A stretch of DNA of 64,000 bases, from NCBI RefSeq assembly GCF_000953825.1, contig NZ_BBUL01000088.1, positions 62,001-126,000 on the forward strand, in the 5' to 3' direction. The stretch's first letter is position 1; each line of letters starts with the position of its first letter. Below, one piece after another: positions 1 through 64,000 of this stretch. Below the pieces are notes generated by a model. That model saw only the letters and a program-made list of their open reading frames with translations, made no database searches and had not been told where the DNA came from. This DNA is from Cellvibrio sp. OA-2007 (lineage in GTDB: Bacteria > Pseudomonadota > Gammaproteobacteria > Pseudomonadales > Cellvibrionaceae). A program made the translations under genes and the position numbers.

Positions 1-826
1 CCATACCTGCCTCAACGGCCGCCTTGAGGTTAGCGGAAGTGCCTTCGGCGATCTGAGCGCGCGTACCAAGATTATCAACCATCTCCAGGAAGTACCCCAG
101 ATCTTTGTTGGCATTAGCAATTGAGAAACCCAAGTCACTCACACCATCAACTGCGTAGTTTTTGCAGAATTTCATAAACGGTGAACTTGATGGGCCAGTG
201 GACATAATTTCAAACAACTGCTGGCGATCAACACCTGCGCGCTCAGCCACAGCAAATGCCTGTGACATTGCCGCCACGGTAGTCATGCCCATAAAGTTAT
301 TGATCAATTTGGTGGTGTGGCCAGCGCCAAGCGCACCAAGATAAAAAACATTCTCGCCCTGCATCTCAAGTACGGGCTTCACTTTTTCAAAAGTCGCCTT
401 ATCCCCAGCGGCCATAATATTGAGCAGACCATCTTTTGCATGCGCCGGGGTGCGCCCCAGTGGAGCATCAATCATGCCCGCGCCTTTTTTCGCTAGATCA
501 GCGCCAATTTTGCGGGTTGAAGCTGGAATTGAAGTGCCGAAATCAACCAATACCGCACCTTCTTTAATACCTGCCAGGATGCCATCTTCGGCATAAACCA
601 GCTTTTCAACAACGGCAGAAGTGGTGAGGCAGAGCATCACTATATCGGCAGCTGCAGCCAGTTCACGCGCAGAGGTAGCCTCGGTAGCACCACGAGCAAC
701 AACTGCGGCAACCGCCTCTTTGTTGAGGTCCATTACAATTGGCTTAAAGCCTTTCTTTTGCAGGTTCTCAACCATGTTGCTGCCCATAAGGCCAAGACCG
801 ATGAAACCAATGACAGGTTTTGTCAT
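1..826 (-). CDS. NAD(P)-dependent beta-hydroxyacid dehydrogenase (3-hydroxyisobutyrate dehydrogenase/GarR family), 3' end outside window
   Basis: Read from the reverse complement, 275 codons are present and the gene runs off the left edge. The N-terminus has a Rossmann glycine motif (GFIGLGLMGSNM), then an aspartate after the second strand, a DxGTS-like motif, and a DAPLGRTPAHA segment that matches the substrate-binding region of this family. AGGAG lies 6 bases before the ATG. The family reduces or oxidises small 3-hydroxy acids; members include tartronate semialdehyde reductase, and some act as 4-deoxy-5-hexoseulose uronate (DEH) reductases in alginate breakdown. The neighbouring PL7 lyase and shared promoter elements make the DEH reductase role attractive, but that is inference. 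The family assignment is firm; the substrate is open. Confidence 0.85.
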   Translation of the reverse strand, partial: MTKPVIGFIGLGLMGSNMVENLQKKGFKPIVMDLNKEAVAAVVARGATEATSARELAAAADIVMLCLTTSAVVEKLVYAEDGILAGIKEGAVLVDFGTSIPASTRKIGADLAKKGAGMIDAPLGRTPAHAKDGLLNIMAAGDKATFEKVKPVLEMQGENVFYLGALGAGHTTKLINNFMGMTTVAAMSQAFAVAERAGVDRQQLFEIMSTGPSSSPFMKFCKNYAVDGVSDLGFSIANANKDLGYFLEMVDNLGTRAQIAEGTSANLKAAVEAGM

Positions 827-907
827 ATCTAACTCCTAGAGAGATTGATGTGCGTTAAATGACATACAAGACGAAACGATTATTTCCCCCTGCAGATAGC
901 TTACCAA

Positions 908-935
908 ATTATATCCAAATAGCGCATTTTGTCAA
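908..935 (-). promoter_or_regulatory. Sigma-70 promoter of the beta-hydroxyacid dehydrogenase gene
   Basis: On the minus strand a perfect TTGACA (complement of 930-935) and a perfect TATAAT (complement of 908-913) are separated by 16 bp, about 80 bp before the start codon at 826. Two ATTACCAA copies with a 13-bp period lie just upstream of the -35 (954-961 and 967-974). Confidence 0.75.
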
Positions 936-953
936 TCCAATATCTTCATTATT

Positions 954-975
954 ATTACCAAGCTGCATTACCAAT
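954..975. promoter_or_regulatory. Possible regulator site: two ATTACCAA direct repeats
   Basis: ATTACCAA occurs at 954-961 and again at 967-974, where the following T extends it to ATTACCAAT. The 9-mer ATTACCAAT also occurs upstream of the alginate lyase gene (3218-3226). There it forms half of a palindrome and lies at nearly the same distance from a shared TGTCAATCCAAT element. This suggests one activator or repressor for both genes; the protein is unknown. Confidence 0.45.
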
Positions 976-1021
976 TAATGCAACAAACTAAGACCACCCA
1001 ACAAGCCCAACCCTGCGACAT

Positions 1022-1054
1022 AAAAAAGGCGGGATACTCCTTGAATATCCCGCC
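1022..1054 (-). terminator. Rho-independent terminator after the PEP-CTERM-like gene
   Basis: The inverted repeat GGCGGGATA/TATCCCGCC (1028-1054, 9-bp arms and 9-nt loop) is followed on the minus strand by a run of six T (complement of 1022-1027). It ends the lyase/PEP-CTERM transcript. Confidence 0.85.
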
Positions 1055-1077
1055 TCTTATACAGCATCACCTAAGCC

Positions 1078-1641
1078 TTAAGCTCGACGGCAGCGCAGCA
1101 AGACTCCAGCCAGCCCGAGCAATGCAAGCAGCAAGCCGCTCGATTCCGGAACCTGCACGGCAGGTCTAGTGCTTTCACCTTGCAGGTTGATTTTCACCTG
1201 GGTACCAGAATTAAACGCCAAGCCCTGCCAGTTCACATAAACACTGCGTGCATCAAAACTGATACGGCTCGCATCCAACCCCACCATATTGGATGACGCA
1301 TCCAGCGCGGCTGCGGTTAAATTGACAAACCCACCCAGATCGCGAATCACAAAACCACTAAAGCTTGCAGCATCCCAAGCGGTATCGCTATCACTGTAAA
1401 AAAAGTTATTGATCACTATGGCGTTATCTGCGACATCAACAGAAAACATATCGTAGAAATTAAATTCAACACCATCGCCAACCACGGCAGAATCCAACTC
1501 GGCATAGGTACTAGCCAGCGTAGGATAATAATAGGTAAAACCAACACTCTCGCCATTTAGCAGCCCCGCTTGAGCATGCAAACTGGCGAGCGCAAAACCG
1601 ACAACGGCGAGCATTTTTTTAACTGTGTTATTTAACATCAT
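1078..1641 (-). CDS. Secreted protein with PEP-CTERM-like sorting tail
   Basis: 187 residues. The N-terminus is a signal peptide (basic NNTVKK, hydrophobic core, cleavage near HAQA). The middle is a beta-rich, acidic, cysteine-free domain I cannot assign. The C-terminus has VPESSG, a hydrophobic helix and an RCRR tail, which is the layout of PEP-CTERM sorting signals processed by exosortase. The start was chosen at 1641 because GAAGGA lies 7 bases upstream; an in-frame ATG at 1638 is equally possible. It begins about 40 bp after the PL7 lyase stop and is probably cotranscribed with it. A surface or extracellular role with the lyase is inferred. Confidence 0.7.
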   Translation of the reverse strand: MMLNNTVKKMLAVVGFALASLHAQAGLLNGESVGFTYYYPTLASTYAELDSAVVGDGVEFNFYDMFSVDVADNAIVINNFFYSDSDTAWDAASFSGFVIRDLGGFVNLTAAALDASSNMVGLDASRISFDARSVYVNWQGLAFNSGTQVKINLQGESTRPAVQVPESSGLLLALLGLAGVLLRCRRA

Positions 1642-1683
1642 GCAACATCCTTCACTTAACAATTAATAGAGAGGCAGAAATGA

Positions 1684-3054
1684 TTAATCTAATGAAAGAC
1701 CATAAATTTCCAGCACAGAAGTACCCCATGGATCGGTTTCATAGCGGCCCGATGTCCAGCCTTTGGCAGCACAGGTATCATTTGTGCCACCGTAGATATC
1801 GGTGACGGTACAGGCCTGATGATAATTGCCCGCCTTAAAGTAACAGCTGCCAATCACACCACTAAACGCCTGGGTTTTAGTTGACGTCACACCGGTGCGC
1901 TCATTGGTATAAGACACAGTTTGATAACCACTACCATCGGTACTGATCACCACATTCATCATGTCGCCAATTTTGTACGCGGAATCCAGAATGTCGTATG
2001 AGGTATCGTTATTCCAATGCGCCTCAATTCTTCCGGTATCAGTCAAACCATTGCCAGTGCCGACACTGCTGGAATCTTTTGGCCCGATGTAACGAATTTC
2101 CAGGTTGTCATTTTTACTATCATGAATTTGCCCAATACTCATTTCAGGCTTGTGGGTAGGTGATTTTGTAATGCGCTGACGCACAGTCATTTTGCGCACC
2201 ACATCCGTACAACTCCACGCCGCACTGGTGCCGCTCGCGGTCATTTCACGCAATTCCGAGCGAGCATAAGCCGTGCCGCTACTGGTGCGCGCGCCGCCAA
2301 ATATATCGGTCATGACCATAGCGGTTTTATCGCTATTCAACGCAAAGTAAGTTGACGAATAAGTTGCCAATGCCGGCTGCTTAATTTCTTGTGCGCTGGT
2401 ACCCACACCACTAGCACTGATCGGCAGGGTTAATTTCCACAGCGACAAACCGCCACCCACATCCGCCGGATACACAATGCCGCCAGCAGCAGGAACTGAC
2501 GAAACCGCAGCCGACGAGCTGGTCGCCAATGAGGATACCGAAGAAGAGGAGGAAGACGACGGTGTTACCGAAGCGGCAACACTGGACGAAGCCGCAGTGC
2601 CACTGTCTAATTTAAATTCATCAAAACGCCCTTCACTGCCACTATAGGCAGCAGACAGGGTAACCGAAGTCGCCATACCGGAATTGAATGTAATGGTGAC
2701 CAACTGCCAACTACCATTAGCAGTGACTGATTTTGAATAATTGATCAAACCGACCTTGGCACCGACCTTACCACCACCCAATACATAAGCAGTAAAGGTG
2801 TAACTGGTATTGGCGGCTACAGATACAACTTGCGACACCACACCCGATGAGGCGGTAATTTTTGCCGACTTGGTACCAACATAAGCATCACCCGAAATCG
2901 CCACACTGCCGACCCGCGTCCAACCAGTCCAGCTGCTTTCGAAGCTAGGATTGTTAATCGCCACTGATGCTGCACTCGCGCCCGCCAACGGCAGCGCACA
3001 GAGCATACCGGCCAAACCCGCATTGCAAATGATGTGTTTGAAATTATTGAACAT
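1684..3054 (-). CDS. Secreted alginate lyase, polysaccharide lyase family 7, with N-terminal carbohydrate-binding-like module
   Basis: 456 residues. A signal peptide (1 to about 29, ending GASAA) is followed by a beta-sandwich module of about 125 residues (NPSFESSWTGW...) resembling CBM4/9/22-type binding modules. A serine-rich linker (about 155-195) leads to a PL7 catalytic domain. The three PL7 signatures are present: RSELREM, IGQIHD (catalytic Gln and His) and YFKAGNYHQ (catalytic Tyr). The family cleaves alginate by beta-elimination in the periplasm or outside the cell. The start at 3054 places the signal peptide at the N-terminus; the longer open frame upstream has no export signal and covers promoter sequence. 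Mannuronate/guluronate preference cannot be read from this. Confidence 0.93.
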   Translation of the reverse strand: MFNNFKHIICNAGLAGMLCALPLAGASAASVAINNPSFESSWTGWTRVGSVAISGDAYVGTKSAKITASSGVVSQVVSVAANTSYTFTAYVLGGGKVGAKVGLINYSKSVTANGSWQLVTITFNSGMATSVTLSAAYSGSEGRFDEFKLDSGTAASSSVAASVTPSSSSSSSVSSLATSSSAAVSSVPAAGGIVYPADVGGGLSLWKLTLPISASGVGTSAQEIKQPALATYSSTYFALNSDKTAMVMTDIFGGARTSSGTAYARSELREMTASGTSAAWSCTDVVRKMTVRQRITKSPTHKPEMSIGQIHDSKNDNLEIRYIGPKDSSSVGTGNGLTDTGRIEAHWNNDTSYDILDSAYKIGDMMNVVISTDGSGYQTVSYTNERTGVTSTKTQAFSGVIGSCYFKAGNYHQACTVTDIYGGTNDTCAAKGWTSGRYETDPWGTSVLEIYGLSLD

Positions 3055-3179
3055 GTAATTCCCCAGATTATTGATTTTATTAACGGATGTCGTTATCGAC
3101 CCTCTTTGCCCCCAAACAACCCAAAACACCCGACTACAGGGCGCAAAGGCTGGCCAAGCTACATCCAGATCAATATTTG

Positions 3180-3226
3180 TGTCAATCCAATTTTTATAGA
3201 TATTTATGACCATTGGTATTACCAAT
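3180..3226. promoter_or_regulatory. Upstream control region of the alginate lyase gene (shared -35-like element and palindrome)
   Basis: TGTCAATCCAAT (3180-3191) repeats the element at 930-941 and supplies TTGACA on the minus strand; the -10 here is poor. A perfect palindrome with 7-bp arms, ATTGGTA-T-TACCAAT (3212-3226), lies 20 bp further upstream, where an operator or activator site would sit. The spacing from the 12-mer to ATTACCAAT is 26 bp here and 25 bp in front of the dehydrogenase gene. Confidence 0.55.
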
Positions 3227-3394
3227 AATAAATAATGCGCAAACATCGTCATTAATCGGCAAATATCTGTAAACAAGGCGAGAAAAAGGGATGTGAGACT
3301 CTTGAAAGAGTATCGATGGGCAAATATCAAGCTGTAACCTAAAGTCACAACAAACACACCCAAAGCAATTGGTATGACCAAAAAATCAGTTGAA

Positions 3395-3479
3395 TGTGGA
3401 TAGCAAACGAAGAAGGTTTCACATTAAAAACTTTATCCACAAAAGCTGTGAATAACTCTGTGAATGAACCTGTGGTAAT
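3395..3479. other. Cluster of DnaA-box-like sites in gene-free DNA
   Basis: This lies in a gene-free stretch (3055-3652). TTATCCACA (3433-3441) is a perfect DnaA box. Nearby are TGTGGATAG (3395-3403, one mismatch to the reverse box), TGTGAATAA (3447-3455, fits TTWTNCACA), TGTGAATGA (3459-3467) and TGTGGTAAT (3471-3479). The last three start exactly 12 bp apart. A perfect hairpin follows at 3554-3578. dnaA is not in the window, so a datA/DARS-like or regulatory DnaA site is more likely than oriC, but this is not tested. Confidence 0.4.
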
Positions 3480-3553
3480 AGTGGCTAGCCCCCGCCAATA
3501 CTGGTCTAGAGAGCAGTGTTCAATTGATGGGCGCACGAAAACGATCCGCAGCA

Positions 3554-3578
3554 CACAGGCGACTCGCCGTCGCCTGTG
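3554..3578. other. Perfect hairpin, 10-bp stem
   Basis: CACAGGCGAC/GTCGCCTGTG with a 5-nt loop. There is no adjacent T tract in either direction, so it is not a convincing terminator. Confidence 0.5.
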
Positions 3579-3652
3579 CCTTGTGAGGTACAAATCGGGG
3601 TTAATTACATGTCACGACTGCGGTAGATGTGAGCCGTTAATCATTCTTTTTA

Positions 3653-3916
3653 TTAGGTTTTTATTCTCACTTCAGGCACAAAGAGCCCAACAACAAACCA
3701 AGCGGTTACAAAAACCCAAAACCATTTCGTCGTAAACTTAATTTGCTCTTCAGTTGTTTCATGAAAATATCCAAACCAATTCCAGGCAGAATTCCATCGT
3801 TCCAACACACACGCGCCGCCCCAACTAACAACCCATTTGGTATAAACACTCAACCCCAAATAAATCAGCGTCCATAAACCAGTAGATATGTAAAGTGACT
3901 CAGGCACGGCAAACAT
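3653..3916 (-). CDS. Small predicted membrane protein, function unknown
   Basis: 87 residues, tryptophan-rich, with a hydrophobic N-terminal segment (about 8-30) and a C-terminal helix (about 65-82). I recognise no family. The Shine-Dalgarno sequence AAAGGAG directly abuts the ATG at 3916, which is too close. A GTG three codons in (3907) has ideal spacing and may be the real start. It stands alone with no clear operon partner. Confidence 0.5.
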   Translation of the reverse strand: MFAVPESLYISTGLWTLIYLGLSVYTKWVVSWGGACVLERWNSAWNWFGYFHETTEEQIKFTTKWFWVFVTAWFVVGLFVPEVRIKT

Positions 3917-3995
3917 CTCCTTTAGTTAATTATTGAGCGCGCTGTGTAGATTGGACAACATTCGCCAAACAACTAACAGCAACCGATTTTCGCAA

Positions 3996-4280
3996 TTAAG
4001 CAATGCTTCTTACTCCATCAATCAGCACCACTGTTTTTGCTGCTGAGCGCTCGATCATTTTTACCAAAGCCGATTGAATGGTTTCATCTTCACGCGCATC
4101 GAGCTTACTCGCGAACCGTTCCAGCTGACTTTCAGCACCGTCTTCCAGCAAAAACTCCACTAATACTTCATCGGCATGACTGGCGGTTTTACCCGAGTAA
4201 CTTATGGAAATTTGGGGATAACCCTGAAAACCCATTTTGGCGCGCTTGGCGATACGTTTTTTTGATTTATCCAAATTCAT
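3996..4280 (-). CDS. Conserved hypothetical protein, about 94 residues
   Basis: A soluble protein with a basic N-terminus (NLDKSKKRIAKRAKMGFQGYP) followed by an acidic alpha/beta region (HADEVLVEFLLEDGAE...REDETIQSALVKMIERS). I recall similar short proteins annotated as hypothetical in Pseudomonas and relatives; I know no function. The ATG at 4280 is the natural start. Confidence 0.65.
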   Translation of the reverse strand: MNLDKSKKRIAKRAKMGFQGYPQISISYSGKTASHADEVLVEFLLEDGAESQLERFASKLDAREDETIQSALVKMIERSAAKTVVLIDGVRSIA

Positions 4281-4346
4281 AGCGAGTTCTCAGGGTGAGC
4301 AGATTAGAAAAAATTAAATACGCCGCGATTCAGGCGCAACTGCAGC

Positions 4347-5375
4347 TTAACTCAAACCACACTCAACCGCGCTATTAGTATTGTGCAGTAGCAGTGCATT
4401 CGCCGCCGCACGCCCTGAGCAATAAGCACCTTCAACACGGCCGCCAGCTAACCAATCGCCCGCCAGCGCCAAACCCTGCTCTGGCCAGGCAGCCACAATA
4501 GCTGGCTCGTGCTTCGTGGCACGCGCAAATCGCCAGCGATGCACATGACGCGGTTGAATTGCTGGCAGAATTTCGCCTGGCAGCCAGAGTGTGAGCAAGC
4601 GCTTAAACTCTTCAACCATCGCAGCTTGCACCCACTCAGTTGATGCCTCCACATGTGCGCGCGACCACTCAGCCGTTGCGTGCAGCACATAATGTTCGCC
4701 CACTGTGCGCTCAGGCTTGCTGTTGTTGTGCGCCAACCAACTCAGCACACCTTCATTTACAAACGCTGCAGCAAAGGGTAGCTGTAAAGGACGCGCCACC
4801 TCCAACATGAGCGCCCAGCAAGGCTCCATGAGCGCAGCAGAAGCAAGTGCATAGGCTTCGCAATCATGGGCAAGTAAGGCCTGAGTTTGCGGTGCGGGCA
4901 ACGCGATAATTATTTTTTTGGCGCGCCATTGCGACGCGTGTGTATCGATAACCCAACTACCGTTCTCAACACGCACCTGTGTTACCTGTGTGTTATAAAA
5001 AATAATCAATTTTTCTGCCACGTTTACCAGCGGCGATTTCATTTTTGGTACGCCCACATAACGCTCGCGCGAACGGCTCACACTTAACTGTTCACCATCC
5101 CACACTGCCAGTGGTTCACGCCAAGGCGCCACCAGCCCCTCATCTAACCACTGCTGAACCTGAGCGCGAAATTCTGGTGTGCGCGCGGTAAAATATTGCG
5201 CACCGTGATCCCAACTGCCGTCAGGTTTATTACGCGTTGCCATGCGCCCGCCCGGCCCCGCCGATTTTTCTAATACGCAAACACGCTGCCCTTGTGCACT
5301 AGCCTGGGTAGCAGCAGTGAGTCCCGCTATGCCAGCACCCACCACAACCAAATCAAATTCATTTATTAATCTCAC
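4347..5375 (-). CDS. FAD-dependent NAD(P)-binding oxidoreductase (renalase/amine-oxidase-like)
   Basis: 342 residues. The N-terminus has the dinucleotide-binding motif VVVGAGIAGLTAA, an acidic residue after the second strand (VLEKSAG) and the PGGRMATR segment typical of renalase-like flavoproteins. Near the C-terminus LALAGDWLAGGRVEGAYCSG is the second FAD-contact motif. The start is GTG at 5375; its GTGA overlaps the stop of the upstream ADP-ribosylglycohydrolase-like gene by 4 bases, so the two are translationally coupled. The substrate is unknown. Coupling to a nucleotide-linked hydrolase fits renalase-like repair of aberrant NAD(P)H forms, but that is speculation. Confidence 0.8.
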   Translation of the reverse strand: MRLINEFDLVVVGAGIAGLTAATQASAQGQRVCVLEKSAGPGGRMATRNKPDGSWDHGAQYFTARTPEFRAQVQQWLDEGLVAPWREPLAVWDGEQLSVSRSRERYVGVPKMKSPLVNVAEKLIIFYNTQVTQVRVENGSWVIDTHASQWRAKKIIIALPAPQTQALLAHDCEAYALASAALMEPCWALMLEVARPLQLPFAAAFVNEGVLSWLAHNNSKPERTVGEHYVLHATAEWSRAHVEASTEWVQAAMVEEFKRLLTLWLPGEILPAIQPRHVHRWRFARATKHEPAIVAAWPEQGLALAGDWLAGGRVEGAYCSGRAAANALLLHNTNSAVECGLS

Positions 5376-6445
5376 GTGAAAAACTCCTCGCGAATTGCTG
5401 CAGCATCAGCCAATTGCGCAAACCACTTATCTAAACCATTGGCAGTTGCCAAGCCAAGAATTACGCCCAGCACTGCGCCGCGGTGACAGTTGTCGCCACC
5501 CAAATTGGTATTGGTAAGCAAGGCTTGCAAAGGATCGTCGCAATATTTCCACGCGAGATACAACAGGCTCGGCCAGGAATCCTGAATATAACAAGCGCGC
5601 GAAAATTTTCCGCCGACCACATGATTGTCGTCGGCATATTGCTGGGCGAGGTGGATTACATCTATACCAGCGGATTGCTTTGCGGTTGCGGCGATGAAGC
5701 TGCGCGGGTCAACTGAATCGCGAAATAAGAGCGCATCAATTAAAGCGACGTAGGCATCGCAAATTTTTGCTAGATACTCATCAGGGTGAGTAAGGAACAA
5801 ATGTGTACGGCATATTTGTTGTACGTGCGCCAGTGAGCGCTCGTGTAATAATTCCGCGATTGCAATCGGTGCGATGGTCACCAAACCGCCGATCGATGCA
5901 GTGTCGTGATTCACCGCACCGCATTTTTCCGGCGCCTTACCGCTGGCAAGATTGGCAAAAAAACTGCGGTGATAGGATTCCGCATAAGTATCCGGATGCG
6001 CGGAATTTTCCGCCGTCATCAACGCAATATAATCGCTCAGAAACTTATCCGCGTTGTAGCGCCCGTGGTTGTTCTTAATAACGCGCATCACCACACGCAG
6101 GCAATGCAAGTTCAATGTATTTTCACCTGCAGCCATCGCGCGGTGATAGTGTTGGTTGGCAATGCCCCAGTACTGCTGTTTGCCTTTTAAAATAATATCG
6201 CCGACTACCTGCGGCATGGTGGGTATCTGTTGCGCACCGCGCCCACCGGTATTAGTTGAATGCAAATGCATAATTGAGGAGGGATGGAATTCAGGTGCCG
6301 CTTCAAATTTCTGCACTCCCCCAGGAAATGCCTCATAGATATCCAAAGGGTTATAAAACCAATGCACCGGCATCGCCAGTGCATCGGCAATAAAACTGAG
6401 TTGCAGCGCAGCAGTAATCCGCTGATTGACTGATTGATGACTCAT
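5372..6445 (-). CDS. ADP-ribosylglycohydrolase (DraG/ARH) family protein
   Basis: 357 residues, all-helical. The DALAMPVHW segment replaces the family GDALG motif, NHDTASIGG is internal, and NLGGDNCHRGAVLG near the C-terminus corresponds to the metal-binding GxDTDTxGAxxG motif. The second Asp/Thr pair of that motif is replaced by Asn-Cys-His, so dinuclear magnesium binding may differ and activity on ADP-ribose cannot be assumed. The family removes ADP-ribose from proteins or small molecules in the cytoplasm. It overlaps the FAD oxidoreductase gene by 4 bases. Confidence 0.78.
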   Translation of the reverse strand: MSHQSVNQRITAALQLSFIADALAMPVHWFYNPLDIYEAFPGGVQKFEAAPEFHPSSIMHLHSTNTGGRGAQQIPTMPQVVGDIILKGKQQYWGIANQHYHRAMAAGENTLNLHCLRVVMRVIKNNHGRYNADKFLSDYIALMTAENSAHPDTYAESYHRSFFANLASGKAPEKCGAVNHDTASIGGLVTIAPIAIAELLHERSLAHVQQICRTHLFLTHPDEYLAKICDAYVALIDALLFRDSVDPRSFIAATAKQSAGIDVIHLAQQYADDNHVVGGKFSRACYIQDSWPSLLYLAWKYCDDPLQALLTNTNLGGDNCHRGAVLGVILGLATANGLDKWFAQLADAAAIREEFFT

Positions 6446-6636
6446 TTAATACTCCCATAACCCACGATTACACGCGGTTAACACGCTTTTGCATTGACTA
6501 CCTGAGCAGACATACAAATTGATTCGCTACTATATTCGATGGAAGGCGCGATTGGGATCAGAAGCGGGGGCAAAACAATGGTGATGAGGCTGCTAGAGAA
6601 AAGATAATCGCCCCACAAGCTAGTGAGGCCATTACA

Positions 6637-7110
6637 CTAACCTGCACGAATCATATTTAATTCATCGCGCGCAAGCTGCACACCTTCTTGCGCCGCTTCC
6701 TCTAGCAATTTTAATCCGCGTGCTTTTTCTTGTTTTACATCGCCGGAGCCGTAATACAAATTAAAACCATAGGTAAATTTGGAATGTGCATGCCCTTGGG
6801 CGATGGCGCGCTCAAAATATTCGCTTGAACTTTTAGCATTGTTATCGGCAACATCGCCATAGAGATAAATCACTGCCAAGCGATAAGACGCCTCTGCAAC
6901 ACCACCCTCAGACGCACGCTCCAACAACGTCATACTGCGCGCTTCAAACTGCTCATCCGTTTCGCCGCTACTTTCAAGGCTAAAACTGGAATACAGAAAT
7001 TGTGCGTAGGCATCGTTTTGCTCCAAGTAAGGTGCAAGCAATTCATACAACGCCTCAACCTCACCATTCTCCAATAATTCTTCGGCTTGCTGTTTAACTT
7101 CGTTTTCCAT
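6637..7110 (-). CDS. Sel1-repeat (TPR-like) protein
   Basis: 157 residues without a signal peptide. After an acidic helical N-terminus there are Sel1-type helix pairs: ASEGGVAEASYRLAVIYLYG, then AIAQGHAHSKFTYGFNLYYG, then AAQEGVQLARDEL. Sel1 proteins are scaffolds for protein contacts, so no specific role can be given. It stands between the ADP-ribosylglycohydrolase-like gene and hipA, with its own space on both sides. Confidence 0.8.
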   Translation of the reverse strand: MENEVKQQAEELLENGEVEALYELLAPYLEQNDAYAQFLYSSFSLESSGETDEQFEARSMTLLERASEGGVAEASYRLAVIYLYGDVADNNAKSSSEYFERAIAQGHAHSKFTYGFNLYYGSGDVKQEKARGLKLLEEAAQEGVQLARDELNMIRAG

Positions 7111-7237
7111 AGTGATTCACTTATAAATATTGTATTAATTAAAATCGAGTTTTGTAGCCAGTATATTGACCTGCAATCTTTGGCGGCGGTGCCTGACCTT
7201 CCAAATACACCAATGGGAATTACCGAATATTACACAA

Positions 7238-8545
7238 TTAACGCTTGCGCGTAGCCTGCCCTTCAAAATCTTTATGCAATTGCTCAAGTGTACGAAATAT
7301 TCCAACACCTGCCTGATGAGGAATATTGGCGTTGGTAAATGTTGTCTGCCAGTTTTTTAATACATCCAAGGTTTGATCGATATAGTCATTGGGCTTGAGA
7401 AATTTATAGTCGCGACATAAGTCGTTGATTATTTTTCGTGTGGGCTTGCCGTGACCACTGAAAGCAGTGCTGTGTTCGCCGCGCGCTTGGGAAAATGTAA
7501 TGTCGTAAGCGGGGGCGAACACCCATTGGGCTGACTCACCTTTTTGTACCGGCTCATTACAGAGGAATGCGAAATTTTTTGTGTGGTCATCAAAATTATG
7601 CGAGAGCGCATTAAAGATCATAAGGCGCGCCATTTTTTCTACTTCGGCTGCGCTTTTTGTTAACACAAACGTTAGTTTTAGCAGGTCACTGTAATCCATG
7701 GTCGGCGCTCTGAAATCAGCGTACATGAGCGCGGCCACGGTCATCATGTGCCGTTTCTTATCGCCTTCGCGGTCAAAACGTTGGGTCGCAAAAAAACGTT
7801 CGGCCTGCCCATTAGGCATAGATTGTTCGAGCAGAATGGATTCCGCCATTTGAACACCTGCCGCGCGCGCCATTTGCGCGTAAGCATATTCAATGGCTCC
7901 CGTTTCAATTGGTTCATCGGTTGCTCTGAATTTAATTATCCAGTGATCGTAACCTGCGGGAATATCACCAAATGCGGAAATGGTTTCTTGTTTATCCAAT
8001 GAAAGCGCAATTACCGCTTTTGGTCGCGCACCACCCGGCGAGCCACCCGCAATGCGTAATTGCTTTAATACCTCGTTAGTTTCACCGGCATAAACCTGCT
8101 GCGATGCCGTAAATAATTCGGCAACACTGAGCGCACCACTTAACTCCGAGTGTTCGGCTTTGGGGTGATAGTCAAACGCGCCCATGCCGCGATCACCTAT
8201 GTAGGCCAAACGATCCAACATGGTTGCAGTGCGCGCGGTGCCGTCACCAAATGTTGCGTTAAAAAAACGATCCATTAACAATAGCCCCCAACCATCCGGC
8301 AGAGAATCCGCAAAAGGGCCGTGCAAACCGTTGAAGGTTTGCAGGTTCGCGGCAAGCTGGGGTTTATCGTCAAACTTCATGGTGATGGGCGATAAATTAA
8401 AACCCTGTGCAAGCCAGGTTTTGTCGTACACAAAATAAATACCCTTGCCATCCACTTTATACAATTCGCCTACTGTTGCTCCGGCAATTGAAACCACCAG
8501 GCTTTCCGTCGGTTTAAATTTTTGTCGTTTTCCTTGTGTTGTCAT
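7238..8545 (-). CDS. hipA: HipA-family serine/threonine kinase toxin
   Basis: 435 residues, the usual HipA length. The N-terminal HipA domain contains GLHGPFADSLPDGWG. The kinase core has the glycine-rich ATP loop GGSPGGARPK (about residue 170), the catalytic HNFDDHTKN motif (about 320) and PAYDIT (about 349, DFG-like). HipA kinases phosphorylate translation components such as glutamyl-tRNA synthetase and cause growth arrest or persistence. The ATG overlaps the antitoxin stop as ATGA, and a purine-rich ribosome site lies inside the antitoxin gene. The family is certain; the cellular target is not. Confidence 0.92.
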   Translation of the reverse strand: MTTQGKRQKFKPTESLVVSIAGATVGELYKVDGKGIYFVYDKTWLAQGFNLSPITMKFDDKPQLAANLQTFNGLHGPFADSLPDGWGLLLMDRFFNATFGDGTARTATMLDRLAYIGDRGMGAFDYHPKAEHSELSGALSVAELFTASQQVYAGETNEVLKQLRIAGGSPGGARPKAVIALSLDKQETISAFGDIPAGYDHWIIKFRATDEPIETGAIEYAYAQMARAAGVQMAESILLEQSMPNGQAERFFATQRFDREGDKKRHMMTVAALMYADFRAPTMDYSDLLKLTFVLTKSAAEVEKMARLMIFNALSHNFDDHTKNFAFLCNEPVQKGESAQWVFAPAYDITFSQARGEHSTAFSGHGKPTRKIINDLCRDYKFLKPNDYIDQTLDVLKNWQTTFTNANIPHQAGVGIFRTLEQLHKDFEGQATRKR

Positions 8546-8841
8546 TTTGCCCCTCTCTTGCGCCTGGCATTTTTTAATTCAGCAATTGAGCTTGGTTGTT
8601 CTGGTTTAAAAAGTGCGGAAATAGGGGCGAGCTGGTCGAGCGCAGCGGCAAGCAGAATCAGAGATTCCAAGGTAATTGAACCACTCACTTCAAAGCGCTT
8701 GATGGAGGATTCGGAAACGCCCGACAACTTTGCCAGCGTCTTGCGCGATAAGTTCCTGGCCAGCCGCAACTGTCTGGCGTTTTGCCCCAGGGAGCGCGCA
8801 AGCTCAGCAGGTGAATAAAGCATATGCGTTAGTGACACCAT
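8542..8841 (-). CDS. hipB: HipB-like antitoxin, XRE-type helix-turn-helix repressor
   Basis: 99 residues. The helix-turn-helix covers roughly 14-65 (LARSLGQNARQLRLARNLSR, then TLAKLSGVSESSIKRFE), the usual Cro/C1 fold. A basic C-terminal tail (KNARRKRGAK) may contact the toxin or DNA. It is the first gene of a two-gene operon with the HipA-type toxin (4-base overlap). Two TTGGTC-N6-GACCAA palindromes upstream are its likely operators, giving autoregulation. A second Met at residue 7 is an alternative start. Confidence 0.9.
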   Translation of the reverse strand: MVSLTHMLYSPAELARSLGQNARQLRLARNLSRKTLAKLSGVSESSIKRFEVSGSITLESLILLAAALDQLAPISALFKPEQPSSIAELKNARRKRGAK

Positions 8842-8860
8842 ATTATCCTAGCGATACCAA

Positions 8861-8878
8861 TTGGTCATATTTGACCAA
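8861..8878. promoter_or_regulatory. hipBA operator 1
   Basis: TTGGTC-ATATTT-GACCAA, a perfect inverted repeat of 6-bp arms, 20 bp before the antitoxin start. It matches operator 2 in both arms. Confidence 0.75.
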
Positions 8879-8901
8879 CTATAGCACTTAATATCAAATA
8901 A

Positions 8902-8919
8902 TTGGTCTTTTATGACCAA
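8902..8919. promoter_or_regulatory. hipBA operator 2
   Basis: TTGGTC-TTTTAT-GACCAA has the same arms as operator 1. The centres are 41 bp apart, about four helical turns, so both sites face the same side of the DNA and cooperative binding is plausible. Confidence 0.72.
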
Positions 8920-8920
8920 T

Positions 8921-8958
8921 AAAAAATCCCCCGCCAACACTAGTTAACGGGGGATTTT
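8921..8958 (-). terminator. Terminator after the small exported protein gene
   Basis: ATCCCCCG (8926-8933) pairs with CGGGGGAT (8948-8955), and the minus-strand transcript ends in a T run (complement of 8921-8926). It sits directly against hipBA operator 2 and insulates the toxin locus from upstream transcription. Confidence 0.8.
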
Positions 8959-8982
8959 CGGACTTATGCGGTGCGCCGCTTG

Positions 8983-9372
8983 TTACTTCGCCAAGGCTTC
9001 CAGCGCTGTTTTGTTCTCTGTGCTTAGGCTGTGATTGAAGGTCATAACCATTTCTGCCAGCTGCTTTTCTACTTCCGTTGTGGATTCGGTTTCGGTGACA
9101 GTTTTCAAAGCCGCAAGATCATCGGCTTTGGCCTGATGTTCAACGTTATGGATTGCTTGGGCAATAGCGCGGGTCGCTTCGCTGTTGGCTTCGTCTTTAC
9201 TGATCGCAACCAAGGCTGCTTTATGGTCGGCAGAAGGGTAGTGATTCAGTTCGGTAAGAATTTTTGCCATGGTGGCAATCGCGTTGGATTCTGCAAACGT
9301 CAGTGGGGAAATAACCAGCAGCATAAACAACGCGATAGCGCTAGCCGATAAGGTAGAGGTTTTATTTTTCAT
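8983..9372 (-). CDS. Small exported helical protein, function unknown
   Basis: 129 residues. A signal peptide (lysine-rich start, hydrophobic core about 10-25, cleavage after TFA) is followed by an all-helical, acidic, alanine-rich mature part with heptad-like spacing and no cysteine. I do not recognise the family. It is monocistronic, with its own terminator. Confidence 0.65.
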   Translation of the reverse strand: MKNKTSTLSASAIALFMLLVISPLTFAESNAIATMAKILTELNHYPSADHKAALVAISKDEANSEATRAIAQAIHNVEHQAKADDLAALKTVTETESTTEVEKQLAEMVMTFNHSLSTENKTALEALAK

Positions 9373-9516
9373 CTTTTCTGGCTCCTATGTAGTTATGTTT
9401 GGAAGACTTACCTTTACAAAGGCACGGATTATGACACGACCAACATAAACTAGTTCGTGATACGAGCCGCTGTTCGGGGAGATTCGAAGTAACAGTGCGA
9501 TGAGGATCTAGGAACC

Positions 9517-10200
9517 TTACCGGGATTGACGCGGCGCAGGTTGCGCCTGATATTGTTCTGCGGAATGTGTAGTTTTGTTTGCCTCTGCAAACAGGGACTT
9601 AATCGACGAAATAGCTAAAAGCAAAAAAGCGAAAGCGCAGAGTTTGTAGGTGAGTTTTACCCAAGAGCGCTTGGCGTGTTTAAACAAGCGGGCGACTACG
9701 GCGGCACAAAAAAATGACCAGAGAATAGAGGACACCATAAAGCCAACGAAAAAAATACCGTAGTCCGTGAGGGTGGGATTGCTCACACCTACTGCGCCCA
9801 TGGCGCTGCCTAGCGCCGCCCAATAAGCAATATTGTGCGGATTAGTGAGCGAAAGAATCATGCCTTTATGCATGGCTTTTTGGGGATCAACCACGCCAGC
9901 TCCGCCAATCGCAAATTCCTGACTGGCTGAGCGCCAAGAGTCGCACGCCAACCAGAGCAAATATATTGCCCCAGCTATTCCCACAGGGACGCGCAAAAAT
10001 TCCAACTGCAATAACAAACCCACACCAATTAAGCCGAGCAATGCCCAAGTGGCGTCACCCACCAGCGAACCCAATTGAACCATCAGCGCCGATTTGAATC
10101 CACCGCGAGCACCTTGACGTACCGTTTCCGCAAATACAGCACCGGGAGCGGCATTAAAAATAAGGCCAAGCACAAAAGCAGAAATAAATAATGTGGACAT
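9517..10200 (-). CDS. LysE/RhtB-family amino-acid exporter
   Basis: 227 residues with about six membrane helices. The N-terminus (FNAAPGAVFAETVRQGARGGF) is the LysE-family signature with its conserved PG and the RxG loop. The family exports amino acids or related small molecules across the inner membrane. It starts 27 bp after the nitrate-reductase fusion gene on the same strand and is probably cotranscribed. Its substrate and the reason for this pairing are not evident. Confidence 0.85.
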   Translation of the reverse strand: MSTLFISAFVLGLIFNAAPGAVFAETVRQGARGGFKSALMVQLGSLVGDATWALLGLIGVGLLLQLEFLRVPVGIAGAIYLLWLACDSWRSASQEFAIGGAGVVDPQKAMHKGMILSLTNPHNIAYWAALGSAMGAVGVSNPTLTDYGIFFVGFMVSSILWSFFCAAVVARLFKHAKRSWVKLTYKLCAFAFLLLAISSIKSLFAEANKTTHSAEQYQAQPAPRQSR

Positions 10201-10227
10201 GATGTTTAGGAAGCCTGAACTATTGGA

Positions 10228-13200
10228 TTAATACACATCCCGCAAATACCGTTTATCCATATTTAATTTGCGGATGTAATTCACTGTTTCGGCCTCATCG
10301 AATTTGCCGTATTGCTGGATGATATCGCGCAGTGCTTGGTCTACGTCTTTCGCCATACGACTGGCATCGCCGCAGACGCAAAAGTAGGCGCCCTGCTCTA
10401 ACCACTCCCACAACTCTGCGCCGCGTTCGCGCATGCGATCTTGCACGTAGATTTTTTGTGTTTGATCGCGCGAGAAAGCGAGACTCAATTCATTGAGCAC
10501 ACCGTCTTTTTGGAATTGCTGAAGTTCATCTTGATAATAAAAATCACTCGCCGCGTGTTGCTCGCCAAAGAACAACCAGTTTTTACCTTGATCGCCACGC
10601 GCTTGGCGCTCTTGTAAAAAGCCGCGGAAAGGTGCAACGCCAGTGCCTGGGCCGACCATAATTAAGGGCGTATCGCCTTTTTCGGGTACGTGGAAATGTT
10701 TGCTTGGCTGCACAAAAATTGGAATATCTACACCGTCGGCACGATCAGCAAGGAAGGTTGATGCAACACCTTTGCGGATTTTTTTGCTATCGCGGAAGCG
10801 CGAGTAGCGCACCGCAGATACAGTGAGATCAATGCGATTGGGTTGCGCTTTGCTGCTGGAGGCGATGGAGTACAAACGCGGCTGCAGGCGTTTGAGCAGC
10901 GGAATTAATTCATCAACACTGGCGCGAATCGGGAACTCTTGCAGTATGTCTACCAACTGGCGACCGTAGAGCCATTCTTGTAATTCAGCTTTCTGTTCGG
11001 CATCGAGCAGTTTTTGTAAATCTTTGCTGTTGCTGCGCTGCGCGATAAAATTTAGCGCTTCCAAACTGGGACGGCAAATTTCATAATTTTCCAGCAGCGC
11101 TTGGTGCAAGGGTTTTTCGTGCGTATCTACCACCACCGGCGCCGCCGAATTTAAATTCAGTAATTGCTCCAATTCAAATACATACTCAGGGCAATTTTTT
11201 GGCCATACACCCAGTGCATCGCCCGCTTCATAGCTGATACCAGAGTCACCCAGATCAAAACCGAATTGACGCACATCTTTACTTGAACCTTCCGCATTTA
11301 AGCGCTGGTTAATCACCAAACGCGAGCCATAGGGATTGGCTTTGCCATAAGCAGCAGATGAAGAAGGTGCAGACGATGTAGTTGATGTCGCAGTCATGGC
11401 AGATGGCTGGTTCGCAGCGTTTAAGGGTGCTAGTTGCTCACTGAGCTTAGCAAACCATTGCGCCGCTGGCGCTTCAAAATCTGTATCGCAATCCACTCGC
11501 TCCACTAAGGCTTTAGCGCCCAGCACTTGCAAACGGGCAAATAATTTTTTGCCGTGACCGCAGAATTGATCGTAATTGGAATCACCCAATGCCAGAAGGG
11601 CAAATTGCAAATCGTTTAATGCGGGTGCGGCGTCGCTATTTAATTGGTTCCAAAAATCACCGCCGCTGTCGGGTGCATCGCCATCACCAAAGGTGCTGGT
11701 GACAAATACAGCGAGTTTATTGGCGGCTAATTTTTCAAGTGAATAATCATTCATGCATTTAACATTCACCGCCCAGCCTTGCGCCGATAGTTGCTGCGCA
11801 AAATTTTCAGCCAGGGTTTCCGCATTGCCCGTTTGTGATGCCCAAAGCAGCAACAATTCTGGTTTTGCTTGCGCGGCGGAGGCACTCACCCCCATTGCCC
11901 CAACACCTATCGGCAGCACACGGCTAAACATGCCGGCGAGCAAACCATTTACCCAGGTGCGATGAGCAGGATTAATTGGTGCATCAGCAGGCAGTGCGGG
12001 CACGGCGGAAATTAATTTAGCAGTCGCTTGCAAGCCGCTGATATAACCGCCCAGATAAGTGCGCTCGGCCTCGGAAAAATTCGGTGCTATTGCTTCTACT
12101 ACACCGATTTTTTCGGCGAAGGTTTTAATCAAGGTCATGCTGGTTTCCTCAGCTACAGCAGCAAAAGCCATAGGGACTTCATAATCGTAATCATGGCTAT
12201 CGGAATGCTCAGCAGAATCAGACTCCTCTACAAACACTTCGACACGCTTAAGCGCAACCGCAGCGATTTTTAATTCTGGCTGCTGGGAAATCGCATCAAT
12301 TTTATCGCTGGTGACTGCATTAATGCAGAGGTTATCGCCATAGATATCATTCCAGTGAATCGGCGCAAAACAACAACCGGGTTGCACGCGGTCAGTTACC
12401 ACAGCGGGCAAAATGGCGTAGCCACGACGCGAGCGAATTTCAACTTTGTCTTTATTGTTGATGCCTAACTCGGCGGCGTCTTGCGGATGAATCTCTACAA
12501 ACGTGCCGGGGTTTAATTTATTGAGTGTGGCAATTTTTCCGGTTTTGGTGAGCGTGTGCCATTGATGCTGCACGCGGCCAGTATTTAACACCATAGGGAA
12601 ATCAGCACTGGGCATTTCCGCCGGATCTACATGGGGGCGCGGGTGAAAAATCGCCTTGCCGGAATCGGTCGCAAATTGCAGTTGCGGTTTACTGCCATCT
12701 TCCTCAACTTTTAATGGCTGATGAATGCCGTTATTTAAATAGCGAATCGGATTGCGGTTGGAGTTTTCATCGGCGCAGGGCCACTGCAAAGGATCAACAC
12801 GCAAACGGTCATAACTGACACCGCGCAGATCGTAACCGGTTTTGGGGTTGTAGCTTTGTTTGATTTCATCAAACACGTCGGAGGCAGAGGTAAAATTAAA
12901 GCCTTCGCTAAAACCCATCTCCCGCGCTACACGGGCAATAATTTCCCAATCGGCCATAGCCTCACCGGGTGGCTGCACAGCTTCTTGCATCAGGGTGATA
13001 TTGCGCTCGGAGTTAATCATCACCCCTTCGGCTTCTGCCCACAAAGCGCCGGGCAATAAAATATCGGCGTAGCGATTAGTTTCGGTATCGAGAAAGGCAT
13101 CTTGCGCGATAACCAATTCCGCTTTTTGCAAACCTTCAATCACGATTTTGCGATTGGGTACGGATGCAACCGGATTAGTGCAAATCACCCAACAAGCTTT

Positions 13201-14397
13201 TATATCGCCCGCCACCATGCGCTCGAACATATCGACTGTGCCTTTGCCGAGTTTGGTGCTAATGCTGCCCGCTTCCACACCCCACATCTGCTCGATAAAT
13301 TCGCGATCTTTTTCAACTAATAAGGTGCGCTGACCGGGCAAGCCCGGCCCCATATACCCCATCTCCCGCCCGCCCATAGCATTGGGTTGGCCGGTGAGTG
13401 AAAACGGGCCACTGCCGAGGCGGCAAATTTTTCCCGTCGCCAAATGCAGGTTACAAATCGCGTTGGTATTCCAGGTGCCGTGGGTGCTTTGATTTAAACC
13501 CATAGTCCAGCAGGTCATAAACTCGGGCGCATTGCCGATCATCTCGGCCGTGTTAATTAATGACTCGACAGAAAGGCCGGTAATTTCACTGACTTTTTCC
13601 GGCGTGTAATCCGCCAAAAATTCGGGAAAATTTTCCCAGCCTTGGGTGTGCTGGGCGATAAAATCGGCATCGGTTTTGCCATTTTTATGGAGCAAAAATA
13701 ACAGGCCGTTTAACAACGCGAGATCGGTGCCGGGTTTGATCGGCAAATAGAGATCGGCTTTATCGGCCGTGGTAGTGCGGCGCGGATCCACCACGATTAA
13801 TTTGGCACCGGCTTTGACGCGATCCATCATGCGCAGATACAAAATCGGGTGACAGTCGGCCATGTTGGCGCCTATTACCAAAAACAGATCGCTGTGATCA
13901 AAATCCTGATAGGAACCGGGTGGCGCATCGGAGCCGAGCGAGAGCTTGTAACCCGCGCCCGCACTCGCCATGCACAGGCGCGAGTTGGATTCGATATTGT
14001 TGGTGCGAATAAAGCCTTTGGCGAGTTTGTTGGCGAGGTATTGGGATTCGATCGACATCTGCCCCGAGACGTAAAAACTGATCGCCTCTGGGCCGTATTG
14101 GTCGAGAATATCGCGCAAGCGTTTTGCGGTAGTGCTGATTGCCTGGGCTATGGGTGTTTTGACGGGATCGCGGCGGCGCTCACCGCGCACAAACGCCGAT
14201 TCCATGCGACCAGAGTTAGTGAGCGCTTGGGCGCTGGTCTGGCCTTTGGTACACAGACGGCCAAAATTGGACGGATGGTTTTTATCGCCAGTGACTTTGA
14301 TGACCTTGGCGCCGTCGGTTTCTAACACCATGCCGCAGCCCACGCCGCAATAGGGGCAAACGGAACGCACGGACTTTTTCACAGCAGAATCTGACAT
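10228..14397 (-). CDS. Assimilatory nitrate reductase fused to CysJ-type NADPH flavoprotein reductase
   Basis: 1389 residues. The N-terminal half is a molybdopterin nitrate reductase of the NasA type: the 4Fe-4S motif CPYCGVGCG (about 14-22), then the bis-MGD oxidoreductase domains and the C-terminal dinucleotide-binding domain to about 730. A linker carries [15 protein letters not shown] (about 780), like the N-terminus of CysJ. A flavodoxin domain follows ([11 protein letters not shown], about 848-990), then FAD-binding and NADPH-binding domains ([20 protein letters not shown] at about 1247, ending [10 protein letters not shown]). One polypeptide could thus carry electrons from NADPH through FAD, FMN and Fe-S to molybdenum and reduce nitrate to nitrite in the cytoplasm. 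No nitrite reductase or Nas transporter is in the window. Confidence 0.93.
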
Positions 14398-14866
14398 AAG
14401 CTAGCAACTCCTCATTGGGAGGGGTTTAGCAAGCGCTATGCCAGTGAACCGAAGTAGCCTGTAATTCCTCGTGCAGTGTTATATCTGCGCCAAGAAAACC
14501 ACCTAATCATTTGATAAATAAAGGATTTATAATTATTTAACAACAGTAAAACAACATTCATTCCCTATTAGGTTAATCTGCTGCCGCCCTTTTATGCATC
14601 ACAAGAATGCATATTTAAGCTTATCGGGCACACAATCGCTTTCGATTGGTGCGTTATTGCATTACTGAAACATCCACCTAAAAACACGTGCAGATAAAAA
14701 CGCACCAAAAACTATCACCCAGAGCCAGCAAAAGCTCTCTAAACTTAACAACCGCCACGCCTTTTACCTTGTTTTAGCCAATACAGCAGCAAAACAGCAA
14801 AAAATACCTAAAATCAACTATATTCAATGACATAGTTATAACCAGCAACTCGTTGACGGCGTGCGC
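14398..14866. other. Divergent intergenic region between the nitrate reductase fusion and the PilZ-like gene
   Basis: An AT-rich region of about 470 bp. It holds an inverted repeat TATGCAT-N7-ATGCATA (14593-14613), a possible regulator site. Near the nitrate reductase start, CCTC-N5-GAGG can form a small leader hairpin. I see no gene and no clear riboswitch. Confidence 0.5.
14593..14613. promoter_or_regulatory. Inverted repeat TATGCAT-N7-ATGCATA
   Basis: Seven-base perfect arms with a 7-bp spacer, 196 bp upstream of the nitrate reductase start and 254 bp upstream of the PilZ-like gene. The binding protein is unknown. Confidence 0.35.
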
Positions 14867-16717
14867 ATGACCCCAGATCCGGAAATCAGACTACTACTTA
14901 AAAAGCTTAACGTGCCAACTGAGGGGCTGGCGCAGTTGAGTTTTTGCGGTGGCAATAAACTCGCGCAGGTCAAACTCTGGTTGCAAAGCTTGCCGTTGAC
15001 TCAAGCCCAGCAAGTCAGCGCCCAACTTTATACCGCCGTGCATGAGCTCAGCCGTTTGCGCACCAGCAGCGACAACCGGCTGGCCATTCTGGAGTTGCTG
15101 CGCGCACCGGTTCATCAAACCCTGAGCGGCCTTGCACTCAAATACTTAAATCAACCCTTGATCCTGCCCGAAGCTGCACTTAAGACCGCGACCGTGGCCC
15201 AGGCGATTCAAAAGCACTTTCTGAATAGCTACCTCGCCGTGGTAAAGGAGATTTGCACTCCCCACGCCACCAAGGCGCCTCCCGAGCAACAAGCGCTGGC
15301 CATTCATCGCTCACTGACTGCTTTGAGCCTGCTACTACTGCGCGCCTATCAGCTCTACCTGCCGGTCTCCAGCCAAGTGTGGACCGAAATACATGCACTC
15401 TATCAACTAGCCTGCGCACTGGAACTGGAACACCTGCCGGTGGAGGACAAACTCCCCCATCAACACGGGATGAGAACAGCTCACCATGTGTATCTGCGCA
15501 TACTTCTATTGGCGACCGCGCGCCCCAATCAATTGCGTCAGGATGAAATCGAAAGTACCTATAACGTGCTGGAACTACTGGCACCGGGGGCAGAATTAAG
15601 CCCCTACAACCCCGGCGGAAAAGAAAACCTGTTTGTGGTGCTAACCGATAGCAACCGCCCGCCGTTTTATAAATCCCACTGGCGCCCGGCCAGCAACCCC
15701 GGCGTTGAACCACCGCTGGAGATTCGCACCAGCCCCCTTGTGAGTAAGCTACAAGAACTACAGAGCGGCGGTAACGAAGGTGTAGATGCCAGTGTCAGCC
15801 AACGCAATCAACTCAACTTATCGGCAGCCTTGACCAAACACCTGGCACAAGCCTGGAGCCATTTGGCGCTGCGCAGCTTTGAGCGGCAGGATGTCAACGC
15901 CGATATCGAGGTCACCGTAGGCCTCACCAACATCCATTTCTATCTGGCCGATGAGCAACCTTTTAACTTGTTTTTAAACCAGAGCAGTGCCGTTGCAGGT
16001 GAACCGGCAAAAGGTGCCATCTACCAAAAGCGCGGTGTGCAACTAAAGGCGCCTGAAACCAAAAAAGCCGACGACCCTTGGGGCGATGCGTTTGATATTG
16101 TGGGCACCGCGCTGGATGGCCGCGCACTGCCCACACTGGATATTGAAAAGAAGATCAAATCCCAGGAGCAGGGCAGCTATCAGGGGCAACATCCGATTTA
16201 CAAGGTACCGCTGATGGATCGCAGCCCCGGTGGCTATGGGCTGGAATGGCGCAACGAAATTCCGGTGCAAGTGCGCGCTGGCGAGCTGCTCGGTTTGCGT
16301 GAATATGGTCGCAATAAATGGTCTATTGGGGTGGTGCGCTGGGCACATCAGATTAAAGGCGCAACTCAATTGGGGATTCAGATTATCGCCCCCCACGCCA
16401 TCCCGGTGGGGCTGGCCGCCATTCACAAGACCGGTGGTTTCGCTGAATATTTGCGCGCCCTACAAATCCCTGAGTTGCGCGCCATCAATCAACCGCCCAG
16501 CATGATTACCAATGCAATTTCGTTCCACGAGTACAGTAAAGCGCGCCTCTACATCCAAACCCCGGCAGGCGTAAGTAATGAGGGTGGCTCATCTATTCAA
16601 CTCACCCAGCGATTGTTTGCCACCGGAGCGTTTAGCCAATTTGGCTTTCGCGAACTGGTCACCGCCAAATCTGAAGCAAAAACCAGCAAGGATGATTTTG
16701 ACTCGGTATGGGAATAA
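14867..16717 (+). CDS. Large cytoplasmic protein with PilZ-like C-terminal region, next to fimX
   Basis: About 616 residues. The N-terminal two thirds are mostly helical, without membrane segments. The C-terminal part has MDRSPGGYGLEW (compare the PilZ D/N-x-S-x-x-G motif), then a beta-rich stretch WSIGVVRWAHQIKGATQLGIQII, as in PilZ domains that bind cyclic di-GMP. The upstream arginine motif of PilZ is not obvious, so ligand binding is uncertain. It is followed in the same direction by fimX. I recall a similar uncharacterised neighbour of fimX in Pseudomonas, not checked. GTG at 14861 is an alternative start. A role in pilus or motility signalling is inferred. Confidence 0.68.
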   Translation: MTPDPEIRLLLKKLNVPTEGLAQLSFCGGNKLAQVKLWLQSLPLTQAQQVSAQLYTAVHELSRLRTSSDNRLAILELLRAPVHQTLSGLALKYLNQPLILPEAALKTATVAQAIQKHFLNSYLAVVKEICTPHATKAPPEQQALAIHRSLTALSLLLLRAYQLYLPVSSQVWTEIHALYQLACALELEHLPVEDKLPHQHGMRTAHHVYLRILLLATARPNQLRQDEIESTYNVLELLAPGAELSPYNPGGKENLFVVLTDSNRPPFYKSHWRPASNPGVEPPLEIRTSPLVSKLQELQSGGNEGVDASVSQRNQLNLSAALTKHLAQAWSHLALRSFERQDVNADIEVTVGLTNIHFYLADEQPFNLFLNQSSAVAGEPAKGAIYQKRGVQLKAPETKKADDPWGDAFDIVGTALDGRALPTLDIEKKIKSQEQGSYQGQHPIYKVPLMDRSPGGYGLEWRNEIPVQVRAGELLGLREYGRNKWSIGVVRWAHQIKGATQLGIQIIAPHAIPVGLAAIHKTGGFAEYLRALQIPELRAINQPPSMITNAISFHEYSKARLYIQTPAGVSNEGGSSIQLTQRLFATGAFSQFGFRELVTAKSEAKTSKDDFDSVWE

Positions 16718-17045
16718 ATCGCCCAGACCTTCACTCTACCGCTGAGAACTAGGCCACAAAAGCCTCGACCAGATCGCATAAATAGCATGACAAGTTGAGT
16801 GGCCAACTGAATTCAGTAATATAGCCCAACAAGGATTTTTGAAGACCCCCTCCTGCACCAAGGCAAGCGGTTAGCGACACAAGGTAGAGTTTTCGGACTT
16901 ATCGGCAGCCAGTGCACTGCAAATACAGAAACTAAAAGCCCAAGGTTCGCTAGAACAAGCATACAAACGAACTCGTGCGCCAGAAAACGCGCTATAGTCA
17001 AAAACGAGCGAAGCCCTGATCATCGCCTGACTACATAGAAGATAT
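16718..17045 (+). other. Intergenic region before fimX
   Basis: About 330 bp. I see no gene, repeat or strong terminator; it presumably carries the fimX promoter. Confidence 0.4.
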
Positions 17046-19151
17046 ATGACGACTACCGATACTATCCGACTCCTGATTTTGAATAATCAACGCTCCGAAG
17101 CCGAGCGTTTGATCAGCATGCTGCACGCCTCCGGCCACCCTTGCCGCGCGCAACATGTCGAGAGTGAAGAAGCACTCGTTAAACTGCTGCAGGAGCAGAG
17201 CTGGGATTTGTTGATTGGCCATTACGACACCAGCTCACCCACACCACAGACAGCGATCAAACAAATTCGCCGACTCAATAAAGATGTACCGGTTATCCTG
17301 CTCTACGATGTGGACGGAGAAAGCAGCCCTTTTGCCGTAATTGAAGGCCTGCGCATGGGCGCAACCGATGTGGTTGATCTGGATAACGACCAGCATTTAT
17401 TGCTCGTCATAGACCGCGAACTGGGCAACCGCGAACAGCGTCAGGCGCGCCGTAATACCGACCGCCGCTTTCGCGAAGCCGAGCGCCGCAGCCAACAATT
17501 GCTCGACAGCTCGCGCGATGCGATCGCTTTTATTCAGGATGGCCTGTATCTCTACGCCAATGAATCCTTTGCGGAACTGTTTGGCTATCAAGACAAAGAC
17601 GATATAGAAGCCATGCCGATTATGGATATGGTGGCCGATAAAGATCAGGCCCGTTTGAAGAACTTCCTGAAAGATTTCACCTTCAAAGGTGATGAGGCCG
17701 AATCCAGCACTCTCGGTTTTGCCGGCATCACCAAAGACGACAAAGAAACCCATATAGATTTGGAAGTATCACTTGTCACTTACGACGAAGAGCCCTGCAT
17801 CCAATTCCTTGCCCGCGCCTCGATGAATTCGGCCAACAATGCCAATAACGAGGAGCTGGAAGCCCAGCTTAAACAAATTAAATGGCAGGACTTAGTTACC
17901 GGCACCTACAACCGTCAATACCTGCTAAATCAGCTCGACCACATCATCGACACTGTGGATGAAAAACAGTACTACTGCCTCTTTTATATTGAGTTGGATA
18001 ACTTTAGCGGGCGCGTAAAAGATACCTTCGGCGTTGCCGGTGCCGATCTGGCGCTGATTGATATAGCCACCCTGCTGCGCGCCAAAGCCAATACCAGCGA
18101 CACCATTGCGCGCTTGGGCGATTCTACCTTTGCCATTATTTCACCCAATGTGAAAGCCGATGCGGCGGTCAACCGCGCCACACAGCTCTGCAAAGATTTG
18201 GAAGGTCATATTATCGAGATAGATCACAAAACCCTGCAGATCACCTGCAGCATTGGTATCTCGCTAATCAACGAAACCACCACCAGCACCAACACAGTCA
18301 TTGAACAAGCGCGAACCGCGATGCTCAAGGTACATGCAGAGAATGGCAACAATGCCATGCTGTTTGAACCTGAAACACCCAAGATAGACCTTAAAATTGA
18401 CGTTGCCGCAGCCATTCAACACGCATTGGATAACGACCGTTTCCGGCTCTTGTTCCAGCCAATTATCAGCCTGCGCGGCTCCGACGAGGAATACTACGAA
18501 GTCTACTTGCGCATGATGGATGAGCAGGGCAACGAAATTTCCCCCAATCACTTTTTGGAGGCAGCTTCGAACATGAGTGCCTGCACCAAAATCGACCGCT
18601 GGGTGATTTTGGAGTCCATCAAGATGCTGTCGCAACATCGCGCCAAGGGCAATAAAACCAAACTGATTGTCAATATTGGGCGCCAATCCTTGTGCGATGA
18701 ATCGCTCATTCCCTGGCTTGCCGTTGCATTTAAAGCCGCCAAGTTGAGCGCCGATTCGATTGTATTCCAGGCTCAGGAAATTGACGTCACCAATCATTTG
18801 AATGCTGCTAAACACTTTTCCGAAGGCTTGGGCAAGCTCAAAACCAGTTTTGCGATTAGCAACTTTGGCTGCTCATTGAACCCGTTCAACACCCTAGCCC
18901 ATGTACCAGCCAATATGATCAAGGTCGATGGTTCCTTCACTACCGACATTCAAAATAACAATGAAAGCCCCGAAACGCTGATTCAGTTAATTGAAAAGCT
19001 AAACGGCGAAAACAAAATCACGCTGGTGCCGTTTGTAGAGAATGCGAGCGTGCTTTCCACCCTCTGGCAAGCGGGCGCTCACTATATTCAAGGCCACTAT
19101 TTGCAAGAGCCAAGCCACGGAATGACGTACGACTTTAATATGGAAAGCTAG
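17046..19151 (+). CDS. fimX: FimX-like response-regulator/PAS/GGDEF/EAL protein
   Basis: 701 residues, close to the length of Pseudomonas FimX. Order: receiver-like domain (about 8-125), PAS domain (about 155-260), degenerate GGDEF domain (about 285-435, GDSTF in place of GGDEF), then a degenerate EAL domain (about 450-695, E-V-Y in place of E-A-L, and NFGCSLNP instead of DDFGTGYS). Both enzymatic centres are therefore probably dead, as in FimX, where the EAL domain is a cyclic di-GMP receptor controlling type IV pilus assembly at the pole. A hairpin just after the stop may end transcription. The neighbouring PilZ-like gene supports a cyclic di-GMP role. Confidence 0.88.
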   Translation: MTTTDTIRLLILNNQRSEAERLISMLHASGHPCRAQHVESEEALVKLLQEQSWDLLIGHYDTSSPTPQTAIKQIRRLNKDVPVILLYDVDGESSPFAVIEGLRMGATDVVDLDNDQHLLLVIDRELGNREQRQARRNTDRRFREAERRSQQLLDSSRDAIAFIQDGLYLYANESFAELFGYQDKDDIEAMPIMDMVADKDQARLKNFLKDFTFKGDEAESSTLGFAGITKDDKETHIDLEVSLVTYDEEPCIQFLARASMNSANNANNEELEAQLKQIKWQDLVTGTYNRQYLLNQLDHIIDTVDEKQYYCLFYIELDNFSGRVKDTFGVAGADLALIDIATLLRAKANTSDTIARLGDSTFAIISPNVKADAAVNRATQLCKDLEGHIIEIDHKTLQITCSIGISLINETTTSTNTVIEQARTAMLKVHAENGNNAMLFEPETPKIDLKIDVAAAIQHALDNDRFRLLFQPIISLRGSDEEYYEVYLRMMDEQGNEISPNHFLEAASNMSACTKIDRWVILESIKMLSQHRAKGNKTKLIVNIGRQSLCDESLIPWLAVAFKAAKLSADSIVFQAQEIDVTNHLNAAKHFSEGLGKLKTSFAISNFGCSLNPFNTLAHVPANMIKVDGSFTTDIQNNNESPETLIQLIEKLNGENKITLVPFVENASVLSTLWQAGAHYIQGHYLQEPSHGMTYDFNMES

Positions 19152-19156
19152 TCCAG

Positions 19157-19179
19157 AGGTGCGGAAACCTTCCGCACCT
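19157..19179 (+). terminator. Hairpin after fimX
   Basis: AGGTGCGGAA and TTCCGCACCT form a perfect 10-bp stem with a 3-nt loop, 5 bp after the fimX stop. There is no strong T run, so it may act as an mRNA stabiliser as much as a terminator. Confidence 0.6.
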
Positions 19180-19666
19180 GGTACGAATTTCCCTCCAGCC
19201 GGGTGCGCAAGTTCGACTTTCAAACGCACCAGCACCCGTTTCGTGCATAGATCACAAAAAGTCTTTTCCCGGTTTTTTTATGCTTACTTTTTCCCTTTAA
19301 AACCAATAACATAAATACAAACATCACTACAAAATAAGATGTTATCAACCACGCTTAGCCTCTAAATGAACGTCGATTTAACAAAAAATATAAGATAAAA
19401 ACGAATATTGCCACGCTGAGATGGCAGTTAAATCTACCTCCGAGAACTCGCCAAACCCGATCCATTTGCATCGATAGCATTGCCTATTTCGATCTGGCTA
19501 CTGCTATGCCATGCATTCAGGGTCACCTCCAACAACACGCTTTAGTAACGGGCTTTTTTGTGTCTGGGCTTAATTAACAATAATGCCCGACGCGCTGGTA
19601 TATCTGGTGCCTTGCTGCCCGTGAGGAAGCTGCCGAGCAATCGGCATTCATCTTTGAGGAAGAACT
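19180..19666 (+). other. Leader/promoter region of the cellulose-binding redox locus
   Basis: About 490 bp without a gene. AT-rich from 19260 to 19400. I looked for a cyclic di-GMP riboswitch and CRP sites and found no convincing match. GAGGAA lies 6 bp before the ATG at 19667. Confidence 0.4.
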
Positions 19667-20737
19667 ATGCGTCGCTTTAACGCCTCAGCGACAGCTCCTC
19701 GCCCAGCAGGTGCGCTGACCCGCTCCCTCTGTGCGCTTGGACTGTCACTCGCTCTCTCCGCAGTGTCTCTCCAGACCCAAGCCGCCTGCCAATATCAGGT
19801 AACCGGTCAGTGGGGCACAGGCTTTACCGCCACGGTTAAACTCACCAATGAAGGCACCGCTGCCGTCAGCAGTTGGAATCTGGATTGGCAGTATGCAGGC
19901 GACAACCGCATCACTGGCGGCTATGACGCCGTATTTAGCGGCACCAATCCCTATACCGTTAAAAACGCCAGCTGGAATGGCACGCTGCAACCCGGCCAAA
20001 GCCTGACCTTTGGTTTTCAGGGGACAAAAGGGGCAGCCGCCGCAGAAGTTCCGACACTGACCGGCAACCTGTGTGGCACTACAACTGCCTCATCGGCCAG
20101 CTCCACTGTCACGTCGGCCAGTAGCTCTTCGCGCTCCAGCAGCTCAAGCTCGCTAATACCAAGCAGCAGCTCAGCGCCTAGCTCCGTATCTTCGTCTTCA
20201 TCCTCCAGTGCTCCGGCACCCTGGACACTGAACACCACCGACTCTTACCTCAACTTCGCCACCATTAAAAATACCCACACGCTGGAAGCACATCACTTCA
20301 CCACCATCAGTGGCGATATCAACAGCGCCGGTGTGGCTACCTTGAACATCGATCTGAACAGCGTCAACACCGGAGTTGCACTGCGCGATCAACGTATGCG
20401 CGACCTGCTGTTTGAAACCGCCAGCTACCCCAGCGCGATTGTCACCGTCGCCGTGCCTGCCAACCTGATCAGCAGCCTGGCGATTGGCCAAAGCGCAGCA
20501 ACCGATATTTCGGCCAGCCTCAATCTGCATGGTGTAACTGGTGCCATCACCACCAAAGTCTCGGTGCAGAAGCTATCTGCCTCCCGCGTGCTCGTGCAAA
20601 GCATCGCGCCAGTGCTTATTAAAGCTGGCGATTACTCGCTCACCAATGGTGTTGAAGCCCTCCGCGCGGCAGTGGGAATTGCCTCGATTAGTGTCGCCGT
20701 TCCGGTGGACTTTGCGCTCGTCTTTGACGCCCGTTAA
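19667..20737 (+). CDS. Secreted cellulose-binding (CBM2) YceI-domain protein, Cbp2E-like
   Basis: 356 residues. A signal peptide (1 to about 39) precedes a family-2 cellulose-binding module (about 40-135; conserved Trp residues in SSWNLDWQY and NASWNGTLQPGQ, one Cys near each end). A serine-rich linker (about 140-180) leads to a YceI domain (about 185-354: SYLNFATIKNTHTLEAHHF...). YceI domains form a lipocalin-like barrel that binds isoprenoid quinones. The architecture matches Cellvibrio japonicus Cbp2E, linked to redox support of cellulose degradation by lytic polysaccharide monooxygenases. It lies 27 bp upstream of the Cbp2D-like gene. Confidence 0.88.
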   Translation: MRRFNASATAPRPAGALTRSLCALGLSLALSAVSLQTQAACQYQVTGQWGTGFTATVKLTNEGTAAVSSWNLDWQYAGDNRITGGYDAVFSGTNPYTVKNASWNGTLQPGQSLTFGFQGTKGAAAAEVPTLTGNLCGTTTASSASSTVTSASSSSRSSSSSSLIPSSSSAPSSVSSSSSSSAPAPWTLNTTDSYLNFATIKNTHTLEAHHFTTISGDINSAGVATLNIDLNSVNTGVALRDQRMRDLLFETASYPSAIVTVAVPANLISSLAIGQSAATDISASLNLHGVTGAITTKVSVQKLSASRVLVQSIAPVLIKAGDYSLTNGVEALRAAVGIASISVAVPVDFALVFDAR

Positions 20738-20764
20738 TTGGATGAAGCATAGAGAGAAACTATT

Positions 20765-23700
20765 ATGAAAAAATTATTGCAACTGTCGCTGCTGTCCACC
20801 GGGATCGCCTTCGGGCTTATCGCCCCGGGCACTGCTCTGGCGCAAGGCGCCTGTAGTGTAAATTTCCAAACTGAAAATAACTGGGGTGCAGGCGCCCAGT
20901 ACAAAGTCACCCTCACCAATACCAGCGCCGCCAAAACCAGCTGGGAACTCTGCTGGACCTATGCCGGTAGCGATACTGTGTCGCAACTGTGGGAGGGTAC
21001 TTACACCCAAACCGGTAAAAATGTGTGTGTGAAAAATGTCGGTTACAACGGCAATTTAGCCACTAACGGCAGCGTCGCGTTTGGCTTGATTACCACCAAT
21101 CCCGGCACCACACCTACCGAGTTCACCCTGAACGGTGCCGCCTGTGGCGGTGTCTCTAACAGTAGCTCCAGCGCACCAAGCAGCGCCTCGTCGATTAGCA
21201 GTAGCAGCAGTAGCGCTCCTGCGGCAGCGGCTCGCTGGTTGCTCGATGGCACTGCTTCAACACTGCACTTTGTAACTGTGAAAAAGAGTACTGCCGGGGT
21301 GGAAACACCGGAGAACATGACCTTTACCCAGCTGCAAGGCACGGTCGCAACCAGTGGTCAGGCAACACTGAGCATTCCACTGGCTAGCATCAGCACGGGC
21401 GTGGATATCCGCAATACACGCATGCAGAGCCTGTTGTTTGAGTCCGGCTTTTTGCCCAGCCTGCACTTCACCACTCAACTCGATTTGGCCGCGATTGATG
21501 CCATGGCCGTTGGTAGCACCAGTGTGCAGAGTTTGACTGGCAACCTGGTATTGCACGCGATAGTCAAGCCAGTGTCATTTGATGCGCTGATCGTAAAACA
21601 CGCCAGCAACCGCGTCAGTTTCTCGCCACGCAAACCTATCGCAATCAACTCTACCGATTTCGATATGAATGCCGGTGTAGAAGCCCTGCGCGCAGTGGCG
21701 GGTTTGTCTACCATCAGCGAGAGAGTCCCGGTCTACTTCAAGATGTTCCTGACCCGCGACAACCCGACCAATACTCCTGCTATCGCTCTCGCCGCTGCAC
21801 CTAATGCAGCCCTTGGCCTGAGCGGCAGCATGAGTAACACCACCGGTGTAGCCAGCCTTAACTGGGTCGATGCGAGCAGCAACGAAAGCGGCTTTTTGGT
21901 ACGCCGTAAAGGCGCCGATGGCCGCTGGGTAACCGCAACCGGTACCGCAGCCAACACAGTCAGCTACCTCGACAGCCTGACTGTAGCAGGCAGCTATGAC
22001 TACAAAGTGATCAGCTATACCGACAGTATTCCAGCTGCGGCTACCACCCCGATTAGCTTGACCTTTGAACCCACCACCGGCTCATCGGCCAGCAGTATCT
22101 CAAGCTCATCCGTAACCTCTACCAGCGCTTCAAGTAAAAGCTCAGCGTCACTCAGCTCTGGCAGTTCCAGCAGCGTTGGCCCAGGCAACTCAGCCCGCGG
22201 TGAAATAGTGTGGAGAGAACAATGTGCTGGTTGTCACGGCACCCGCATGACGGTGAGCCTCACGAAATACCCCGAGAACTCCACCGCCTTGCAAACCTAC
22301 ATCGCCGGCAACATGCCCGCGAGCAACCCAAGCGCTTGTGTTGGCCAATGTGCCGCCGATGCAGCTGCCTTGATTATTGCGTGGACCAAGTCACCAAGCG
22401 GTCAGCCAGTGAATGATGCCAACGCATTTGCCTGTACCAGCACGACTGCCCAACCGGGCAAACGCACCTTGCGCTTGTTAACCCGCGCGGAATACCAGCG
22501 CTCGGTTGGCGATTTAGTGGGCTATACCGACGATGTTATTTCACGCCTGCCAGATGACGCCATTTCCGGTGCCTTCCAAAACAACAACGATTTGTTTGTT
22601 GATGCAGGTCGTTACTCCAACTACGTTGCAACTGCCGAGCGTATCGCTGAATCCGTTGCCACTCGTTGGAACTCAGTATTGGCTTGTACACCTTCAACAG
22701 CTTGTGCAGATAAGTTGGTAAGTGATTTGGCGCCACGTATTTTCCGTCGCCCATTGACCGCTACCGAACAAACCAGCTACCAAGCGCTAGCGCGCGGCAC
22801 CACCGGTGGCCGCACCGTGGCAGAAGGCATGACAGTTGCGTTGGCGACTATGTTGTCAGCGCCTCAATACCTGTATCGCTCGGAAGTGGGTGATTTAACC
22901 AGCGGCACCACCTACAAGTTAAATGGCTACGAGATGGCAACCTATCTGAGTTATACCTTCACCGGTACGACTCCGAATGCGACCCTGATGGCAGCAGCGG
23001 CAAACGGCAATTTGAATACGGTTGCCGGTGTACGCCAACAAGCCGCTACCCTGCTGAACTCAGCCACTACCAAAATATTGCTGGGCCAGCTAGTGAACCG
23101 TTGGTTGGGAACAGAAACTCTGCCAACCCAAGCCAAAGTAGGCGTAGCCAATTTTGCCACCTTGGCAAACGACATGAAGGCCGAGCTGAGCAAAAACTTC
23201 TCTGCCGCCATGCTGGAGCCAAGCTCTACCTTTGCGACCCTGTACAACCCCACCTTCACTCACGTGAATCAGCGTTTGGCCTCCCACTATGGTCTGGCTT
23301 ACAGCGGCACAGCGGACGCCGATGGCTTTGTGCGCGTCAACACCAGTGACCGCGGCGGTATCTTAACCTCGGGGGCATTTATGTCGCGCTATGCGCGGGA
23401 TAACGATGCCAACCTGGTGACTCGTGCGGTAGCCGTGCGTCGCAAGATGATGTGTCAGGACATTCCTGAGCCACCATCAGGCACCTCGTTGGATCGCGAT
23501 GCATTAGGTGCAGCGCACGCCGCGTTCCTGGCTGCGCCAACCACCACTGAGCGTATGGCGGTGGCGAAGATTACCGAAAATCAACCTTGCTCCAACTGTC
23601 ACCTGGAAATCATCAACCCATTGGGTGGTGGTATGGAGAACTTCGATGCAACCGGCCGAGTTCGCTCTACCGATTTGCGCGGAAACCCGATTGATGCGCG

Positions 23701-24079
23701 AGCGACTTTCTTCTCGCCCTATCAAAAACTGCAATTCGCCAACGACCCGAATCGGGTGATTTATTCACCTGAAATCAGCTTTAACGGCGCCAAAGATCTG
23801 GCTCGCCTGATGGTTGAACAACCACTGGTATCCCAGCAGGCGAAAACCTGTTTGGCGACCCAACTGGTTAGCTTCAGCAGCGGTGTAGCGACTACTTTCC
23901 TGATCGACCGGGACGCGACTCGTGAAGTGCCCTACAACATGTCACTCGAAGAGCGCAGTGCTTATCGCTGCAATATCGAGAAGCTGACCAATGTGCTGAA
24001 CACTAGCGGCCCACGCGCGATGCTGCAGGAAATTCCGGCATTGGATTCAGTGATCTACCGGCAGGAGTGGGCGCGCTAA
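20765..24079 (+). CDS. Secreted CBM2-YceI-cytochrome c-DUF1592/1588/1585 protein, Cbp2D-like
   Basis: 1104 residues. Order: signal peptide (1-26), CBM2 (about 27-125), Ser linker, YceI (about 155-330), fibronectin-like domain (about 345-435), Ser linker, cytochrome c domain with CAGCH (about 486), then a long region resembling the planctomycete-type DUF1587/1595/1592/1588/1585 set (EYQRSVGDLVGY, RIFRRPLTATEQ, LSAPQYLYRSEVG, RGGILTSGAFMSRYA). A second CxxCH (CSNCH, about 942) sits in the DUF1588/1585 part. A cellulose-anchored electron carrier taking electrons from quinone to heme fits Cbp2D of C. japonicus; the chemistry of the DUF region is unknown. Confidence 0.87.
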   Translation: MKKLLQLSLLSTGIAFGLIAPGTALAQGACSVNFQTENNWGAGAQYKVTLTNTSAAKTSWELCWTYAGSDTVSQLWEGTYTQTGKNVCVKNVGYNGNLATNGSVAFGLITTNPGTTPTEFTLNGAACGGVSNSSSSAPSSASSISSSSSSAPAAAARWLLDGTASTLHFVTVKKSTAGVETPENMTFTQLQGTVATSGQATLSIPLASISTGVDIRNTRMQSLLFESGFLPSLHFTTQLDLAAIDAMAVGSTSVQSLTGNLVLHAIVKPVSFDALIVKHASNRVSFSPRKPIAINSTDFDMNAGVEALRAVAGLSTISERVPVYFKMFLTRDNPTNTPAIALAAAPNAALGLSGSMSNTTGVASLNWVDASSNESGFLVRRKGADGRWVTATGTAANTVSYLDSLTVAGSYDYKVISYTDSIPAAATTPISLTFEPTTGSSASSISSSSVTSTSASSKSSASLSSGSSSSVGPGNSARGEIVWREQCAGCHGTRMTVSLTKYPENSTALQTYIAGNMPASNPSACVGQCAADAAALIIAWTKSPSGQPVNDANAFACTSTTAQPGKRTLRLLTRAEYQRSVGDLVGYTDDVISRLPDDAISGAFQNNNDLFVDAGRYSNYVATAERIAESVATRWNSVLACTPSTACADKLVSDLAPRIFRRPLTATEQTSYQALARGTTGGRTVAEGMTVALATMLSAPQYLYRSEVGDLTSGTTYKLNGYEMATYLSYTFTGTTPNATLMAAAANGNLNTVAGVRQQAATLLNSATTKILLGQLVNRWLGTETLPTQAKVGVANFATLANDMKAELSKNFSAAMLEPSSTFATLYNPTFTHVNQRLASHYGLAYSGTADADGFVRVNTSDRGGILTSGAFMSRYARDNDANLVTRAVAVRRKMMCQDIPEPPSGTSLDRDALGAAHAAFLAAPTTTERMAVAKITENQPCSNCHLEIINPLGGGMENFDATGRVRSTDLRGNPIDARATFFSPYQKLQFANDPNRVIYSPEISFNGAKDLARLMVEQPLVSQQAKTCLATQLVSFSSGVATTFLIDRDATREVPYNMSLEERSAYRCNIEKLTNVLNTSGPRAMLQEIPALDSVIYRQEWAR

Positions 24080-24121
24080 GGCGCGCTCCATTCTCCCAGT
24101 TAACGAATTGGAGTCAAAAAA

Positions 24122-25378
24122 ATGAGATCTAAAGATTGTTTTGATCAAGAGCGCCGGAACTTCCTGCGTGTTGTACAACGCTCGGGTATCGCCATGGGCA
24201 CCATTCAAGCGTCCAGCCTGCTCGCCGGTGTGATGATGGCGCGGGTAGCAGAAGCGCAATCCGGAACCGCCACCAAACACGTTTCGGTGTTTATGCCCGG
24301 CGGCTGCACCCCTGCCAAATGGGTTCCAACAGGCGCCACCTTACCCATCCAATCTGCGCCGCTGCAGAGCCATTATTCTGCTGGTCGGGTTGCCTTAATC
24401 TCCAACGCCACCATGTTCCAGGGCGGCCATGGGGTGATGTTTTGTCGCTTCAATGAAGCGAATCCATGGGGTAAACAGAGCATCGACGTCAACCTCGGCA
24501 AGGTATTGAGTGCTAACTCAAACTCACCGGTTAAGTGGCTAAACCTGGGTACTACCGGCGGATCTGAATTGTCGCGCGACAGCGCAGGCATTCCGACTAT
24601 CACTAGCCCCGCAGCTGCATTGGATATTTTGTTTGCGGGTGGCGGTGGCGGCACGGGTACCGGTACTGTTCCACCGCGTAAATCATTGGTCGATTACCAC
24701 GCAACTGCGATCAATGATTTGAAAGCTAAATTGGGCCAGCACGAGTTGCAAAAACTGGATAGTCATTTAAGTGCGATTAGAGAGTTAGAGTCCAAGATCG
24801 TCACTACCGGTGGCAGTACTGGTTCCTGTCCGCGCCCACCCGAGAGTGCGGTAGTTGGCTTTGATGCGACATCGCGGGTGATGAGTGAAATCGCCGTACT
24901 GGCATTGAAATGTAACCTGACCTCGTCGGTATCTCTGGCCTTTGGCGATGACCAACATAACCACGTGCTTGATGGCGCCATGATCGTTGACACCACCGGT
25001 GCTCATCGCCCACGTCCATCACACGACTCACACCACAACCAGGGCAATCCCAACTACGCGGGTTACTACGATAACGACGTGCGCTACTACATGTCGCTGA
25101 CTGCGCAGTTGCTGGATAAGTTGCAGGCGGAAAATCTGTTGACCTCTACCATAGTCACCCAGGTATCAGACATGGGTAACGTAGATGCACACAGCGGCAG
25201 CAACTGTCCAATGCTGGTGGCGGGTGCTGGAGTTAAAGGCGGCAAAGTCGTTAATGCCGGTGGCGCTGGTCAAACGGCACTGTTCCAAACCGTTGGTTTA
25301 GCGCTGCAAGCAAATCAGGGCGCAAATGGAAGTTTGTACCGCAGCTGGGGTTCACAAACTATTGCTGGGATATTTTAG
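24122..25378 (+). CDS. DUF1552 family exported protein
   Basis: 418 residues. The N-terminus has a twin-arginine-like signal (RRNFLRVV, then a hydrophobic stretch ending AEAQ), suggesting export in folded form, possibly with a cofactor. The body matches DUF1552 (HVSVFMPGGCTPAKW, NATMFQGGHG, DDQHNHVLDGAM, VTQVSDMGNVDAHSGSNCPMLVAG). It has many histidines that could bind metal. Proteins of this family are commonly encoded next to DUF1592/1588 proteins, as here (42 bp after that gene). Function unknown; a partner of the upstream cytochrome protein is the simplest reading. Confidence 0.85.
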   Translation: MRSKDCFDQERRNFLRVVQRSGIAMGTIQASSLLAGVMMARVAEAQSGTATKHVSVFMPGGCTPAKWVPTGATLPIQSAPLQSHYSAGRVALISNATMFQGGHGVMFCRFNEANPWGKQSIDVNLGKVLSANSNSPVKWLNLGTTGGSELSRDSAGIPTITSPAAALDILFAGGGGGTGTGTVPPRKSLVDYHATAINDLKAKLGQHELQKLDSHLSAIRELESKIVTTGGSTGSCPRPPESAVVGFDATSRVMSEIAVLALKCNLTSSVSLAFGDDQHNHVLDGAMIVDTTGAHRPRPSHDSHHNQGNPNYAGYYDNDVRYYMSLTAQLLDKLQAENLLTSTIVTQVSDMGNVDAHSGSNCPMLVAGAGVKGGKVVNAGGAGQTALFQTVGLALQANQGANGSLYRSWGSQTIAGIF

Positions 25379-25442
25379 TAGCTGGAGTTAAGCGCATAAA
25401 AAACCCGGCGCAAACCTACTGCCAGTCAGATAAGTAAATCAT

Positions 25443-25512
25443 CGTCACTCCCGCTCGCGGGAGTCCAGTTTTAGATCTTGAAACCTATGGATCCCCGCTC
25501 GCGGGGATGACG
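25443..25512. repeat. Dispersed double-hairpin repeat, copy A
   Basis: A 70-bp element beginning CGTCACTCCCGC and ending GCGGGGATGACG. Each end folds on itself (ACTCCCGC-TC-GCGGGAGT and ATCCCCGC-TC-GCGGGGAT), joined by an AT-rich middle containing AGATCTTG. Copies B (31237-31312) and C (37918-37987) are in inverted orientation. A mobile REP/MITE-like intergenic element is likely. Confidence 0.85.
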
Positions 25513-25631
25513 CTCTGATAAATATATTTTGCTTAACTGAAGAGCATGACGGTGTACGCCGGGCTTTCTCTCCCGCGCTGCGATGCTACACAAAAAACTA
25601 AAAAATTCGCTTTCAAAAAAAGGTTTCTATT

Positions 25632-26231
25632 ATGAAAACTTTAATCGTCTACGCTCATTTACTTGCCGCTTGTGTTGCTATCGGTATTTTGCTGATACAG
25701 GATTTAGCCTTGGCTAAAACGCGCGGAAAGGCACTTCCGGCAGCGGCGATCAAAGACCTGACCAAATCAGCCAGCATTATGTTTATTGCGTTGATCGCGC
25801 TGTGGATTAGCGGACTCTCATTAGTGCTGATCGGCTATTTAGATAACCCGGCGCAGTATTTAATGAACGAAAAACTCTGGGCCAAATTTACCGTAGTAGC
25901 GGTATTAACATTGAATGGTATTGCACTGCATTATTTCAGTTTCCCCCGCGTTACCTGCGCACGCGGATTCTTGTCGGTACCGGGTTTTGAACAAATATTG
26001 GTAGTCTTAACCGGTGCAATTTCATCTGTATCCTGGCTGTTCGCCTGCTATCTCGGCATTGCGCGCCCATGGAATTACACCGCAGATTACAGCTACATCA
26101 TGTTCATCTACAGCGGTTTGCTTATCTGCGCCATTATCGTCGCCGGAGAAGCCCTGCGCTCCATGCGCCGCGACGACTCTCCCCTACTTACCGAACAGGC
26201 GTCATTAAATCGCCCGCAAAAATGTGAGTAA
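25632..26231 (+). CDS. Four-helix inner-membrane protein, paralogue of the 40586-41149 protein
   Basis: 199 residues with four to five membrane helices and a short polar tail. A histidine in the first helix (VYAHLLAA) and another before LHYFSFP could ligate heme. Strongly similar to the protein at 40586-41149, with shared runs such as EKLWAKF/QKLWAKF, LTLNG and ACYLGIARPWN. I cannot name the family securely (DUF2214 or CopD-like are candidates). It follows the Cbp2D/DUF1552 genes in the same direction, 253 bp away with repeat copy A in between, so a link to the redox locus is possible but not shown. Confidence 0.75.
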   Translation: MKTLIVYAHLLAACVAIGILLIQDLALAKTRGKALPAAAIKDLTKSASIMFIALIALWISGLSLVLIGYLDNPAQYLMNEKLWAKFTVVAVLTLNGIALHYFSFPRVTCARGFLSVPGFEQILVVLTGAISSVSWLFACYLGIARPWNYTADYSYIMFIYSGLLICAIIVAGEALRSMRRDDSPLLTEQASLNRPQKCE

Positions 26232-26284
26232 TTATTATTAAATAATCGGCAGGGAAAAATAACGCTGAATAGCAAATGAACTTT

Positions 26285-26313
26285 AAGCGAACACCGGCGG
26301 GGTTCGCTTTTTT
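26285..26313 (+). terminator. Terminator after the four-helix membrane protein gene
   Basis: AAGCGAAC and GTTCGCTT with a 9-nt loop followed by a T run. It reaches the stop codon of the convergent GGDEF-EAL gene (26312). Confidence 0.82.
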
Positions 26314-28291
26314 ATTGTTTCGACGAACGAATAGCAGGTACGGGTGATGGGCGCCCCAAATAATATCCCTGCATAGAGACGATCCCTAACTTAAGTAACT
26401 TATCAAACTGCGCTGCGGACTCGACCCCTTCCACCACTACTTTCAAACCCATTTTCTGTGCAATTAACATTGCGCTTTCGATGATCACCAAGCCTTGCTT
26501 GTCGAGCTGCGCAGTAAACGAGCGATCAATTTTAATTCCCGTAACGGGAAATTCATGCAGGCGCGAAAGCGATGAATAACCAGTACCAAAGTCATCAATA
26601 TAAACCTCAACTCCAAAACTGCGCAGCTGTGTTACGGTTTCCAAGGTCGTATCTAAATGCGCCTCACCAAATAAACTCTCAGTCACTTCCAAAATCAATG
26701 CATCCGGTGGGAACGCGGTCTCCTGCAAAATACTAATTACACGCGCCGAAAAATTTTGCGCAAGCAACTGCTTGATAGAGACATTGATCGCCAACTTAAT
26801 CGCGGAGTCTTGCTGGCGCCACTCACGCGCCTTACTGCAGGATTGATATAAAACCCAATCACCTAGCGCGATAATACGATCAGTCTCTTCCGCCAAATAG
26901 ATAAATTCACATGGGTCTATCACCCCCAAGGAGGGATGATGCCAGCGCGACAACACCTCCAAGGTTTCAACCTCATTAGTGAGCGCATTAACGATGGGTT
27001 GATAAGCAAGTGTTAATTCATTTTGTTTAATAGCGTCAGATAAAGCACGACCAAGATCAAAACGCCGCTTCTGGGTCTCAGCATAAATATCGTTATAAAT
27101 GAGACTATTTCCGCGACCATTGCGCTTCACTTCTGCAACCGTTAAATCGGCTGCATGAATAATATCTTGAAAATTTATCGCATCGGTCGGGAAGTACGCC
27201 ATGCCAACACTCAGGCCAACACCCAGTGATTCATCGCGAATACAAAGCGGGGCGATCGCAGCATCTATAAGCTGTCTTGCCAGTGTTTCAGCACGCTCAC
27301 GCGTATTATCGGCCTGCGCAGTAACCAATAAAAATTCATCGCCTCCCCAACGCGCGAGAATAGCATCATCAGGACAAACCTCGTTAAAACGATAGGCAAT
27401 CATACGCAGCACCTGATCGCCAACTTCATGCCCTAAAGCATCATTAATTTGTTTAAATCGATCTAAATCCAGAAATAGAATGGCGGCTTCTTGTGGGTTA
27501 TCGGCATGCAGTTTTTTCTCCATCCAATCAATTAACCCAAGCCGATTAGGTAAGCCGGTCAGTGCATCATTGTGTGCAATGCGCTCAAGCGCACTGGTTC
27601 GCTGTTGAACACGCAACTCAAGCTCTGCATTTAAATGTTGCAAATTATTAATCAGTTGTTTGTTTTCCATTTGCAGCGTCAAGCTTTTTAACAGCACATA
27701 ATGATTATTTCGGTGACTGATAATCATTGCGACCCAAAAAACCAACCCCAGCACAGAGAATACCCAGTGTTCGCTAGCCACCCAATAAATAATCACCGAG
27801 GTAAATAACAACAAAATTGTGATGTAAATTCGGCCCGCATATTTCAACGGCGCGGTGATACCTGTAGCGCCACCAGCCAATGCAGAGATAATGACTATGA
27901 CAGTAAATTTTGCCTCTGAGGTAGCCAATTGAAAGGTGATAAAAACCATTGCCACCCATATCAAAGCGGCAGAGTGAAGCCCCAAAGTATAAAGCAACAC
28001 CCAGCCACCCACCTTAGCCTGCTCACGACTCTCATTTGCACAATAGCGCTGAAAGAAAAACCAGCACAACAATCGCAACCCGCTTAGCACAAACACCAAT
28101 GCCAACCAAACCTGAAGATAGCTAACGCCATCGGCATATAATAAAAATGCCACTCCGAGCGTAGCGGCAATATTTACACCGAGCATGGCGGGAAGATTTT
28201 GGTAGGCCAAAGCCGCAAGCTGCATCTCGACCAATGTATGCTGATCGGTAGCACGGCGATTAGGAAATGCTTGAGCTTTCTGTGTGAACAT
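26312..28291 (-). CDS. Membrane GGDEF-EAL protein (cyclic di-GMP turnover)
   Basis: 659 residues. The N-terminus has six or so membrane helices (about 35-205), then a short coiled coil, a GGDEF domain (about 243-400, with DALTGLPNR and an intact WGGDEF at about 315), and an EAL domain (about 420-655). The EAL motif reads EVL; DDFGTGYSS, KIDRSF and VVEGVE are intact, so phosphodiesterase activity is plausible. It is a single gene, convergent with the membrane protein to its left. The sensory input is unknown. Confidence 0.9.
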   Translation of the reverse strand: MFTQKAQAFPNRRATDQHTLVEMQLAALAYQNLPAMLGVNIAATLGVAFLLYADGVSYLQVWLALVFVLSGLRLLCWFFFQRYCANESREQAKVGGWVLLYTLGLHSAALIWVAMVFITFQLATSEAKFTVIVIISALAGGATGITAPLKYAGRIYITILLLFTSVIIYWVASEHWVFSVLGLVFWVAMIISHRNNHYVLLKSLTLQMENKQLINNLQHLNAELELRVQQRTSALERIAHNDALTGLPNRLGLIDWMEKKLHADNPQEAAILFLDLDRFKQINDALGHEVGDQVLRMIAYRFNEVCPDDAILARWGGDEFLLVTAQADNTRERAETLARQLIDAAIAPLCIRDESLGVGLSVGMAYFPTDAINFQDIIHAADLTVAEVKRNGRGNSLIYNDIYAETQKRRFDLGRALSDAIKQNELTLAYQPIVNALTNEVETLEVLSRWHHPSLGVIDPCEFIYLAEETDRIIALGDWVLYQSCSKAREWRQQDSAIKLAINVSIKQLLAQNFSARVISILQETAFPPDALILEVTESLFGEAHLDTTLETVTQLRSFGVEVYIDDFGTGYSSLSRLHEFPVTGIKIDRSFTAQLDKQGLVIIESAMLIAQKMGLKVVVEGVESAAQFDKLLKLGIVSMQGYYLGRPSPVPAIRSSKQ

Positions 28292-28475
28292 TATGGGGTT
28301 CTAAGCACGTGAAGCACCCGTAAAGGCATGTAGTAATAGAAAACGGCTGTTTTAAGCTTAGCGCAGTTTTTGTCTATCGCGCGCTAATTAAGGTTAGCGC
28401 GCAGGGAGAAAATCAAACGATATAGAGATGGGGCGCATTCGCCCCTATCAAAAGCAGGAGTAACAGGCAACAAAC

Positions 28476-29705
28476 TTACAGCAAATTATCCCTTTCCCTA
28501 AAGCCCAACAAATACAAAATCGCATCCAACCCCAAGTTGGAAATGTTGTGTTCCGCCGAGGCTTTTACTAACGGTTTTGCGCGGAAGGCGACGCCGAGGC
28601 CGGCGACGCTGAGCATGGGTAAATCATTGGCGCCATCGCCGACGGCGATGACTTGCTCCAGCGCAATGCCCTCTTGTTTGGCGAGCATAGCAAGCAGTTC
28701 AGCTTTGCGTTGGCCATCGACGACTATGCCTTTTACTTCGCCAGTGACTTTGCCATCGACAATATCCAACTCGTTGGCGTAGACGTAATCGATACCGAGT
28801 TTATTTTGCAGGTAGCGACCAAAATAATTAAATCCGCCGGATAAAATTGCGGTTTTGTAACCGAGTTTTTTGAGCGATGAAATTAATTTTTCCGCGCCTT
28901 CGGTGATGCGCAATTGATCGGCGATACCGGCGAGCACCGATTCATCCAACCCTTTCAGCAGTGCCATGCGGCGCGCGAAACTTTGTTTGAAATCCAATTC
29001 GCCGCGCATCGCCGCTTCGGTAATTTCAGATACTTGCTCGCCCACTCCAGCGGCTTTGGCCAGTTCGTCAATCACTTCAGCTTCAATCAGGGTTGAATCC
29101 ATATCGAAACAGACCAGGCGGCGATTGCGGCGATAAACCGTGTCGCGCTGGAATGCGACATCGATATTCAACCGCGCCGACAACTCCATAAAATCGGCGC
29201 GCAGTGCAGTCAAATCGGCGGGCGAACCGCGCATAGAAAATTCCACGCAGGCGCTGCCCTGATTTGCGTCGCTAATCGCCAAATCAGCAAGCGGTACACG
29301 GCCAGATAAACGGCTCACTGTGTCGATATTTAAACCGTGTTGGGAGGTGATCCCGGTCAATTCGGCAATCATCGCCGCATCAATCTGGCGCGCAATCAAG
29401 GTCACTATGTGGCGAGTTTTGCCCTGCTGCTCAGCCCAATGCTCGTAGCTGTCGGGGGCGATGGTTTGAAAACGCACCTGAATACTAAATGGCTCGGTGG
29501 CTTGTTGGATTTGGTCGAGCAGTTGTATGCGCGCTTCGGCAGCAATACGCAACTCCACTAAAATGCCCAGCGCGAGGGTATCGTGAATCACCGCCTGGCC
29601 TATATCCAACACGCGGGCGCCGCAGCGGGCAAGCACATTGGTGATGGCATGAGTGACACCGGGCTGATCCTGACCCGACGCGTTAATCAATAAAAGTTCG
29701 TTCAC
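28476..29705 (-). CDS. serB: Phosphoserine phosphatase
   Basis: 409 residues. Two N-terminal ACT-like domains (about 1-175) precede a HAD phosphatase core: FDMDSTLIEAEVID (catalytic Asp), ILSGGF (motif II Ser), Lys in GQRKAELL and GDGANDLPML (metal-binding Asp pair). It releases serine from phosphoserine, the last step of serine synthesis. The start is GTG at 29705 behind AGAGAGG. It is divergent from the ytjB-like gene, the same arrangement as in E. coli. Confidence 0.95.
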   Translation of the reverse strand: MNELLLINASGQDQPGVTHAITNVLARCGARVLDIGQAVIHDTLALGILVELRIAAEARIQLLDQIQQATEPFSIQVRFQTIAPDSYEHWAEQQGKTRHIVTLIARQIDAAMIAELTGITSQHGLNIDTVSRLSGRVPLADLAISDANQGSACVEFSMRGSPADLTALRADFMELSARLNIDVAFQRDTVYRRNRRLVCFDMDSTLIEAEVIDELAKAAGVGEQVSEITEAAMRGELDFKQSFARRMALLKGLDESVLAGIADQLRITEGAEKLISSLKKLGYKTAILSGGFNYFGRYLQNKLGIDYVYANELDIVDGKVTGEVKGIVVDGQRKAELLAMLAKQEGIALEQVIAVGDGANDLPMLSVAGLGVAFRAKPLVKASAEHNISNLGLDAILYLLGFRERDNLL

Positions 29706-30046
29706 AGAGCCTCTCTACTGTCTGTAGGCTTTAGGGGGAGCCAGCCAAATAGATCACTTGATGGTGTAAGCTGGGGCGATTGCGCAAGGCGCGCATTCTA
29801 CCCCAAGTCGCCAATGCACGCTAAGCCAAAGCTGTTAGTCCCACCACTAGGAGTCGGTGGAGCGCCGACTTAGCAGGCGCAAGCAACTTAGGCTAGAATG
29901 CGATTCCACACGACACTCGCGCTTGCGCGCTTACTTGGGCGCATAATTTACTTCGGCGCATAATTAAGAGTGCCGTAACACTGACCCTGGCAGGAACTGG
30001 GGTTGAACCATGAACGCAACACCCAGAGCACGGACTTAACCAAAAA
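29706..30046. other. Divergent promoter region of serB and the ytjB-like gene
   Basis: About 340 bp. It contains a 17-bp tandem duplication, TTACTTGGGCGCATAAT followed by TTACTTCGGCGCATAAT (29931-29964, one mismatch). No gene is visible. Confidence 0.45.
29931..29964. repeat. 17-bp tandem repeat, two units
   Basis: Two adjacent 17-mers differing at one position (TTACTTGGGC... and TTACTTCGGC...), 83 bp before the ytjB-like start. Confidence 0.8.
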
Positions 30047-31192
30047 ATGGCATTGATCAACACCTATCGCAGCTACCCACAACTCAGCCTTTGCAGCCTG
30101 TTACTGATCGCCCTCGGCGCTTTTGGCGCTTGGGCATATATCTACAACAGCGAACACAACCAGCGCGAGCAAATCGGCCACTACGGGCAAGTACTCGCCA
30201 ACAGCGCCGCGCGCCAAGCAGTGAACGCGACCTTGCAGCAAGATCTGGTCAGCCTGCAGGCGATCCTATTGGAAGTTGGCCAATACCCTAATGTGATTGG
30301 TGCGACCATCCACAATGTGGAAAATAAATTGTTGGTGCAGAGCGGTTTTAAACCGAATCAGGAAATTACCGGGCACCGCTACAGTTTTTCTGCGCCTATC
30401 GCGCTGCACAATAATGTCGCGGGTTATTTGGAGGTTACTCTTGATGTTCCGCTTCACTCCGAGCGCGACTATCGCTTTTTTATGCTGTGGATGGCGGCGA
30501 TATTTTGCTCCCTGCTGGTGATTTGGTGGTCAATCCAGCGTCAGTGGTGGTCGCAGTTAAAAGATAAGTTGCCCACCGCGAGTGAAATAGTCACCGCCGT
30601 AGTAGAAAAAATGCCGACCATTGAAGATGTGCCAGAGCCAGAGCCGGACTTACCTAAACAAGTGTCGGTGCGGTTGAGTTTAAACATTGTAAATATGGGC
30701 AAACTCTACCAACAATTAAACAGCGAAAGTTTTGCCAATGTGTTGCGCCGCTTTGAAAAACAATTGCAGGGCGTGTTGAATTTGTACAGCGGTGAACGGC
30801 AAATGTTATCAGGTGAGACATTGATTATCGATTTCACCGGCGAAGCATTTTATGAATGCAGCTTCCGCGCCGTGTGCGCCGCGCAACTATTAAATAGCCT
30901 CACCAGCCAAAGCCCCAGCCCGCGTTTGCATTTAGCCGCTGCGGTGCATGAATTATCGGCACCAGTGAGTTCCAATAAATCGCTGCTGAAAGATTTTGTG
31001 GTGCAACACAACAATCATTTAAAACCCGATAAAGGCGAAATTTTAATTAGCCAACGCTTGATAGACCACGAGCTGCAGGAACATTTAGAAATCGTCAGCG
31101 ACAGCGGCAAACTGGTGGGATTAAAAGCCCCCTATGCAGCGCTGCTGGCAAAACAGGAAGAACAACTGGTGGGGGCAACTGTCTCTAGTTAA
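30047..31192 (+). CDS. AhpA/YtjB-family membrane protein
   Basis: 381 residues. A first membrane helix (about 14-34), a periplasmic domain (about 35-145), a second helix (about 148-167) and a cytoplasmic C-terminal half with a degenerate adenylate-cyclase-like look. The position divergent from serB and the two-helix layout match YtjB (SMP) of E. coli. Function unknown in the family; a sensor-like role is inferred from the topology. Confidence 0.75.
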   Translation: MALINTYRSYPQLSLCSLLLIALGAFGAWAYIYNSEHNQREQIGHYGQVLANSAARQAVNATLQQDLVSLQAILLEVGQYPNVIGATIHNVENKLLVQSGFKPNQEITGHRYSFSAPIALHNNVAGYLEVTLDVPLHSERDYRFFMLWMAAIFCSLLVIWWSIQRQWWSQLKDKLPTASEIVTAVVEKMPTIEDVPEPEPDLPKQVSVRLSLNIVNMGKLYQQLNSESFANVLRRFEKQLQGVLNLYSGERQMLSGETLIIDFTGEAFYECSFRAVCAAQLLNSLTSQSPSPRLHLAAAVHELSAPVSSNKSLLKDFVVQHNNHLKPDKGEILISQRLIDHELQEHLEIVSDSGKLVGLKAPYAALLAKQEEQLVGATVSS

Positions 31193-31236
31193 AAACTGTC
31201 ATCATCCCCCCAAGCGCACCAAATTACTCAGGGAGT

Positions 31237-31312
31237 CGTCATCCTCGCGTAGCGGGGATCCATAGGTCTTAAAACAAAGTCAAAAACTGGACTCCCGCAC
31301 GCGGGAGTGACG
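31237..31312. repeat. Dispersed double-hairpin repeat, copy B
   Basis: A 76-bp copy in the opposite orientation to copy A (CGTCATCC...GTGACG). Its left hairpin is imperfect (ATCCTCGCGTAGCGGGGAT). Confidence 0.82.
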
Positions 31313-31376
31313 ACGGAGAGATAACTCCCGGAAGTGGGAGCGACGATGGAGAGATAACTCCCGGAAGTGGGAGTGA
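31311..31376. repeat. Tandem extension of repeat copy B
   Basis: Two units of 30 and 33 bp, each ending in ACTCCCGGAAGTGGGAG, a weakened form of the right-hand hairpin of copy B, separated by CGACGATGGAGAGAT. This looks like local amplification of half an element. Confidence 0.75.
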
Positions 31377-31521
31377 CAACAGTTAGATTGCGCGAGAGTA
31401 ACGGCTGACACACAATGAACTTCGGCCAGCCACTGTCACACACCCGCAACAATTCCATCACATAACTGTCACGCAGCCGTCATAACCTTGCAGCATCGCC
31501 CATCGCAAAGTTGTGACTACT

Positions 31522-33306
31522 ATGCTCAATATCGAACAGTCCATCAGCACCAAATTCCCCGGCTTTACCCAGCAGTCGCCGATAGTGCGCAACTCCACGC
31601 TGAGTATTTTGCGCAAGCTGACCCACGAAAAAGAAATCAATGCCTTTTTGCGCGAGCATGAGGGCAACCGCGGAATCGATTTTATCGACCGGATTTTTGA
31701 ATATTTCAATTTTAGTTACAGCATCTCCCAGCGCGAACGCAACAATATTCCCGCGCAAGGGCGCGTCATCATTATCGCCAATCACCCCATTGGTTCGCTC
31801 GATGGTTTAGCCCTACTGCGTTTGGTCAGCGAAGTGCGTAAAGACGTAAAAATTATCGCCAACGATATGCTCATGGCGTTTGAGCCGCTGCACGATCTGC
31901 TGCTACCGCTGGATAATATGACCCGCGCCGCTTACAAACAGAGTTACAAAAATATTTTGCAGGCGCTCAATAACGAAGAGGCGATTATTATTTTCCCGGC
32001 GGGTGAAGTATCCCGCGCGAGCCCCACAGGGATTAAAGATGGAAAATGGCAAGCGGGCTTTTTGCACTTTGCACGCAAAACCAAATCCCCTCTGCTGCCT
32101 ATTTTTGTCTCTGCAAAAAATTCCATGCTGTTCTACAGCGCGTCGATGATTTTTAAACCCCTGGCGACTGCCCTGCTCGCCCACGAAATGTTTAACAAGC
32201 GCTCGGCAGAAATAAAATTCCGCGTGGGTGAAGTGATTCCCCACCACGCACTGGAATCTGATCAGCTCGCCGACAAAGCTTTAATCAAACGCCTGAAAAA
32301 ACACGTTTACAAAATCGGCAAAGGTATTTCCTCTAAGAAAAAAAGCGCGCCGGTATTTGTCACCGAAAAAACCATCGCCCACCCGGAAGATCGCGCCGCG
32401 CTGAAAAAAGAATTCAAAACCGCACAATTAATTGGCAGCACCCGCGACAACCACAAAATATTCCTGTGCGATTACGATCAACACCCCGTAGTGTTGCGCG
32501 AAATTGGCCGCTTGCGCGAGCAGACGTTTCGCCTGGTGGGCGAAGGTACCGGCAGCAGACGCGATCTGGACAAGTACGATCACTACTATCGCCACCTGGT
32601 ATTGTGGGATGAAGAAAAACTCTGTATAGCAGGCGCCTATCGCTTGGGTGAAGCGCACAAGTTGATGAAGAAAAAGGGCGCAAAATCACTCTATACCGCT
32701 GAACTGTTTGAATTTAATCCTTCGCTTACGCCCTACCTTGAACAAGGTTTGGAATTAGGCCGCAGTTTTGTGCACCCGGATTACTGGGGCAAAGCCAGTT
32801 TGGATTATTTATGGCAGGGCTTGGGGGCATATTTATCGCACCACCCACAAGTACGTTTTGTGTTTGGCCCGGTAAGCATGAGTGCGCACTATCCAAAAGC
32901 ATTGCGCGATTTGCTGGTGTTTTATTACGAACGCTACTACTCAGTAAAAAATGCCAACGATGAAAATCTCGCCGAAGGCAATCACCCTCACGAGATTGAA
33001 GAAGATGTGTTGATCGATTTGCAACATCGCTTTGCAAAATTAAACAGTGAAGAAGGGTTTGAATTGCTGCAAGAAGAATTCAAAAAGCACGACTGTAAAA
33101 TTCCCGTGTTGTTTAAACAGTACGCCAGCCTCTACGAAGAAGGCGGCTACCATTTGCTCGCGTTCAGTGTGGACTCGGAATTCGGCAATTGCGTGGATGG
33201 TTTATTTATGGGGGATTTAACCTGCATGAAAGCCGCAAAACGCGCGCGCTACTTACCTGTGCAGAATCACTTGGAATCCGCCACTGTGCCAAAATCACTG
33301 GGCTGA
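31522..33306 (+). CDS. olsF: Bifunctional acyltransferase, OlsF-like (ornithine lipid synthesis)
   Basis: 594 residues. The N-terminal half is a PlsC-type O-acyltransferase (IIANHPIGSLDG, an H-x5-D variant; FPAGEVSR). The C-terminal half (about 300-470) resembles OlsB-type GNAT N-acyltransferases (LREIGRLREQTFR, ELGRSFVHPDYWG, FGPVSMS). This order is that of OlsF, which makes phosphorus-free ornithine lipids by N- then O-acylation. GTG at 31513 is an alternative start. Its 3' end overlaps the convergent gene by 40 bp. The OlsF role is inferred from architecture; other amino lipids are possible. Confidence 0.75.
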   Translation: MLNIEQSISTKFPGFTQQSPIVRNSTLSILRKLTHEKEINAFLREHEGNRGIDFIDRIFEYFNFSYSISQRERNNIPAQGRVIIIANHPIGSLDGLALLRLVSEVRKDVKIIANDMLMAFEPLHDLLLPLDNMTRAAYKQSYKNILQALNNEEAIIIFPAGEVSRASPTGIKDGKWQAGFLHFARKTKSPLLPIFVSAKNSMLFYSASMIFKPLATALLAHEMFNKRSAEIKFRVGEVIPHHALESDQLADKALIKRLKKHVYKIGKGISSKKKSAPVFVTEKTIAHPEDRAALKKEFKTAQLIGSTRDNHKIFLCDYDQHPVVLREIGRLREQTFRLVGEGTGSRRDLDKYDHYYRHLVLWDEEKLCIAGAYRLGEAHKLMKKKGAKSLYTAELFEFNPSLTPYLEQGLELGRSFVHPDYWGKASLDYLWQGLGAYLSHHPQVRFVFGPVSMSAHYPKALRDLLVFYYERYYSVKNANDENLAEGNHPHEIEEDVLIDLQHRFAKLNSEEGFELLQEEFKKHDCKIPVLFKQYASLYEEGGYHLLAFSVDSEFGNCVDGLFMGDLTCMKAAKRARYLPVQNHLESATVPKSLG

Positions 33307-34172
33307 AACCAATAGCGAAGATCGCTTTCATTGGAAAAATCTGGCAAATAATTATTGGGAATCACCAGCAGGCGCTTGGGCGTAGTACCCCCAAGCGGGA
33401 AAGCACCGCGCGTGTGCTCGTGTAGTTTCATGTAGGCGAGCAGCTCACCTTCATCAATCATTTTTTCCAATCCATCCCGCAGCCACTGCGCCAGCTCTTT
33501 ATTGTCTTTATGCACAAAAAAATAGGCGGCAAATGGGTAGTGCAATATGAGTGGTTTATACACCATGAGTGTTGGGTAACTTGCTGTGCGTTTGGCGATC
33601 TCCACCTGCGCCTCATGATAACCGCGCGGAAAATAATCACAGCGACCTGCAGCCACTTGTTTAAATAAACTCTCGTAATTAACACTGGTGACCAACGGCA
33701 ATTTCGCATCACGAAAAACGCCGGCATCCACCCAATGGGCATCTTGGCAGGCGGCTAAACGGGACAAATCGGCCAGCGTCTTTACCGAATCAAAGTCGGC
33801 CAAACTATTTTTGCGAATAATAAATTGTCGATAACCCACCAAGCCTCGCTCAAGCGGAATAGGAACAACCAATAAATCGCGCGCACGCGCTTTGCTCCCT
33901 CCCAACCAAAATATATCAATAGTGCGATTAAGCCTTAGCTCATGAATTCTGCGCTCGGTAGACATGAGAATTGTGGGTTTTAATTGTGGTACAACGCGCC
34001 CCTTAGCGGCTTTCTGCAAGGCTTTTTCCAACAACCCGGTAAAGTAGGAATATGCGGTATCATCGAGCGAGCGAGGCTGGGGAACACGAATTGACGGCAC
34101 CTCTTGTGCAGAGCACACAGCCGAGATAAAAACCAATAACACACTACAAATCGGTATAACCCAACACTTCAT
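33267..34172 (-). CDS. Periplasmic solute-binding-like protein (type 2), function unknown
   Basis: 301 residues. A signal peptide (about 1-22, ending VCSAQ) precedes a two-lobed alpha/beta body in the style of extracellular solute-binding proteins (ELRLNRTIDIFWLGG, VNYESLFKQVAAGRCDYFPRG, AYFFVHKDN). No transporter genes are adjacent, so it may be a stand-alone sensor or signalling binding protein. ATG at 34172 with AGGTG 8 bp upstream was preferred over a TTG two codons earlier. The stop lies inside the 3' end of the OlsF-like gene (antiparallel 40-bp overlap). Confidence 0.7.
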   Translation of the reverse strand: MKCWVIPICSVLLVFISAVCSAQEVPSIRVPQPRSLDDTAYSYFTGLLEKALQKAAKGRVVPQLKPTILMSTERRIHELRLNRTIDIFWLGGSKARARDLLVVPIPLERGLVGYRQFIIRKNSLADFDSVKTLADLSRLAACQDAHWVDAGVFRDAKLPLVTSVNYESLFKQVAAGRCDYFPRGYHEAQVEIAKRTASYPTLMVYKPLILHYPFAAYFFVHKDNKELAQWLRDGLEKMIDEGELLAYMKLHEHTRGAFPLGGTTPKRLLVIPNNYLPDFSNESDLRYWFQPSDFGTVADSK

Positions 34173-34413
34173 AAGCAATCACCTGAATTGGCATCAGCCG
34201 CCCAGCAGACAAATCCAACCCTATTGTTATTATCAATAAATGTCCAACAATCTATCCTGCTTAAAAAACTGAGCTAAAAAACCTATGGGGCATAGTAGAG
34301 TTGCAATCACCCCGAAAGTATAGGTTAATCCGCGTCATTGTCTTGAACCACTGTCCTGAAACTTTGAGCTGCGCTTTTTAATTGCGCCTTCCTCCACAAC
34401 TATAGAGTTTTCT

Positions 34414-35820
34414 ATGCATATTCATATTCTCGGCATTTGCGGCACCTTTATGGGTAGCCTTGCACAACTCGCCAAAGACCTCGGCCACCGCGTCACCGGT
34501 AGCGATGCCAATGTGTATCCGCCTATGAGTACCCAGCTTGAACAAGCGGGCATCGAGTTAATTCAGGGCTTTGACCCAGCGTATTTACAAGCACCACACA
34601 TGCAAACCCCGCCGGATTTAGTGATCATCGGCAATGCCATGAGTCGCGGTAATCCGAGCGTGGAATATGTGCTCGACCAGGGCATCCCCTATACCTCCGG
34701 CCCGCAGTGGCTGCGCGATCATGTCTTGCAAGGCAAATGGGTTTTAGCGGTTGCGGGCACTCACGGCAAAACCACAACCTCGTCGATGCTGGCGTGGATT
34801 TTGGAATACGCGGGCATGGAACCCGGCTATTTGATTGGCGGTGTAACTAAAAACTTCCCCACCTCTGCCCGCTTGGGTGGCACGCCATTTTTTGTGGTGG
34901 AGGCCGATGAATATGACAGCGCGTTTTTTGATAAGCGTTCCAAATTTGTTCACTACAATGCGCGCACGGTGATTTTAAATAATCTCGAATTTGATCACGC
35001 CGATATCTTCCCCGACCTCGCCGCAATCCAAAAACAATTTCATCATTTGGTGCGCACTGTGCCCAACAACGGTGTGTTGATTTCGCCCGTAAATGACAAA
35101 GCCCTTGCGGAAGTTATTCAACAAGGCTGCTGGACACCACAGCAACAATTTGCGGTGATTAATACTGAAAACCCGACGCATGAAAACACCGCAGAATGGC
35201 AAGCCAAGTTATTATCTGCCGATGGTTCATCATTTGCGGTATTACATAACGGCGTAGAAGTGGCGCAAGTAAATTGGGCACAAACTGGCATTCACAGTGT
35301 CAACAATGGCCTGGCAGCGATTATCGCCGCGCGCCATGTTGGCGTAACCCCCGAACACGGCGCAAAAGCGCTGGAGCAATTTGCCGGGGTAAAACGTCGC
35401 ATGGAATTATTGGCCGATGTACATAGCGTAAAAGTCTACGACGATTTCGCCCACCACCCCACCGCCATCAAAACCACCCTCGCTGGTTTACGCGCAAAAG
35501 TCGGCAGCGAAAAAATTATCGCCATCATCGAACCCCGCTCCAACACCATGCGCATGGGCGTGCACAAAAACGCCCTAAACCAAAGCATCACCGATGCAGA
35601 CGATGTACTCTGGTATCAACCCTCCAACGTCGATTGGGCGATGGACGAAGTTGTCAATAAATCCCCCGTCCCCGCAAAACTCCTGCGCGATTTGGATGAA
35701 TTGATTCACTGCGCGATTTCATTGAGCGAAACCAATACCCATATAGTGATTATGAGTAATGGCGGATTTGGTGGGGTGCATCAGAGGTTGATTGAGCAAC
35801 TAAAAAAGCATGCTCTCTAA
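34414..35820 (+). CDS. mpl: UDP-N-acetylmuramate:L-alanyl-gamma-D-glutamyl-meso-diaminopimelate ligase
   Basis: 468 residues, full length. The N-terminal Rossmann-like domain (HILGICGTFMGSLAQLAKDLGH) is followed by the Mur-ligase ATP loop AGTHGKTTT (about 115), VEADEYDSAFFD and the C-terminal YDDFAHHPTAI and EPRSNTMRMG motifs. Mpl reattaches recycled murein tripeptide to UDP-MurNAc in peptidoglycan recycling. Confidence 0.96.
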   Translation: MHIHILGICGTFMGSLAQLAKDLGHRVTGSDANVYPPMSTQLEQAGIELIQGFDPAYLQAPHMQTPPDLVIIGNAMSRGNPSVEYVLDQGIPYTSGPQWLRDHVLQGKWVLAVAGTHGKTTTSSMLAWILEYAGMEPGYLIGGVTKNFPTSARLGGTPFFVVEADEYDSAFFDKRSKFVHYNARTVILNNLEFDHADIFPDLAAIQKQFHHLVRTVPNNGVLISPVNDKALAEVIQQGCWTPQQQFAVINTENPTHENTAEWQAKLLSADGSSFAVLHNGVEVAQVNWAQTGIHSVNNGLAAIIAARHVGVTPEHGAKALEQFAGVKRRMELLADVHSVKVYDDFAHHPTAIKTTLAGLRAKVGSEKIIAIIEPRSNTMRMGVHKNALNQSITDADDVLWYQPSNVDWAMDEVVNKSPVPAKLLRDLDELIHCAISLSETNTHIVIMSNGGFGGVHQRLIEQLKKHAL

Positions 35821-35831
35821 TTAAATTACAA

Positions 35832-35862
35832 CCGTAGGGTGGGTGGAGCGTGAGCGATACCC
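35832..35862. repeat. Short dispersed repeat fragment (GTAGGGTGGGTGGAGCG type)
   Basis: CCGTAGGGTGGGTGGAGC followed by GTGAGCGATACCCGCC. The core resembles half of the GTAGG-type intergenic repeats seen elsewhere in this window. It lies at the left edge of the AT-rich two-gene islet. Confidence 0.5.
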
Positions 35863-35890
35863 GCCGACTCATTAAAAATATGGAAATCAT

Positions 35891-36664
35891 ATGAAAAAAG
35901 AAGACGAAATCACCCTAACTAAAAAATTAGGCTATGGATTGACATACACACTACTCGTGGCCTTCGCAATTCTAGCCATATGCGCTCTATGTTTTATTTT
36001 CATAAGCATAACTACCTACTTCGCTCCACCGTTGCAGCCAATGTTTGATCAAGAACGACTAGGGCAACTTGGAGACTTTTTGGGAGGAACATTAAATCCA
36101 ATATTTGGATTTGCGACTGTATGCCTGCTTTTATGGTCCATTTATATTCAAAAGCGAGAACTAACACTAACAAGAGACGAGCTTGGTAAATCTGCTGATG
36201 CTCTAAATAAGCAATTCGATCTCGCAGAAGCTGAGTACAATCGAAAACAAATAGAGTCTCTTTTAAAACAAGCAAAGCTAGAATACGAGCAGACTAAAGA
36301 AACTTCTTGCGACCCAATGGAATTACAGTTAATACAGCATGAAAACAAACAAGGAATAACCATACAAGTTTCTTCATTGAAAAACCTAAGCCTTGAAGTT
36401 GTAAAGCATAGGAATACAAAAACAACAAACTTAATCGAAAAACAAAATGGGAACATTTCAAATAAGACAAAGCTGCTCTTAAAAAGGAATGCATTGATTA
36501 TTGAGAGGATACTAATGCTTTATATTGACTTAATCATGCTCACGAAACTGCACTCACTAGAATCATTATTAAAAAAAGATGTAGAACAATTCCTCGAAGA
36601 AACATACAAGCTAGGATTAATCGACGAAAAGCAATATGCCGTTTTTCATGATTATCTAAAGTAA
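35891..36664 (+). CDS. Putative abortive-infection membrane protein (putAbiC-like)
   Basis: 257 residues, lysine- and isoleucine-rich, with a base composition clearly more AT-rich than the neighbours. Two N-terminal membrane helices (about 17-42 and 70-88) flank a short segment LGQLGDFLGGTLNPIFGFATV, followed by a charged coiled coil (QKRELTLTRDELGKSADALN) and a helical C-terminal domain. This layout matches proteins annotated as putative phage abortive infection (putAbiC). A phage-defence role is inferred from the family look and islet context; not proven. Confidence 0.55.
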   Translation: MKKEDEITLTKKLGYGLTYTLLVAFAILAICALCFIFISITTYFAPPLQPMFDQERLGQLGDFLGGTLNPIFGFATVCLLLWSIYIQKRELTLTRDELGKSADALNKQFDLAEAEYNRKQIESLLKQAKLEYEQTKETSCDPMELQLIQHENKQGITIQVSSLKNLSLEVVKHRNTKTTNLIEKQNGNISNKTKLLLKRNALIIERILMLYIDLIMLTKLHSLESLLKKDVEQFLEETYKLGLIDEKQYAVFHDYLK

Positions 36665-36680
36665 CTCTCCTATTACTTTA

Positions 36681-37013
36681 ATGAAGCAGATTATGAGCCT
36701 CATGGAATTTAACAAGCTTTACCTAAAACCACTTACCGCATTTGCTATTGGGTTGCTACTCATAATCGCAATTGATTTTGCGATACGGCACTTTACGGGA
36801 ACCCTAAATACCCTTGGCTTGCCAGAAACATTGTGGTTTTCGCTTCAACTATTAACCGGAATTTTTGCCAGCATCCTGTTTTGGAAAAATACAGCACAAA
36901 AGTCTATTCCCATCAGACTGGCATATTACATCCCACTACTATTGGCTTTTCTTATTTTTTATACCCTCATCATCTACGTATATGTTATTGAAACAGCAAT
37001 TGATGGGTTTTAA
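36681..37013 (+). CDS. Small membrane protein, partner of the putAbiC-like gene
   Basis: 110 residues with three to four membrane helices and almost no soluble part. AT-rich like its upstream neighbour, starting 16 bp after that stop, so cotranscription is likely. The start may be at Met 1, 5 or 8. I recognise no family. It could be a companion or immunity-like membrane subunit. Confidence 0.55.
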   Translation: MKQIMSLMEFNKLYLKPLTAFAIGLLLIIAIDFAIRHFTGTLNTLGLPETLWFSLQLLTGIFASILFWKNTAQKSIPIRLAYYIPLLLAFLIFYTLIIYVYVIETAIDGF

Positions 37014-37032
37014 AGATAGATTTCCACAACAT

Positions 37033-37098
37033 AGGGCGCAGCAAGCAGCGCCCCTACGGGAGTAATGTTATTTGTAGGGGCGCCGCTTGCTGCGCCCT
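37033..37098. repeat. Long inverted repeat, 25-bp arms
   Basis: The arms 37033-37057 and 37074-37098 (AGGGCGCAGCAAGCA... and its complement) match at 24 of 25 positions around a 16-bp loop. The loop and arm tips (CCCCTAC/GTAGGGG) resemble widespread intergenic REP-like elements. It lies at the right edge of the AT-rich islet. Confidence 0.85.
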
Positions 37099-37233
37099 TA
37101 TTATTTTTCCCTTCAATTAACCGCCATCCCCCTATATCATTAACGCTTCTGCAAAATCTCGGTCAATACCCAAAAACAGAGCCAAAGAGCCTGTCTTATT
37201 ACTTGTTTTCCATTTTTAGAGAGAGCTTTTGCC

Positions 37234-37872
37234 ATGAAAATTGCATTAATGAACGAATTCAGCCAAGCCGGAAAAAACGCGATTGTGTTGCAGCAACTGC
37301 AAGAAGTCGCTGCAGTACAGCAGCACAGCGTATTTAACGTGGGCATGAGCGATGACAATGACCACTATCTGACCTACATCCATTTAGGCGTTATGGCCAG
37401 CCTGCTACTCAACTCCAAAGCCGTGGATTTTGTAGTGAGCGGCTGCGGTACTGGTCAAGGGGCGATGATGTCGCTCAACGCGCACCCAGGCGTTTTCTGC
37501 GGTTACTGCATTGAACCTACCGACGCCTATCTGTTTGCCCAAGTGAACAACGGCAATGCGCTGGCACTGCCTTTTGCGAAAGGTTTTGGCTGGGGTGCGG
37601 AATTAAATATTCGCACCATTTTTGAAAAAGCATTTACCGGCGTGCGCGGCCAAGGCTACCCTGCAGAACGCCGCGAATCGCAAGTGCGCAATGCAGGCAT
37701 TCTTACCAATGTAAAAATCGCAACGGCAAAAAATTATTTAGATGGATTGCGCGCAATTGATCCAGAAATCGTAAAAACTGCGGTGACTGGCGAACGCTTT
37801 CAAGCGTGTTTCTTTGAGCATTGCCAAGACGACAGCATCCGTGCATTTGTTAAAGACGTATTAGGTAAATAA
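37234..37872 (+). CDS. RpiB/LacA/LacB family sugar-phosphate isomerase
   Basis: 212 residues. MNEFSQAGKNAIV, then VDFVVSGCGTGQGAMMSLN with the conserved CGTGQG (compare RpiB CGTGIG), and NNGNALALPFAKGF. The C-terminal 60 residues are longer than in classical RpiB. The family interconverts aldose and ketose 5- or 6-phosphates. Substrate unknown; the neighbours give no hint. Confidence 0.85.
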   Translation: MKIALMNEFSQAGKNAIVLQQLQEVAAVQQHSVFNVGMSDDNDHYLTYIHLGVMASLLLNSKAVDFVVSGCGTGQGAMMSLNAHPGVFCGYCIEPTDAYLFAQVNNGNALALPFAKGFGWGAELNIRTIFEKAFTGVRGQGYPAERRESQVRNAGILTNVKIATAKNYLDGLRAIDPEIVKTAVTGERFQACFFEHCQDDSIRAFVKDVLGK

Positions 37873-37917
37873 GACCTTCCGTAATGCCGACCAGTAAGCA
37901 GTATATATTCACTAAAA

Positions 37918-37987
37918 CGTCATCCCCGCTTGCGGGGATCCATAGGTTTTAAGATCTAAAACTGGACTCCCGCGAGCGGGAGTGACG
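37918..37987. repeat. Dispersed double-hairpin repeat, copy C
   Basis: A 70-bp copy (CGTCATCCCCGC...GGAGTGACG) with two perfect hairpins, the inverse of copy A with few differences. Confidence 0.85.
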
Positions 37988-38101
37988 ACGACTGACTTAC
38001 CGCAACCTTGTCTGGCTTCATGCCCCGTTTCAAAAGGGCTAGGGGGATTTAAAAAAACCAGGGGATTAACTTTTACAGTTATTTGAATAGGAGCGCACAA
38101 A

Positions 38102-38719
38102 ATGACTCAATTAAAACCAAGCTCAGTTACGCTCGCTATTACCGGTGCTTCCGGTGCGCAATACGGGCTGCGTTTATTGCAGTGTTTATTAGCAGCGGAT
38201 TGCAAAGTATTTTTGATGATCTCTAGCGCTGCCGAGGTGGTTATTCGCACTGAAACCGATTTGGATTTGCCGCGCGATTTAGAAGAGCAGCAAGCAATGC
38301 TGTGCGAGCTTTACGGCGCAGACGAAGAACAACTGCAATTACTAGCCAAAGACGATTGGTTTGCCGCAGTCGCATCTGGTTCCAGCTCACCTAGCTCGAT
38401 GGTAATTTGCCCTGCAAGCGGCGGCACGCTGTCTGCCATCGCCCACGGCGCCAGCAATAATTTAATCGAACGTGCTGCCGATGTTGCGTTAAAAGAGCGT
38501 CGCAAATTAATTGTTGTGCCGCGCGAAACGCCCTACTCCGAAATCCATTTAGAAAATATGCTCAAACTCACGCAGATGGGCGTAGTGGTATTACCCGCAA
38601 GCCCCGGCTTTTATATGCAGCCGCAAACCGTGGAAGAATTAGTTGATTTTATCGTCGCACGCATTTTGGATCAGCTGGGCGTGCCGCAAGATTTAATGCC
38701 GCGTTGGGGTGAAGATTAA
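38102..38719 (+). CDS. ubiX: Flavin prenyltransferase
   Basis: 205 residues. [14 protein letters not shown] is the flavin-binding N-terminus; [20 protein letters not shown] and [18 protein letters not shown] are the conserved UbiX motifs. The enzyme prenylates FMN to make the cofactor of UbiD, needed for ubiquinone synthesis. ubiD is not in the window. Confidence 0.95.
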
Positions 38720-38731
38720 TAAAATATTGAT

Positions 38732-38812
38732 GTAGGTTGGCGGTGAGCTTGCGAACCCCAACATAGCCGCAACAAAACAAGCGTTGGGGTTCGTTCCTCA
38801 CCACCAACCTAC
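38732..38812. repeat. Imperfect long inverted repeat (GTAGGTTGG type)
   Basis: The arms 38732-38762 and 38783-38812 begin GTAGGTTGGCGGTGAG and end CTCACCACCAACCTAC, with GAACCCCAAC/GTTGGGGTTC at the inner ends and a few mismatches between. It fills the ubiX to HMG-CoA lyase gap and may double as a transcript hairpin. Confidence 0.82.
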
Positions 38813-38833
38813 GGAAAACACAAATTAAACACC

Positions 38834-39733
38834 ATGATTAATTTACCAAAAACAGTTCGCATAGTAGAAGTTGGGCCGCGCGATGGTTTGCAAAATGAAA
38901 AGCAACCTATTCCAACTGCAGCTAAAATCCAACTAATTGAAAATCTCGTCGATGCCGGATTGACCTACATCGAAGCGGGCAGTTTTGTGAATCCCAAATG
39001 GGTGCCACAAATGGCCGATAGCGGCGAAGTATTTTCTGGCATTACTCGCACACCCGGTGTTACCTACGCCGCACTCACACCCAACCTGCAAGGTTATGAA
39101 CGGGCCATCGCCGTAAATGCCAATGAAGTCGCTATTTTTGCTGCGGCATCGGAAGCGTTTAGCCAAAAAAATATCAACTGCTCTATTAGCGAAAGTATTC
39201 AACGTTTTGAAACTTTAATTGACGCCGCCAAAGCGCAACACATTCCGGTGCGCGGTTATATTTCCTGCGTAGTCGGCTGTCCCTATTCCGGTGCGGTAGA
39301 TGCCAATACCGTAGCCAGTATCGCCAAAGAATTACTCGCTATGGGCTGCTACGAAATTTCACTCGGCGATACTATCGGCGTAGGCACCGCAGGCCATGTT
39401 AAAAAACTAATTGAAACTGTCGCACGCGATGTGCCCATTGAAAAAATTGCCGCTCATATGCACGACACCTATGGTCAGGCACTCGCGAATATTTATGCTG
39501 CATTGGAAATGGGTGTAAGCGTAATCGATTCATCCGTCGCAGGTTTAGGCGGCTGCCCTTACGCCGCAGGCGCAACCGGCAATGTCGCCACTGAAGATCT
39601 AGTCTATTTATTAAATGGTTTGGGTATTGAGCACGGAGTGAATTTAGAAAAATTAATTCACGCGGGCAACACCATTAGCGCCGTTTTAAATAAACCCAGC
39701 AATTCAAAAGTCGCAAGGGCGATGAGTAAATAA
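38834..39733 (+). CDS. Hydroxymethylglutaryl-CoA lyase
   Basis: 299 residues, TIM-barrel HMGL family. [12 protein letters not shown] carries the metal-binding Asp, [12 protein letters not shown] and [14 protein letters not shown] carry the metal-binding His pair, and [21 protein letters not shown] carries the catalytic Cys loop. It splits HMG-CoA into acetoacetate and acetyl-CoA, ending leucine breakdown. Other leucine-degradation genes are absent here. Confidence 0.94.
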
Positions 39734-39735
39734 CT

Positions 39736-40038
39736 ATGACCAACGAAATCGAACAAGAAATCAATTTACAAACCGCACAAATCCGCTGGCACGAACTGCA
39801 ACGTTTTTTCGCCAGCGGCAATGCAATCGCTGTTGATCCCAGTTTGGATTTAACCCACGTAGCCACACAAATCGTCGCCGATAACGCCCATCTAATTAAA
39901 GCATGGATGGATACCGGCTTGGTTGATGCAGTAAAAGATACCCAAGCCCAGCAATGGTATGAAGCCGATGCACTTGTGTGGGCGGTAGTGATAAAACCCT
40001 GGGTGTTGGTACAGGCTATTACTGAACAGAAAAATTAA
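39736..40038 (+). CDS. DUF2288 family protein
   Basis: 100 residues. The pattern TAQIRWHELQRFFASG, LDLTHVA and ALVWAVVIKPWVLVQAI is that of DUF2288, a small soluble family of unknown function. It begins 2 bp after the HMG-CoA lyase stop, so it is cotranscribed. Confidence 0.88.
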   Translation: MTNEIEQEINLQTAQIRWHELQRFFASGNAIAVDPSLDLTHVATQIVADNAHLIKAWMDTGLVDAVKDTQAQQWYEADALVWAVVIKPWVLVQAITEQKN

Positions 40039-40109
40039 ATCTGTTTCTTACTCACAAGCCCATAATATCTATAACAACTTTTTTCTTATGATCCCAGAAG
40101 GAAACCATC

Positions 40110-40523
40110 ATGAATCTCACCGCTAGCGGCGTTGCATTGCGCTTTTTATTTGCACTCTTATTAGTACTGCTCAGCTATAACCCCAGCGGTTACTCTTATT
40201 TTCATTGGGTTTATAACAGTTTTAATCACATCACCCCCTATATCGTCATTGCAGGAATTGTATTAATTATCGGCTGGGGGATTTATGTTAAAGCTACACT
40301 GAACTCTCTGGGCATTATAGGCATTATCGTGCTGGCTGCACTTTTTGCATGCCTTGTGTGGCTATTTATTTATTGGGGATTTTTAAGCGTTGACAATATT
40401 TCAGCTATGGCCTGGGTGATTGAAGTTTTACTCGCCGCACTGCTCGCAGTAGGCATGTGTTGGTCGCACTTCACCCGCAGGATGAGCGGACAAGTGGATG
40501 TTGATGAGATTGAAAATAATTAG
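40110..40523 (+). CDS. Small inner-membrane protein (DUF6524-like)
   Basis: 137 residues with four membrane helices. YNPSGYSYFHWVY near the N-terminus is a conserved-looking periplasmic or interface segment that I associate tentatively with DUF6524. AAGGAA lies 8 bp before the start. Function unknown. Confidence 0.7.
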   Translation: MNLTASGVALRFLFALLLVLLSYNPSGYSYFHWVYNSFNHITPYIVIAGIVLIIGWGIYVKATLNSLGIIGIIVLAALFACLVWLFIYWGFLSVDNISAMAWVIEVLLAALLAVGMCWSHFTRRMSGQVDVDEIENN

Positions 40524-40535
40524 CGTGTTTTTTGC

Positions 40536-40568
40536 TGCGGGATTAACAAGAATTTTATTAATCCCGCA
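40536..40568. terminator. Hairpin between convergent genes
   Basis: TGCGGGATTAA and TTAATCCCGCA with an 11-nt loop, between genes ending at 40523 (+) and 40586 (-). No T run is evident on either strand, so its terminator strength is uncertain. Confidence 0.5.
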
Positions 40569-40585
40569 TTGCAAATTATCCTAAC

Positions 40586-41149
40586 TTATTGCGCGAGTGA
40601 ACGATACTCGTTGCGCAACTCACGCCACAATTCAAGCGCAACCACCAGCGCCACGGTAAGCACAAGGCTATAAACCAGCATCACATAAGCAAACGGCACA
40701 GTGTTATTCCATGGCCGCGCAATGCCGAGATAACAGGCGTACAACCAGGACACCAAAGAGACTACTGCAGTTATCACCACCAACAATTGCCCCTTACCAC
40801 TTGCCCCCACAAATCCCTTAGGTGATGCCAACACCGGAAAACTGTAGTAATGCAGGAACAAGCCATTGAGTGTAAGTATGCTCACCACGGCAAATTTGGC
40901 CCAAAGTTTTTGATTCATCAAATAACCGGGGACATCGATGTAACCAATTGCAACTATCGCCAGCCCTGATGCCCACAAGATTACCAAAGCAAGTGTTGCC
41001 AGATGAGTGTTGCGTTGGAGATTTGCGATAGAGTCTGCATCCATTGGGCGGCCGCGCCATTTGGCCAGTGCAATATCTTGCAGGAGGATGACACCTATAG
41101 CGAGGCAAGCAGCAATTAGATGGGTATAGACCAGAAGTGTTTTTAGCAT
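40586..41149 (-). CDS. Four-helix inner-membrane protein, paralogue of the 25632-26231 protein
   Basis: 187 residues, four to five membrane helices, with His in helix 1 (VYTHLIAACLAIG) and LHYYSFP. It shares long stretches with the protein at 25632-26231 (QKLWAKF, LTLNG, SWLYACYLGIARPWN). Possibly heme- or quinone-related, inferred only from the histidines and the paralogue's neighbourhood. It lies downstream of the 41314-53 kb operon, separated by about 160 bp, and may or may not belong to it. Confidence 0.75.
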   Translation of the reverse strand: MLKTLLVYTHLIAACLAIGVILLQDIALAKWRGRPMDADSIANLQRNTHLATLALVILWASGLAIVAIGYIDVPGYLMNQKLWAKFAVVSILTLNGLFLHYYSFPVLASPKGFVGASGKGQLLVVITAVVSLVSWLYACYLGIARPWNNTVPFAYVMLVYSLVLTVALVVALELWRELRNEYRSLAQ

Positions 41150-41313
41150 TGTGAGGTTCCTCTATTGTTATTGTTGAACAGAACCATTATTAAACGAAAT
41201 TCATCGCTCACTTTTGATTTAGCGCAAATACTTCTGCTAAATAATCCAGCAATACCGCAAGTTAGGACACGCAACCGGGCTAGCCAGTCATAGACCAGCC
41301 CAGATGGCCTGAT

Positions 41314-41550
41314 TTATTTGATTTTATCGCTGATCTCTATCAGCTTTTTACGCATGGCGTCATCTACTTCATGGGGTTTAATGCGGCTAATAATATTGCG
41401 CAGCACCCGAATTTCATTTTGATCAATCACACCATCCTTCTCTGCAATCGCCAATATTTTACCTAGTTCATAGGCGTCCAATTTTCCATCGCTGGAAAAA
41501 CATTGAATCGATTGAAAAGACATCTCAAGATAATCACGTACTTCGGTCAT
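41314..41550 (-). CDS. Small TerB/EF-hand-like protein, last gene of the PspA-flotillin cluster
   Basis: 78 residues. Two loops, SSDGKLDAYELGKIL and EKDGVIDQNEIRVL, have the DG-x-[LI]-D-x-x-E spacing of EF-hand or TerB-like turns, each followed by a helix. The first and third Asp of a true EF-hand are missing, so calcium binding is doubtful. AAGGAG precedes the ATG. It starts about 30 bp after the zinc-ribbon gene. Function unknown; a regulatory or adaptor role is inferred. Confidence 0.65.
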   Translation of the reverse strand: MTEVRDYLEMSFQSIQCFSSDGKLDAYELGKILAIAEKDGVIDQNEIRVLRNIISRIKPHEVDDAMRKKLIEISDKIK

Positions 41551-41580
41551 ACACTACTCCTTGGTTTTACTAATAAAAAA

Positions 41581-42114
41581 TCAATCCGGGGCAATTACTA
41601 AAAATTGTTTAATCAGATCTTTATTCGGCTGTTGATAAAGCCACGTTTTAAATTCATGCGCTTTAGTAAAACTCTCTTCGCCTAGCAGTTTTTCATAGCG
41701 TTCATTAAGGGCCATTTCCTGCCGCTGCTTGCGAATATTGCGTTGCCATGCATCGGTAAATATCTTGGGAAGCTTGCCATGAAGATCCAGAGTTTTAAGC
41801 AGCTGCCATTCACCTTTATCCAACCAAGCCTCATCACAAGCGCCGCATAAGTCCAACTTGTGACTAGTGGAAGCACCAATTTGGTATTTGGTCATCAAAC
41901 GACTGCATTTAGGACAGGAATGCACAGACTCCACTTCTGCTATTTCATCAGCATTGGCGGCAACATCTGCTGTGCTGGTATGGCGATCAGCCCAAAAGCG
42001 GTAATTCATTAACGACAACAAGGCGCCCTGACATTGCGGACAAACAGCCGCAATCAAACCCGGCTCCAATTCATCAGGTTCTAGATGTTGCGTTTTGCAT
42101 TGAGTACATTGCAT
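41581..42114 (-). CDS. Zinc-ribbon (zf-TFIIB type) protein
   Basis: 177 residues. Three CxxC pairs: CTQC (residue 3), CPQC (about 31) and CPKC with CGAC (about 69 and 90). The last pair has the family-typical DLCGACDEAWLDKGEW. The C-terminal 70 residues are helical and basic. The family binds zinc; function in bacteria is unclear. AAGGAG precedes the ATG. It sits 24 bp after the PLD gene in the cluster. Confidence 0.82.
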   Translation of the reverse strand: MQCTQCKTQHLEPDELEPGLIAAVCPQCQGALLSLMNYRFWADRHTSTADVAANADEIAEVESVHSCPKCSRLMTKYQIGASTSHKLDLCGACDEAWLDKGEWQLLKTLDLHGKLPKIFTDAWQRNIRKQRQEMALNERYEKLLGEESFTKAHEFKTWLYQQPNKDLIKQFLVIAPD

Positions 42115-42138
42115 TAATTTCTCCTTGGTTTTACATTC

Positions 42139-42828
42139 TTAACGATCAAACTGATTCCACAAACTTTCAAATTCAGCCAAATAGGCGGAGACCAATTTTG
42201 ATTCATCGGTGACCAAAATATTTTCCTGATTATAATCAGTGGCCGAGCGTGTCCAGTTGAAACTGCCATTGACCAAAATACGTTTATCGACAATGGCAAA
42301 TTTATGGTGCATATGGTTGTCAGTGTTATCCATACGCACTTCAACACCTTGATCGATTAATTTAAAAATATCGCTGCCCTGATCATGTGCTTTATCATTG
42401 TCCGTAATAAGCCGTATTTGTATGCCGCGCTTATGCGCAGCCACAATGGCATCGCTGAGGCGATCATCGGAAATGGTGAATACGCTGATATCGAGAGTGG
42501 TACGCGCGGCCACTAATAAATCCAATAGCTGACGGCGACAATCTTCACCGGGACTAAAATGCGCTTCTGTAATAGATGCGGATTGGGTTTGGCGAAAATT
42601 GTCGATAACCTTGCTGATTTTTTCCAACCAGAGCAACGAGGCAACTGCATTGTCACCGCCCAATCGCGCTGGCTCGCGGGCCAGCGCAAACGCTTTATTG
42701 CGCACGAAAGCAACATCGTCATGCGCAAGCTTGGGTAATATCTCACGCAGTTCCAAGGACTCTGACTGACTGAGTTTAAAATCTTCCAGTGTCGCCAGCA
42801 GCCAGTTTTCCAATTCAGGTTGACGCAT
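42139..42828 (-). CDS. Phospholipase D-like (HKD) protein
   Basis: 229 residues. An N-terminal helical part (about 1-85) precedes a single PLD-type domain with HHKFAIVDKRILVNGSFNWT (H-x-K-x4-D plus GSFNW), as in Nuc-type endonucleases and mitochondrial cardiolipin hydrolase, which work as dimers with one motif per chain. There is no signal peptide. The substrate could be phospholipid such as cardiolipin or nucleic acid; the PspA/flotillin context favours lipid, while homology leaves both open. Confidence 0.85.
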   Translation of the reverse strand: MRQPELENWLLATLEDFKLSQSESLELREILPKLAHDDVAFVRNKAFALAREPARLGGDNAVASLLWLEKISKVIDNFRQTQSASITEAHFSPGEDCRRQLLDLLVAARTTLDISVFTISDDRLSDAIVAAHKRGIQIRLITDNDKAHDQGSDIFKLIDQGVEVRMDNTDNHMHHKFAIVDKRILVNGSFNWTRSATDYNQENILVTDESKLVSAYLAEFESLWNQFDR

Positions 42829-42860
42829 AGTTGCATCCTTAAAATTTATACTAGTTCCAC

Positions 42861-43412
42861 TTACATTTTATTTTTATACAGTTTTGCCTGAAAAAAAGCA
42901 CACACTACACCGGCAATAGCACCGAAAAAATGTGATTCAAACGATATACGCGAGTCGTTTGGCAAAACACCGAACAACATACCGCCGTATAAAAACACCA
43001 CGAGAAGCGCAATGAGGATATTAATAAATTTTCGGTCGTACCAAGCGGTAGCGATGCAGAGGCTCCATAAACCAAAGATCCAGCCACTTGCACCTATGTG
43101 CAGTGCACTGCGCGCAAACAGCCACACCAACAGGCCAGTAAGCACAATGATAAAAGCGCTGCTCCACAGATAACGTTTTAGCGAGTGCACAAACAACAAA
43201 CTGCTAAAAACAATTAAACCGACTAGATTATTGAGCAAGTGACCGAGGTTGCCATGCAAAAAAGGCGCTGCAAAAATACCCCACAAAGAATCCGGTTGCC
43301 GTGGATATATACCGTATTGATACAACATTCCATTGGTAGACAGGTTAACAATATGCACCCCAACCATCAGGGCACATATCGCCATCAACCATTTTATCTT
43401 TCGTGCGAGCAT
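42861..43412 (-). CDS. Rhomboid-family intramembrane serine protease
   Basis: 183 residues with six membrane helices. The oxyanion motif HGNLGHLLNN, the catalytic Ser in HIGASGWIFG and the catalytic His in FESHFFGAIAG are all present, so it should be active. Rhomboids cut membrane proteins within or near the bilayer. ATG at 43412 lies 6 bp after the stop of the giant ATPase gene, so the two are cotranscribed. Substrates are unknown; cluster membrane proteins are candidates. Confidence 0.88.
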   Translation of the reverse strand: MLARKIKWLMAICALMVGVHIVNLSTNGMLYQYGIYPRQPDSLWGIFAAPFLHGNLGHLLNNLVGLIVFSSLLFVHSLKRYLWSSAFIIVLTGLLVWLFARSALHIGASGWIFGLWSLCIATAWYDRKFINILIALLVVFLYGGMLFGVLPNDSRISFESHFFGAIAGVVCAFFQAKLYKNKM

Positions 43413-43418
43413 CAATAA

Positions 43419-46400
43419 TTACTGCGGAGTATCGGGCTTTGCCACATCCGTTTTAGGCACGGCGGGCTTTACCTTTTTGGAAAATAGTTCAGCTTCCAGT
43501 TGTTTTAACTGCTGTGATACCTGCTCGATTTTTTCGTGATTGCGCAAATCTATATCCAGCTTTTTATCCATATTGCGCACCAATGGCACCAGCGAAGTTT
43601 CGAGAGTATCAGCAAGTACACGCAATACTTTATCCAACCCGGGGAGCGGTTGGTTAATTACCTCCACCTTCGGTGCAACAGGGGCAAGAGAATGCTCCAG
43701 CTTATTGGCCGATGCGGTAATTGCATCAATCAGTTCACGATTAGCCGCGCCACTATCGGCAACCGGTTTACTGCTTGCGACCAGTGTTAGTTTATTAATA
43801 CCTTCAACCATATCCGCAAGTTGTACTACGACTTTTGCACCTGTGTCAGCGGAATCGCCGCCCATGGCTTTGTTGCGCAGGAAATCTTTTTTGATTTGCT
43901 CCCAGCGTATTTTTTGTTCGTCCGTCATATTACCGCGCAGCTCCGCCAACTTGAGCAAATTGCTCTCTGCGCCGGTGGTGAGCATTTGCGCCTCACCCAG
44001 ATAATGGTCGGCGATCATTTGCATTAATTCCGCATCGTTCATTACCGACGACACTTTTTCCGCCATCTTATTCATATTGCGATAACTGCCTTGCAATTTG
44101 AACGACGGCTCCAGGCGGTATTTATCGTCCTGTGCGGCGGAGGCGATATATTGCTGATTAATTTTTAAAACCACATGCTGGATCGCAAATAGCTTTTTCA
44201 TTACCCCAACAATTTCACTAATTTCCGCACCTGAGTATTGATGACTTAAATCGGTAGTCGCCACCTCTTCACCTTTGGCCATAGCGACAAATTTGTATAC
44301 GTCCTGCATGTCGCGCAGCGCAAGCGGTGCCAACACTGCGTTAGATGTCAGCGCGTTTTCGATATAACTCAAGGCAAACTGTTCTTCCATACCACCGAGA
44401 ATATCGCCGAGATTATAAATATCGGCGCGGTTGGCAAGCATATCAGGCACCTTAAATGCTTCACCTGATTCGGTATAAGGGTTACCCGCCATACACACGC
44501 AGAATTTTTTACCGCGCATATCGTAGGTTTTCGTTTTACCTTGCCATACACCTTCAATGCGGCGCGTGCCATCGCACAGCGAAATAAATTTTTGCAAAAA
44601 TTCGGCGTTGGTATGTTGAATATCGTCGAGATACAGCATGACGTTATTGCCCATCTCCAACGCGAGATTGAGTTTGATCATTTCCTGTTTGGCAGTAGCA
44701 TTGGGCGCTTGCTCCGGGTCAAGCGACAGCACATCGTGACCGAGTGATGGGCAATTGATTTTCATAAAAATCAAACCCAAACGATTCGCCACGTATTCCA
44801 TCAAGGTGGTTTTACCGTAACCCGGTGGCGAGATCATCATCAACATACCCATCAAATCGGTACGTTTTGTAGCGCCGAGCGAACCCATTTGTTTTGCGAG
44901 GTTATCGCCAATCAACGGCAAGTAAGATTCATTGATCAAACGGTTGCGCACAAATGAACTCAGTGGTTTTGCTTTGAATTCATTCAAGCGCAAACTGTAT
45001 CGCTCTTGCTCAACGATTTGTTGACGAACCTGCAGATAGCGCTGATATTGCGGAACCACCACATGACGATGATGCGCGAGCCGCAGCACAAATGAGTCCA
45101 ACGAAAACGCTAGGGTACGATTTTGAATTGACGGATGATCGCCCATTAACCCCTGAACCCGCAGCTCAACTTCCACTTCGGTAAAACGGCGATCCAGACG
45201 CTGATCGGTTTTCAATAGCGCTACCGCTTCGGGAATATAACGCGCGAGCAAATCCAACTGCTGATCTTTAACTAAGGCTTGCAGCCATGCGCTGGTTAAA
45301 TTCCAGCGCTCTGCAGGCCAGCCCTGCATTTTAGCGGCGACTTCTTGATAGTGACGCAGGGTTTCGTCATCGAGCGATTGTTTAAATGTCTCCACCAACT
45401 GCACAGCATATTTACTGGTAATAAATTCCAACCGCTCCCGCGCCAGCTCTTCCACTAAATATTCTGCTGCACGACGCACCTCCAAATCGCTCACGGCGAT
45501 GGGGTGGCGTTGAATAAATTCGGCAAAGGTCTCTACTACCTCTTCAACCAACATTTGCAACGCATCCATACTGGCAAATAGACGCTGCATATGTTTTGCC
45601 GATACCGCGCGGTCTTTCCAGGTTTCAAATGAAAGCGATGCACCTTGCGATTTGGATTTAATCGCAAATTCTTTCAAGTTTGCCCAAAACACTTGCGCCA
45701 ATGCACGGGAGAGCGGATCAAACTTTAATAGATCGGCGCGATCCAACGCGGGTATTAACTCTTTTAGAATTAATACCGCATCCTGATCATGAATCCCTTT
45801 TTGATAGGCTTCTTTGTAGCGCGGCGCAGCAAACTCGCGCACGATTTTGCCGAGTTTTTCATCATCCACCAAGGCTTCACGCAACACATCGGGTGATAGG
45901 CCCGCCGTGTGATGTTCGGCTGCATCTAAAATTAACGCCGCGAGATATTCGGCGCGATAGACATTGGCCGTTTCCGACTCTTGCGCCATGCTCCAATAAT
46001 CTTTTAATTGCAGCAACTCGGCATTATTGACTGCCGCGTAATAATTGGTTCCGGTGAGATGGAAATTTAATTCGCCTTCGCGGGGGATAATAGTTAAATC
46101 AAGCTCTTGTGTATTCACGCTGAATTTATGGCGCGGGCCGAGCTTGATTACATTACCGCCCTCTTCAAATATATCGGTTTTATCGCGCAGTGCCCGCAGC
46201 GCTTGGCCGCGAATTGCTTTAAAACGCGCATCTATATCATCGGCTTTGACTGCGTTATCCAGCGCTTTTAATTGCGCGAGTAAATCGCCCACTTTTAACA
46301 CCAGCGCATCGGAAGCAAAATAGGTATTTAACTCCTCTGCGCTGGTGATACTCAGCGAACGTTTTTCAATGCTGGCGAGAATACGCGCTGCAGCATCGGT

Positions 46401-48743
46401 AATGCTTTGCGCTTTTTTCTGCCGCTCATCTAACAGGCGCTGTTTATGCTCCTGAAAGCTTTCATAAATTTCTTCGCGCTTGGCCATAATATCCGCGAGA
46501 AATTGATCATACTCGCTGAACTGCCCTTCCAGCTCTTCTAGTCGCACCAGCGATTTAGACAACTGTTCATCACACTTTTCCGGTGTAGTGGAAAGCCCCA
46601 AGGCATGGGAAATACTCTGTGAAAACAATTTAAACTGCGCACCAAATTGCGCAACAGCTTCTGCCGAGCCAAAATTCTTTTGTTTGTGTTTAGCGTTAGC
46701 ACGGCTTTGGTTGAGCTTAGCGTACACTTCGGAGATGGCATCCACTATACTCGTGCGCAGTGTTGCATCATCTACTTTGAGCGTGCCCATTAATTCGGAC
46801 AGCAAGTCCAAACCTGTTGCAGTTTTCTCAATCACCTCAATGATTGGCGTGATGGCTGCATTGGTCTCCGCTTTATCAACCTGCGCATTCAAATCATCCA
46901 GCTTGGTCAGATAAGGAGTCAGTGCTTTTTCATCGGCGAGATATGTAACCGTCGCTTCACTGAGCGTGGTATTGGCATCCATGAGCTGCTGATCAAGCAC
47001 AGCGATACGAGCCTGATCGATATAACGCAACTCCTTAATAGTTGCGAGATGTCCGCGCTGTTTGCGCACACGGCTGAGCGCATCCACATACTCTTCAGCG
47101 GATTCCCAATTCTCCGGGCGCAGGGATTGTAATATTAACTCCTGCTCTTGATCGGCATCTGCCATTGCCTTGGCAGATTGCTGGCGAATCGATTCAACCT
47201 TTTCAAATTCATCGATCACCAACTCAGCGGTAGTTGATATCTCCTTTAGTACTGCAGCAATCGCTTGGGTTTCGTTTTCACTCAACCAATAATAGGTATC
47301 GAATACTTTTTTGGCCGACAGACTTAGTTCTTCGTATAAACGCACACTGACCGATTGGTTGTTGATAACACGCGTAATACTGTAAAAATCAGAAATGCCG
47401 CGCACCAATTCATTGTTGCCGATGCGGCCGTAAAAGTTTTGCCGTGCGGGCGCTTTGCTGGCAAATTCAGCGCTTACATAGGGAGTTTCCCACAACTGCA
47501 TAGGATGCACGCGAGTGGGTTCCAACTCGGCGGAAAAAATAACAATCTCGCCATTGTCGGCCAATGCATAGCCATTGCCGTAAATGGGATTTTGCAGTTT
47601 CTTTTCAATCAGATTGTATGCCAGCAGGGAAATTACACCGTCTTGTGGCTCATAAAATACATAAAGCACATCTTCGCCATTGGGCGAACGAATCATGCGC
47701 TTAAAGCGAAAGGCGCTGTTATCTTCCTCGAAAGTTTTATATTCACCAGTATTTAAATAATAGCCGCCGGGAAAAATAATACCGTGGTTTTCCGGCAACT
47801 GCACGCAAGATTGGCCAATGGTATCGATGCGCAATACACTTTGGGTCAGCGCGTTAAAAATCAGATGGCGCCACTGTTCTTCGCGGTAGGGGCGAATTCT
47901 CAGCAATACCAAATTGCCAACAGCAGCATAAAACACACTGGCATCGTCAAGGGATTGGGTTTTATCCTCCACCGCTTCGCGGTAAATACCCAAACCATCT
48001 TCAGTATTATTTTCAACCTTGATGGTTAGATCACCGCCGACAGTTTCAACAAAGACTTTATCCAGAATATTTAAATGGGGATGACGACCGTGTACCGCAT
48101 CCTCGCGGGTTGCGGCAATCCATTCAAAATCAAAAGCAGGAGGTAATTGAATATCGCGCTCACCGCGATTATCAATGTATTTAACGGTTTTACCGTCAGG
48201 AGAAATTGACCAGCGAAATACGCGTAAATCGTCGAGGCGCTCACCTATTTGAAAACCGGCAAGTAGCTTCCCGTTGTTTACAGCCAGTTCAACCAAGCGG
48301 GTGTCTTTGTAATAGCGATACAGCTCATCAAAGTCATTAACAAAACTTTGTTCCGCAAGAAAGGTACCGGCGAAAGCGACTGATTCCAGTTCAACGCCCG
48401 ACTCGGTTGTTTTTTTGGCAAACAGCGAAAATACGTCTTCAATTTTGGTTTCTTTTTTCAAACCAATAAACACGTTGTAACCAAACAGCAAGTGCTCGCC
48501 AACCTGAACAATATCGCGTGGAATACAATTGTTTTCCGTGCGCACTCGTACGCGCGCGACCACATTCATTGCTGAACTACCAAACTCAGCCAGACGTGCT
48601 TCGTTTAATTCACGCACTTTGGCGTTTAGGGTTTGGCCTTGATCTAACAAGCGCTTGCGGATGATTTCGTAAGCGCCGCCTTCTGCAACGGCAGCATCAA
48701 CAATGTTTTCAGCAGCTTGCGCAACTTCATTGGCTTGCGACAT
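43419..48743 (-). CDS. Giant AAA ATPase of the DNA-repair-ATPase/DUF3686 type
   Basis: 1774 residues. The N-terminal part (about 15-450) matches the DUF3686-like beta-rich region (INNQSVSVRL, PYVSAEFASKAPARQNFYGRIG). A long coiled-coil middle (about 480-850) and helical segments follow, then an AAA domain with Walker A ISPPGYGKTTL (about 1305) and Walker B MLYLDDIQH (about 1370), and a C-terminal helical tail (DADTGAKVVV..., AAVPKTDV). No membrane helix. Homologues are often labelled DNA repair ATPase without proof. The start is set at 48743 by AAGGAA 7 bp upstream. Position in a flotillin/PspA operon suggests a motor for membrane-associated assemblies; inference. Confidence 0.85.
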   Translation of the reverse strand: MSQANEVAQAAENIVDAAVAEGGAYEIIRKRLLDQGQTLNAKVRELNEARLAEFGSSAMNVVARVRVRTENNCIPRDIVQVGEHLLFGYNVFIGLKKETKIEDVFSLFAKKTTESGVELESVAFAGTFLAEQSFVNDFDELYRYYKDTRLVELAVNNGKLLAGFQIGERLDDLRVFRWSISPDGKTVKYIDNRGERDIQLPPAFDFEWIAATREDAVHGRHPHLNILDKVFVETVGGDLTIKVENNTEDGLGIYREAVEDKTQSLDDASVFYAAVGNLVLLRIRPYREEQWRHLIFNALTQSVLRIDTIGQSCVQLPENHGIIFPGGYYLNTGEYKTFEEDNSAFRFKRMIRSPNGEDVLYVFYEPQDGVISLLAYNLIEKKLQNPIYGNGYALADNGEIVIFSAELEPTRVHPMQLWETPYVSAEFASKAPARQNFYGRIGNNELVRGISDFYSITRVINNQSVSVRLYEELSLSAKKVFDTYYWLSENETQAIAAVLKEISTTAELVIDEFEKVESIRQQSAKAMADADQEQELILQSLRPENWESAEEYVDALSRVRKQRGHLATIKELRYIDQARIAVLDQQLMDANTTLSEATVTYLADEKALTPYLTKLDDLNAQVDKAETNAAITPIIEVIEKTATGLDLLSELMGTLKVDDATLRTSIVDAISEVYAKLNQSRANAKHKQKNFGSAEAVAQFGAQFKLFSQSISHALGLSTTPEKCDEQLSKSLVRLEELEGQFSEYDQFLADIMAKREEIYESFQEHKQRLLDERQKKAQSITDAAARILASIEKRSLSITSAEELNTYFASDALVLKVGDLLAQLKALDNAVKADDIDARFKAIRGQALRALRDKTDIFEEGGNVIKLGPRHKFSVNTQELDLTIIPREGELNFHLTGTNYYAAVNNAELLQLKDYWSMAQESETANVYRAEYLAALILDAAEHHTAGLSPDVLREALVDDEKLGKIVREFAAPRYKEAYQKGIHDQDAVLILKELIPALDRADLLKFDPLSRALAQVFWANLKEFAIKSKSQGASLSFETWKDRAVSAKHMQRLFASMDALQMLVEEVVETFAEFIQRHPIAVSDLEVRRAAEYLVEELARERLEFITSKYAVQLVETFKQSLDDETLRHYQEVAAKMQGWPAERWNLTSAWLQALVKDQQLDLLARYIPEAVALLKTDQRLDRRFTEVEVELRVQGLMGDHPSIQNRTLAFSLDSFVLRLAHHRHVVVPQYQRYLQVRQQIVEQERYSLRLNEFKAKPLSSFVRNRLINESYLPLIGDNLAKQMGSLGATKRTDLMGMLMMISPPGYGKTTLMEYVANRLGLIFMKINCPSLGHDVLSLDPEQAPNATAKQEMIKLNLALEMGNNVMLYLDDIQHTNAEFLQKFISLCDGTRRIEGVWQGKTKTYDMRGKKFCVCMAGNPYTESGEAFKVPDMLANRADIYNLGDILGGMEEQFALSYIENALTSNAVLAPLALRDMQDVYKFVAMAKGEEVATTDLSHQYSGAEISEIVGVMKKLFAIQHVVLKINQQYIASAAQDDKYRLEPSFKLQGSYRNMNKMAEKVSSVMNDAELMQMIADHYLGEAQMLTTGAESNLLKLAELRGNMTDEQKIRWEQIKKDFLRNKAMGGDSADTGAKVVVQLADMVEGINKLTLVASSKPVADSGAANRELIDAITASANKLEHSLAPVAPKVEVINQPLPGLDKVLRVLADTLETSLVPLVRNMDKKLDIDLRNHEKIEQVSQQLKQLEAELFSKKVKPAVPKTDVAKPDTPQ

Positions 48744-48776
48744 GGATTGTTCCTTTTTATAAAACGTCAACAGAAC

Positions 48777-48831
48777 CCCCTCTCACCCCTTCCCCTCCTC
48801 CCCTCTTAAAAGGGAAGGATTGGGGAGGGTG
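48777..48831. repeat. GC-rich inverted repeat (CCCTCTCACCCC type)
   Basis: A C-rich left part and an AGGGAAGGATTGGGGAGGG right part fold around CTCTTAAAAG. It lies in the 106-bp gap between the flotillin and ATPase genes and resembles common bacterial intergenic repeats. Confidence 0.65.
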
Positions 48832-48849
48832 TAGACTTTAAGGAGTTAA

Positions 48850-50841
48850 TTAACCGACTACTTCCACGTCTTCCGCCTTTTCTTTCGCAGGTGCTGTAGC
48901 CACTGGCGCCTTGTTTACAAATCGATCCAACACCGCTTGAATCACACCGCTTTTACTAGCGAGGCCATCGATGGCTTTGCCAATCGATAAGGATTTGGCG
49001 AAGTTATCGAAGAATTGCGCTTCGCCGCCGACAATATCGATATGGGCTTTTTGCAAAGCAATCGCCAAAATTTCTGCATTTTCTTTCGCGATTTCTTTGC
49101 CCGCAGCGATACCGGCCAAGGTTTCTTTTAATGCAGTCTCCAGACTCATACGGAACTCTTCATGCTCACGTGCCTTATCGCTCATGGCATTCATTGCATC
49201 GAATTTCTCTACCAAACCATCTGCTTCGGCTTTGAATTGTTCGCGTGTAACATCTGCACCCGCCAAACCAATTTCTTTTTTCGCACCGGCTTCTGATGTA
49301 CCTTTGGTGGCGATAACTTCTGCTTCTGCCGCACCCTTCGCCGTAATAACTTCTGCCTCAGCTTTACCAGCATCTGCCTGCGCTGCACCTTTCGCGCGAA
49401 TTACGCTAGCTTCCGCAAAACCTTCTTTCTCCAAGGCGCCCGCTTTTGCTTCTTGTACCTTGGCATCGGCAAGGCCGGGCGCCGCGCGCTCGGCTTGAAT
49501 ACCTTCGGCCATTTTTTTCATGGCTTCGGCTTCTTTCGACGATGCTTCCAGTTTCGCTTGCGCCAAGGTCATAATTTCTGAAGCCTTGTGTTTAGACGAT
49601 AACTCTTCCGCCTCGGCCGCTTTAACTTGTTTCACTTTAATTTCTTCAGCGGTCGCTTCAGCAGCCAATACTTGCACTTGTTTTTTGCGATCCGCATCGG
49701 AAACTTCGCGCACTTCTTTAATACGCTCCTCTTCAATGGCAACGGTTTTATCCACCACCACACGCTCGCGAATTACATTGGCGATTTCTTTTTTCTGCAC
49801 TTCAATCGCTTTTTCTGCCTCAATAGTTTGCAGCTCTACTTCACGCTTGCGCGATACAATTTCCAGCTCCCGCGCGCGCGTTACTTTTTCCTCTTCAATG
49901 GCGACTGCGCGCAGACGATTCTGCGCAGCAACATCAATTTCACGTTGTTGGTTTTCGGTTTGCACAGCGAGATCCTGTGCTACCTGAATCGCAGTCTGCT
50001 CATACTTGCGGCGCTCTTCTTCCTGCACCTTTTTGGTTTCAGCTTCTTCGCGCGCCTGAATGGTTGCAATTTCACGCTTTTGGCGCGCCTCTGCATCCGC
50101 CTGCTGGCGCTCAAGTGCCAGCATAGCTTCGGTAGTTTCTACATTCTTCTTTTTGATTGCCAATTCTTCGTCGCGCTCCAAAATATTGGTACGAACATTC
50201 TGCGCGGCGGTCAACTCGGTAATCTTTTTAATACCTTCTGCATCGAGAATATTGTTTGGATCAAGCGACGATTTGGGTGTTTGCTCGATATAGTCAATCG
50301 CCACATCTTCCAGCACATAACCGTTGAGATCATCACCAATTACCTGAATGATCTTCTCGCGGAACTCCAAACGGTTTTCAAACAACTGAATAAATTCAAT
50401 TTGTTTACCAACGGTTTTTAACGCCTCGGAAAATTTTGCCGCAAACAAAAGCTCAACCGCATCTTTATCTGACGCGCGCTCAGCACCAATTGCTTTGGCT
50501 ACACGCAACACATCTTGCGGGGTTTCATTTACTCGCAAATAAAAGGCAACGGTAATGTCCGCGCGCAGATTGTCTTTACAGATCAAACCATCGCGACCGC
50601 GACGATCTACCTCCAAGGTGATGAGGGAGATATTCATTAATTCTTTTTTGTGAATGATTGGCCAGACTAAAGCACCGGTGAAATGTACTTTTGGTGTTGA
50701 GCTCATATCGTTCACAATCAATGCCGTGCCCTGCGCGACCTTGTAGTAGAACGCATTAAATAGTCCTGCCAAGCCAAGCAGAACAAGAAAAGAGATTCCA
50801 ATAACCGCCAGAACCGGTGTCGCCATTGCAGCATCAAACAT
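48850..50841 (-). CDS. yqiK: YqiK-like flotillin
   Basis: 663 residues. A membrane anchor (about 10-32) is followed by a band-7/SPFH domain (about 35-200: YYKVAQGTALIVNDM, ITLEVDRRGRDGL) and a very long charged coiled coil (about 205-560) with alanine-rich repeats such as ASVIRAKGAAQADA and EVITAKGAAEAEV. Flotillins form membrane scaffolds. AAGGAG precedes the ATG. It lies directly after the yqiJ-like gene (38 bp), the same pairing as yqiJ-yqiK in E. coli. Confidence 0.9.
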   Translation of the reverse strand: MFDAAMATPVLAVIGISFLVLLGLAGLFNAFYYKVAQGTALIVNDMSSTPKVHFTGALVWPIIHKKELMNISLITLEVDRRGRDGLICKDNLRADITVAFYLRVNETPQDVLRVAKAIGAERASDKDAVELLFAAKFSEALKTVGKQIEFIQLFENRLEFREKIIQVIGDDLNGYVLEDVAIDYIEQTPKSSLDPNNILDAEGIKKITELTAAQNVRTNILERDEELAIKKKNVETTEAMLALERQQADAEARQKREIATIQAREEAETKKVQEEERRKYEQTAIQVAQDLAVQTENQQREIDVAAQNRLRAVAIEEEKVTRARELEIVSRKREVELQTIEAEKAIEVQKKEIANVIRERVVVDKTVAIEEERIKEVREVSDADRKKQVQVLAAEATAEEIKVKQVKAAEAEELSSKHKASEIMTLAQAKLEASSKEAEAMKKMAEGIQAERAAPGLADAKVQEAKAGALEKEGFAEASVIRAKGAAQADAGKAEAEVITAKGAAEAEVIATKGTSEAGAKKEIGLAGADVTREQFKAEADGLVEKFDAMNAMSDKAREHEEFRMSLETALKETLAGIAAGKEIAKENAEILAIALQKAHIDIVGGEAQFFDNFAKSLSIGKAIDGLASKSGVIQAVLDRFVNKAPVATAPAKEKAEDVEVVG

Positions 50842-50879
50842 GGTGTTTACTCCTTTTGCCCAATTAAATTTTTAATTCA

Positions 50880-51548
50880 TTATTCGCTGGTTTTACCCAG
50901 AAATTCATTTTCTGATATGACACGATAAACATGCTGCTCTGCCAGATACTCCAGCAAAACCACTCTATCGCCACGCATAAAATGCTGCTCGCCCAAGGCG
51001 CGCACTTTCACAATCAAACCTGCACCGCCATCGTCAAAGTTAGCTTCACCTGAACTTGCATCCACCTTGGAGGAGCGCACTATGGCAACCTGCCCAAGAA
51101 TTTTCTTTTCCACAAACTGATCCGCTTTTGCAAAGAATTTTCGCAATGGTTTTATCAGTTGCGCAGTTGCCAGAATGGCAAGATACAGTGAAACAATAAT
51201 GATCGGAATACCGGCAACATATCGCACCCAGTTATAACCCAATAAAGACCACTCGAAATAACTGAGGTAATAACTAATTAACCAACCAATCAGCGCAATA
51301 AAGGTAATGATGATAGTGACCGGCACACCATTGAGCCCCAAGCGCAACAAAATTCCCGCAAAGGTTTCTGCGAAGGTATGCTCTGCATGGGCATGCACCT
51401 GCCCATCTACATCGGGCAAATCCATATCCAACACTTCAATATCAACCAACCCGAAAGCTGCGCACAGCCAGTAGAGCACCATAACGCCTAACAACAGGGT
51501 GAAAAACACCGTCGGGAAGCTGACTATTGTTAATAGAAAATCATTCAT
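50880..51548 (-). CDS. yqiJ: YqiJ-like OB-fold membrane protein
   Basis: 222 residues. Three membrane helices (about 8-30, 75-95, 105-125) and a C-terminal OB/NfeD-like beta-barrel (about 145-215, GQVAIVRSS...GDRVVLLEYL). Such proteins pair with flotillins and are thought to dock to them at the membrane. It lies between the pspA-like and yqiK genes in a tight cluster. Confidence 0.85.
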   Translation of the reverse strand: MNDFLLTIVSFPTVFFTLLLGVMVLYWLCAAFGLVDIEVLDMDLPDVDGQVHAHAEHTFAETFAGILLRLGLNGVPVTIIITFIALIGWLISYYLSYFEWSLLGYNWVRYVAGIPIIIVSLYLAILATAQLIKPLRKFFAKADQFVEKKILGQVAIVRSSKVDASSGEANFDDGGAGLIVKVRALGEQHFMRGDRVVLLEYLAEQHVYRVISENEFLGKTSE

Positions 51549-51590
51549 CCTTTATCGCCCGAACTGAGGTTAGTAGGTAAGACCCCGAGC

Positions 51591-52286
51591 TCACTCGGGG
51601 GCCTTCTTGTTTTTAATGCGAGCCAAAATATCATCTGCCGATGAACCATTGGTGCCAATGCCAGCGGCTTCGAGTTTTGATTTTAGCGATTCATCACCCG
51701 TAGTTTGTGCCATTTCACCGGCGGCTTTGATTTGCGCATCTTTTAACGCTTGACGTTCTTTAATGCGCTCCAGGGATTCCATCGCGGTGCGCATTTTGGA
51801 ATCGGAGCCGCTGTGGCGTTCGGCTACTGCCACCTGCGCTTTAAGCACATTTTCAGTTGCTTTAACCGTATCCACTTGCTGCTTCAAGCGCTTAATATTT
51901 TTTTCGGCAACATTGATCGCGGTGCGCAACTTATCGACACTTTGCGCAAAATTTTTCGCCGACTCCTGCTCCATCGCCAAACTATTTTCAAAGCCGGCGA
52001 TATGTTCAGCTACTTCATGGGCAAGTTTTTCATCGCCTTTTTCAAGTGCTTTTACAACATAACCTTCATGCTCTTCAATCGACTTCTGCAGTTGTTTGCA
52101 TTTTTCTTCGGCCAACTTTTGGCGCGCCATGATTTCGGCAAGACTGTCTTTGGAGCGTTTTAATTCTTCGCCAGCATCGCGCACTTCTTGATCCAAAATG
52201 CGCAGCGCCTGACTATCCACCACTGCTTCACCCGCTTCATTTACACCACCGCGCAAGGCAGTAATCATTTTTGCCCAGATATTCAT
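51591..52286 (-). CDS. PspA/IM30 (YjfJ-like) membrane-remodelling protein
   Basis: 231 residues, all helical coiled coil (about 25-190). The N-terminal amphipathic segment MNIWAKMITALRGGVNEAGE is the membrane-binding helix of the PspA family. The C-terminus has an extra ISS-like helix (SSADDILARIKNKK). PspA proteins bind stressed membranes, polymerise and are ESCRT-III-like. Placed just after a YjfI-like gene, as yjfJ is in E. coli. The classic partners pspB, pspC and pspF are absent. Confidence 0.88.
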   Translation of the reverse strand: MNIWAKMITALRGGVNEAGEAVVDSQALRILDQEVRDAGEELKRSKDSLAEIMARQKLAEEKCKQLQKSIEEHEGYVVKALEKGDEKLAHEVAEHIAGFENSLAMEQESAKNFAQSVDKLRTAINVAEKNIKRLKQQVDTVKATENVLKAQVAVAERHSGSDSKMRTAMESLERIKERQALKDAQIKAAGEMAQTTGDESLKSKLEAAGIGTNGSSADDILARIKNKKAPE

Positions 52287-52331
52287 AGTGATTCACCTTT
52301 GTTGGTTGCGGAGCTGTTATTGCAGCATCCG

Positions 52332-52961
52332 TTAGCTAATTAAAAATTCACTGTAGGCTTCAGTCGCCTGAATAACATTTGATGCGAGCATCTCGATTTC
52401 CAGCATCACATCATGCAAGCTCGATGCAGAACTCAGCGCACCAAACATGTGATAACAATCATCACCATCCATTTTGTCGAGACTGATATTGGAGAGCGGG
52501 AAATACTTGTGTGTGCGCAATACCGTCTCGTTAAACAGTGCCGGATTGTTTACCTCGGTTACCGACCACAGCATGGCTTCAACCACAATTTGCTCGCCCG
52601 ACACAGTCAGAAAGAGCGGCAAATCGCCATACTCGTACATGACTATATGCAAAGCGGGTGACACACCATCAATCAGCTCCAGATCGGCGCGCTTGGAGGC
52701 AAACATATCTGCCTTGGCCAGTGCGTCGTAGAGGCTGGTGGTGGTCCAACGGTTAACTACATCTGTCATTCGACTTTCTCCTTTAGCTGGCAATAACCCA
52801 CTGGTAACAAGCTGTTTTGCAGACACGCGCAACTCCAATTCGAGAAGTGCAAGGCGCCGCGCATTCTCCGGAAGGATCCAGACCTCTTTTTTAACCAGGC
52901 CCTGCTCCCGCAAACGATTGCGATATTCACGCTGATAATGTGCTGATGATTTCTTTTCCAT
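52332..52961 (-). CDS. YjfI-like DUF2170 protein, first gene of the PspA-flotillin cluster
   Basis: 209 residues. The first 45 (SAHYQREYRNRLREQGLVKK, then EVWILPENARRLALLE) look like a ribbon-helix-helix DNA-binding arm; the rest (about 65-209) fits DUF2170 (TTSLYDALAKADMFASK, FPLSNISLDKMDGDDCYHMFGALS). An RHH plus DUF2170 arrangement would make it a likely regulator of its own operon, and twin palindromes sit 13-50 bp upstream of the start. Function of DUF2170 is unknown. The DNA-binding reading is inference. Confidence 0.78.
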   Translation of the reverse strand: MEKKSSAHYQREYRNRLREQGLVKKEVWILPENARRLALLELELRVSAKQLVTSGLLPAKGESRMTDVVNRWTTTSLYDALAKADMFASKRADLELIDGVSPALHIVMYEYGDLPLFLTVSGEQIVVEAMLWSVTEVNNPALFNETVLRTHKYFPLSNISLDKMDGDDCYHMFGALSSASSLHDVMLEIEMLASNVIQATEAYSEFLIS

Positions 52962-52973
52962 GAGCCAACATTA

Positions 52974-52993
52974 ATTTATTACATGTAATAAAT
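52974..52993. promoter_or_regulatory. Operator 1 of the PspA-flotillin cluster (20-bp palindrome)
   Basis: A perfect 20-bp palindrome centred on ACATGT (ATTTATTACA / TGTAATAAAT), 12 bp before the start of the first gene. Its centre is exactly 21 bp from operator 2. Confidence 0.75.
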
Positions 52994-52997
52994 CAAA

Positions 52998-53011
52998 TAT
53001 TACATGTAATA
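52998..53011. promoter_or_regulatory. Operator 2 of the PspA-flotillin cluster (14-bp palindrome)
   Basis: TATTACATGTAATA, perfect, with the same core as operator 1. 21-bp centre spacing equals two helical turns, so two dimers would sit side by side on one face. Confidence 0.75.
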
Positions 53012-53204
53012 AATTAATGAATAGAGAAATTTAGTTAAGCCACTGATTAATATAGATTTTTTATCATTAAAGATGAAAAAAAGGAGGCAAAAGACACAAG
53101 AAACCGGAAAATCAGATGTCGCTAATGAGGAAATAATCTAAGCAGCAAATAGAAGCAGCCTCTTCGCCGGGACTCCAGCCAGATGCAGAGGCGCCATAGC
53201 CATA

Positions 53205-54080
53205 CTACTTAGCAGCGGTCATATCCCGCTCCAGCCCACTGGGCCCGGCAGGCTTTTGGGTTTTCCATACCCAGATTAGGCCGCGCACATAGCCATCTCC
53301 CTTAACACCTGTGTGATCGAGCCCTTCCATTGCGTAGTTCAACAAAGCCAAACCTTGATATTTACGTCCAGCCAGTTGCTTTTGGAATTGAATAATAGGG
53401 TCGCGAAAGGCGGGGTATTCAGTGCTGCCATAGGAGATAAACATACGCCCATTTAAAGCTTTATGTTTTTTAGCGTAAGCCTTATCTAACTTAATCAATG
53501 CTTGTTTATCCCACTCCACCGCCGGGCTCAGGGCGATAAAACCGGCAAAAAAATTCGGCGCTTGGTAAGCAGCTGTAATAGTAAATAATCCCCCTAAAGA
53601 ATTTCCGGCAATTATTCGATTGTTTTTTTCGCCGCGATATTGGGTTTCAATTAATGGTGCAACTTCATGCTGAATAAAATTTAAAAATAAATTTGCCTTG
53701 CCCGATTTTTCATCCATCGCAGTGAAGGTGTAATCAGTCCGCCGCTCATTGCCGTAATCTGCAGATGAGGGATAAGACAATCCGACCATAATAAATTCAG
53801 GCACCAGATTGTCGTACTGCAGGTTGCCGTATGTCGAAACCAGCAAAGGCGTATCCCAATAAGCATCAAGATAATAAAGCACAGGGTATTTTTTATCGGG
53901 ATTGGTTTTGTAGCTGGAGGGATAAACCACCACCAATTCGTGATCACGCCCGGTGATTTTTGAATGAATGGGGATAATTTCGGTATTACTTAGAACAAAC
54001 TGTTTATTGGTTTGCTGGGCAACAGCAGAAGCCGCCAACCCCAACAAAACAACAAGTGCAAATAAATATTTTTTGTACAT
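53205..54080 (-). CDS. Exported alpha/beta-hydrolase, esterase D family
   Basis: 291 residues. A signal peptide (about 1-22) is followed by an esterase D-like fold (YPVLYYLDAYWDT, nucleophile elbow AGNSLGG, Asp/His region ending LDHTGVKG). The family hydrolyses esters of siderophores, sugars or other small molecules. No siderophore genes are nearby, so the substrate is open. ATG at 54080 has GAGG 5 bp upstream; a GTG two codons earlier is the alternative. Confidence 0.82.
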   Translation of the reverse strand: MYKKYLFALVVLLGLAASAVAQQTNKQFVLSNTEIIPIHSKITGRDHELVVVYPSSYKTNPDKKYPVLYYLDAYWDTPLLVSTYGNLQYDNLVPEFIMVGLSYPSSADYGNERRTDYTFTAMDEKSGKANLFLNFIQHEVAPLIETQYRGEKNNRIIAGNSLGGLFTITAAYQAPNFFAGFIALSPAVEWDKQALIKLDKAYAKKHKALNGRMFISYGSTEYPAFRDPIIQFQKQLAGRKYQGLALLNYAMEGLDHTGVKGDGYVRGLIWVWKTQKPAGPSGLERDMTAAK

Positions 54081-54148
54081 GTACACCTCTTTGTTAAATT
54101 TATCGTTCGATGGTGTGCTTGACCTGTTTTATTACCCCAACTCTTCGA

Positions 54149-54730
54149 TCAGGGTTTATTGTGCATTTCCCATGTTTCCAATTTTTTCTTTTCACTTTTA
54201 CGCAATAAAACATAGGTTGCGCCGAGCCAGCCGTGACGCTTTTGCGCTGAATGAAAAGCCATGACTTCATTTAGCTGGGGCAACCAATGGGCGATGCAAC
54301 TTTTTAGCTGCGCCGGTTGCGCGCGCCCTTCGCCTTTGCCGTGGGTAATCAAGGCACAGCGAATATCATGGGTCATACAATCTTTAATGAACTGAAATAC
54401 AGCTGTGCGCGCCTGCTCGACAGTCATATTGTGCAAATCGAGACGCGCATCAATTTGGTATTTACCCATGCGCAAACTGCGGTAGACCCCGTGCTGCACA
54501 CCATCGCGCTTAAACTCAATTACCGCGAGCGGATCCAGCGGCTCAACATATTCACCAGAGAGAAAGTTTTTATCTTTCTCCAATTCCGCTGTTGCGGCTT
54601 TACGGCGAGTTTCCACACTGGTTTTATCTTTATGCGGCGAAGCGAGGACGACTTTTTCTTCGACCTTAATGGGTTTTACATCCTTCATCTGCTGAAGGAA
54701 TAAATCGGCGTCGGTATTTTTCTCAGTCAT
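54149..54730 (-). CDS. Smr-domain protein (SmrA/B-like endonuclease)
   Basis: 193 residues. A charged N-terminus (1 to about 90) precedes an Smr domain with ARLDLHNMTVEQA (LDLH motif) and ALITHGKGEGR (HGKG motif). In E. coli such proteins are endonucleases, SmrB acting on mRNA at collided ribosomes. The subgroup cannot be fixed from sequence alone. Confidence 0.88.
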   Translation of the reverse strand: MTEKNTDADLFLQQMKDVKPIKVEEKVVLASPHKDKTSVETRRKAATAELEKDKNFLSGEYVEPLDPLAVIEFKRDGVQHGVYRSLRMGKYQIDARLDLHNMTVEQARTAVFQFIKDCMTHDIRCALITHGKGEGRAQPAQLKSCIAHWLPQLNEVMAFHSAQKRHGWLGATYVLLRKSEKKKLETWEMHNKP

Positions 54731-54815
54731 AACAAAGGCGTAAAGCTAGTATCGGGGGTCGAATTGTGCAGGATTTGACAGCTAACTGGTAGCCCGAAAT
54801 TCTCCCCCGAACACT

Positions 54816-56324
54816 TTATAAACGGGTATTGCTCACAAATGCAATTTGGGAACCATCTGGCGACCAACTGGGCACATTGATTGTGCCCTGCCCACCGTAT
54901 ACGTAGGCGATGATCTCCGGCTCACCTCCCTCTGCTGGCATTTCACGCAAATAGACATGACGATAAAATGGATGATCGCCTGGATCTATATCATCCATAT
55001 AACTTAGAAAAACAATTTTTTTGCCGTCAGGTGAAATGTGCGGAAACCAATTGTTGTGATTATCAAACGTAAGTTGCTGTTGATTACTGCCATCGGCGTG
55101 CATGCGCCACAGCTGCATCATGCCGGTGCGATTGGAATTGAAGTAGATATATTTGCCACTGGGGCTGTATTCCGAACCATCATCCAGCGTCGCCGTATCC
55201 GTTAATTGTGTTTCTTTGCCGGTTTCAATATCAACTCGATAAATATCGTATTTACCTTTGCGTTCGCCGGTGAATATGAGCGATTTGTCATCGGGTGAAA
55301 AACCGTGCAAATAGGAATGCCCCACACCCTTGGCAGTAATTCGCGTCGGCTTTTTGGAGCCGGTTATTGGCAAGGTATAAATTGTCGAGTGATTATTTTC
55401 CTCGGCGACATGATGACTAATCCCAATTAATTTACCGCTCCAGGAAAGCACATGATCGTTGTTATTGTTGTTCGCAAAACCTGACTCCAGCACCGAGCTT
55501 TTGCCGCGCTTGATATCAAAATTAAACAATAAACCTTTGGAATTATAAATAAGCGTTTTGCCATCCTGCGTCCAATTGGGTGCCTGAATTGAATCGGGCG
55601 AGCGATACACAATGCGCCGATTTTTAGTTTTCATATCCATAATTTCCAGATTACTACCGATGTAATCTTTATAGGGCTGAAAATCTTTTGCGGCAGGAAG
55701 AATAATTCTTACATTAGAGAAAACCGCCGTTTCCACCACATCAGGATTGTGTGCACACAAGCTAAGCCCGGCATAAATTTTTTCACCGAGTTTAATATGC
55801 GATACAGAGGTCACCTGAAACGGCTGCCCCATTTTTGCCGCACTCATAATGTAAACATCACCCCGGCGCTCTAACTGAATCACATCGGGAGCTTTTATTG
55901 CCATCGGGTACTCTTGTGTTTCACCGCCAGCCTGAGCACGAAATTGCAAAGAGGTTAGACCATCACCGTGCACTGTTGCATGCACATTGGGCGAGCCAGT
56001 ATCAAGGCTCGTGCGCAAATTCCAACCGACTTTTCGATGCGGATCAACACCCGCCCCCTCAAATGCAACATGGGCGCGAAGAATAAAATCACCCGTCAAT
56101 TGGGTGTAGGCGTAATGCAACTCATCTTCGCCCAGCCAGATATTTTTTCCTGAACCACTTATGCGGTATTGCTGCAAGGCCGAATCATAAAGCGCAGAGC
56201 CTTTATGTTTGACCGCACCTATATCACGGCTAGCGGAAAATTGGCCGATGGATTCTGCATGGGCAAACAAAGGAGGCAAAAAGCCGAGCAGAACAATCAC
56301 CCATCGTTTAGCTATTCTTATCAT
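54816..56324 (-). CDS. Exported TolB-like beta-propeller protein
   Basis: 502 residues. Signal peptide about 1-22. The N-terminal half (about 25-220) is a beta-sandwich like DUF1349/laminin-G-type domains (NIWLGEDELHYAYTQLTGDF). The C-terminal half carries WD40-like PD40/TolB repeats (GFSPDDKSLIFTGERKG, YSPSGKYIYFNSNR, ISPDGKKIVFLSYM, SWSPDGSQIAFVS). Periplasmic scaffolding or sugar-related binding is possible; function unknown. The start at 56324 has GAGGGG 7 bp upstream and places the signal peptide at the N-terminus. Confidence 0.82.
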   Translation of the reverse strand: MIRIAKRWVIVLLGFLPPLFAHAESIGQFSASRDIGAVKHKGSALYDSALQQYRISGSGKNIWLGEDELHYAYTQLTGDFILRAHVAFEGAGVDPHRKVGWNLRTSLDTGSPNVHATVHGDGLTSLQFRAQAGGETQEYPMAIKAPDVIQLERRGDVYIMSAAKMGQPFQVTSVSHIKLGEKIYAGLSLCAHNPDVVETAVFSNVRIILPAAKDFQPYKDYIGSNLEIMDMKTKNRRIVYRSPDSIQAPNWTQDGKTLIYNSKGLLFNFDIKRGKSSVLESGFANNNNNDHVLSWSGKLIGISHHVAEENNHSTIYTLPITGSKKPTRITAKGVGHSYLHGFSPDDKSLIFTGERKGKYDIYRVDIETGKETQLTDTATLDDGSEYSPSGKYIYFNSNRTGMMQLWRMHADGSNQQQLTFDNHNNWFPHISPDGKKIVFLSYMDDIDPGDHPFYRHVYLREMPAEGGEPEIIAYVYGGQGTINVPSWSPDGSQIAFVSNTRL

Positions 56325-56483
56325 CACTATCCCCTCAGTGGAAAATATTCGCCTTTTGGCTTGTAGATACTGCTCCACTTTGCCATCACAAGAGAAAGCT
56401 TTTACCGATTTTTACCTAAAAGTATCTTTTTTGTTGATGGGAATTTCATGAACTTAATAGCGCGCTTACTGATAAAAAACCAC

Positions 56484-56512
56484 AAAAAAGGATGCAATTT
56501 CTTGCATCCTTT
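56484..56512 (-). terminator. Terminator after acs
   Basis: AAAGGATGCAA (56487-56497) pairs with TTGCATCCTTT (56502-56512) around a 4-nt loop; the A run (56484-56489) gives a U tail to the minus-strand transcript. Confidence 0.88.
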
Positions 56513-56564
56513 TAGAGGAGTATCTGCTGCCTTTACAACAGCATGGGATTATTTATTCACGCGT

Positions 56565-58502
56565 CTATTTGTTCGCGCGATTCTCAATCAACTCATTTAC
56601 CACCGCTGGATCTGCGAGCGTTGAGGTATCGCCCAGTGAGTCCAGTTCGTTAGCCGCAATTTTGCGCAAGATACGACGCATAATTTTGCCTGAGCGGGTT
56701 TTCGGTAATCCCGGCGCCCATTGGATAACATCGGGGCGCGCAATTGCACCAATCTCTTTTACCACCAACGCCAGCAATTCTTTTTTCAGTTCTTCGCTAG
56801 GTTGCTCGCCTGCCATGAGGGTCACATAAGCGTAAATACCCTGACCTTTGATATCGTGCGGGTAGCCAACAACAGCCGCTTCAGCAACCTTGTCGTGCAG
56901 CACCAAAGCGCTTTCGACTTCTGCAGTGCCCATGCGGTGACCGGATACGTTGATTACATCGTCCACACGGCCGGTAATCCAGTAGTAGCCATCGGCATCG
57001 CGGCGGGCGCCGTCGCCGGTGAAGTAATAGCCGGGATAGGTGCTGTAGTAGGTGTCGATACAGCGCTGGTGATCGCCGTAAACGGTGCGAATCTGGCTTG
57101 GCCACGCGGCTTTAATGCAGAGGTTACCCTCGCCCGCACCCAGCACTTCTTTGCCTTCTGCATCCAGTAATACTGGCTGTATACCAAAGAAAGGAACTGT
57201 GGCCGAGCCGGGTTTGAGGTCAATCGCACCGGGCAATGGGGTGAGCATGTGCGCGCCGGTTTCGGTTTGCCACCAGGTATCCATAATCGGGCAGCGGCTG
57301 TCGCCGACCACACGGTAATACCATTCCCAGGCTTCCGGATTGATGGGCTCGCCCACGCTGCCGAGAATTTTCAAACTAGCGCGCGAGGTTTTGCTAACGT
57401 AGTCGTTGCCCGCTCCCATCAAGGCGCGAATCGCAGTGGGCGCGGTGTAGAAGCTGTTTACGCCGTGTTTGTCGATCACTTGCCAGCAACGGGAAGCATC
57501 GGGATAAGTCGGCACACCTTCAAACATCAAGGTAGTCGCGCCGTTAGTAAGCGGACCGTAAACGATATAACTGTGACCAGTTACCCAGCCCACATCGGCG
57601 GTGCACCAGTAGATATCACCTTCTTGATAATCAAATACGTATTTATGGGTCATCGCTGCTTGCAACAGATACCCACCAGTTGTGTGCAATACACCTTTAG
57701 GTTTGCCGGTCGAGCCGGAGGTGTAGAGGATAAAGAGTGGATCTTCGGAATCCATTACTTCCGGTTCACATTCATTAGCCTGACGCTCGACTAAATCTTC
57801 GTACCAGAAATCGCGTTTTTCATCCCAAGCCACATCGCCGCCGGTGCGTTTAACTACTATACAAGTGTGTACGCCGGGGCACTGGGCGAGAGCGACATCC
57901 GCATTCTTTTTGAGCGGGACACGCTTGCCGCCACGCAGACCTTCATCGGAGGTGATTACAACTTGGCATTCAGCATCTTGAATACGGTCTTTTAAAGCTT
58001 CCGGCGAGAAACCACCAAATACGATTGAGTGAATCGCACCGATACGGGTACAGGCGAGCATGGCATAGGCAGCTTCGGGGATCATCGGCATATAGATACA
58101 GACGCGATCACCCTTTTTTACGCCGCGTTCGCGCAATGCATTGGCGAGACGACAAACTTGGTCGTGCAACTCTTGATAGGTAATAAATTGGTCTTCAGAA
58201 GGATCATCACCTTCCCAGATAATCGCAGTTTGGTTTGCGCGTGCCGGCAAATGACGGTCAATACAGTTAACACTGACGTTCAATTTACCGCCAACAAACC
58301 AATTCACTTCGCCTTTGCGCAAATCACTTTTAGTCACTTGCGACCAGGGTTGCTGCCAGGTCAGGAAAGTATTGGCCTGCTCCGCCCAAAACACATCGGG
58401 GGCATTGATCGATTGGTCGTACATCTCCTTATAGCGCGCCAGATTGATCGCCGCGTTGGACTTGAAGCTTTCAGGAACCGGATACAGGTGTACTTCTGAC
58501 AT
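56565..58502 (-). CDS. acs: Acetyl-CoA synthetase
   Basis: 645 residues, the normal length for Acs. Adenylate-forming motifs: [12 protein letters not shown] (about 265), [25 protein letters not shown] and [11 protein letters not shown] with the acetylatable Lys near the C-terminus. It converts acetate, ATP and CoA to acetyl-CoA. It stands alone; no CRP-like site was recognised in the 200 bp upstream. Confidence 0.97.
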
Positions 58503-58701
58503 GGTTTTATCTCACTGCCGTTATCTTGTTATTGATGGAGAGGGTAGCGACGGATGAAATTGGTGACGCGCAACATCCACGCTCTGAACTGAGGTCAAGC
58601 TTAGCAGGGTTAACCTTAAAAGCTCAATGACAACGTTGTCCAAATGAGTGCAAAAAGTGTAAATGTTGCACCGGCAAGTCGCACAAACAAGAAATTATCG
58701 A

Positions 58702-58929
58702 TTACTTCTTTTTGATGCCCGGCCCCTCGCGATCCAAACGCTCAAGCTCTTTTGCGTAAGCATCCATATCTTCCCAATCATAAGCGGTACCCGCATTGAT
58801 ATGATCGGGGTGCAGCGCCCGCTCTTTGGCATTTTCTTGCAGGGTATGTTCTTTTTCAGCTTCTTCGGCGCCGTCAATATTATTTAACGCCTCATAACGC
58901 TTGAGAATTTCGTCAGTTTTACCAGGCAT
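58702..58929 (-). CDS. Small charged cytoplasmic protein, function unknown
   Basis: 75 residues, rich in Glu and Lys and largely helical (ILKRYEALNNIDGAEEAEKE, then AYDWEDMDAYAKELERL). The start at 58929 is fixed by AAGGAG 7 bp upstream; longer in-frame reading is not supported. I recognise no family. Confidence 0.6.
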   Translation of the reverse strand: MPGKTDEILKRYEALNNIDGAEEAEKEHTLQENAKERALHPDHINAGTAYDWEDMDAYAKELERLDREGPGIKKK

Positions 58930-58960
58930 AAACCACTCCTTAAACAATTAAAAGCCATAA

Positions 58961-58985
58961 AAAAAGGCCGCTCAGCGACCTTTTT
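58961..58985 (-). terminator. Terminator after panD
   Basis: AAAAAGG-C-CGCT and AGCG-A-CCTTTTT around a single C, with T runs on both strands, so it may work in both directions. Confidence 0.82.
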
Positions 58986-59019
58986 AGACATCAACTCATC
59001 CCGCAAGTTACTCAGTTAA

Positions 59020-59400
59020 TTACGCAACCTGCATAGGAATCGTATTCGTTGTGCGATTCACGCTGTTGTCTTCATTCAGATATACGAGTTTGGGCTTGTG
59101 GTTGATCAGTTCTGCTTCGGTAAAGTGACCGTAAGTAGCGATGATCACGCGATCGCCCACTGCCACCTTACGTGCAGCGGCACCATTCATTGAAAAAGTA
59201 CCTGAACCCGGCTCAGCCAGAATAATGTAGGTGTGAAAACGCTCGCCGTTGTTGACGTTATAAATGTCGATTTGCTCGAACTCGCGCATACCAGCCAGCG
59301 CAACCAAATCTGCATCTATAGCGCAGGAGCCGTCGTACCAGAGCTCAGCTTGGGTTACCTTGGCCATGTGTAATTTTGCTTTAAGCATATGTGAAAGCAT
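59020..59400 (-). CDS. panD: Aspartate 1-decarboxylase
   Basis: 126 residues. [15 protein letters not shown] at the start and the self-cleavage site YDGSCAID (Ser becomes the pyruvoyl group), then [16 protein letters not shown]. It makes beta-alanine for pantothenate. GGAGG lies 5 bp before the ATG at 59400. It follows panC in the same direction. Confidence 0.97.
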
Positions 59401-59455
59401 GGAATCCTCCGGGGGAATCACTTGTGTAGTCGCTAGAAAAACTAACCCAGCACCC

Positions 59456-60307
59456 CTAGCCTAGAACTACAGAAACGTTGTCAATTAACCGCGCGCCTTG
59501 CGTATACATGGCGCCGAGTATAGTGATCTCCCGATCATCGTGCGCCGCCATTTCCAGTGTGCGGCTATTGCAAATACTGATGTAGTCCACGCGAAACCCA
59601 GCCGCTTCAATTTGCGCCTGCGCCTCGCTCACCAGCACTAAAAAATCGCGGCGACCATCAGCTATCGCCTGTTTTACCGCATTCAAACTGCGGTTGAGTA
59701 CTGCTACTTTCGGACGCTCATCGGCAGTGATGAAGCCATTGCGCGAACTCATCGCCAAACCGTCAGTTTCGCGGAAAATTTCACCGGCGGTAATTTTAAC
59801 CGGAATACACAAGTCTTCCACCATCCGGCGAATCACCGCCAGCTGTTGGAAATCCTTGATCCCAAATACCGCTTCATCCGGCTGCACAATATTAAACAAC
59901 TTGGTGACTACGGTTGTCACGCCCTCAAAGTGACCGGGGCGACTCGCACCGCAGAGCACATCGGTCATGGTCGGCACTATCACACGGGTCTGCTCGGCCA
60001 TACCGTTAGGGTAGATTTCTTTTTCATCTGGGCAAAACAGGTAATTACAACCTACCGCATCCAGCTTGGCCGAATCGGCGGCGAGGGTGCGCGGGTATTT
60101 GTCCCAATCTTCATTCAAACCAAATTGCAGCGGGTTGACGAAAATACTGGTGACTACCACATCGCAGTTGCGCTGGGCGATTTTCACCAGCTCGATATGG
60201 GCGCAGTGCAAGTTGCCCATGGTCGGCACAAACCCTATGCGCTTACCGGCTTTGCGCTCGGCAGCCAAGGCTTCACGAAGGGATTGGATATGGTGAAAAA
60301 CCTGCAT
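59456..60307 (-). CDS. panC: Pantothenate synthetase
   Basis: 283 residues. [16 protein letters not shown] corresponds to the HxGH nucleotide motif but has Ala for Gly. [15 protein letters not shown] and SSRNGF are intact; [10 protein letters not shown] has Ile where Glu or Gln is usual. The enzyme joins pantoate and beta-alanine with ATP. The two substitutions are in otherwise conserved motifs and may be natural variation. The start at 60307 has GAGG 7 bp upstream; the Met at 60313 is too close to it. panB is not adjacent: a toxin-antitoxin locus takes that place. Confidence 0.95.
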
Positions 60308-60421
60308 ACTCATGCCTCAAACTAGCCATCAACCAGGCCCGGATTCGGGCGCGCGATAATACACGCTCAGGATTGAGAAGTATATTTTTCGGGCAAAAAA
60401 CAACCAACAATAAAATCAACA

Positions 60422-60468
60422 TGTACAATTAATTGCACAACCACAGTTAACACCATAAACTTGTACAA
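60422..60468. promoter_or_regulatory. yefM-yoeB control region (TGTACA sites)
   Basis: TGTACA at 60422-60427 and TTGTACAA at 60461-60468, upstream of the antitoxin. TGTACA is the known core of YefM-YoeB operators. Confidence 0.65.
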
Positions 60469-60492
60469 CAAACAAGACAACAGGTAAGCGCC

Positions 60493-60747
60493 ATGAACGT
60501 CACCACCTTTAGCGAAGCCAGAAACAATCTGAAAAGTGTGTTGGATAAAGTCGCTAATGATGCCGATTGCACCATTATCACTCGCCGTGACGCAGGCGAT
60601 GCCGTTGTCATGTCACTCGATTACTACAACAGCTTGATGGAAACCGTGTACTTACTGCGCTCACCTGAAAACGCCGCGCACTTGGCCAGATCGATTGAAC
60701 AATATCGAGCAGGGAAAACAACAGTGAAGGACTTGGTAGATGACTAG
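60493..60747 (+). CDS. yefM: YefM-like antitoxin
   Basis: 84 residues. [20 protein letters not shown] and [20 protein letters not shown] are typical of the Phd/YefM DNA-binding fold; the C-terminus binds the toxin. AGGT lies 8 bp upstream. It overlaps the toxin gene by 8 bp. Confidence 0.93.
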
Positions 60748-61006
60748 ACTGCTTGCATGGACGGATGCAGCTTGGAGCGACTATCTCTACTGGCAGGGAC
60801 AGGATCGCAAAACGCTAAAACGAATCAACCAACTGATCAAAGAAGCACAACGCGACCCTTTTGAAGGCATTGGCAAACCCGAGCCACTAAAAGAAAACCT
60901 AACCGGTTTTTGGTCGCGCCGGATTGATGATAGCAATCGCTTGGTTTACGCCGTTGATGACAGCTATTTAACCGTGATCGCCTGCCGCTACCACTACAAA
61001 CTCTAA
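60740..61006 (+). CDS. yoeB: YoeB-like mRNA interferase toxin
   Basis: 88 residues, RelE superfamily. [20 protein letters not shown] and RLVYAVDD are the YoeB signature, and the C-terminal CRYHY carries the catalytic His/Tyr. It cleaves mRNA in the ribosome. The 3' end overlaps the convergent MOSC gene by 4 bp. Confidence 0.94.
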
Positions 61007-61509
61007 GATTCTTGCAGCGCGAGCCGGATTACCGCATCCCCGACCCGCATCACCCCGCCCTGAATAACTTTGGCGCACAAGCCGCCATAACCAAACATTG
61101 CGGCAGTGCCGCCGGCGCCGAGGTTTTCATCCATGCGTGAACAAGGGTGGCAAAGGGCATTGGTTTCGATAATCACTTCACCAATTTGCAGCCGCTGGTA
61201 GCGCAGCAAATTCATATTCATACCGGAGATAACAAGATTACGGCGCAGCAGACGCGGGTCAATAGACGGAAGACCAGTGTGCTGGCAAATCTGTTGGATG
61301 TATTCACGGCTGATCAGCGTGACTTGGCGCGCCGAACCGGGCGATTTTTTCATGCGGTGATCACCCACCAAACCTAGATCAACCACTGCTTCCGCTTGCT
61401 CGACAACCACTACTTCGCCACGTCGTTCCGAACGCAAACCAATCCATTCCAGTTTTCCCGGAGCGATATTGGCGCAAAGTTTATCGAGCAGGCGGGCTTG
61501 AGTGTTCAT
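61003..61509 (-). CDS. MOSC-domain protein
   Basis: 168 residues. [54 protein letters not shown] and the conserved Cys in [11 protein letters not shown] fit MOSC, a domain that binds molybdenum cofactor-type sulfur chemistry or related substrates. Single-domain bacterial members are mostly uncharacterised. Confidence 0.88.
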
Positions 61510-61521
61510 TGCGGGAACTCA

Positions 61522-61899
61522 TTAAGATTTGGCGAGATAATCTACGCCGGAAAGGGATTTGAAATGGGCATCACAAGTGAGCAAACGCGCACCGGCACGC
61601 TGGGCGCTCGCATAGACAATAGCGTCAGCTGTTGCCAGTTTGTGCTGTCGATGCATTTCCGCCGCGAGCAAGGCGGTTTCAGTATCCAGAGCCAGTACTT
61701 GGCATTTTTGGGTATAGGCAATCACGGTGTCGGCAATATTCTCATCGCACTCGCGCAACAACCACTTGCTCAACTCAAGCTGAACTATAGTAGGCACCAA
61801 ACAATGCTCTTGCGCAGGAAATAGCCCTGTTAATGCCTGGCGCAAATCGCCGCCGATGAGCCACTCAATCCAAACCGAGGTATCCACCAGTACAGGCAT
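61522..61899 (-). CDS. vapC: VapC-like PIN-domain toxin
   Basis: 125 residues. PIN fold with VDTSVWIEWL (first acidic residue), QLELSKWLL (Glu), ATADAIVYASAQ (Asp) and LLTCDAHF (Asp), all four catalytic acids present. A nuclease toxin. The ATG at 61899 overlaps the antitoxin stop as TGATG; the longer frame upstream only reads through vapB. Confidence 0.92.
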   Translation of the reverse strand: MPVLVDTSVWIEWLIGGDLRQALTGLFPAQEHCLVPTIVQLELSKWLLRECDENIADTVIAYTQKCQVLALDTETALLAAEMHRQHKLATADAIVYASAQRAGARLLTCDAHFKSLSGVDYLAKS

Positions 61900-62108
61900 C
61901 AATAGCGATCCTCGCGGTCGCGGTAGTTTTCTGCGCTCGCGCCTTTGGCAATGCCCGCCAATTCGGACAATTCCGGCACCGGCATAATCAACACCCCTTT
62001 GCCTTTGGGGATAAATACAAACTCCTGCCCACTCTGCCAATGCTGCTCTTCACGCACCTGCTGGGGGATGGATATTTGGTATTTGCTGGATAAGGTTGCG
62101 GTTGCCAT
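61899..62108 (-). CDS. vapB: VapB-like antitoxin, AbrB/SpoVT family
   Basis: 69 residues. TLSSKYQISIPQQVREEQHW is the swapped-hairpin AbrB DNA-binding motif, followed by a toxin-binding tail (NYRDREDRY). The first gene of the vapBC pair, downstream of dnaB on the same strand. Confidence 0.9.
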   Translation of the reverse strand: MATATLSSKYQISIPQQVREEQHWQSGQEFVFIPKGKGVLIMPVPELSELAGIAKGASAENYRDREDRY

Positions 62109-62182
62109 TTCTTACTCCCGACAGATCGATCTAACATTAGTAAGAATATAAATAGCTCTTGGTCAATTAGCAAGCAAGTCGG

Positions 62183-63589
62183 CTAATACTGATCCTGCTG
62201 GAAATACTCAGGCGCGAGGTTATCAAAACGGGTGTATTTGCCCACAAACGCGGCGCGACAGGTGCCGATTTCGCCGTTACGCTGTTTACCGATGATCAAT
62301 TCGGCCATTCCTTTGTCGGGGCTGTCTTCGTTGTAGTACTCGTCGCGGTAGATGAACAGGATTACGTCGGCGTCCTGCTCGATGGCGCCGGATTCACGCA
62401 AGTCCGAGTTCATTGGGCGTTTGTTGGGGCGCTGCTCCACGCCGCGGTTGAGCTGTGAGAGCGCGATCATCGGGCATTCAAATTCTTTGGCGATACCCTT
62501 GAGCGAGCGCGAGATTTCGGAAATCTCTTGGGTACGACCCTCACCGCCACCGGCAACGGTCATCAGCTGCAAATAGTCCACCATGATCATGCCGGGGTTG
62601 CCGTGTTCGCGGGCGATGCGGCGGATACGGGCGCGCATTTCCTGTGGATTCAAACCGCCGGTATCGTCGATAAACAGCAGCTTGTCTTTCATTTTGGCAA
62701 CAGCGGAGGAGAGCTTGGGCCAATCCTCTTCGGTGAGTTTGCCGTTGCGCATCTTGCCCTGATCGATACGGCCAATGGAGGACATCATCCGCATCACCAG
62801 CGCTGCCGAGGGCATTTCCATACTGAATACCAGCACCGGTTTGGGCTGATTAAATAGCGCGCCTTCCACAAAGTTGAGCGCCAGCGCGGTTTTTCCCATC
62901 GATGGACGCGCGGCGAGAATGATTAATTCCCCCGGCTGCCAGCCAGAGGTGCGCTGATCCAGATCGGTAATACCCGAGGGCACACCGGTGATATCGCTAC
63001 CCGAGCGAAACAGTTCGTCAATGCGCTGTACGGTTTGTTTGAGTAAGTCGTTTACACCGACCAAACCGCCCTCTTTGGGGCGATCTTCGGCGATTTCCGC
63101 AACGCGCTTTTCGGCCAGCTGGAGCAGATCGTCTGAATCCAGACCGGCGGGATTCATACTCGACTTGCTAATTTCTTGCGCTGCACCAATCAGTTGGCGC
63201 AGGGTTGAACGCTCGCGCACAATTTTAGCGTAAGCGGCGATATTCGCGGCACTCGGGGTATTGTTGGCCATCTCGACCAGATAACCCAAACCGCCAATAC
63301 GCTCTAATTCATCGTGTTTGTGTAATTCTTCGGAGAGGGTGATGACATCGAGCGGCTGACCGGCTTCTTGCAGCTCGATCATCATGCGGAAGATAAGCTT
63401 GTGATCTTCGCGGAAAAAGTCTGCCTCAGAGATGACTTCCAGCACCGCATCCAGGCGATTGTTATCGAGCATTAACCCGCCCAATACCGATTGCTCGGCT
63501 TCCACCGAGTGCGGCAAGGCGCTGTGGTTGGATAGCTCGCTCGCGAGGCGATCCTCAAAACTGGATGATTCGAAACTGGATTCAGGCAT
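62183..63589 (-). CDS. dnaB: Replicative DNA helicase
   Basis: 468 residues. N-terminal DnaB domain (SALPHSVEAEQSVLGGLMLD), Walker A in ARPSMGKTALAL (about 230), Walker B VDYLQL and the arginine finger region. It unwinds DNA ahead of the replication fork. It follows rplI on the same strand, the usual gammaproteobacterial order. Confidence 0.98.
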   Translation of the reverse strand: MPESSFESSSFEDRLASELSNHSALPHSVEAEQSVLGGLMLDNNRLDAVLEVISEADFFREDHKLIFRMMIELQEAGQPLDVITLSEELHKHDELERIGGLGYLVEMANNTPSAANIAAYAKIVRERSTLRQLIGAAQEISKSSMNPAGLDSDDLLQLAEKRVAEIAEDRPKEGGLVGVNDLLKQTVQRIDELFRSGSDITGVPSGITDLDQRTSGWQPGELIILAARPSMGKTALALNFVEGALFNQPKPVLVFSMEMPSAALVMRMMSSIGRIDQGKMRNGKLTEEDWPKLSSAVAKMKDKLLFIDDTGGLNPQEMRARIRRIAREHGNPGMIMVDYLQLMTVAGGGEGRTQEISEISRSLKGIAKEFECPMIALSQLNRGVEQRPNKRPMNSDLRESGAIEQDADVILFIYRDEYYNEDSPDKGMAELIIGKQRNGEIGTCRAAFVGKYTRFDNLAPEYFQQDQY

Positions 63590-63651
63590 AGGTCGTTAAA
63601 ACACTTGCGTAGTTATTTATCTAATCGATATTGATCGAATTGCGTGCAAAA

Positions 63652-63701
63652 AAAATCGGGCACTTCTAAACCCCGAAAGGGGTGTCGATAGTGCCCGATT
63701 T
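63652..63701 (-). terminator. Terminator of the rplI transcript
   Basis: A long hairpin: ATCGGGCACT (63655-63664) with AGTGCCCGAT (63690-63699), an inner CCCC-GAAA-GGGG stem, and an A run at 63648-63654 that becomes the U tail on the minus strand. Confidence 0.87.
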
Positions 63702-63750
63702 CATCTTGCTTGTCAGCAGAAGCCGACTCGCAGAACTGTGCGCCAAAGAA

Positions 63751-64000
63751 TTACTCTGGAACAACAGCCAATTTAACAGCTTGGATCACTTCAGAGTGCA
63801 GCTGAACATCGATCTCATATTGACCGATTTCACGCAGAACACCTTGTGGCAAGCGAACTTCTGACTTGGCAACTTCAACGCCAGCAGCAGTGATTGCTTC
63901 AGCGATGTCGCGAGTACCGATAGAACCGAACAAACGGCCTTCGTCACCGGCTTTGGCAGCGATAGTTACTTCCAACGCGGCTAGCTTCTCAGCGCGCGCA
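63751..64000 (-). CDS. rplI: 50S ribosomal protein L9, C-terminal part
   Basis: About 82 codons are visible; the 5' end lies beyond the right edge. [20 protein letters not shown] and [21 protein letters not shown] are the conserved L9 C-domain. Part of the usual rpsF-rpsR-rplI-dnaB neighbourhood. Confidence 0.96.

Follow-up and report, generated by a model that had tools for sequence, protein, structure and literature searches.

A four-gene locus in Cellvibrio sp. OA-2007 on balance probably encodes a redox system that is secreted and anchored to cellulose. It would comprise at least Cbp2E, Cbp2D and a DUF1552 protein, and would not require a polysaccharide monooxygenase (LPMO). This reading is built on the gene content of the locus, the strict pairing and co-inheritance of the DUF1552 gene with the C-terminal heme module of Cbp2D (here termed X132, and composed of DUF1587, DUF1595, DUF1592 and DUF1588), the swapping of modules around this pair, the predicted fold of the DUF1552 protein, and the occurrence of the pair in genomes without detectable AA10, all of which are seen at the sequence level. 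They point to the DUF1552 protein as a likely candidate for the third partner of Cbp2D and Cbp2E.

Gene content and the Cellvibrio japonicus counterpart

The window (the whole stretch of 64,000 nucleotides that was analysed) contains four confirmed same-strand open reading frames separated by intergenic gaps of 27, 42 and 253 bp:

19667..20737, + strand: gene 1, Cbp2E orthologue, 356 aa (Pfam and 58% identity with the C. japonicus protein)
19781-20074, + strand: gene 1, CBM2 (Pfam, 1.8e-29)
20222-20725, + strand: gene 1, YceI/X158 (Pfam, 5.3e-15)
20765..24079, + strand: gene 2, Cbp2D orthologue, 1104 aa (Pfam and 60% identity with C. japonicus Cbp2D)
20852-21145, + strand: gene 2, CBM2 (Pfam, 1.4e-20)
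21236-21742, + strand: gene 2, YceI/X158 (Pfam, 5.5e-14)
22193-22369, + strand: gene 2, X183-type cytochrome (Pfam cytochrome, 6.9e-5, below the curated cut-off)
22223..22237, + strand: gene 2, first CxxCH heme motif (CAGCH, residue 487, in the cytochrome domain)
22472..23674, + strand: gene 2, X132 region with DUF1587 (PSD3), DUF1595 (PSD5), DUF1592 (PSD4) and DUF1588 (PSCyt3) (Pfam)
23588..23602, + strand: gene 2, second CxxCH heme motif (CSNCH, residue 942, in PSCyt3)
24122..25378, + strand: gene 3, DUF1552 (HXXSHH) protein, 418 aa, twin-arginine N-terminus (Pfam, 1.8e-26)
25022..25036, + strand: gene 3, H301-x3-H305, the HXXSHH motif (alignment of 34 rows)
25169..25192, + strand: gene 3, D350...H357 (alignment with sulfatases and 34 DUF1552 rows)
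25632..26231, + strand: gene 4, DUF2214-like membrane protein, 199 aa, five predicted helices (Pfam match below the cut-off)

As originally predicted, genes 1 and 2 both match CBM2 and YceI in Pfam, and the larger protein carries two CxxCH motifs. The DUF1592/1588/1585-like set proposed for it held for DUF1592 and DUF1588, but DUF1585 (PSD2), which was found in some relatives of gene 2, gave no match in the window copy at E ≤ 0.001. DUF1587 and DUF1595 had not been named in that prediction.

Gene 2 has the CBM2-YceI-cytochrome(X183)-X132 architecture that characterizes Cbp2D, and gene 1, which adjoins it, has the CBM2 and YceI domains of Cbp2E. The suggested match to C. japonicus Cbp2D and Cbp2E turned out to be one between orthologues, with 60% identity over 1132 columns for Cbp2D and 58% for Cbp2E, and 58-62% across all four genes and their counterparts in the C. 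japonicus genome (G019). The X183 domain of PDB 7b21, which derives from C. japonicus cbp2D, is identical to the G019 protein at 89 of 91 aligned residues, with both differences at the terminus of the alignment, and this match identifies G019 as C. japonicus. The YceI/X158 domain of gene 2 resembles the solved X158 structures of cellulose-binding proteins (2x34 and 2x32, E = 7.3e-26 and 1.1e-25, respectively), and quinone is cited as bound in one X158 structure (PMC8981238).

The domains of Cbp2D and Cbp2E and their order in the window are those of C. japonicus (PMC12542752, PMC8981238). There, too, a DUF1552 gene lies 47 bp downstream of cbp2D and a membrane protein of the same family is present, although its gene is located upstream of Cbp2E rather than downstream of DUF1552. 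DUF1552 is not named in the portion of the Cbp2D/Cbp2E literature that was searched, and a mention may exist in supplements or in Gardner 2014, reportedly the original study of these proteins. The literature search retrieved no paper that pairs DUF1552 with DUF1592, and none for HXXSHH.

Pairing of DUF1552 with X132

Across 37 genomes (that of the window and 36 relatives), 58 of the 61 X132 genes among the matches listed have a DUF1552 gene on the same strand at most 2.5 kb downstream; these 61 are matches reaching well into residues 557-980, and a divergent protein of the window's own genome (C78) is not among them. All three remaining X132 genes touch contig ends, and in one of them (G011:C171) the last 355 bases of the contig hold the start of a DUF1552 protein. 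Similarly, the 3 of 62 DUF1552 rows unpaired with X132, among the matches listed, all touch contig ends. Co-conservation of DUF1552 with cbp2D had been named as a check on the original prediction, which thereby withstood it with misses only at contig ends. Since 58 of 61 X132 genes are followed by DUF1552, it is no chance neighbour; such genomic pairing is a sign of shared function, not of a complex.

In 25 loci picked because they hold these genes, DUF1552 was the next gene downstream for 28 of 29 X132 proteins (gap of −8 to 116 bp) and the next upstream for the 29th. The 37-genome counts above and those from wider draws are less selected: in a class draw DUF1552 occurred in 4 of 143 genomes, all four with an adjoining DUF1592, and in a phylum draw a strong DUF1552 match was found in 7 of 398 genomes, all seven adjoining X132. 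An eighth phylum match (G547; 22.7 bits, X132 being absent from the 14 kb that were read) was treated as spurious and excluded. The distances of paired X132 and DUF1552 proteins are correlated (r = 0.982 over 28 pairs), as compared to 0.388 ± 0.136 when partners were shuffled within genomes, with 0 of 5000 shuffles reaching 0.982. The genes are also missing together in G004, which shares the flanks and has the membrane gene but shows no trace of the other three.

DUF1592 matches without DUF1552 were seen in G046 and at a second place in G177 (two weak X132 relatives), and the third cassette of the window's own genome (C78) gave no DUF1592 match even at E 10 and only a weak DUF1588 match (0.045). 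At all three of these divergent loci a DUF1501 gene occupies the position of DUF1552, so that a divergent heme module can have a partner from a different family. DUF1501 thus stands in for DUF1552 there, yet is a different Pfam family; the window DUF1552 protein gave no DUF1501 match in Pfam.

Predicted properties of the DUF1552 protein

The protein encoded by gene 3 matches DUF1552 (PF07586) with 93.9 bits against a curated cut-off of 30, with the HXXSHH motif at residues 301-305. Its Tat-like N-terminus, noted at the outset, is well supported by R11 and R12, which are invariant in 34 aligned DUF1552 proteins, and the protein would be secreted. The predicted model (mean pLDDT 75.5) matches the alkaline-phosphatase-superfamily fold at 8-13% identity, and we therefore predict a Tat-exported protein of this fold with conserved histidines. 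H301 and H305 are each kept in 33 of 34 rows and H357 in 32, and these histidines probably hold a metal. By sequence alignment the conserved set differs from that of the superfamily (NPP, sulfatases) in being His-rich. At D350, which lines up with the Asp in the SDHG motif of sulfatases, 28 of the 34 rows have Asp or Glu and 6 differ. The original prediction had offered a role as a "maturation component"; the strict pairing and the fold fit a subunit or an enzyme at least as well.

A proposed constant core with exchangeable modules

In relatives of the locus the binding module may be CBM2, CBM6 or CBM26, or give no CBM match, and the possible electron-donor module may be YceI, a sugar dehydrogenase domain (glucose/sorbosone dehydrogenase) or a neighbouring flavoprotein (of the flavocytochrome c sulfide dehydrogenase type), while X132 and DUF1552 are constant. 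In three cassettes a cytochrome b561 gene adjoins DUF1552. As part of the reading that we favour, the X132-DUF1552 pair would be the constant working core, and the binding and electron modules would be exchangeable.

The membrane protein is more loosely attached. It matches DUF2214 (PF09980) partially and with 25.3 bits, under the curated cut-off of 34.1, and is therefore called DUF2214-like; its predicted model has five helices and not the four first counted. Its gene is present in 15 of 16 cassette genomes (counting G018, whose Cbp2D-like protein is truncated at a contig end), as compared to 1 of the 5 remaining genomes of the genus (Fisher p = 0.004). The proposal that it extends the set is thus right insofar as it is a usual companion. 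However, its position changes between genomes, it has no match in G016, and in G004 it stands alone at the otherwise empty site; it is therefore an associate and not a fixed part.

In the system that we propose, CBM2 modules would hold the proteins on cellulose, and the YceI domains would bring in quinone or another polyisoprenoid. Electrons would pass from the heme of X183 to that of X132, a module that would work only together with DUF1552 and its probable His-held metal, possibly in a physical complex. The system might act on cellulose directly; an LPMO may take electrons from it but would be at most a client. The DUF2214-like protein would have an accessory role, perhaps in handling electrons or metal at the membrane.

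Relation to LPMOs and other explanations

According to the published model, Cbp2D and Cbp2E take quinol electrons and reduce the copper of an AA10 LPMO, and DUF1552 and the membrane protein would only help; we consider this account rather unlikely. Its basis is that the X183 domain of C. japonicus Cbp2D, for which heme binding is shown, by itself reduces and activates two bacterial LPMOs in vitro (PMC8981238), and AA10 was found in 15 of 16 cassette genomes as compared to 2 of 5 others (p = 0.028), so that LPMO supply may still take place in Cellvibrio. G012 also has two places where DUF2214-like and AA10 genes are neighbours. However, among six genomes in which a search for the AA10 family of LPMOs gave no match (G011, a 670-contig draft, and G031, G046, G087, G110 and G177), all but G046, which has the divergent heme module with DUF1501, carry X132 and DUF1552, two of them (G110 and G177) with CBM2 anchors. 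Co-occurrence with AA10 is therefore not obligate, and LPMO supply, which had been originally suggested, is not supported as the whole purpose of the system. In the other direction, G003 and G004 have AA10 without a CBM2-YceI cassette among the matches listed. The genetics of C. japonicus also argue against this model: a strain lacking lpmo10B alone grows much like the wild type, in contrast to cbp2D and cbp2E deletion strains, which have a growth defect; lpmo10B deletion on top of a triple mutant changes nothing, and in the resulting type of background, a quadruple mutant lacking lpmo10B and three cellulose-related genes, further deletion of cbp2D or cbp2E abolishes growth on filter paper (PMC12542752). 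Deleting cbp2D and cbp2E together has the same effect as deleting either one (PMC13227985). For growth of C. japonicus on insoluble cellulose, Cbp2D and Cbp2E matter more than the LPMO, by a mechanism described as open (PMC12542752).

It is quite improbable that DUF1552 acts outside the redox reaction, as a phosphatase- or sulfatase-like hydrolase or as a factor that assists assembly of the X132 heme domain. The predicted fold and a weak profile similarity to sulfatases would suit such roles, but near residue 60, the place of the first metal Asp in the alkaline phosphatase superfamily, Gly or Asn is found in 29 of 34 rows and Asp in one, and the SDHG motif has lost its His. One-to-one pairing and co-divergence with every X132 paralogue, though compatible with an assembly factor, would be needless for one. 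Still less do we expect an oxidase or electron sink, with sugars, quinols or flavins supplying electrons to the core at the surface of the polysaccharide, and the core making H2O2 or passing the electrons to O2, thereby indirectly feeding an LPMO or other oxidative attack. The donor-type modules of relatives and the cytochrome b561 neighbours are in line with this, whereas the Pfam matches include no known oxidase domain, and an LPMO made less H2O2 with X183 as reductant than with ascorbate (PMC8981238).

The cellulose-anchored three-protein system that we favour can be taken a speculative step further. X132 and DUF1552 might, although we think it unlikely, represent a redox metalloenzyme class that attacks polysaccharides and is so far undescribed, in which the heme domain would feed electrons to a His-rich metal site on an alkaline-phosphatase fold, with exchangeable binding modules (for cellulose, starch or other glycans) and donors. 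On that reading, DUF1552 would supply the catalytic partner that is missing from the 2025 proposal of direct cellulose cutting by Cbp2D and Cbp2E. Should DUF1552 prove to be obligatory, any test of Cbp2D in its absence was a test of an incomplete system, which could also contribute to the failure of a six-gene E. coli strain on insoluble cellulose. Simpler explanations for that failure are poor activity or export, as its authors suggest, or a lack of heme maturation.

Similar proteins in other bacteria

TERTU_2913 and TERTU_3803 of Teredinibacter turnerae resemble Cbp2D in having X183 cytochrome domains and a C-terminal X132, and carry dehydrogenase-like and Cip1-like domains (X173, X122) of kinds also found in relatives of this locus; unlike in the window proteins, YceI does not appear in the main text of that paper, in which a text search found nothing on gene neighbourhood (PMC10916295). 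The PSCyt/PSD proteins of Planctomycetes and Verrucomicrobia have a PSCyt3-PSD domain set like that of X132, and their function is given as unknown. PSCyt3 genes usually adjoin one family of unknown genes, left unnamed in the excerpted text, which does not mention Cbp2D, and some PSCyt genes carry CBMs (PMC5615132). Since the X132-DUF1552 pair recurs with starch-binding and other architectures, an answer obtained for Cbp2D would extend to other large uncharacterised PSCyt proteins.

The Cbp2D/Cbp2E locus and its neighbours

The window lies in a 4.6-Mb genome of 97 contigs (G000:C10:62001-126000, where G000 is the window's own genome and C a contig). Reading its open reading frames and assigning domains with Pfam gave the following locus:

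19667-26231, all on one strand: four-gene locus
Gene 1: CBM2-YceI
Gene 2: CBM2-YceI-cytochrome-DUF1587-DUF1595-DUF1592-DUF1588
Gene 3: DUF1552
Gene 4: membrane protein, matching DUF2214 below the curated cut-off only

Two CxxCH motifs are found in the product of gene 2, at residues 487 and 942. The solved sequences nearest to its YceI domain are the X158 domains 2x34 and 2x32, and those nearest to its cytochrome are 8q1w and 7b21, the latter being the X183 domain of C. japonicus Cbp2D. Its C-terminal DUF1587-1588 region is called X132 here, as in PMC8981238 and PMC10916295. The original prediction had also given this protein a DUF1585 domain, for which Pfam finds no match in the window copy, and had described the membrane protein as four-helix; the structure model has five helices.

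In a searched relative, G019, residues 470-560 of Cbp2D are identical to PDB 7b21 (C. japonicus cbp2D) at 89 of 91 positions, the two differences being the last two aligned, and the protein has 1122 aa, the length stated for C. japonicus Cbp2D in the available text of PMC12542752. Because of this match and the equal length, we take G019, on sequence grounds, to be C. japonicus. The gene order there is DUF2214-like, Cbp2E, Cbp2D, DUF1552, with a 47-bp gap between the last two, and identities to the window genes are 58% (Cbp2E), 60% (Cbp2D), 58% (DUF1552) and 62% (membrane protein). The window locus therefore belongs to the known Cbp2D/E kind, as predicted, and the C. japonicus locus likewise has both extra genes, DUF1552 and the membrane protein.

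The locus has GGDEF-EAL proteins as neighbours on either side (window 17046-19151 and 26312-28291 (-), Pfam), and similar-looking genes occupy both positions in G011:C220 (L159). A REP-like palindrome, CCCCGCTCGCGGGGATGACG, lies between the DUF1552 and membrane genes (25493-25512); a copy with 2 mismatches is found at 37918-37937 (-), and 0 in 100 shuffles.

Pairing of DUF1552 with the X132 heme module

We searched 37 genomes (the window's own, 20 of the genus, 3 of the family and 13 of the order) with the window Cbp2D and DUF1552 proteins, counting X132 genes after merging rows and calling a pair when a DUF1552 match lay at most 2.5 kb downstream on the same strand. Among the matches listed, 58 of 61 X132 genes had DUF1552 downstream and the 3 without it all touch contig ends, so that the predicted co-occurrence with cbp2D was borne out. 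The 3 of 62 DUF1552 rows unpaired with X132 also touch contig ends. For one of the 3 X132 genes without a partner (G011:C171), a protein resembling the DUF1552 of other cassettes begins in the final 355 bases. In 25 loci chosen for holding these genes, DUF1552 was next downstream of 28 of 29 X132 proteins and next upstream of the other. Further afield, a draw of 143 genomes from the class contained DUF1552 in 4, adjoining DUF1592 in all 4, and DUF1592 in 5; in a phylum draw, DUF1552 occurred in 8 of 398 genomes, with 7 strong matches adjoining X132 and 1 weak match not.

Pairwise distances of X132 and DUF1552 correlated at 0.982 over 28 pairs. Swapping partners only within a genome, possible in the six that hold more than one cassette, gave a mean correlation of 0.388, with 0 of 5000 shuffles reaching the observed value. 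The match in distances therefore exceeds shared species history.

Two DUF1592 matches of the class draw were without DUF1552, one in G046 (30.2 bits) and the other at a further site of G177 (23.8 bits). At both, a DUF1501 gene lies directly downstream in its stead, followed in G177 by a flavocytochrome c sulfide dehydrogenase flavoprotein. DUF1501 also replaces DUF1552 in the third cassette of the window's own genome (C78), next to a YceI-cytochrome protein whose C-terminus has no domain assignment. Heme module and partner family differ together, the divergent module occurring with DUF1501:

L125 (G000:C78:46000-62000), 7426-12313: divergent heme module and DUF1501
L225 (G046), 5245-8877: divergent heme module and DUF1501
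L226 (G177:C21), 3897-14829: divergent heme module and DUF1501

The available text of PMC5615132 remarks that PSCyt3 genes usually adjoin a family of genes of unknown function; a text search counted DUF1552 three times there, 0 in its main text. The searchable text of the Cbp2D papers PMC12542752 and PMC13227985 contained the term 0 times, and that of PMC8981238 and PMC10916295 one "DUF" each, belonging to another domain; none of the DUF1552-naming papers found by literature search is about Cbp2D (Gardner 2014 lay outside both searches). From these partial texts, the X132-type pairing as such is therefore partly known, in other phyla, and its application to Cbp2D/E is new as far as our searches reach, as are the co-inheritance test and the predicted fold of DUF1552.

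The cassette as a block

The set of Cbp2E, Cbp2D and DUF1552 genes moves as a block. The genes that border the cassette in G001 and G013 are kept in G004 (67-91% identity), as is the membrane gene, while Cbp2E, Cbp2D and DUF1552 were looked for at this site and none was detected. The cassette was present in 16 of 21 genomes of the genus, including G018, where a contig end cuts it. The expected co-occurrence of the membrane gene held in part: it is found in 15 of the 16 cassette genomes versus 1 of the 5 others, but the three-gene set of G016 comes without a membrane-protein match in that genome, and G004 keeps the membrane gene alone. In most cassettes read this gene precedes Cbp2E; the window, G008 and G011:C220 have it after DUF1552.

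A second DUF2214-like membrane gene (40589-41149 (-), 53% identity) lies in the window away from any cassette, and in G012 such genes directly adjoin AA10 LPMO genes at two places (L145, L146).

Dependence on LPMOs and proposed mechanism

Electron supply to LPMOs is the published model for Cbp2D/E, and in its favour X183 by itself suffices to reduce and activate LPMOs (PMC8981238, available text), and cassette genomes of the genus have AA10 more often than the rest (15 of 16 versus 2 of 5 others). Against these stand six genomes (G011, G031, G046, G087, G110 and G177) in which a search for AA10, the one LPMO family covered, gave no match. G110 and G177, from two other families of the class and both listed as 100% complete, have a CBM2-anchored version followed by a flavocytochrome c sulfide dehydrogenase flavoprotein:

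L194 (G110): CBM2x3-cytochrome-X132, DUF1552, flavoprotein
L195 (G177:C39): CBM2x3-cytochrome-X132, DUF1552, flavoprotein

All three CBM2 matches of G110 fall within this protein, and its one YceI match lies away from that locus; a YceI search of G177 gave no match. An LPMO, judged by AA10 only, is not required. In the available text of PMC12542752, the C. japonicus lpmo10B deletion grows similarly to wild type, and loss of cbp2D or cbp2E causes a pronounced lag; in a quadruple mutant already without lpmo10B and three genes related to cellulose, deleting either one as well abolishes growth on filter paper, and direct cutting of cellulose by a Cbp2D/E heterodimer is these authors' proposal. The cbp2D/cbp2E double mutant equals the single mutants, and growth is impaired on cellulose only among the polysaccharides tested (PMC13227985, available text).

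Our best reading is an electron feed into an X132-DUF1552 core acting at cellulose. Quinone or polyisoprenoid domains anchored to cellulose, together with hemes, would supply the electrons, and the core would act either on cellulose itself or on a co-substrate present at the cellulose surface; here we infer complex formation, DUF1552 secretion, a metal, the electron direction and the chemistry. An E. coli strain with six genes (cel6A, cbp2E, cbp2D, lpmo10B, cel3B, cel5B), a set from which the DUF1552 gene is absent, showed no growth on insoluble cellulose. This is only suggestive of a need for DUF1552, because poor activity, export or heme maturation are simpler causes.

Module swapping around the core

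Across architectures, the constant part is the heme module with DUF1552, or the divergent heme module with DUF1501. The second cassette of the window's own genome has a GH6 gene upstream, a cytochrome b561 gene downstream, and a Cbp2E in which a cellulase is joined to a polyisoprenoid-binding domain. This fusion and the cytochrome b561 genes found beside DUF1552 in three cassettes are:

L124 (G000:C23:15000-33000), 6453-9371: CBM2-GH5-Cip1-like-YceI, Cbp2E-like fusion
L124, 14198-14752: cytochrome b561 gene adjoining DUF1552
L127, 1836-2378: cytochrome b561 gene adjoining DUF1552
L138, 4514-5065: cytochrome b561 gene adjoining DUF1552

Cytochrome b561 beside DUF1552 is a possible inner-membrane quinol link. 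Four cassettes stand in tandem in G014 (L126-L128, G014:C1:222000-272000), and their Cbp2E variants differ in length. Elsewhere, X132 proteins contain CBM6, or a glucose/sorbosone dehydrogenase domain together with three or four starch-binding CBM26 modules, or show no CBM match. In L131, L134, L193 and L222, proteins of more than 2100 aa combine CBM26, glucose/sorbosone dehydrogenase, cytochromes and X132, and DUF1552 follows. Judged by their domains, the CBM26-X132 proteins appear to be the starch-binding counterpart of the cellulose version.

In L221 (G270), M66- and M64-type peptidase genes lie downstream of DUF1552 and an X132 protein that has Ig-like domains; the first of these peptidases, the M66-type, carries CBM5/12.
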